Origin: an uncultured Burkholderiaceae bacterium
Lineage (GTDB): Bacteria; Pseudomonadota; Gammaproteobacteria; Burkholderiales; Burkholderiaceae
Assembly (NCBI GenBank): GCA_937871985.1
Contig: CALMPB010000463.1
Span: 1-16,552, forward strand
DNA: 16,552 nucleotides
Reading direction: 5' to 3'
The notes below the pieces were generated by a model. The model did no database searches and was not told the DNA's origin. It saw only the letters and a program-made list of their open reading frames with translations. Both the position numbers and the translations under genes were made by a program. This document shows, piece after piece, positions 1-16,552 of the stretch (within the stretch, counting starts at the first letter, position 1; every line of letters begins with the position of its first letter).

Positions 1-96
1 AAGGTCAGCGAGCCGCCCGCCCGCAAGGCCGGCATCAAGGTGGCCGATGTCGCGGCCCTGGTGGACAAACTCAAGAACGAAGCGAAGGTGGTCTGA
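1..96 (+). CDS. etfB: Electron transfer flavoprotein subunit beta, C-terminal end (partial)
   Basis: The window opens inside a reading frame that ends [11 protein letters not shown]...KNEAKVV with a TGA at 94-96. This matches the usual C-terminus of EtfB: the conserved PARKAGIKV stretch followed by a short amphipathic helix. EtfB pairs with EtfA to form the soluble FAD- and AMP-binding heterodimer that takes electrons from acyl-CoA dehydrogenases and passes them to ETF-quinone oxidoreductase. Only 31 residues are visible. It stops one base before the etfA start, the standard etfBA arrangement, and this neighbour is the strongest support for the call. Confidence 0.88.
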
Positions 97-97
97 G

Positions 98-1027
98 ATG
101 ACGACGCTGGTTATTGCCGAACACGATAACGCCCAGCTCAAGGGCGCAACCCTGAACGCCGTCGCCGCCGCCGCCAAGATCGGAGGCGACGTCCACGTGC
201 TGGTCGCAGGCGCCAATGCCCGCGCCGTGGCCGACCAGGCCGCGCAGGCGGCTGGCGTGTCCAAGGTGCTGCTGGCCGACGCGCCGCAACTGGCCGACGG
301 CCTGGCCGAGAACGTGGCCGCCCAGGTGCTGGCGGTGGCCTCGGGCTACAGCCACATCCTGTTCCCGGCCACTGCTTCGGGCAAGAACATCGCCCCGCGC
401 GTGGCCGCAAAGCTCGACGTGGCCCAGATATCCGACATCATCGGCGTGGAATCCGCTGACACCTTCCAGCGCCCGATCTACGCCGGCAACGCCATCGCCA
501 CCGTGCAATCGGCCGACCCGGTCAAGGTCATCACCGTGCGCACCACCGGCTTTGACGCCGTGGCCGCGCAGGGTGGCTCGGCCGCCGTTGAAGACGTCGC
601 CGCCGTGGCCGATTCCGGCCTGTCGAGCTTCGTCGGCCGCGAAGTCGCCAAGAGCGACCGCCCGGAACTGGCCGGCGCCCGCGTCGTCGTTTCCGGCGGC
701 CGCGGCCTGGGCAGCGCCGAGAACTTCAAGATCCTGGATCCGCTGGCCGACAAGCTCGGCGCCGCCCTGGGCGCCTCGCGCGCCGCGGTCGACGCCGGCT
801 ACGCGCCCAACGATTGGCAGGTCGGCCAGACCGGCAAGATCGTCGCGCCGCAGTTGTACGTGGCCGTCGGCATTTCCGGCGCCATCCAGCATCTGGCGGG
901 CATGAAGGATTCCAAGGTCATCGTCGCCATCAACAAGGACCCCGAGGCGCCGATTTTCGGCGTGGCCGATTATGGCCTGGTTGGCGACCTGTTCCAGGTC
1001 GTTCCCGAACTGACCGGCGCGTTGTAG
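98..1027 (+). CDS. etfA: Electron transfer flavoprotein subunit alpha
   Basis: This 309-aa protein has the normal EtfA length. The N-terminal half (about 1-180) is the ETF alpha/beta domain and the C-terminal half (about 190-309) is the FAD-binding domain. The FAD domain carries the [10 protein letters not shown] segment (197-206) and the ETF-alpha signature region at 253-279 ([13 protein letters not shown]..., ending in AIN). The ATG at 98 is preferred over an upstream in-frame start because it lies one base after the etfB stop and follows an AAGGTGG-like ribosome-binding site inside the etfB end. With EtfB it shuttles electrons from fatty-acid and amino-acid oxidation into the respiratory chain. 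It looks intact and is chromosomal core, marking the host side of the element boundary. Confidence 0.97.
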
Positions 1028-1053
1028 ACCAACGCGCCTCTGGCTTAAATGCC

Positions 1054-1091
1054 AAAAGCCCGCGGACATTATCTGTCCGCGGGCTTTTTTT
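1054..1091 (+). terminator. Rho-independent terminator of the etfBA operon
   Basis: A perfect 15-bp inverted repeat, AAAAGCCCGCGGACA (1054-1068) and TGTCCGCGGGCTTTT (1074-1088), encloses a 5-nt loop and runs into seven T residues (1085-1091). It begins 26 bases after the etfA stop. The A-tract on the left arm makes it partly bidirectional. Confidence 0.93.
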
Positions 1092-1552
1092 ATTTCACCA
1101 TGACTCCAGCCCGGTACTGCGCTGGACTACGCCAAGGCTTGATACAGCAGGTTTATCAATGACTTAGGCGAGTTCATCATATGCCGGTGCTTTCCGAAAC
1201 TTGACCTGACTTTCCCTCTACTGGCCCCTAGAAGGCTCCTGGGAACCGGGTCTTTCCAAGGAGTCATCATGGCAAAAATCAAACTCACCAAGTCCGCTGT
1301 CGATGCGGCACACCCCCAGGCGCAGGCCGTCGAACTCCGGGATACGTTGGTTCCCGGCTTCTTGTGCAAGATTACCCCGTCGGGCCGCAAGGTGTTCATG
1401 CTCCAGTACCGGACGAACGCTGGCGAGCGCCGCAAGCCCGCCTTGGGTCAGTACGGGGAACTGACCGTCGAACAGGCCCGTTCGCTCGCGCAAGAATGGC
1501 TGGCCCAGGTACGCCGGGGTGGTGATCCCGGCGCAGCCAAGACGGAAGCACG
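1086..1552. other. Presumed left junction of the integrative element (candidate att near 1086-1093)
   Basis: No tRNA gene or obvious long core repeat lies between etfA and the integrase. The T-run of the etfA terminator contains TTTTTTAT (1086-1093). That differs by one base from the 8-bp TTTTTCAT site I recall for Tn4371 insertion. The remaining 1094-1268 holds no gene and probably contains the integrase promoter, though I cannot assign its boxes. The exact junction cannot be fixed without the right end of the element. The stated end is arbitrary; only the short T-rich site is meant. Confidence 0.3.
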
Positions 1553-2471
1553 CAAAGCGCCCACCGTCGAAGAGTTGTGCAAGAAGTTCATGGAGGACCA
1601 CTCCAAGAAGCGCAACAAGCCCAGCACCCGAGTCGGCTATCAAGGTGTCATCGACCGCTGCATCATCCCGTTGTTGGGCCGCAAGAAGGTCCACGACGTG
1701 AAGCGGCCTGACATTGCCGGACTGATGGAAAAGCTTTCCTACAAGCAGACCGAGGCGAACAAGGCGTTCAGCATCCTGCGCAAGATGTTCAATTTGGCTG
1801 AGGTGTGGGGCTATCGGCCTGACGGCACCAATCCCTGCCGCCATGTCCCAATGTTCCCTGCCGGCAAGTCCACCCACCTTATCAGCGACGAGGACATGGG
1901 AAAACTTTTCCGGCAGCTCGACAAGATCGAGGCCGAGGGGCTGGAGAACTACGTCATCCCGTTGGCGATCCGCCTGCAATTCGAGTTTGCCGGCCGCCGT
2001 GGCGAAATCGTCTCGCTCGAATGGGAATGGATCGATCTGGAAAACCGCCGCGTCGTCTGGCCTGACAGCAAGACCGGCGGTATGTCCAAGCCCATCAGCG
2101 AGGAAGCCTACCGGCTGCTTTCGACGGCGCCGAGGCAGGAAGGCAATCCTTACGTCCTGCCGTCGCCGCGCCATCCAGGGCAACACCTGACCACGGGCGA
2201 GTATTACGGCGGCTGGAGCCGTGCGCTCAAAGCGGCGGGGGCAACGCATGTGGGGACGCACGGCATCCGCCACCGCTCGGCGACCGACATTGCCAATTCG
2301 GGTATCCCGGTCAAGGTCGGCATGGCCCTGACGGCGCACAAGACCGTGGTGATGTTCATGCGCTACGTCCACACCGAGGACAAGCCCGTGCGGGAAGCCG
2401 CCGAACTGGTGGCGAATCGACGCAAGTCGGTCGTCAGCATGCATCAAGAACCGAAAGAGGTGACCGCATGA
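1269..2471 (+). CDS. int: Tyrosine recombinase / integrase of the element
   Basis: This 400-aa site-specific recombinase should catalyse integration and excision at the att site. It shows the order of P4-type integrases: an N-terminal arm-binding DUF4102-like region (about 1-90), a core-binding SAM-like domain (about 98-190) and a catalytic domain (about 205-375). Likely catalytic residues are R243 (AGRRGEI), K268 (DSKTG), H331 and R334 (HGIRH), H357 (TAHKT) and the nucleophile Y366 (MRYVH). The ATG at 1269 follows AAGGAG at 1258-1263 with five bases between. The protein resembles the integrases I recall from Tn4371-like elements. It faces into the element, with the junction behind it. A long opposite-strand open frame over it is a shadow. 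Confidence 0.95.
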   Translation: MAKIKLTKSAVDAAHPQAQAVELRDTLVPGFLCKITPSGRKVFMLQYRTNAGERRKPALGQYGELTVEQARSLAQEWLAQVRRGGDPGAAKTEARKAPTVEELCKKFMEDHSKKRNKPSTRVGYQGVIDRCIIPLLGRKKVHDVKRPDIAGLMEKLSYKQTEANKAFSILRKMFNLAEVWGYRPDGTNPCRHVPMFPAGKSTHLISDEDMGKLFRQLDKIEAEGLENYVIPLAIRLQFEFAGRRGEIVSLEWEWIDLENRRVVWPDSKTGGMSKPISEEAYRLLSTAPRQEGNPYVLPSPRHPGQHLTTGEYYGGWSRALKAAGATHVGTHGIRHRSATDIANSGIPVKVGMALTAHKTVVMFMRYVHTEDKPVREAAELVANRRKSVVSMHQEPKEVTA

Positions 2472-2596
2472 TCAGAGGCCAGCAATCCACCTTGCCGCCC
2501 CAATTGTCGTATCACCGCTACGACAATTGGCTCAGTGGCCATCACCGCCTGCGTATCGTACTAAGCACTGGAAAAGTGTGCCCGTTTCGGGTATAG
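2468..2596 (+). CDS. Possible 42-aa leader ORF overlapping the integrase stop
   Basis: An ATG at 2468 overlaps the integrase TGA in an ATGA arrangement and opens a 42-codon frame ending in TAG at 2594-2596, just before the toxin gene. Its middle is encoded by the perfect inverted repeat at 2500-2530. The product (MIRGQQSTL...KVCPFRV) matches nothing I recognise. The coupling to the integrase stop is the only argument for translation. The palindrome suggests the DNA or RNA, not the peptide, is what is selected. It could also be an artefact of intergenic sequence. Confidence 0.2.
   Translation: MIRGQQSTLPPQLSYHRYDNWLSGHHRLRIVLSTGKVCPFRV
2500..2530. repeat. Perfect 12-bp inverted repeat between integrase and toxin-antitoxin operon
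   Basis: CCAATTGTCGTA (2500-2511) and TACGACAATTGG (2519-2530) are exact reverse complements around a 7-nt spacer. No T-run follows, so it is not a typical intrinsic terminator. It lies about 80 bases upstream of the toxin start. It could be an operator for the antitoxin, a site for an excision factor, or an RNA hairpin that ends or stabilises the integrase transcript. Confidence 0.75.
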
Positions 2597-2597
2597 T
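2569..2597 (+). promoter_or_regulatory. Candidate promoter of the toxin-antitoxin operon
   Basis: TGGAAA (2569-2574) and TATAGT (2592-2597) are separated by 17 bases and resemble -35 and -10 boxes, with a small CCCG-TTT-CGGG palindrome between them. The predicted transcription start would fall at about 2604, only a few bases before the ATG at 2610 and within the apparent ribosome-binding site. The operon may therefore start elsewhere, or the toxin may be poorly translated from this promoter. Confidence 0.3.
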
Positions 2598-2609
2598 TTG
2601 AAGGTCAAG

Positions 2610-2993
2610 ATGACGCGCATCCTCAAACGAAAGGATTTTGCGCGGTGGCAGGCGGGCGAAAAGCTGTCCGATGCCGCCTTGTGCAAAGCGGTTCAGGAGA
2701 TGGAAAGCGGTCTGATTGACGCGGACTTGGGCGGCTTCCTTTACAAGAAACGGGTTGCCCGCCCTGGTGGTGGCAAGAGTGGCGGCTACCGCACGTTATT
2801 GTCGGCCCGGATCGGCAGCCGCTATGTGTTCCTGCATGGGTTCCCCAAGAGCGACAAGGCGAACATTACGCAGGACGAGAAGAAGGCACTGCAATTCGCC
2901 GGCAAGGTGTTCCTGGAACTGTCCGCCGAAGCATTGTCGAAGGCGTTGCAGTCAGGCGTGTTATTGGAGGTGCATTGTGAGCAAGATCATTGA
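2610..2993 (+). CDS. RelE/HigB-type toxin of a type II toxin-antitoxin pair (PF06296-like)
   Basis: The 127-aa product carries the block typical of the PF06296 branch of RelE-like toxins: GGFLYKKRVARPGGGKSGGY (41-60), then RTLLSAR, then FLHGFPKSDKANI (74-86) with a following DEKKAL helix. Members of this group are HigB-like toxins thought to cleave mRNA, usually at the ribosome. The ATG at 2610 follows GAAGG at 2600-2604; an in-frame TTG at 2598 has no better site. The toxin gene precedes the antitoxin and overlaps it by 17 bases, the order known for higBA-type loci. The pair probably stabilises the element in the host. It appears full length. Confidence 0.88.
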   Translation: MTRILKRKDFARWQAGEKLSDAALCKAVQEMESGLIDADLGGFLYKKRVARPGGGKSGGYRTLLSARIGSRYVFLHGFPKSDKANITQDEKKALQFAGKVFLELSAEALSKALQSGVLLEVHCEQDH

Positions 2994-3279
2994 ATCCCTG
3001 CGTGGCGATCTGGCCGCGCTCCACGAAGCGGGAGCGATCGGCAAGGTAACGATGCGCGAGTTCGACGCAATCTGCCCGCCGCCGGTGCGGGAGTTCAGTG
3101 CTTTCGATATCAAGCGGCTGCGTGAAGCCTTGAAGTTTAGCCAGCCGGTGTTCGCTCTTCATCTACACACGTCGGCCTCGACCGTGCGCAAGTGGGAACA
3201 AGGCGAAACCCATCCCACGGGGCCAGCGCTCAAACTGCTCAACGTCATCGCCGACAAGGGCCTGCAGGCCATCATCTGA
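2977..3279 (+). CDS. Helix-turn-helix antitoxin (HigA/NadS-like)
   Basis: A GTG start at 2977 is chosen because TTGGAGG lies at 2964-2970, six bases upstream. The frame continues open further 5', but that part is only toxin-gene sequence in another frame. The 100-aa product has an N-terminal part that may contact the toxin (1-40). A Cro/C1-type HTH follows at about 44-95, with IKRLREALKFSQPVFA, STVRKWEQG and a LKLLNVI helix. The W-E-x-G segment is characteristic of this HTH family. As an antitoxin it should neutralise the upstream toxin and repress the operon, possibly at palindromic sites upstream of 2610. It overlaps the toxin gene by 17 bases, suggesting coupled translation. Confidence 0.87.
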   Translation: MSKIIESLRGDLAALHEAGAIGKVTMREFDAICPPPVREFSAFDIKRLREALKFSQPVFALHLHTSASTVRKWEQGETHPTGPALKLLNVIADKGLQAII

Positions 3280-3301
3280 TGCCTGACGAGGGAGACAGGC
3301 A

Positions 3302-4120
3302 TTGGCGACGCGAATTACCCCTTTCAACTCACAGCATCTTGAAGCCGCCTGCCGCGTGCTCGCCGATACCGAACGCGGTCTGAGCGGTACACAGATCGAG
3401 CGGCTGCTGCAGGAAATCGAGGTTGCCGACACGTCGCCCGGCATGACAAAGTGGAAGCGGTTGTTCAATGCGCTGGCCGGTGCGCAGAACCACCACCAGA
3501 TCGGCAACCATCTCATCATGTTCATCAACCGCGCGATGAACCCGGTGAACTACGCCCGCGATCCCGCGACGTTCGCTTGGCGGCGCGACGAACTCAATGT
3601 CGTCCTTGCCTTCTCCGGTTTCTACGTGCGCGATGACGGCAAGGTTGCTCACGCCGATAAGGCCACGACGCTTGATGCCGCCCGCGCCCGCGCGGGACGA
3701 CTCAAGGCCGCACTGGAAAGCCGCGTCGTCCATGCGGAAGTGCTGAACTACTGCCGCGCCGAGTTGCTGGAGGAAAACTACTTCCATGCCGTGTTCGAGG
3801 CAACGAAAGGTGTTGCGGAGCGGATTCGCCTGCTGTCGGGCCTGAACGGCGACGGCGCGGACTTGGTGAACAAGGCATTCGCAGGCCAGCAACCCGTTCT
3901 CGCCTTGGGACCGCTCACCACCGAGTCCGAAAAGAGCGAGCAGAAAGGCTTTGCCAACCTGCTGATCGGCTTATTTGGCGCCGTGCGCAATCCGCTGGCC
4001 CATGCGCCCAAGACGAATTGGCCCATGTCCGAACAGGACGCACTGGACATCCTGACGCTGGTATCGCTGATTCACCGCAAGCTGGATGGCACCACGAAAT
4101 TAGCGGCCGTATCGCCGTAA
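3302..4120 (+). CDS. TIGR02391 (Ymh)-family protein with HEPN-like RX4H motif
   Basis: The start is a TTG at 3302 preceded by GAGGGAG (3288-3294); the next in-frame ATG would remove 46 residues. The 272-aa protein matches the Ymh/TIGR02391 pattern at its C-terminus: GLFGAVRNPLAHAP (223-236) followed by an A-x-D-I-L-x-L-V-S-L-I-H helix. The RNPLAH segment (R229 to H234) fits the RX4-6H signature of HEPN-superfamily RNases, which often serve as toxins or defence effectors. The N-terminal half is predicted helical and I recognise no domain in it. It sits 22 bases after the antitoxin and 13 bases before the next gene, so all four likely share a transcript. RNase activity is inference from the motif only. 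Confidence 0.8.
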   Translation: MATRITPFNSQHLEAACRVLADTERGLSGTQIERLLQEIEVADTSPGMTKWKRLFNALAGAQNHHQIGNHLIMFINRAMNPVNYARDPATFAWRRDELNVVLAFSGFYVRDDGKVAHADKATTLDAARARAGRLKAALESRVVHAEVLNYCRAELLEENYFHAVFEATKGVAERIRLLSGLNGDGADLVNKAFAGQQPVLALGPLTTESEKSEQKGFANLLIGLFGAVRNPLAHAPKTNWPMSEQDALDILTLVSLIHRKLDGTTKLAAVSP

Positions 4121-4133
4121 GTGAGAGACAGGA

Positions 4134-5417
4134 ATGGACGAGGCGATCGTTGTCTTCTCTCGAAAAGGGATTTTCCAGACCACGATTGCCGCGCGCGACG
4201 TTCGCAGCCGGGAACATGCGCGCAAGCTGTGGCCCTTGGTGTCTCCAGGCGCAGAGCGCCAGATGGTGACATGGGTCAGCCCCTCCTTTGAAAGCGGGAA
4301 GCTGCGTCGGCGATCCCATTTCCGCGTACTTCCTGCCCAGCACACCTTTAACCCCAAAGCGCACTTCGACGATGAAGAAGCCAGCCGATGGCGCGCCGTG
4401 CAGGAAAGTCCTGAACACCGGCGGGCGAAAGAACTTGTCGCGGCCGAACTCTCACGACGTTTGAATGCCGGGCTTGCGATGCCGTGGGCGTTCAAGGATA
4501 TGGATGCGTCGGACTATCCGCTGGAAGGCAACTTGTTGCTCGGCGCCGACCAGGTGGCAACCGAGCATCCCCTGGAGACGCCATTCGGCAGCAAATTCCG
4601 GCTCGACGTTGCCGTGCTCGGCCCCCCGGTCCAGGCTGAACCGATGGTGCTGGGCGGCGTTGAAATCGAACTCGGCCACGCCTTCGACGGGCGCAAGGCT
4701 CTTATCGGGAAGTCGCTCGGATTCCCGCTCATCTCCATCGACATCACCGAGATGACGCTGGACGAACTCACGCCCGAGTGGGCACGGCAGGTATTGACTG
4801 CGACCACGCGGAGCCACGAGCAAGGACGCCGGCAGACCTACATCTATCTCCACGACCTGCTGTACCCCCTCTACGCGCAATTGCCGGCGTTTCTGGACGA
4901 CGAGCAGCGCCATCAGTTCCTTGTGTTTGCCGACGATGAGACCCTGAACAAGTTGGTGCGCTGGATGAACCTGCTCGCCGAAAAGCTGGAGTACCCGAAG
5001 GGTACGGTCGCCGTTGCCTTGGTCAATGGCAAGAACGAACAGTCGCGCAAGATGCTGGAACGCGCGGGACAAGTCGTTGGCCCCGACTGGAGCGAGTTCA
5101 ACGGCCAGCGATGCCTACGACTGACCCTGCCGCGTCCCAAAGGCCCGGCGGATCTCCAGGCCCATCGCTTCCACATGACGATGGCGCGCATCCTGCTGTC
5201 GCACACTGATTCGCTCGTTGGCTACAAGTATTGCAACGGCGTAGACAACCACCACCCTGAAGAAGACGTGTGGGTTGCGCATCGCTGGATCGCCGACTTG
5301 AAAACCCATACCCAGCATCGCGTCTTGCCGAAGCGGCTGGCTGAACCGATCAACAGATTGATCGCGGTGGTTTCGGACCTGCATCGCAATCACGCGGCTG
5401 CCAGCCAAGAGGCGTGA
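4134..5417 (+). CDS. CoiA-like protein with PD-(D/E)XK-type nuclease core (tentative)
   Basis: This 427-aa protein is not one I can name with certainty. Its features follow the order of CoiA-like competence proteins: a basic segment ending in SHFR (61-64), then SPEHRRAKELVAAEL (92-106), then a nuclease-like core. The core reads FRLDVAVLG (155-163), GVEIELGHAF (175-184), K188 or K193, and LISIDI (199-204). D158, E177/E179 and the lysine could form a PD-(D/E)XK site. The C-terminal half (about 215-427) is unrecognised, with aromatic-rich helices and a HH/W-rich patch near 373-385. It follows the Ymh gene by 13 bases. A two-gene defence or anti-plasmid cassette is plausible. Other nuclease families cannot be excluded. 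Confidence 0.6.
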   Translation: MDEAIVVFSRKGIFQTTIAARDVRSREHARKLWPLVSPGAERQMVTWVSPSFESGKLRRRSHFRVLPAQHTFNPKAHFDDEEASRWRAVQESPEHRRAKELVAAELSRRLNAGLAMPWAFKDMDASDYPLEGNLLLGADQVATEHPLETPFGSKFRLDVAVLGPPVQAEPMVLGGVEIELGHAFDGRKALIGKSLGFPLISIDITEMTLDELTPEWARQVLTATTRSHEQGRRQTYIYLHDLLYPLYAQLPAFLDDEQRHQFLVFADDETLNKLVRWMNLLAEKLEYPKGTVAVALVNGKNEQSRKMLERAGQVVGPDWSEFNGQRCLRLTLPRPKGPADLQAHRFHMTMARILLSHTDSLVGYKYCNGVDNHHPEEDVWVAHRWIADLKTHTQHRVLPKRLAEPINRLIAVVSDLHRNHAAASQEA

Positions 5418-5494
5418 CCATCCCCCGTCGGAAGTCAGCCGATAGGCAAGCATTCCTGCGGAGTTACGCGCCTATTTGCAAAGAGCATTGAATC

Positions 5495-6283
5495 TCAGTC
5501 CGTAGTCGGTTTTGAGGCTCTTTTCCGCGGGGCCGAAGAAGGCAAAGACGGCAAGCACTCAAACAAGCGTTCTGCATAGACGAACCCCATCCGTCTGACC
5601 GCGCCCTGATCGAAATACAGCAGCCAAGCGGCAAGTAATGCCAGCGAAATGAGCAGTGTCAAGCCTGCGGCAAGCCCCGGATCGGCAAGGTGCTCTAGGT
5701 TAAAATGAGGAGGTACTACCTGCAGAATCTTTGCAATCAGCAATCCGTAGACGATGCCCAGGAGGCACGACACGATGCCGGCAGGCTTCATTGCCAGCAT
5801 ATTGCGGTGAAATCCGTAGGCGATGTTCTCTTTCAGCAAGAGCTGCTTGTTGGAACGCGTGAGTTCGCGAAGCCGCTTTGTGGCGCCAACGTAGATGTCG
5901 TCTGCCTTGTCAGGGCTTGCTGATTCTTCTTCTGCCGTTGGCATGGCGATGCCCAGCTTGGCCGTGATCGCCGTGTGGTAGCGCTGCTTGCTGACACCAT
6001 CGAGAAACTTGTCGCGATGGCGTAACGCGATGGTTGTCGGCATACCGCCCCACCTTGCAACCAGGATCTCTTCAAGCTTCTTCCCGCGCCCGCGAGCTAC
6101 GCTCGCAAGCGCATAAATGGCACCGCAGCCACCAAGCAAGCCGATCACGCCTGTAAGTACCGGGTGCTTTGCGCCGTAGACGCACAACAAAGGAACGAGC
6201 AGCGGTAACGCTACAAGAAGTCCTGGGATTACGCGCGCCTTGCGCTCATAGGGGTCTTTGACCAGTTCAAAAATAGTTGTCAT
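5495..6283 (-). CDS. Four-TM membrane protein, candidate effector or sensor
   Basis: The 262-aa protein has two hydrophobic segments near the N-terminus (about 19-36 and 42-61), a polar cytoplasmic-type middle of about 100 residues (65-165) and two more membrane segments (about 167-189 and 204-225), ending in a short basic tail. The 2TM-soluble-2TM plan recalls the small membrane effectors (SLATT and S-4TM types) that accompany nucleotide-signalling and other defence systems. I see no diagnostic motif, so the likeness is only topological. The conserved-looking KENIAYGFHRNMLAMKP (151-167) sits just before TM3. Its ATG lies 6 bases after the stop of the WYL gene, with no clear ribosome-binding site, suggesting translational coupling. 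It could act as an abortive-infection effector or as membrane-bound substrate of the conjugation machinery. Confidence 0.7.
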   Translation of the reverse strand: MTTIFELVKDPYERKARVIPGLLVALPLLVPLLCVYGAKHPVLTGVIGLLGGCGAIYALASVARGRGKKLEEILVARWGGMPTTIALRHRDKFLDGVSKQRYHTAITAKLGIAMPTAEEESASPDKADDIYVGATKRLRELTRSNKQLLLKENIAYGFHRNMLAMKPAGIVSCLLGIVYGLLIAKILQVVPPHFNLEHLADPGLAAGLTLLISLALLAAWLLYFDQGAVRRMGFVYAERLFECLPSLPSSAPRKRASKPTTD

Positions 6284-6289
6284 GGGCGT

Positions 6290-7192
6290 TCAGCTTTGGG
6301 CCGACAAGGCATCAATATAGGGTTGAATTTCATCGCGGTTCTTTAAAGTGATCTGCTGCGCGAGAGGGTCGGGTGCTTCCTTGGTATGCAAGCCCAAACG
6401 CCTCAGCGTGTAATACAAAAACGCTTGGCGGCATGGAAGTTTGACCTGTCCGTCTTCCATTCCATAGTCCAACTCCAGGACTCGTTTCTTGGCAGCGGGC
6501 AAATCGGGGTGCGGTGCAAGCACCAGCGTCAAGAGAGTTTGCCAGTGCGAATCTTGGCTGGCGTCCACTTGGCTCGCTTCGAAGCCGTCGATGCGCAGGA
6601 TTCGGGCGAGGACGAAATCACTGAAGCGCTGGCGTTTGTGGCAAAACGCGCGCATGTGCCAGCGAAAACCGTCATTACCAAGGGCGTGGGGAGACAGCAG
6701 ACGAACCGATTCGTCCATGGACGTCATGGACTGGTAGCTCACCCAAATGGCTTCCTGCTGCCGAATTGCCCGGACCACTGCTTCGACGGTCTGTTCATTG
6801 ATCGTGCGCCAGGGGGACGGCGCCCAATCTGCCTCAAGTGCTGAGCCGATAAAGCTGGCCGCAGGCTCGATGACTCCCATCTTGGTGGCCAGCAGCTCCG
6901 CTAGATAGTGTTGCGCCGAACTTCGTTGGTAAAGCGGGTGAAAACTCGGCGCTGCCGTGTAGGTCTTGGAACTGCGGTCGTAAGTCAGGTTGCTCGGCGC
7001 CAACTCCGTGTACTTGGCAATGTCCAGTGACGCCTGGGGAACCGATATGCCGAAGTGCTCAGTGAGATCCATTCGATTAATGTGCCGTTCCCAGCGCAAA
7101 CGGAAATCGATGAATTGAAGTCTGCTTTCCAACCCCCAACTTAGCCCTTTGGGCTCAGCAGGATTGGCGGCAGTGACAGAGGGCTCTTGCAT
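6290..7192 (-). CDS. WYL-domain transcriptional regulator (CapW/BrxR-like)
   Basis: The 300-aa protein has the layout of the defence-associated regulators CapW (CBASS) and BrxR (BREX). The N-terminal winged HTH is at about 22-85, with LTEHFGISVPQASLDIAKY and APSNLTYD. The WYL domain is at about 140-205, with IWVSYQSM, LLSPHALGNDGFRWHMRAF and FVLARI. A C-terminal WCX-like extension covers about 215-300. These proteins are known to repress defence operons and may release DNA on sensing a ligand. Here it is transcribed away from the MBL/E2-E1-JAB operon, and the gap between them is AT-rich with inverted repeats. It most likely represses both itself and the divergent arm. The family assignment is firm; the ligand and target site are inferred. 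Confidence 0.9.
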   Translation of the reverse strand: MQEPSVTAANPAEPKGLSWGLESRLQFIDFRLRWERHINRMDLTEHFGISVPQASLDIAKYTELAPSNLTYDRSSKTYTAAPSFHPLYQRSSAQHYLAELLATKMGVIEPAASFIGSALEADWAPSPWRTINEQTVEAVVRAIRQQEAIWVSYQSMTSMDESVRLLSPHALGNDGFRWHMRAFCHKRQRFSDFVLARILRIDGFEASQVDASQDSHWQTLLTLVLAPHPDLPAAKKRVLELDYGMEDGQVKLPCRQAFLYYTLRRLGLHTKEAPDPLAQQITLKNRDEIQPYIDALSAQS

Positions 7193-7280
7193 CAGTTGCG
7201 CCTAAAAAGTAGACGGATATAAAAAATAGTCGTACATTAACTATACGCGATCATCCTTCGGTCGTCTACCCGGAGCCCCA
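7193..7280. promoter_or_regulatory. Divergent promoter region with candidate WYL-regulator operator
   Basis: This 88-bp gap is far more AT-rich than its surroundings and must hold the promoters of both arms. It contains GTAGACG (7209-7215) with its exact complement CGTCTAC (7263-7269), and in the middle ATAGT (7226-7230) with ACTAT (7240-7244) around 9 bases. TATACG (7242-7247) could serve as a -10 for the rightward operon, so the inner repeat would overlap a promoter. That is the expected place for a repressor site. CGGAG at 7271-7275 is the probable ribosome-binding site of the MBL gene. Confidence 0.55.
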
Positions 7281-8474
7281 ATGCCCACAACCATCACGTT
7301 TTTTCCCGTCGACAACGGGGACATGACCCTCATCAAGTTCGGCGACCTCGACGCAACCACCCTGCTGATCGACGTAAACATCAGGCAAGACGCCGACGAC
7401 CCTGACGGTGAGGCGCGCGATGTCGCCAAGGATCTGCGCGACCGACTGAAGAAAGATGAGAACGGCAGGCCGTATGTCGATGCGTTCCTGCTGAGCCACC
7501 CGGACCAGGACCATTGCCGAGGCCTGACGCGGCACTTCCACCTGGGGCCGCTGGACAAGTATCCGGATGACAAGAAGGACGACAAGGACAAGAAGATCGT
7601 GATCCGCGAGATATGGTCGTCTCCGATCGTGTTTCGACGCGCCAGCAAGACGCACACCTTGAGTGACGACGCCAAGGCATTCAACACGGAGGCGCGTCGG
7701 CGCGTACAGCTGAACCGCGACAAGAATTTCGTCGTCGGGAACGGCGACCGCATTCAGATCATGGGCGAGGACATCGACGGAAAAACCGATGATCTCACCT
7801 CGATTGTGCGGAAGGTGGACACGCGCTTCTCGACGATCAATGGCAAGAGTTCCGCATTCTTCTCCGCGATTCTTCTGGCACCCTTGGACGCCCAGGACGA
7901 CGAAGAAGAGGAAGAGTGCCTGGTCAAGAACCAGTCCAGCGTGATCTTGAACTTCACATTGGCCGCTGATGCTCAGACGCCGGATGGCGCAAAATTCCTT
8001 ACTGGTGGCGATGCCGAAGTATTTATCTGGAACCGCCAGTGGCAGCGCCACAAGGCCGAAGCCGATGTGCTTGAGTACGACATCATGCAGGCGCCACATC
8101 ACTGTTCCTGGCATTCGCTGTCCTATGACAGTTGGTCGGACTACCGCGAAAAGGCCAAACTTGATGCCGACGCTCGCAAGGCGCTTTCGCAGACCCGCAA
8201 CGGTGCCGTCATCGTCGCCAGTTGCAAGCCGATCGCAGACGACGACAGCGATCCGCCCTGCATCCGCGCAAAGCGTGAATACGTAGCAATCGTGGACGAA
8301 GTAAAAGGCGACTTTTACTGCACGGGCGAATATCCGAGCGAAAAATCCGTGGAGCCCCTCGTTTTCACCGTCACCGCTCAGGGTGTGCAGCCTCCCTCGA
8401 AGAAGGAAGCCGGATCGAAGGCCGCCGCCGTGATCACCTCCGCGCGCGCGCCCATGCCACACGGGGCATCATGA
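7281..8474 (+). CDS. MBL-fold metallo-hydrolase 1 of the E2-E1-JAB operon
   Basis: The 397-aa protein has the metal-binding pattern of the metallo-beta-lactamase fold, in the ComEC/Rec2-like branch. It has LLSHPDQDHCRG (70-81, HxDxDH), NQSSVIL (217-223), the metal-bridging Asp in GGDAE (242-246) and APHHCSWHS (271-279). No signal peptide or TM segment is seen, so it should be cytoplasmic. Two highly charged insertions, lysine/aspartate-rich (95-105) and acidic (206-212), interrupt the fold. The last 30 or so residues, from about 368, look disordered and end PMPHGAS. The stop overlaps the next gene start as ATGA, so the two are translationally coupled. Substrate is unknown; nucleic acid, cyclic nucleotide or a conjugate are all possible. 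Confidence 0.88.
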   Translation: MPTTITFFPVDNGDMTLIKFGDLDATTLLIDVNIRQDADDPDGEARDVAKDLRDRLKKDENGRPYVDAFLLSHPDQDHCRGLTRHFHLGPLDKYPDDKKDDKDKKIVIREIWSSPIVFRRASKTHTLSDDAKAFNTEARRRVQLNRDKNFVVGNGDRIQIMGEDIDGKTDDLTSIVRKVDTRFSTINGKSSAFFSAILLAPLDAQDDEEEEECLVKNQSSVILNFTLAADAQTPDGAKFLTGGDAEVFIWNRQWQRHKAEADVLEYDIMQAPHHCSWHSLSYDSWSDYREKAKLDADARKALSQTRNGAVIVASCKPIADDDSDPPCIRAKREYVAIVDEVKGDFYCTGEYPSEKSVEPLVFTVTAQGVQPPSKKEAGSKAAAVITSARAPMPHGAS

Positions 8475-10726
8475 CGGGCACCATCGCGGACGCACTGCAT
8501 CAACTTCAGCGGCACAGGGGCCTTGTCCGCGTTGGCGAGCCAAGGAAAAGTGGTGAATCGACGCAGATTGAAGTCGATGTTGCTGTTGAATTGCCGAGCA
8601 GGTCTCGGCGCAATGGCGTATCCGGGACCGGAGTGCGCTCGGTCGAGACATGCGTTCTGGTATTCGGCAGTGACTGGCCCATGTCTGCACCCAAGCCTTT
8701 CTTGCGTGCGGACTTCCCACTCAACTTGCCGCACATCAATCCTCATCGCGAAGGCGAGTTGGTCTCGCCTTGTCTGTTCGAGGGATCGTTGGACGAGCTG
8801 CTGCATCGGTTTGGTCTGGACGCCATCGTCGATCAGTTGATCGTTTGGTTGCACAAGGCCGCAGCCGGGACGTTGCTGGACCTTGAACAGGGGTGGGAGC
8901 CGACTCGTCGAGACAGTTGTCCTTCGACCCTTGTATTCAGTGCCGAGAATGTCGCGGCCGCCGCTCCCGCTGACGGCACGATTTTGGTGGTTCCCGCAGG
9001 CTACGTGACGATTGATGGCGGGCTATACGCCATCGTCAATGCCGAACTGACTGCTCAAGTCGATCCTGTGTTCTATCAGGAGGTTCACAACGACAAGTTG
9101 GGTAAATGGGGAAATGGCCATACCGCAGCCTTCATTGCGCGGGCTCCAATAACCGACGGCAACCCGCATGTGGTCGGCCACTATCAACCCGAGACGGTTG
9201 TCGATCTCGCGACGTTGCTTGATCGAGCAGCGGAACTCGGCGTCGATCGTGACGCTTTGGCTCAAGGCTTGGACGGCTACTATGGACGTTCGATTCTGGA
9301 TATGCAGCAAGACTCGCGTGGCTGGACGCATGGCTTGTATGCGATTGTGATTCTGACTGTTCAAAGGCCAGCGTCGCTTGTGGGCTCACCGGGGAGAAGT
9401 ATCGAGGTATTGCCCTACGTGGTGCGCTATGAACTCAACGCTCAATCGCTCCTGGAGCGAAACGCCACGGTTCACCCGGCTTTTCACGCACATGCGTTGT
9501 CTCCCGAACTGCTGGCAAGAACGTCCGGCATTCCATCTGCGGCCACATCGCAGCCGCTGGTCTTGCTCGGCTGCGGAAGCGTGGGGTCGAAAATCGCGAT
9601 GCAACTGGGGCGAGCGGGTTTCGGCTCAATGACCTTCGTCGATAACGAGTCCATGTCGCCTCACAACGCGGCCCGGCATGCACTCATTGAGCGGGCATCG
9701 GTGCTGGTCCCACCTCGGAAGTCGGCGCTGATGAAGACGGCCTTTGAGTCGCTGTCGCATCTTCAATCGCAAGCGTTCGACACCGACGCAGTGACTCTCT
9801 TGGTCGATGCTGCGCAGTTTGCTGCAACCGTTCCGCAGGATGCGGCCCTCATCGTGGATGCGACAGCCTCACTTCAGGTGTTGGCCGCAGAAACGCAATC
9901 AACGGCGCTGAACCAATCCCCTGCGCGGTTGGCACGGATCGTCATGTATGGCCAGGGGCGCTGTGTCGCGGTTTTGCTTGAAGGGCCTGGTCGCGCCGGT
10001 CGGGTTGACGATCTTACGGCATTCTTGTTCGAGTGCTGTCGGTTTGTGCCGGAACTGCGGGCGTCGATTGCTGGCGATACGTCTGAGCCGACGCGTATTT
10101 TTGTGGGCGACAACTGCCGTTCACTGACGATGCCAATGTCCGATGCCGTTGTTTCGCGTTCTGCTTCATTAGCTGGCCTGCAACTGGAACGCTGGCTCGT
10201 TGGCGGACTCCCGAAGGAGGCGACGCTTTGCGCCGGGGTCTCGGATACCGAAGGCCTCGGCATGGCATGGACCAGCACCAGCCTCGGCCCGACCACTGTG
10301 CTCAACGTAGCAGACGATGGTGGCTGGAACATTCGGATTCTGCACCCTGTCGTGCAAGCGATCCATGCTGATGCGCTGCGCTGGGGCGCTCTGGAAACAG
10401 GTGGAGCCTTGGTCGGTCGTATCTCGTTTGAGAATCGAACCATCACCATTGCTGGCCTCGTGGATGCGCCGCCTGACAGCATTCGGGAGGCCGCCCGCTT
10501 CGTCCTTGGGACGAATGGGCTTGTTCAAAATTTGCGCACAGCGAATGGAACCTCTTTGGGGTATCTGGCCTTCATCGGCACTTGGCATAGCCACCCGAAA
10601 GGCGGCGCACATTCGGGCATAGACCGAAATACGTTGCGCGGCATCGCCGAGGATGCTGGCGGCCTTCCCGCCGTGTCGTTGGTATGGACTCCGACAGGAC
10701 TCAGGTGTGCGGTGGATCGCTGGTAA
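8471..10726 (+). CDS. E2-E1-JAB triple-fusion ubiquitin-like conjugation/deconjugation protein
   Basis: This 751-aa protein joins three activities. The E2/UBC-like domain (about 1-150) has PKPFLR, PHIN (87-90) and SPCLFEG, with C101 as the likely thioester cysteine. A linker domain of unknown role follows (about 155-355). The ThiF/E1-like domain (about 360-580) has the nucleotide-binding LLGCGSVGSK (365-374), the acidic D391 (FVDNES), N399 and R402 (NAARH), and a candidate catalytic cysteine at C549 (DNCRSL). The JAB/JAMM protease domain (about 630-751) has E642 (LETGG), H706/H708 (TWHSHP), S715 and D718. E2-E1 fusions with separate JAB proteins occur in type II CBASS (Cap2 and Cap3); here all are in one chain. 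It should activate a C-terminus, transfer it to a target and cut it again. Its donor is not evident nearby. Confidence 0.93.
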   Translation: MTGTIADALHQLQRHRGLVRVGEPRKSGESTQIEVDVAVELPSRSRRNGVSGTGVRSVETCVLVFGSDWPMSAPKPFLRADFPLNLPHINPHREGELVSPCLFEGSLDELLHRFGLDAIVDQLIVWLHKAAAGTLLDLEQGWEPTRRDSCPSTLVFSAENVAAAAPADGTILVVPAGYVTIDGGLYAIVNAELTAQVDPVFYQEVHNDKLGKWGNGHTAAFIARAPITDGNPHVVGHYQPETVVDLATLLDRAAELGVDRDALAQGLDGYYGRSILDMQQDSRGWTHGLYAIVILTVQRPASLVGSPGRSIEVLPYVVRYELNAQSLLERNATVHPAFHAHALSPELLARTSGIPSAATSQPLVLLGCGSVGSKIAMQLGRAGFGSMTFVDNESMSPHNAARHALIERASVLVPPRKSALMKTAFESLSHLQSQAFDTDAVTLLVDAAQFAATVPQDAALIVDATASLQVLAAETQSTALNQSPARLARIVMYGQGRCVAVLLEGPGRAGRVDDLTAFLFECCRFVPELRASIAGDTSEPTRIFVGDNCRSLTMPMSDAVVSRSASLAGLQLERWLVGGLPKEATLCAGVSDTEGLGMAWTSTSLGPTTVLNVADDGGWNIRILHPVVQAIHADALRWGALETGGALVGRISFENRTITIAGLVDAPPDSIREAARFVLGTNGLVQNLRTANGTSLGYLAFIGTWHSHPKGGAHSGIDRNTLRGIAEDAGGLPAVSLVWTPTGLRCAVDRW

Positions 10727-10771
10727 AGGCAAAGCCGCCGGCACTTTCTTGGCATAAAACGAAAGGGATGT

Positions 10772-11842
10772 ATGGCTGACTACTTCGAGATCGATTTTCT
10801 TGGCGTCGAAACAGCGAAAAGCGGGGATGCAATCACGCTACGCTATTCGGTGAATGGCACAGAGGGCGTGCACGTCGTTGACGGTGGGTATCTGGATACG
10901 GGAGATCAGCTCGTCGAGCACCTGAAGACGTACTATGGAACAACAGTCATCGACCATGTGATCCTCACACACCCCGATCGCGATCACGCCAATGGGCTGC
11001 GAAAAGTCCTGGAGCAATGCACAGTCAAAAATCTCTGGATCAACAGGCCGTGGATCTATGCAGATCAGTTGATTGATCGATTCGAGACCTATGAATCAGT
11101 TGAAGCACTGAGACGGAAATTGCGCTCCATCTACGATGCCACGGCAATTCTTGAGGATCTTGCGGTTGAGAAGGGAATTCCAATCCATGCCCCTCTTCAG
11201 GGGCAGAACATCGGTCCCTTCATGGTGATGGCACCCACACTAGATCGCTACTTCGACCTGATCGTGGACTCCGCGAAGACACCGGAAGCTGTTGAAGAAA
11301 GTGCTTTGGATAGCGCGCTGAGCAGCATATTCCGGGTGGTGAAGGCCGCGACCGCCTACATCAAGTCCCTGTGGGGCGAGGAATATTTTCCGCCGGAGCC
11401 TACCAGCCGTGAAAATGAAATGAGTGTGGTCCAGTCGGCTGTTCTGAACGGTCATCGTGTCATGCTTACTGGCGATGCCGGGCGTGAAGCGCTGCAAGAG
11501 GTTATTGACTACGCGCCTTTTGCCGGACTCGCGTTGCCAGGCATTCGGTATTTCCAGGTGCCTCATCATGGCGGGCGACACAATGTCTCGACTGAAATTC
11601 TGGATCAACTGGTTGGTCCACGATTGGACAGCATGCCGGACAAGCATACCTGGAATGCCATTTGCAGTTCTGCCAAAGCCGATGAGGATCACCCGCGGAA
11701 GTCCGTAATTCGCGCTGTATTGCACCGGGGTGGGCACTGGGCGGCAACCGAAAGCAAGAATCTCCGCATTGGGGCGGGCATTACCCGCGATGGCTGGGTA
11801 TCAATTCCTCAAGCAGAGTACCCCGAAGAGCAAGAGAGTTGA
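10772..11842 (+). CDS. MBL-fold metallo-hydrolase 2 of the E2-E1-JAB operon
   Basis: The 356-aa protein is a second metallo-beta-lactamase-fold enzyme, clearly different from the first. It has VDGGY (36-40), LTHPDRDHANG (65-75, HxDxDH), ENEMSVV (214-220), LTGDAG (232-237) and VPHHGGRHN (263-271), the set seen in ComEC-like cytoplasmic MBL proteins. No signal peptide is visible. The ATG at 10772 follows AAAGGGA (10762-10768). It lies 45 bases after the triple fusion with no terminator between, so it is the third gene of the operon. The His/Asp metal ligands are all present, so it should be active. It could process nucleic acid or nucleotides as an effector, or remove a modification. Confidence 0.88.
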   Translation: MADYFEIDFLGVETAKSGDAITLRYSVNGTEGVHVVDGGYLDTGDQLVEHLKTYYGTTVIDHVILTHPDRDHANGLRKVLEQCTVKNLWINRPWIYADQLIDRFETYESVEALRRKLRSIYDATAILEDLAVEKGIPIHAPLQGQNIGPFMVMAPTLDRYFDLIVDSAKTPEAVEESALDSALSSIFRVVKAATAYIKSLWGEEYFPPEPTSRENEMSVVQSAVLNGHRVMLTGDAGREALQEVIDYAPFAGLALPGIRYFQVPHHGGRHNVSTEILDQLVGPRLDSMPDKHTWNAICSSAKADEDHPRKSVIRAVLHRGGHWAATESKNLRIGAGITRDGWVSIPQAEYPEEQES

Positions 11843-11896
11843 GCGGGCAGTTTGAGCGTGACGTGCTGTTCATTGGCTTTCTGCCGCCTACGTTAT

Positions 11897-12006
11897 GAGC
11901 GTCCCGGCGTTCCGCCGTCGGACTCGCGGGCTGCGCCCCGCGCCTCATGCCGAGTCGCGGCCACCCGGCTTTGATTCCTGACGCCTCCGGCCTTGCGGGC
12001 CTGCGC
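11897..12006. repeat. 110-bp direct repeat, copy A
   Basis: This G+C-rich stretch begins GAGCGTCCCGGCGTTCCGCC and is repeated in the same orientation at 13136-13245. The copies agree at 98 of 110 positions by eye, with no gaps. It contains a CGGCG-TTC-CGCCG hairpin and ends in the TGACGCCTCCGGCC...GGGCCTGCGC unit also found elsewhere in the backbone. It separates the MBL operon from the next gene, and the gap holds no other coding sequence. Confidence 0.9.
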
Positions 12007-12034
12007 TTGCCTAACTACCAGGTACTTGCAACCT

Positions 12035-13051
12035 ATGCATGCGATGTCGCTCTCTGAGTTTCCAATTTCTGTGCTTGAACTCCACACATGGCCGTGGTGG
12101 CGAAGATTTTGGAATCGACCGCCGGCGCTTGTACGGAAGCGGTGTGAAGCTTGGCGTGAGCTATTGGGGCTCAAGGAGTCGGCAGGAAAAAATGTGCTCC
12201 TCAACACCGCAAAATCGAAGATTTTTGATGACTCACGCCGTCGATGGGACATCCTGGACAATCTTAATCGCAGCAACTTTACTTTGCGGAGCCGATTTTC
12301 GGGCTTAGCCTCGGGCGCTAAGGAGGCTTTCCAAAGTCCTCATGGATCGCTAGTGCAAGTGACGATGGTGCCTCACTTTGAATGCGACGCAAGCGATATA
12401 GAGGGCATCTCCGCAAGCAAGTCGGCAGATATGCCACACGAAAGTGTGGATGTCTTTGGTGCCTACTATATTGATGAGCAGAATCGATATGCCAGAAAAG
12501 GAAAGCCCCCGCTCGGACTGGATGATGCGAGCTTAAAAGAGCTTTGTTCTCATGGCGAAATTCGGCTACTGCACGGACGTGGCTCCGACACGTTTAGCGT
12601 GCGAGCTTGGGATGGCCGTTTGTTCCTTGACAACAGTGGCGGATCTCACCATCTTGCGGGCGCCGTGCATGTCGCTAAGCGCATTGGCGCGCGCATTCAC
12701 CTCGCCTCGAAACTCTATCTCTACCAGCTCAACCATTTGACTGTGCAATGGCTGCTCGATGGATTTCATCTGGTATTGCTCCCCAAGGATTTGGCCGGAC
12801 AGATGCTATGGACTGTGAAGAGCTTGGTAGGTTCTGGTTCGAACATGGAGTTCCCGCCTGTACTGGCCGAAGGCACGCTTTTGGCATTCCCCCGGGGTTC
12901 GCAAATCGCCGAGTCCGTGATGGCAGAACTATTGAGTCAGGGGCACCACGATTTGGGCAATGATTTGAGGGAAGCGCTGACTGCGCAACAGCGGTTCTTG
13001 ACTGAATCGACGGCTCTATGGACAAAGCAATTTTCATCTCCAACCTGCTGA
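12035..13051 (+). CDS. Unrecognised 338-aa protein, single-gene cargo between direct repeats
   Basis: The frame is open further upstream, but that part is the repeat, so translation probably starts at ATG 12035 or ATG 12044; neither has a strong ribosome-binding site. I cannot assign a family with confidence. The N-terminal region (about 15-65) is basic and tryptophan-rich (PWWRRFWNRPP). The middle has a distinctive block, WDGRLFLDNSGGSHHLAGAVHVAKRIGA, at about residues 190-217, which faintly recalls proteins annotated DUF6685 or a ParB/Srx-like pocket; this is memory only. No signal peptide, TM segment or HTH is evident. The gene is less G+C-rich than the backbone, suggesting recent acquisition. 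It may be an independent defence or regulatory cargo gene, or a fourth member of the MBL system. Confidence 0.72.
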   Translation: MHAMSLSEFPISVLELHTWPWWRRFWNRPPALVRKRCEAWRELLGLKESAGKNVLLNTAKSKIFDDSRRRWDILDNLNRSNFTLRSRFSGLASGAKEAFQSPHGSLVQVTMVPHFECDASDIEGISASKSADMPHESVDVFGAYYIDEQNRYARKGKPPLGLDDASLKELCSHGEIRLLHGRGSDTFSVRAWDGRLFLDNSGGSHHLAGAVHVAKRIGARIHLASKLYLYQLNHLTVQWLLDGFHLVLLPKDLAGQMLWTVKSLVGSGSNMEFPPVLAEGTLLAFPRGSQIAESVMAELLSQGHHDLGNDLREALTAQQRFLTESTALWTKQFSSPTC

Positions 13052-13135
13052 CGATGCTCTAAATGCGTGTGGTCACGTCGTTACCTATAGATCGCGAGTT
13101 GAAGCTCCACATTTCATAGGAACTTAGCGACAAAA

Positions 13136-13245
13136 GAGCGTCCCGGCGTTCCGCCGTCGGGCTCGCGGGCTACGCCCCATGCCTCGTACCGAGTCATGGC
13201 CATCCGGCTTTGATCCCTGACGCCTCCGGCCCTGTGGGCCTGCGC
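13136..13245. repeat. 110-bp direct repeat, copy B
   Basis: This is the second copy of the repeat at 11897-12006, 1239 bases downstream. The 12 differences from copy A are all transitions. Directly after the aligned part, copy B has seven extra bases (GCTGCGC, 13246-13252) before both copies resume with TTGCC. This copy is joined to the radC leader and is probably the resident backbone version. Confidence 0.9.
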
Positions 13246-13285
13246 GCTGCGCTTGCCCATCCGTCGTCTCTGCGGGCGGGGTGTG

Positions 13286-13445
13286 GGCGGTCTTGCTGTT
13301 CCCTTCACCGTATCACGGCGTTCTCGCCGTCAAGGGCTGCGCGCGCCTTGCGCGCTTGCGTCCTGGCGGCCGTCGCTGACCCCTGACCGCTTGCGCTGCG
13401 CCGTGCTGAGGCCGGTTCCGGGCAATTCCGCCCGAGCAACCGGAG
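13286..13445 (+). repeat. Leader repeat, copy 1 (radC 5' region)
   Basis: It shares a 58-base identical block (13286-13343), a 32-base identical block (13377-13408) and a 20-base identical block (13413-13432) with 14063-14221. The similarity carries on to the ribosome-binding site AACCGGAG. The first block contains the hairpin ACGGCG-TTCT-CGCCGT (13315-13330). The conserved position directly ahead of two genes suggests a cis-acting 5' leader or promoter, not random duplication. Confidence 0.85.
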
Positions 13446-13452
13446 CATGATC

Positions 13453-13959
13453 ATGTCGCAACTTTCTCTGTCTCTCGATTCCTCGCTGCTGGTGCGTGAC
13501 GACCAGGGGCGCTATCTGCCGGCGACTGCCGACCAAATTCTGGAAGCTGCGCGGTACGTTATCGACCAGAAAACTCCGCGCGGGACGCTGTTCACTTCGC
13601 CGGCGCTGGTCAAGGACTACCTGCGCACCAAGCTGGCCAACTTCGAGCATGAGGTTTTCGCTACGCTGTTCCTCGACAGCCAGAACCGTCTGATCGAATA
13701 CGTGGAGATGTTTCGCGGCACCATCGACCAGGCATCGGTGTATCCGCGCGAAGTCGTGAAAACGGCACTGCAACACAACGCAGCGGCCGTGATCTTTTCG
13801 CACAATCATCCGAGCGGCAATTCCGAGCCGAGCCAGGCGGACAAGCTGCTGACCCAACGCCTCAAGGAAGCCCTGGCGCTGGTGGACGTGCGCACGCTGG
13901 ATCACATCGTCGTCGGCGGCGAGGCCACTACGTCATTCGCTGAGCGTGGCCTGATCTGA
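13453..13959 (+). CDS. radC: RadC-like JAB/MPN-domain protein of the element backbone
   Basis: The start is set at ATG 13453, not ATG 13447, because GGAG at 13442-13445 is then seven bases away, as in the duplicated leader of the next gene. The 168-aa protein is the short mobile-element form of RadC: it lacks the N-terminal HhH part of chromosomal RadC and is mostly the MPN+ domain. The motif SHNHPSGNSEPSQAD has the normal JAMM spacing (H, x, H, seven residues, S, two residues, D), with the glutamate in NFEHEVF. RadC proteins of this kind are common in ICEs and phages and their role, perhaps anti-restriction or DNA processing, is unsettled. A terminator follows directly. Confidence 0.95.
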   Translation: MSQLSLSLDSSLLVRDDQGRYLPATADQILEAARYVIDQKTPRGTLFTSPALVKDYLRTKLANFEHEVFATLFLDSQNRLIEYVEMFRGTIDQASVYPREVVKTALQHNAAAVIFSHNHPSGNSEPSQADKLLTQRLKEALALVDVRTLDHIVVGGEATTSFAERGLI

Positions 13960-13963
13960 CACA

Positions 13964-13985
13964 GGGGGGCTGCGGCCCCTTTTTT
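13964..13985 (+). terminator. Rho-independent terminator of radC
   Basis: GGGGC (13966-13970), a TGCG tetraloop and GCCCC (13975-13979) form a stable hairpin extended by two wobble pairs. It is followed by six T residues (13980-13985), five bases after the radC stop. Confidence 0.85.
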
Positions 13986-14062
13986 GCTGCGCCCGGTGGC
14001 GCAGCTACGGCCCTCGCGGGCCTGCGCTTGCTGAAGACAGGTGTGCGTAGGTGGTGGTGTGA

Positions 14063-14221
14063 GGCGGTCTTGCTGTTCCCTTCACCGTATCACGGCGTTC
14101 TCGCCGTCAAGGGCTGCGCGTGCAAGCACGCTTGCGGCCTCCCGGCCGTCCTTGACCCCTGACCGCTTGCGCTGCGCCGTGCTGGTGACGGTTCCGGGCA
14201 ATTCCGCCTGTGTAACCGGAG
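14063..14221 (+). repeat. Leader repeat, copy 2 (5' region of the Cys/His protein gene)
   Basis: This second copy of the radC leader lies 776-777 bases downstream, including the hairpin ACGGCG-TTCT-CGCCGT (14092-14107) and the GGTTCCGGGCAATTCCGCC block, and ends at GGAG (14218-14221), the ribosome-binding site of the next gene. The coding sequences that follow the two copies are unrelated, so only the leader is duplicated. Confidence 0.85.
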
Positions 14222-14227
14222 ATCGTC

Positions 14228-14617
14228 ATGAACGATAAATCACATGTTTCCCTCGAACAGCACGTTTGCCTGGTCTGCGGCAAAGCGTTCGATACCGGCA
14301 CCATCCTGCTCGACAAGCGCCTGCGTGCAAGCATGGAGCACCATACGAAGACGGGCTGGGGCCTATGCCCCGAGCACCAGAAGCTGGCCGACGATGGTTT
14401 CGTCGCGCTAGTCGAATGCGACCCGCAGCGCAGCGGCTCGCCGGGTGGCCGCCTGAAGCCCGAGCAGGCTTATCGCACGGGCCGGCTGGCGCACCTGAAG
14501 CATCATGTGTTCGCCAAGGTGTTCAACGTGCCGATCGAGGCCAACCAGCCTTGCGTCTTCGTTAAGCCGGGCGTCATAGAGCAGCTTGAAGCGATGGTGT
14601 CGCCGGCGACGAGCTGA
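14228..14617 (+). CDS. Small conserved ICE protein with Cys/His zinc-binding motif
   Basis: The 129-aa product starts at ATG 14228, six bases after GGAG. It has CLVCG (C14, C17) and LCPEHQ (C47, H50), which could hold one zinc ion in a C2-CH arrangement. The rest is polar, with a conserved-looking RTGRLAHLKHHVFAKVFN segment (84-100). I recognise it as a gene type that follows radC in related elements but know no function. No membrane segment or signal is present. It is bounded by the duplicated leader upstream and a strong terminator downstream, so it forms its own transcription unit. Confidence 0.88.
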   Translation: MNDKSHVSLEQHVCLVCGKAFDTGTILLDKRLRASMEHHTKTGWGLCPEHQKLADDGFVALVECDPQRSGSPGGRLKPEQAYRTGRLAHLKHHVFAKVFNVPIEANQPCVFVKPGVIEQLEAMVSPATS

Positions 14618-14622
14618 TCGCG

Positions 14623-14991
14623 CTAACAACCCGGCGCGTCGTCCTTTCGGGCGACGCGCCATTCTTTTTGCTGCGCCCGATGCCGATGCCTTCGCGCCCG
14701 CGGCGCTTCGCTTGCCTCCAGGGGAAAGCCCTGCGGGCTATCCCCGCCGCGCGATGCTTGGCGCCCCTGGAAGACCGCCGAACCGGCTGCGCCGGATCGG
14801 CCAGAAGCCAATCGCAGTCCCAGCAGCAGAAGCAATTTCTCGATGCCTTGTGCATGAGGGCTGTCCTGGGCGTGATGTTCATCGAGCATCGAAGTCAGGG
14901 CGTCCCCGGCCAAGAAGACATGGCCGGTCGCGCTGTCGTGCGCGTTGCGCATCGAGCCGCCTGCGGCGTCTCGCCCCTGACGGGCTTCCAT
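14623..14991 (-). CDS. Doubtful minus-strand gene or gene remnant
   Basis: An ATG at 14991 (reading leftward) follows a GAGGGA ribosome-binding-like site and opens 122 codons. Residues about 14-65 look protein-like: MRNAHDSATGHVFLAGDAL, then a DEHH segment and a leucine-rich helix (EKLLLLLGLRLASG). The last 55 residues are Arg/Gly/Ala-rich and run into the stem of the opposing terminator, as expected of non-coding sequence. It may be a truncated gene whose original 3' end was lost. I recognise no family. Confidence 0.3.
   Translation of the reverse strand: MEARQGRDAAGGSMRNAHDSATGHVFLAGDALTSMLDEHHAQDSPHAQGIEKLLLLLGLRLASGRSGAAGSAVFQGRQASRGGDSPQGFPLEASEAPRARRHRHRAQQKEWRVARKDDAPGC
14633..14669 (+). 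terminator. Rho-independent terminator of the Cys/His protein gene
   Basis: GGCGCGTCGTCC (14633-14644) and GGGCGACGCGCC (14649-14660) form a 12-bp stem with one G-T wobble around a TTTC loop. The T-rich tail ATTCTTTTT follows. It begins 16 bases after the stop codon. Confidence 0.9.
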
Positions 14992-15012
14992 CGTTCCCTC
15001 GCTCCGCTCGGC

Positions 15013-15062
15013 TGACGCCTCCGGCCCGGCTTCTAGATCCGGGCCTGCGCGCTTCGCTTGCC
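15013..15062. repeat. Third copy of a dispersed G+C-rich hairpin unit
   Basis: TGACGCCTCCGGCC followed by GGGCCTGCGC and CTTGCC also occurs at 11979-12011 and 13218-13257, with a weaker version near 14011-14033. In this copy GGCCCGG (15023-15029) and CCGGGCC (15039-15045) are perfect complements. The units lie only in intergenic backbone DNA. Confidence 0.65.
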
Positions 15063-15152
15063 GTGCGGTTCGGCACATAGGGATGGCCGTTGCCATGTCC
15101 AGCCGTCTTCCCTGACCTCATCACCTTGTCTGCGACTGTAGCCCGCGCCCGT

Positions 15153-15233
15153 GTGCCGTCAAGGCACGCAGGGCCGTGTCCTCGGCTGCGCCTGCGGGCC
15201 GCACCAACCCTGCGCTTGCCTCCTTGACGGCAC
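15153..15233. repeat. Nested inverted repeat upstream of the DUF932 gene
   Basis: GTGCCGTCAAGG (15153-15164) is the exact complement of CCTTGACGGCAC (15222-15233). Inside it, CGCAGGG (15167-15173) pairs with CCCTGCG (15208-15214). Together they can form an 81-base stem-loop with a side bulge. No T-run follows. It lies 172 bases before the DUF932 start and could be a structured leader, a small RNA or a replication/transfer-related site. Confidence 0.7.
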
Positions 15234-15405
15234 CCGTTCGCGCGCTCCTGACCGTCGCGGGCGATGAACTCAGGAAAGACGGTGGCAACAGGGCTAACCG
15301 GGTTCCTCGTGCCGACCGCACCGAACAGCTGAAAGGCTGGGCTCCGAATCTAGGAATCCGGTGTGCGGTGTGAACAGCAAACCTCTTTTTGTCAGGAGAA
15401 AGACC

Positions 15406-16236
15406 ATGCAACTCGCATCCCGTTTCGCTTCCCGTTCCCCGGCACTGCGCAGCGAATACCCGCTGACCGATGACCAGATTCACCGTGTCGCGCCGTCCAT
15501 CTTCGCGGACGCCCCGCATGAAAGCCGTTCGCAGCGGTACGCCTACATCCCCACCGCCGCCGTGCTGACCGAGCTTCGGAAAGAAGGCTTCCAGCCCTTC
15601 ATGGTGACGCAGACCCGCGTGCGCGATGAAGGCAAGCGCGAGCACACGAAACACATGATTCGCCTGCGCCACGCCAGCCAGATCAACGGCGCGGAGGCTA
15701 ACGAAATCGTGCTGCTGAACTCGCATGACGGCACCAGCAGCTATCAGATGCTGGCCGGCATGTTCCGGTTCGTGTGCAGCAATGGTCTTGTCTGCGGCGA
15801 CACCGTGGCGGACGTGCGCGTGCCCCACAAAGGCGACGTAGCCGGCTCCGTCATCGAAGGCGCTTTCGAGGTGTTGAGCGGCTTCGAGCGGGTGAAGGAA
15901 TCCCGCGATGCCATGCGCGCGATCACGCTGGACGAAGGCGAGGCCGAAGTGTTCGCCCGTTCCGCGCTGGCCCTCAAGTACGACCCCACCGACAACAAGC
16001 CAGCGCCCATCACCGAATCGCAAATCCTGATGCCGCGCCGGTTCGACGACCGCCGCCCGGACTTGTGGAGCGTGTTCAACCGCACCCAAGAAAACCTGAC
16101 CAAAGGCGGATTGCATGGCCGCAGCGCCAACGGGCGCCGCCAGCAGACCCGCCCGGTGCAAGGCATTGATTCCGATGTGCGCCTCAATCGCGCCCTCTGG
16201 ATGCTGGCCGATGGCCTGCGCCAGTTGAAAGCCTGA
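15406..16236 (+). CDS. DUF932-family protein of the element backbone
   Basis: The 276-aa product begins at ATG 15406, preceded by AGGAG (15394-15398); the upstream in-frame extension has no such site. It carries the core pattern of DUF932 proteins, found on plasmids, phages and ICEs: LLNSHDGTSSYQMLAGMFRF (103-122) with CSNGLVCG (124-131) right after it, and RDAMRAITLDEGEA (167-180). The function of the family is unknown; its constant place near parB and repA suggests a part in maintenance or replication. The protein looks full length and soluble. It is followed after 74 bases by parB in the same direction, so the two may be co-transcribed. Confidence 0.93.
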   Translation: MQLASRFASRSPALRSEYPLTDDQIHRVAPSIFADAPHESRSQRYAYIPTAAVLTELRKEGFQPFMVTQTRVRDEGKREHTKHMIRLRHASQINGAEANEIVLLNSHDGTSSYQMLAGMFRFVCSNGLVCGDTVADVRVPHKGDVAGSVIEGAFEVLSGFERVKESRDAMRAITLDEGEAEVFARSALALKYDPTDNKPAPITESQILMPRRFDDRRPDLWSVFNRTQENLTKGGLHGRSANGRRQQTRPVQGIDSDVRLNRALWMLADGLRQLKA

Positions 16237-16259
16237 ACCCTTCCGATCTTTTACCCGCC

Positions 16260-16278
16260 GGAGGGGCGGTTCCCCTCC
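16260..16278 (+). repeat. Small hairpin between the DUF932 gene and parB
   Basis: GGAGGGG (16260-16266) and CCCCTCC (16272-16278) form a perfect 7-bp stem with a 5-nt loop. The following sequence, ATTCCCTTGTTTC, lacks a clean T-run. It may be a weak terminator or attenuator that lowers parB expression relative to the upstream gene. Confidence 0.5.
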
Positions 16279-16310
16279 ATTCCCTTGTTTCACTTGATTG
16301 GAGATACACC

Positions 16311-16552
16311 ATGAACGCCGTTACCACTACCGAAGCCCGCGCCATCCAAGCCCCCGCGCTGGAAGCTGCCGACCCGACCAAGAACCTGATTCTGGTTCCG
16401 CTGTCGCGGCTGGTGTTGCGCCCCACGGGCCGCAACGTGCGCAAGACCCCGCGCATGTCCATCCCCGAACTCGCCGCATCCATCCAGCGTGTCGGCCTGC
16501 TGCAAAACCTGATCGTGATTGCATCCGCCGATGGCGAGCATTACGAAGTCGT
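16311..16552 (+). CDS. parB: ParB-family partition protein, N-terminal part (runs off window)
   Basis: The ATG at 16311 follows TTGGAG (16298-16303) with seven bases between. The 80 visible residues contain the start of a ParB/Spo0J nuclease-like domain: LVPLSRLVLRPTGRNVRK (28-45), then PELAASIQRVGLLQNLIVI (52-70) and GEHYEVV at the window edge. The GxRR CTP-binding motif would come next, outside the window. In this element family parB, repA and parA follow one another and support maintenance of the excised circle. It is in line with the DUF932 gene. Confidence 0.9.
   Translation, partial: MNAVTTTEARAIQAPALEAADPTKNLILVPLSRLVLRPTGRNVRKTPRMSIPELAASIQRVGLLQNLIVIASADGEHYEV

Follow-up and report, generated by a model that had tools for sequence, protein, structure and literature searches.

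Bil and Bub systems carry the logic of E1, E2 and JAB enzymes within a defence operon, together with ubiquitin-like proteins. In type II CBASS the partner of the Cap2 (E2-E1) and Cap3 (JAB) enzymes is a CD-NTase. In 1,583 cGAS proteins whose operons contain both Cap2 and Cap3, Gly or Ala is highly conserved at the final position and the penultimate positions vary, a pattern absent from other operon types; Cap2 joins this terminal residue to lysines, and deletion of the Gly abolishes joining (Jenson et al., PMC10097602). A triple-module E2-E1-JAB protein, almost always adjoining a metallo-beta-lactamase (MBL), was listed by Iyer et al. in 2006 (Table 1, row 6a), in an entry that gives ‘usually two genes’ and describes neither a membrane partner nor a donor tail (PMC1779556). 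In NCBIfam 20.0 the two proteins have equivalog models, ‘6A-MBL_cap2_3’ and ‘6A-MBL_enzyme’, whose descriptions assign them to an anti-phage system. PADLOC holds PDC-M48, a candidate only, with a membrane protein (M48A) and an MBL-fold protein (M48B). MBL-fold proteins are also found paired with trypsin-like proteases (HamM, Avs1a, LmuA, DRT), HamM being a pro-nuclease opened by proteolysis (PMC12799240).

Here we analyse a 6A-MBL locus within a 16,552-nucleotide stretch of DNA from an uncultured Burkholderiaceae bacterium, the whole of which we call the window. A preliminary description gave E2-E1-JAB with MBL neighbours as noted by comparative genomics, and this layout as not known to have an experimental account. 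Within the open-licence literature (preprints and most subscription papers lie outside this scope) we found no experimental account of 6A-MBL or PDC-M48 and no statement of what 6A-MBL conjugates; the pair of MBL and E2-E1-JAB proteins is already catalogued, by Iyer et al. and by NCBIfam. What we add, by inference, is the MBL hydrolase as donor and a membrane protein as third component.

Materials and Methods

Loci were found by scanning contigs of GTDB species genomes with an E2-E1-JAB alignment, which gave 74 loci. We also used 240 protein relatives, these being the best-listed 120 of 388 for E2-E1-JAB and the best-listed 120 of 3405 for the first MBL protein (MBL1), and loci from IMG/VR; relatives in the counts below are not independent of each other. 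The NCBIfam model was dropped as a means of finding relatives because 149 of 150 genomes matched it, mostly through the ThiF part, and one of the 150 scored above cut-off. Systems were treated as non-redundant at less than 85% MBL1 identity, leaving 40, of which 31 have enough flanking sequence and nine are short-flanked.

Two sets of MBL1 proteins were used for the tail. The larger (184 sequences, redundant, window included) joins locus MBL1s of 320-480 aa scoring at least 100 bits to listed proteins of at least 376 aa, excluding P0171, P0177, P0235, P0236 and P0240 (short), L079 (fragment) and L060 (fused). The smaller holds 62 locus MBL1s of 300-480 aa and at least 60 bits, no two of them the same once the last 30 residues are set aside. 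Stand-alone loci of the second MBL type (MBL2) number 20, made up of 13 (3 + 10) from earlier collections and seven of eight plasmid regions fetched from 43 records; L100, which has an MBL2-like ORF and a JAB fragment and lacks a membrane family, lies outside the 20.

Results

Layout of the locus. The gene for MBL1, a ComEC-type MBL-fold hydrolase and our proposed donor (modifier), occupies positions 7281..8474 of the forward strand and overlaps by 4 nt the gene for a single 751-aa E2-E1-JAB chain (8471-10726, forward), after which comes the gene for MBL2, another MBL-fold hydrolase (10772..11842, forward). Divergent from this operon, on the reverse strand, are the genes for a WYL-domain protein (6290..7192; Pfam WYL at 46.7 bits) and for a 262-aa membrane protein (5495..6283). 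The WYL protein, a probable transcriptional regulator, has a phmmer homologue in 13 of the 40 non-redundant systems. In E. coli CEC15, the features named under the match include a ‘BrxR family’ regulator. As the preliminary description had it, the window proteins scanned with Pfam, PADLOC and NCBIfam include no CD-NTase and no ubiquitin-like domain, nor do the spaces between genes leave room for the latter; ten window proteins scanned with Pfam contain no trypsin-like protease domain.

The E2-E1-JAB chain. Pfam places E2, E1 and JAB in that order within one chain, which scores 556 bits to NF058523 (‘6A-MBL_cap2_3’) against a cut-off of 320 (NCBIfam 20.0). Structure comparison put Cap2 with CD-NTase first (7to3, and 7tsq with the CD-NTase tail). 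Residues 1-605 (8471..10285, forward) align with Cap2 and residues 606-751 (10286..10726, forward), the JAB/JAMM isopeptidase part, with Cap3, whose structure 9ild was, among the matches listed, the only one spanning the whole JAB part; the E1 part also matches the structures of Atg7, MccB and ThiF. The catalytic residues named earlier, C101 of E2 (8771-8773), C549 of E1 (10115-10117) and E642, H706, H708 and D718 of JAB, are invariant in an alignment of 45 relatives, and the chain is intact, as first described.

MBL1 and its linkage. MBL1 scores 441 bits to NF058524 (‘6A-MBL_enzyme’; cut-off 220), in a match that stops at residue 368, before the tail. Across an alignment of 50 sequences H73, D77, H78, D244, H273 and H274 are invariant and D75 is nearly so. 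The fold is that of the ComEC MBL domain 9ic4, and the AlphaFold model has 308 of 397 residues at pLDDT of at least 90. MBL1 is probably a nuclease of the ComEC type, and we lean, with some reserve, towards its having nuclease activity. MBL1 lies beside E2-E1-JAB on the same strand in 68 of the 72 loci with an E2-E1-JAB match of at least 100 bits; the exceptions are two fragments (L002, L090), a contig edge (L036) and L060, in which MBL1 and E2 are fused in one frame.

MBL2. The second hydrolase scores 511 bits to PDLC04676, placing it in PADLOC PDC-M48B; its residues H67, D69, D71, H72, D235, H265 and H266 are invariant among 20 sequences. The window thus has two different MBL neighbours flanking E2-E1-JAB, as originally described. 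Co-conservation of all three genes had been expected too, and this extends to MBL1 but not to MBL2, found in just five of the 40 non-redundant systems (L031, L068, L094, L112, L133; nine of the 40 are short-flanked). On this count MBL2 is accessory and was dropped as a core component, and the ‘sandwich’ of E2-E1-JAB between two MBLs is a local variant.

The MBL1 tail. The last 23 residues of MBL1 (375-397; 8403..8471, forward) have pLDDT below 50 in the AlphaFold model, are predicted to be disordered and end P-H-G-A-S. Tails of relatives are some 20-30 residues long and variable in sequence save for the final Gly. In the window this is Gly395 (codon 8463..8465, forward). Of the 23 columns invariant among 50 MBL1s at 26-92% identity to the window protein, it alone falls within the tail. 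HG or YG followed by zero to three residues ends 180 of the 184 MBL1s in the larger, redundant set of relatives listed; the others are P0154 (PHG plus six), P0201 (truncated), L104 (FG plus four) and P0193 (HG plus four), a chimera to be ignored. In the smaller set, a Gly lies zero to four residues from the end of 61 of 62 MBL1s and an Ala takes its place in the remaining one (L114). Endings across these wider loci are HG, GGGYG, SYG, TYG, PRAG and VGFG, each with zero to four further residues, and once GGGGYA; the number of residues after the Gly is zero in 31 of the 61, one in three, two in 23, three in one and four in three.

Two controls were made. HG or YG occurs in the last six residues of 21 of 1246 other ORFs of at least 150 aa from the same loci, these being mechanical ORFs and not annotated genes. 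Such an ending is found in none of 120 MBL2 relatives, three of which finish in Gly, and in none of seven stand-alone MBL2-type genes.

The signature is the same as that of cGAS beside Cap2 and Cap3, here next to a fusion of the two. The preliminary description saw no donor in the window; we differ on this point, and conclude from the conserved tail that MBL1 is very probably the donor, that is, a ubiquitin-like tag, for the E2-E1-JAB chain. The short extensions recall ubiquitin precursors, and JAB would be suited to trimming them; in the window the extension is Ala-Ser (8466..8471, forward).

One locus, L114, is of an intermediate kind. Its MBL1 ends in Ala (GGGGYA) and scores 375 bits to NF058524, above cut-off. 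Nearby are a 628-aa E2-E1 (Cap2) protein (348 bits to a CBASS E1-E2 model), a separate 182-aa Cap3-type JAB (125 bits to one for CBASS JAB proteins) and an ORF of 149 aa in which four TM segments are predicted; none of the five other ORFs of at least 200 aa has a PADLOC match, so that no CD-NTase was seen at the locus. This is the layout of type II CBASS with MBL1 replacing the CD-NTase. The idea that tail extensions require a fused JAB was dropped, as L114, the sole locus where JAB is not fused, has a separate one.

Membrane proteins. The protein encoded at 5495..6283 (reverse) has four TM segments by hydropathy and no match in Pfam or NCBIfam at cut-off or in PADLOC. We call its relatives family I. 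They lie divergent beside the WYL gene in some systems, directly after E2-E1-JAB in others (L062, L080, L087, L089, L093, L098) or directly before MBL1 (L082, L092, L097), and most systems without family I carry one of three other small TM families. A member of family I (14 systems), II (8), III (5) or IV (1) lies no more than 1,125 bp from the MBL1-E2-E1-JAB pair in 28 of the 31 non-redundant systems with enough flank, a linkage that is partly circular, the family profiles having been grown from the same loci and then counted; the systems with none are L072, L104 and L112. Stand-alone MBL2-type genes, too, have a member of these four families within 200 bp in 17 of 20 loci (L124 weakly, at 22 bits), the misses being L108, L123 and L129, with the MBL at a contig end in the last two. 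A strong match to E2-E1-JAB, MBL1 or MBL2 is lacking in 33 scanned loci (28 ordinary ThiF loci among them; 148 kb in all), and none of 89 family ORFs fell there.

Plasmid records give a similar picture. For family I, E2-E1-JAB, MBL1, MBL2 or an annotated MBL is found within about 1 kb in 40 of 46 records, a PDC-M48B MBL adjoins in two more, and four are unlinked (H117, H120, H121 and H126; the last has IS elements around it and an MBL2 fragment about 2.9 kb away). In family II an MBL or E2-E1-JAB lies within about 1.3 kb in 18 of 21 records, H140 is linked to a JAB remnant, and H139 and H147 are unlinked. All six family III records are linked, as is the one examined of the two for family IV (the second being H155). 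Family I protein occurs in five of 299 genomes, three times in systems like that of the window. In L148 the order is MBL1 (ending PRAG), E2-E1-JAB, MBL2, family II, a second MBL2 and family I; the fifth locus, L147, has no MBL or E2-E1-JAB within the 14 kb fetched.

Family IV corresponds to PADLOC PDC-M48A (L084, 202 bits). Merging the four families into one was rejected, as hhalign links I with III (probability 93.8) and other pairs score at most 19.9. In relatives they are interchangeable, and we think it highly likely that the membrane protein is a functional component of the system. It lies outside the three-gene span first proposed, which is incomplete, and it is a better conserved third component than MBL2. 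Since these families sit near both 6A-MBL systems and stand-alone MBL2-type genes, membrane protein plus MBL looks like the core, with E2-E1-JAB an added conjugation module, like Cap2 and Cap3 in CBASS.

Mobility and distribution. Two loci, one from Pseudomonas indoloxydans JCM 14246 (L034) and one from a Sulfuricella MAG that may be mis-binned (L057), match positions 2471-16552 of the window at 99.97-99.99% identity over 14,082 bp, that being all that window and fetched locus share; Stutzerimonas stutzeri BAL361 (L033) is 99.99% identical over 12,198 bp. E2-E1-JAB is found at 91% on twelve Acinetobacter plasmids. The island is highly mobile, and the location on a mobile element proposed earlier is borne out by these near-identical stretches. 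A natural version of the system, with WYL, membrane protein, MBL1 and E2-E1-JAB, is found on pSE11-2 of E. coli SE11, whose 172-aa membrane protein belongs to none of the four families; at least 80% of the pSE11-2 stretch is present in 29 of 5,426 complete E. coli genomes. The window E2-E1-JAB DNA itself has no match in E. coli genomes, the relative there being of a distant type found by protein.

Discussion

Intact catalytic sites, a Cap2/Cap3 architecture, a near-invariant tail Gly and linkage to membrane proteins, as read from the sequences, suggest that the locus is, with good probability, an anti-phage locus of the 6A-MBL kind, operating as type II CBASS does, an MBL hydrolase replacing the CD-NTase. 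From these features we infer the conjugation of MBL1, trimming by JAB, nuclease activity, a role for the membrane protein and a role in defence. On the last point we agree with the preliminary description that this is a probable anti-phage system, the basis being the NCBIfam name ‘anti-phage 6A-MBL system’.

We propose that JAB would trim the Ala-Ser extension of MBL1, and that E1 would then adenylate the C-terminal Gly, which would pass to C549 of E1 and on to C101 of E2 before an isopeptide bond joins MBL1 to lysines of target proteins; Gly395 would thus be the site of adenylation, thioester formation and joining. JAB may also disassemble the conjugates. MBL1 would be both tag and working enzyme, conjugation serving to prime, concentrate or place a probable ComEC-type nuclease. 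The membrane protein may be the partner of MBL1, as effector, anchor or acceptor; the WYL regulator would control expression; and MBL2 may be an added copy from a related pair of membrane protein and MBL.

With 6A-MBL the window shares an E2-E1-JAB chain and an adjoining MBL, both above NCBIfam cut-offs, although it adds MBL2 and has the membrane protein and WYL genes divergent. With type II CBASS it shares the Cap2-like E2-E1, the Cap3-like JAB and a putative donor bearing a conserved terminal Gly or Ala on a disordered tail (here Gly395 of MBL1, from a different protein family). It has no CD-NTase, however, and is therefore not a member of that class though it may work alike; the donor proposed here belongs to the MBL-fold hydrolases, the counterparts of Cap2 and Cap3 form one chain, and the Gly is often followed by one to four residues. 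PDC-M48 shares M48B, to which MBL2 belongs, and the occurrence of families I-IV beside stand-alone M48B-type genes as well as near 6A-MBL systems, but it is without a conjugation module, MBL2 relatives lack the HG/YG ending, and the M48A models match family IV clearly and not family I of the window. Bil and Bub differ in having a ubiquitin-like protein gene. The pairs of MBL pro-nuclease and trypsin-like protease have a related MBL fold, and the window has a conjugation/JAB chain where the protease would be.

These pairs inspire the alternative that survives best, although we think it unlikely: MBL1 would be an effector nuclease and not a donor, its tail a JAB substrate or docking peptide that silences a pro-nuclease until cut, as with HamM and its trypsin-like protease, and E2-E1 would join an unlinked host ubiquitin-like protein. 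Proteolytic opening is established for HamM (PMC12799240), and MBL1 scores weakly to LmuA (45.7 bits), RTasMBL (27.3) and Avs1a (13.9), MBLs of protease-activated systems. Conservation nevertheless falls on a Gly near the very end and not on an internal cleavage loop, and about half of the MBL1s (the 31 of 61) end at the Gly itself, leaving no residue to cut off. JAB folds, moreover, cleave isopeptide and Gly-X bonds, not trypsin-type sites.

Rather improbable is that the MBL1 tail, once activated by E1, goes to an acceptor other than protein or undergoes a chemical change, whether joining to lipid, as for Atg8, or formation of an adenylate or thiocarboxylate, as for MccA or ThiS. The matches of the E1 part to Atg7, MccB and ThiF would fit such a role, as would a membrane protein near 28 of 31 systems, and Jenson et al. 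allow for lipid in the case of cGAS (PMC10097602); the conserved E2 cysteine and the JAB domain point instead to reversible amide chemistry, and Cap2, the closest structure, makes lysine conjugates (PMC10097602). That the Gly motif is imposed at the DNA level where the MBL1 and E2 genes overlap (by a start codon or ribosome site), and not by protein function, is hardly credible, for although the 4-nt overlap recurs in 33 of 68 loci, the Gly is kept in loci with no overlap (gaps as large as 27 nt), and all four Gly codons (GGA 12, GGG 16, GGC 20, GGT 13, with L082, ending HG, and L099, ending YG, contributing a neighbouring Gly) and all three stops (TAA, TGA, TAG) are in use, so that selection on the Gly acts at the protein level.

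Keeping MBL1 as the donor, we tentatively put forward a wider possibility. A membrane protein and a ComEC-like MBL might form a minimal two-gene defence module, found alone in stand-alone MBL2/PDC-M48B loci or combined with E2-E1-JAB as a ‘type II’ form. In the latter the MBL nuclease would be the modifier. Its conjugation via the tail Gly, with the membrane partner as a possible acceptor, would dock it at the membrane, where it would cut phage DNA as this enters, as a split and inducible counterpart of ComEC.

As to what the 6A E1 and E2 enzymes conjugate, the neighbouring MBL hydrolase is a candidate. Proteins with two to four TM segments, unnamed by the family models, would become a component of the system, and the PDC-M48 candidate would be joined to 6A-MBL as a conjugation-free form of one design. 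If MBL1 is indeed the donor, ubiquitin-style conjugation took at least two unrelated enzymes, a CD-NTase and an MBL hydrolase, as tags, and the donor therefore need not have a ubiquitin fold.

Other genes of the island

Besides the 6A-MBL locus, the island carries a TIGR02391/Ymh protein gene (3302-4120, + strand) that matches the PADLOC model PD-Lambda-3_B at 592 bits and is therefore a second candidate defence gene. The adjoining gene (4134-5417) is without a match in PADLOC or NCBIfam. At the integrase end of the island lie a RelE-type toxin gene (Pfam RelE, 153 bits) and the ORF that follows it, together spanning 2598-3279 on the + strand; this ORF, ending at 3279, looks like the HTH antitoxin of that toxin. 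Directly 3′ of MBL2, the second MBL-fold hydrolase gene of the locus, is a DUF6685 protein gene (11993-13051, + strand), which is common to near-identical islands and is also found, at 235 bits, in the Acinetobacter loci L039 and L040.

Phage and viral records

MBL2 (10772-11842, + strand) matches positions 622-871 of PHROG 7043, a ‘tail protein’ family of 1077 positions, at 160 bits, and MBL domains of its type thus appear to be present in some phage proteins. The window's island is itself present at 99.9% identity in a ‘viral’ contig of IMG/VR (L031, IMGVR_UViG_3300011682_000033), which may be an integrated island labelled viral rather than a phage.

Variant architectures

In Methylomonas koyamae R-45383 (L060, 4831-8238), a single 1135-aa frame comprises both MBL1, the proposed conjugation donor, and E2-E1-JAB. 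Because the PHG ending of MBL1 is found there in a different frame from this chain, a frameshift or assembly error within the MBL1 tail is likely. Two very divergent systems, L104 (3846-8487) and L116, have E2-E1-JAB frames of ~1150-1340 aa, that is, with an extra part, and their MBL1 tails end in VGFG followed by one to four residues.

An enterobacterial 6A-MBL system is found on plasmid pSE11-2 of E. coli SE11 (L150, 3481-8407). Its E2-E1-JAB scores 662 bits with NF058523, the NCBIfam model of this chain, higher than that of the window, and a small membrane protein gene of a further kind adjoins the gene for the WYL regulator.

In the split system L114 (6001-10079), MBL1 has a GGGGYA end, Cap2 is of the CBASS type and the JAB, of the Cap3 type, is a protein of its own; a small four-TM ORF comes next, and no CD-NTase match was found on this locus. 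On Polaromonas plasmid pPNAP01 (L157, 1-3513), a ThiF/E2-E1-JAB-type gene is followed by genes for a 269-aa PDC-M48B-like MBL and a family II small membrane protein, an alternative arrangement of these components. In L148 (512-7496), MBL1 and E2-E1-JAB are followed in the same run by MBL2, a membrane protein of family II, another MBL2 and a membrane protein of family I, the family of the window's member; two pairs of membrane protein and MBL thereby adjoin one predicted conjugation module.
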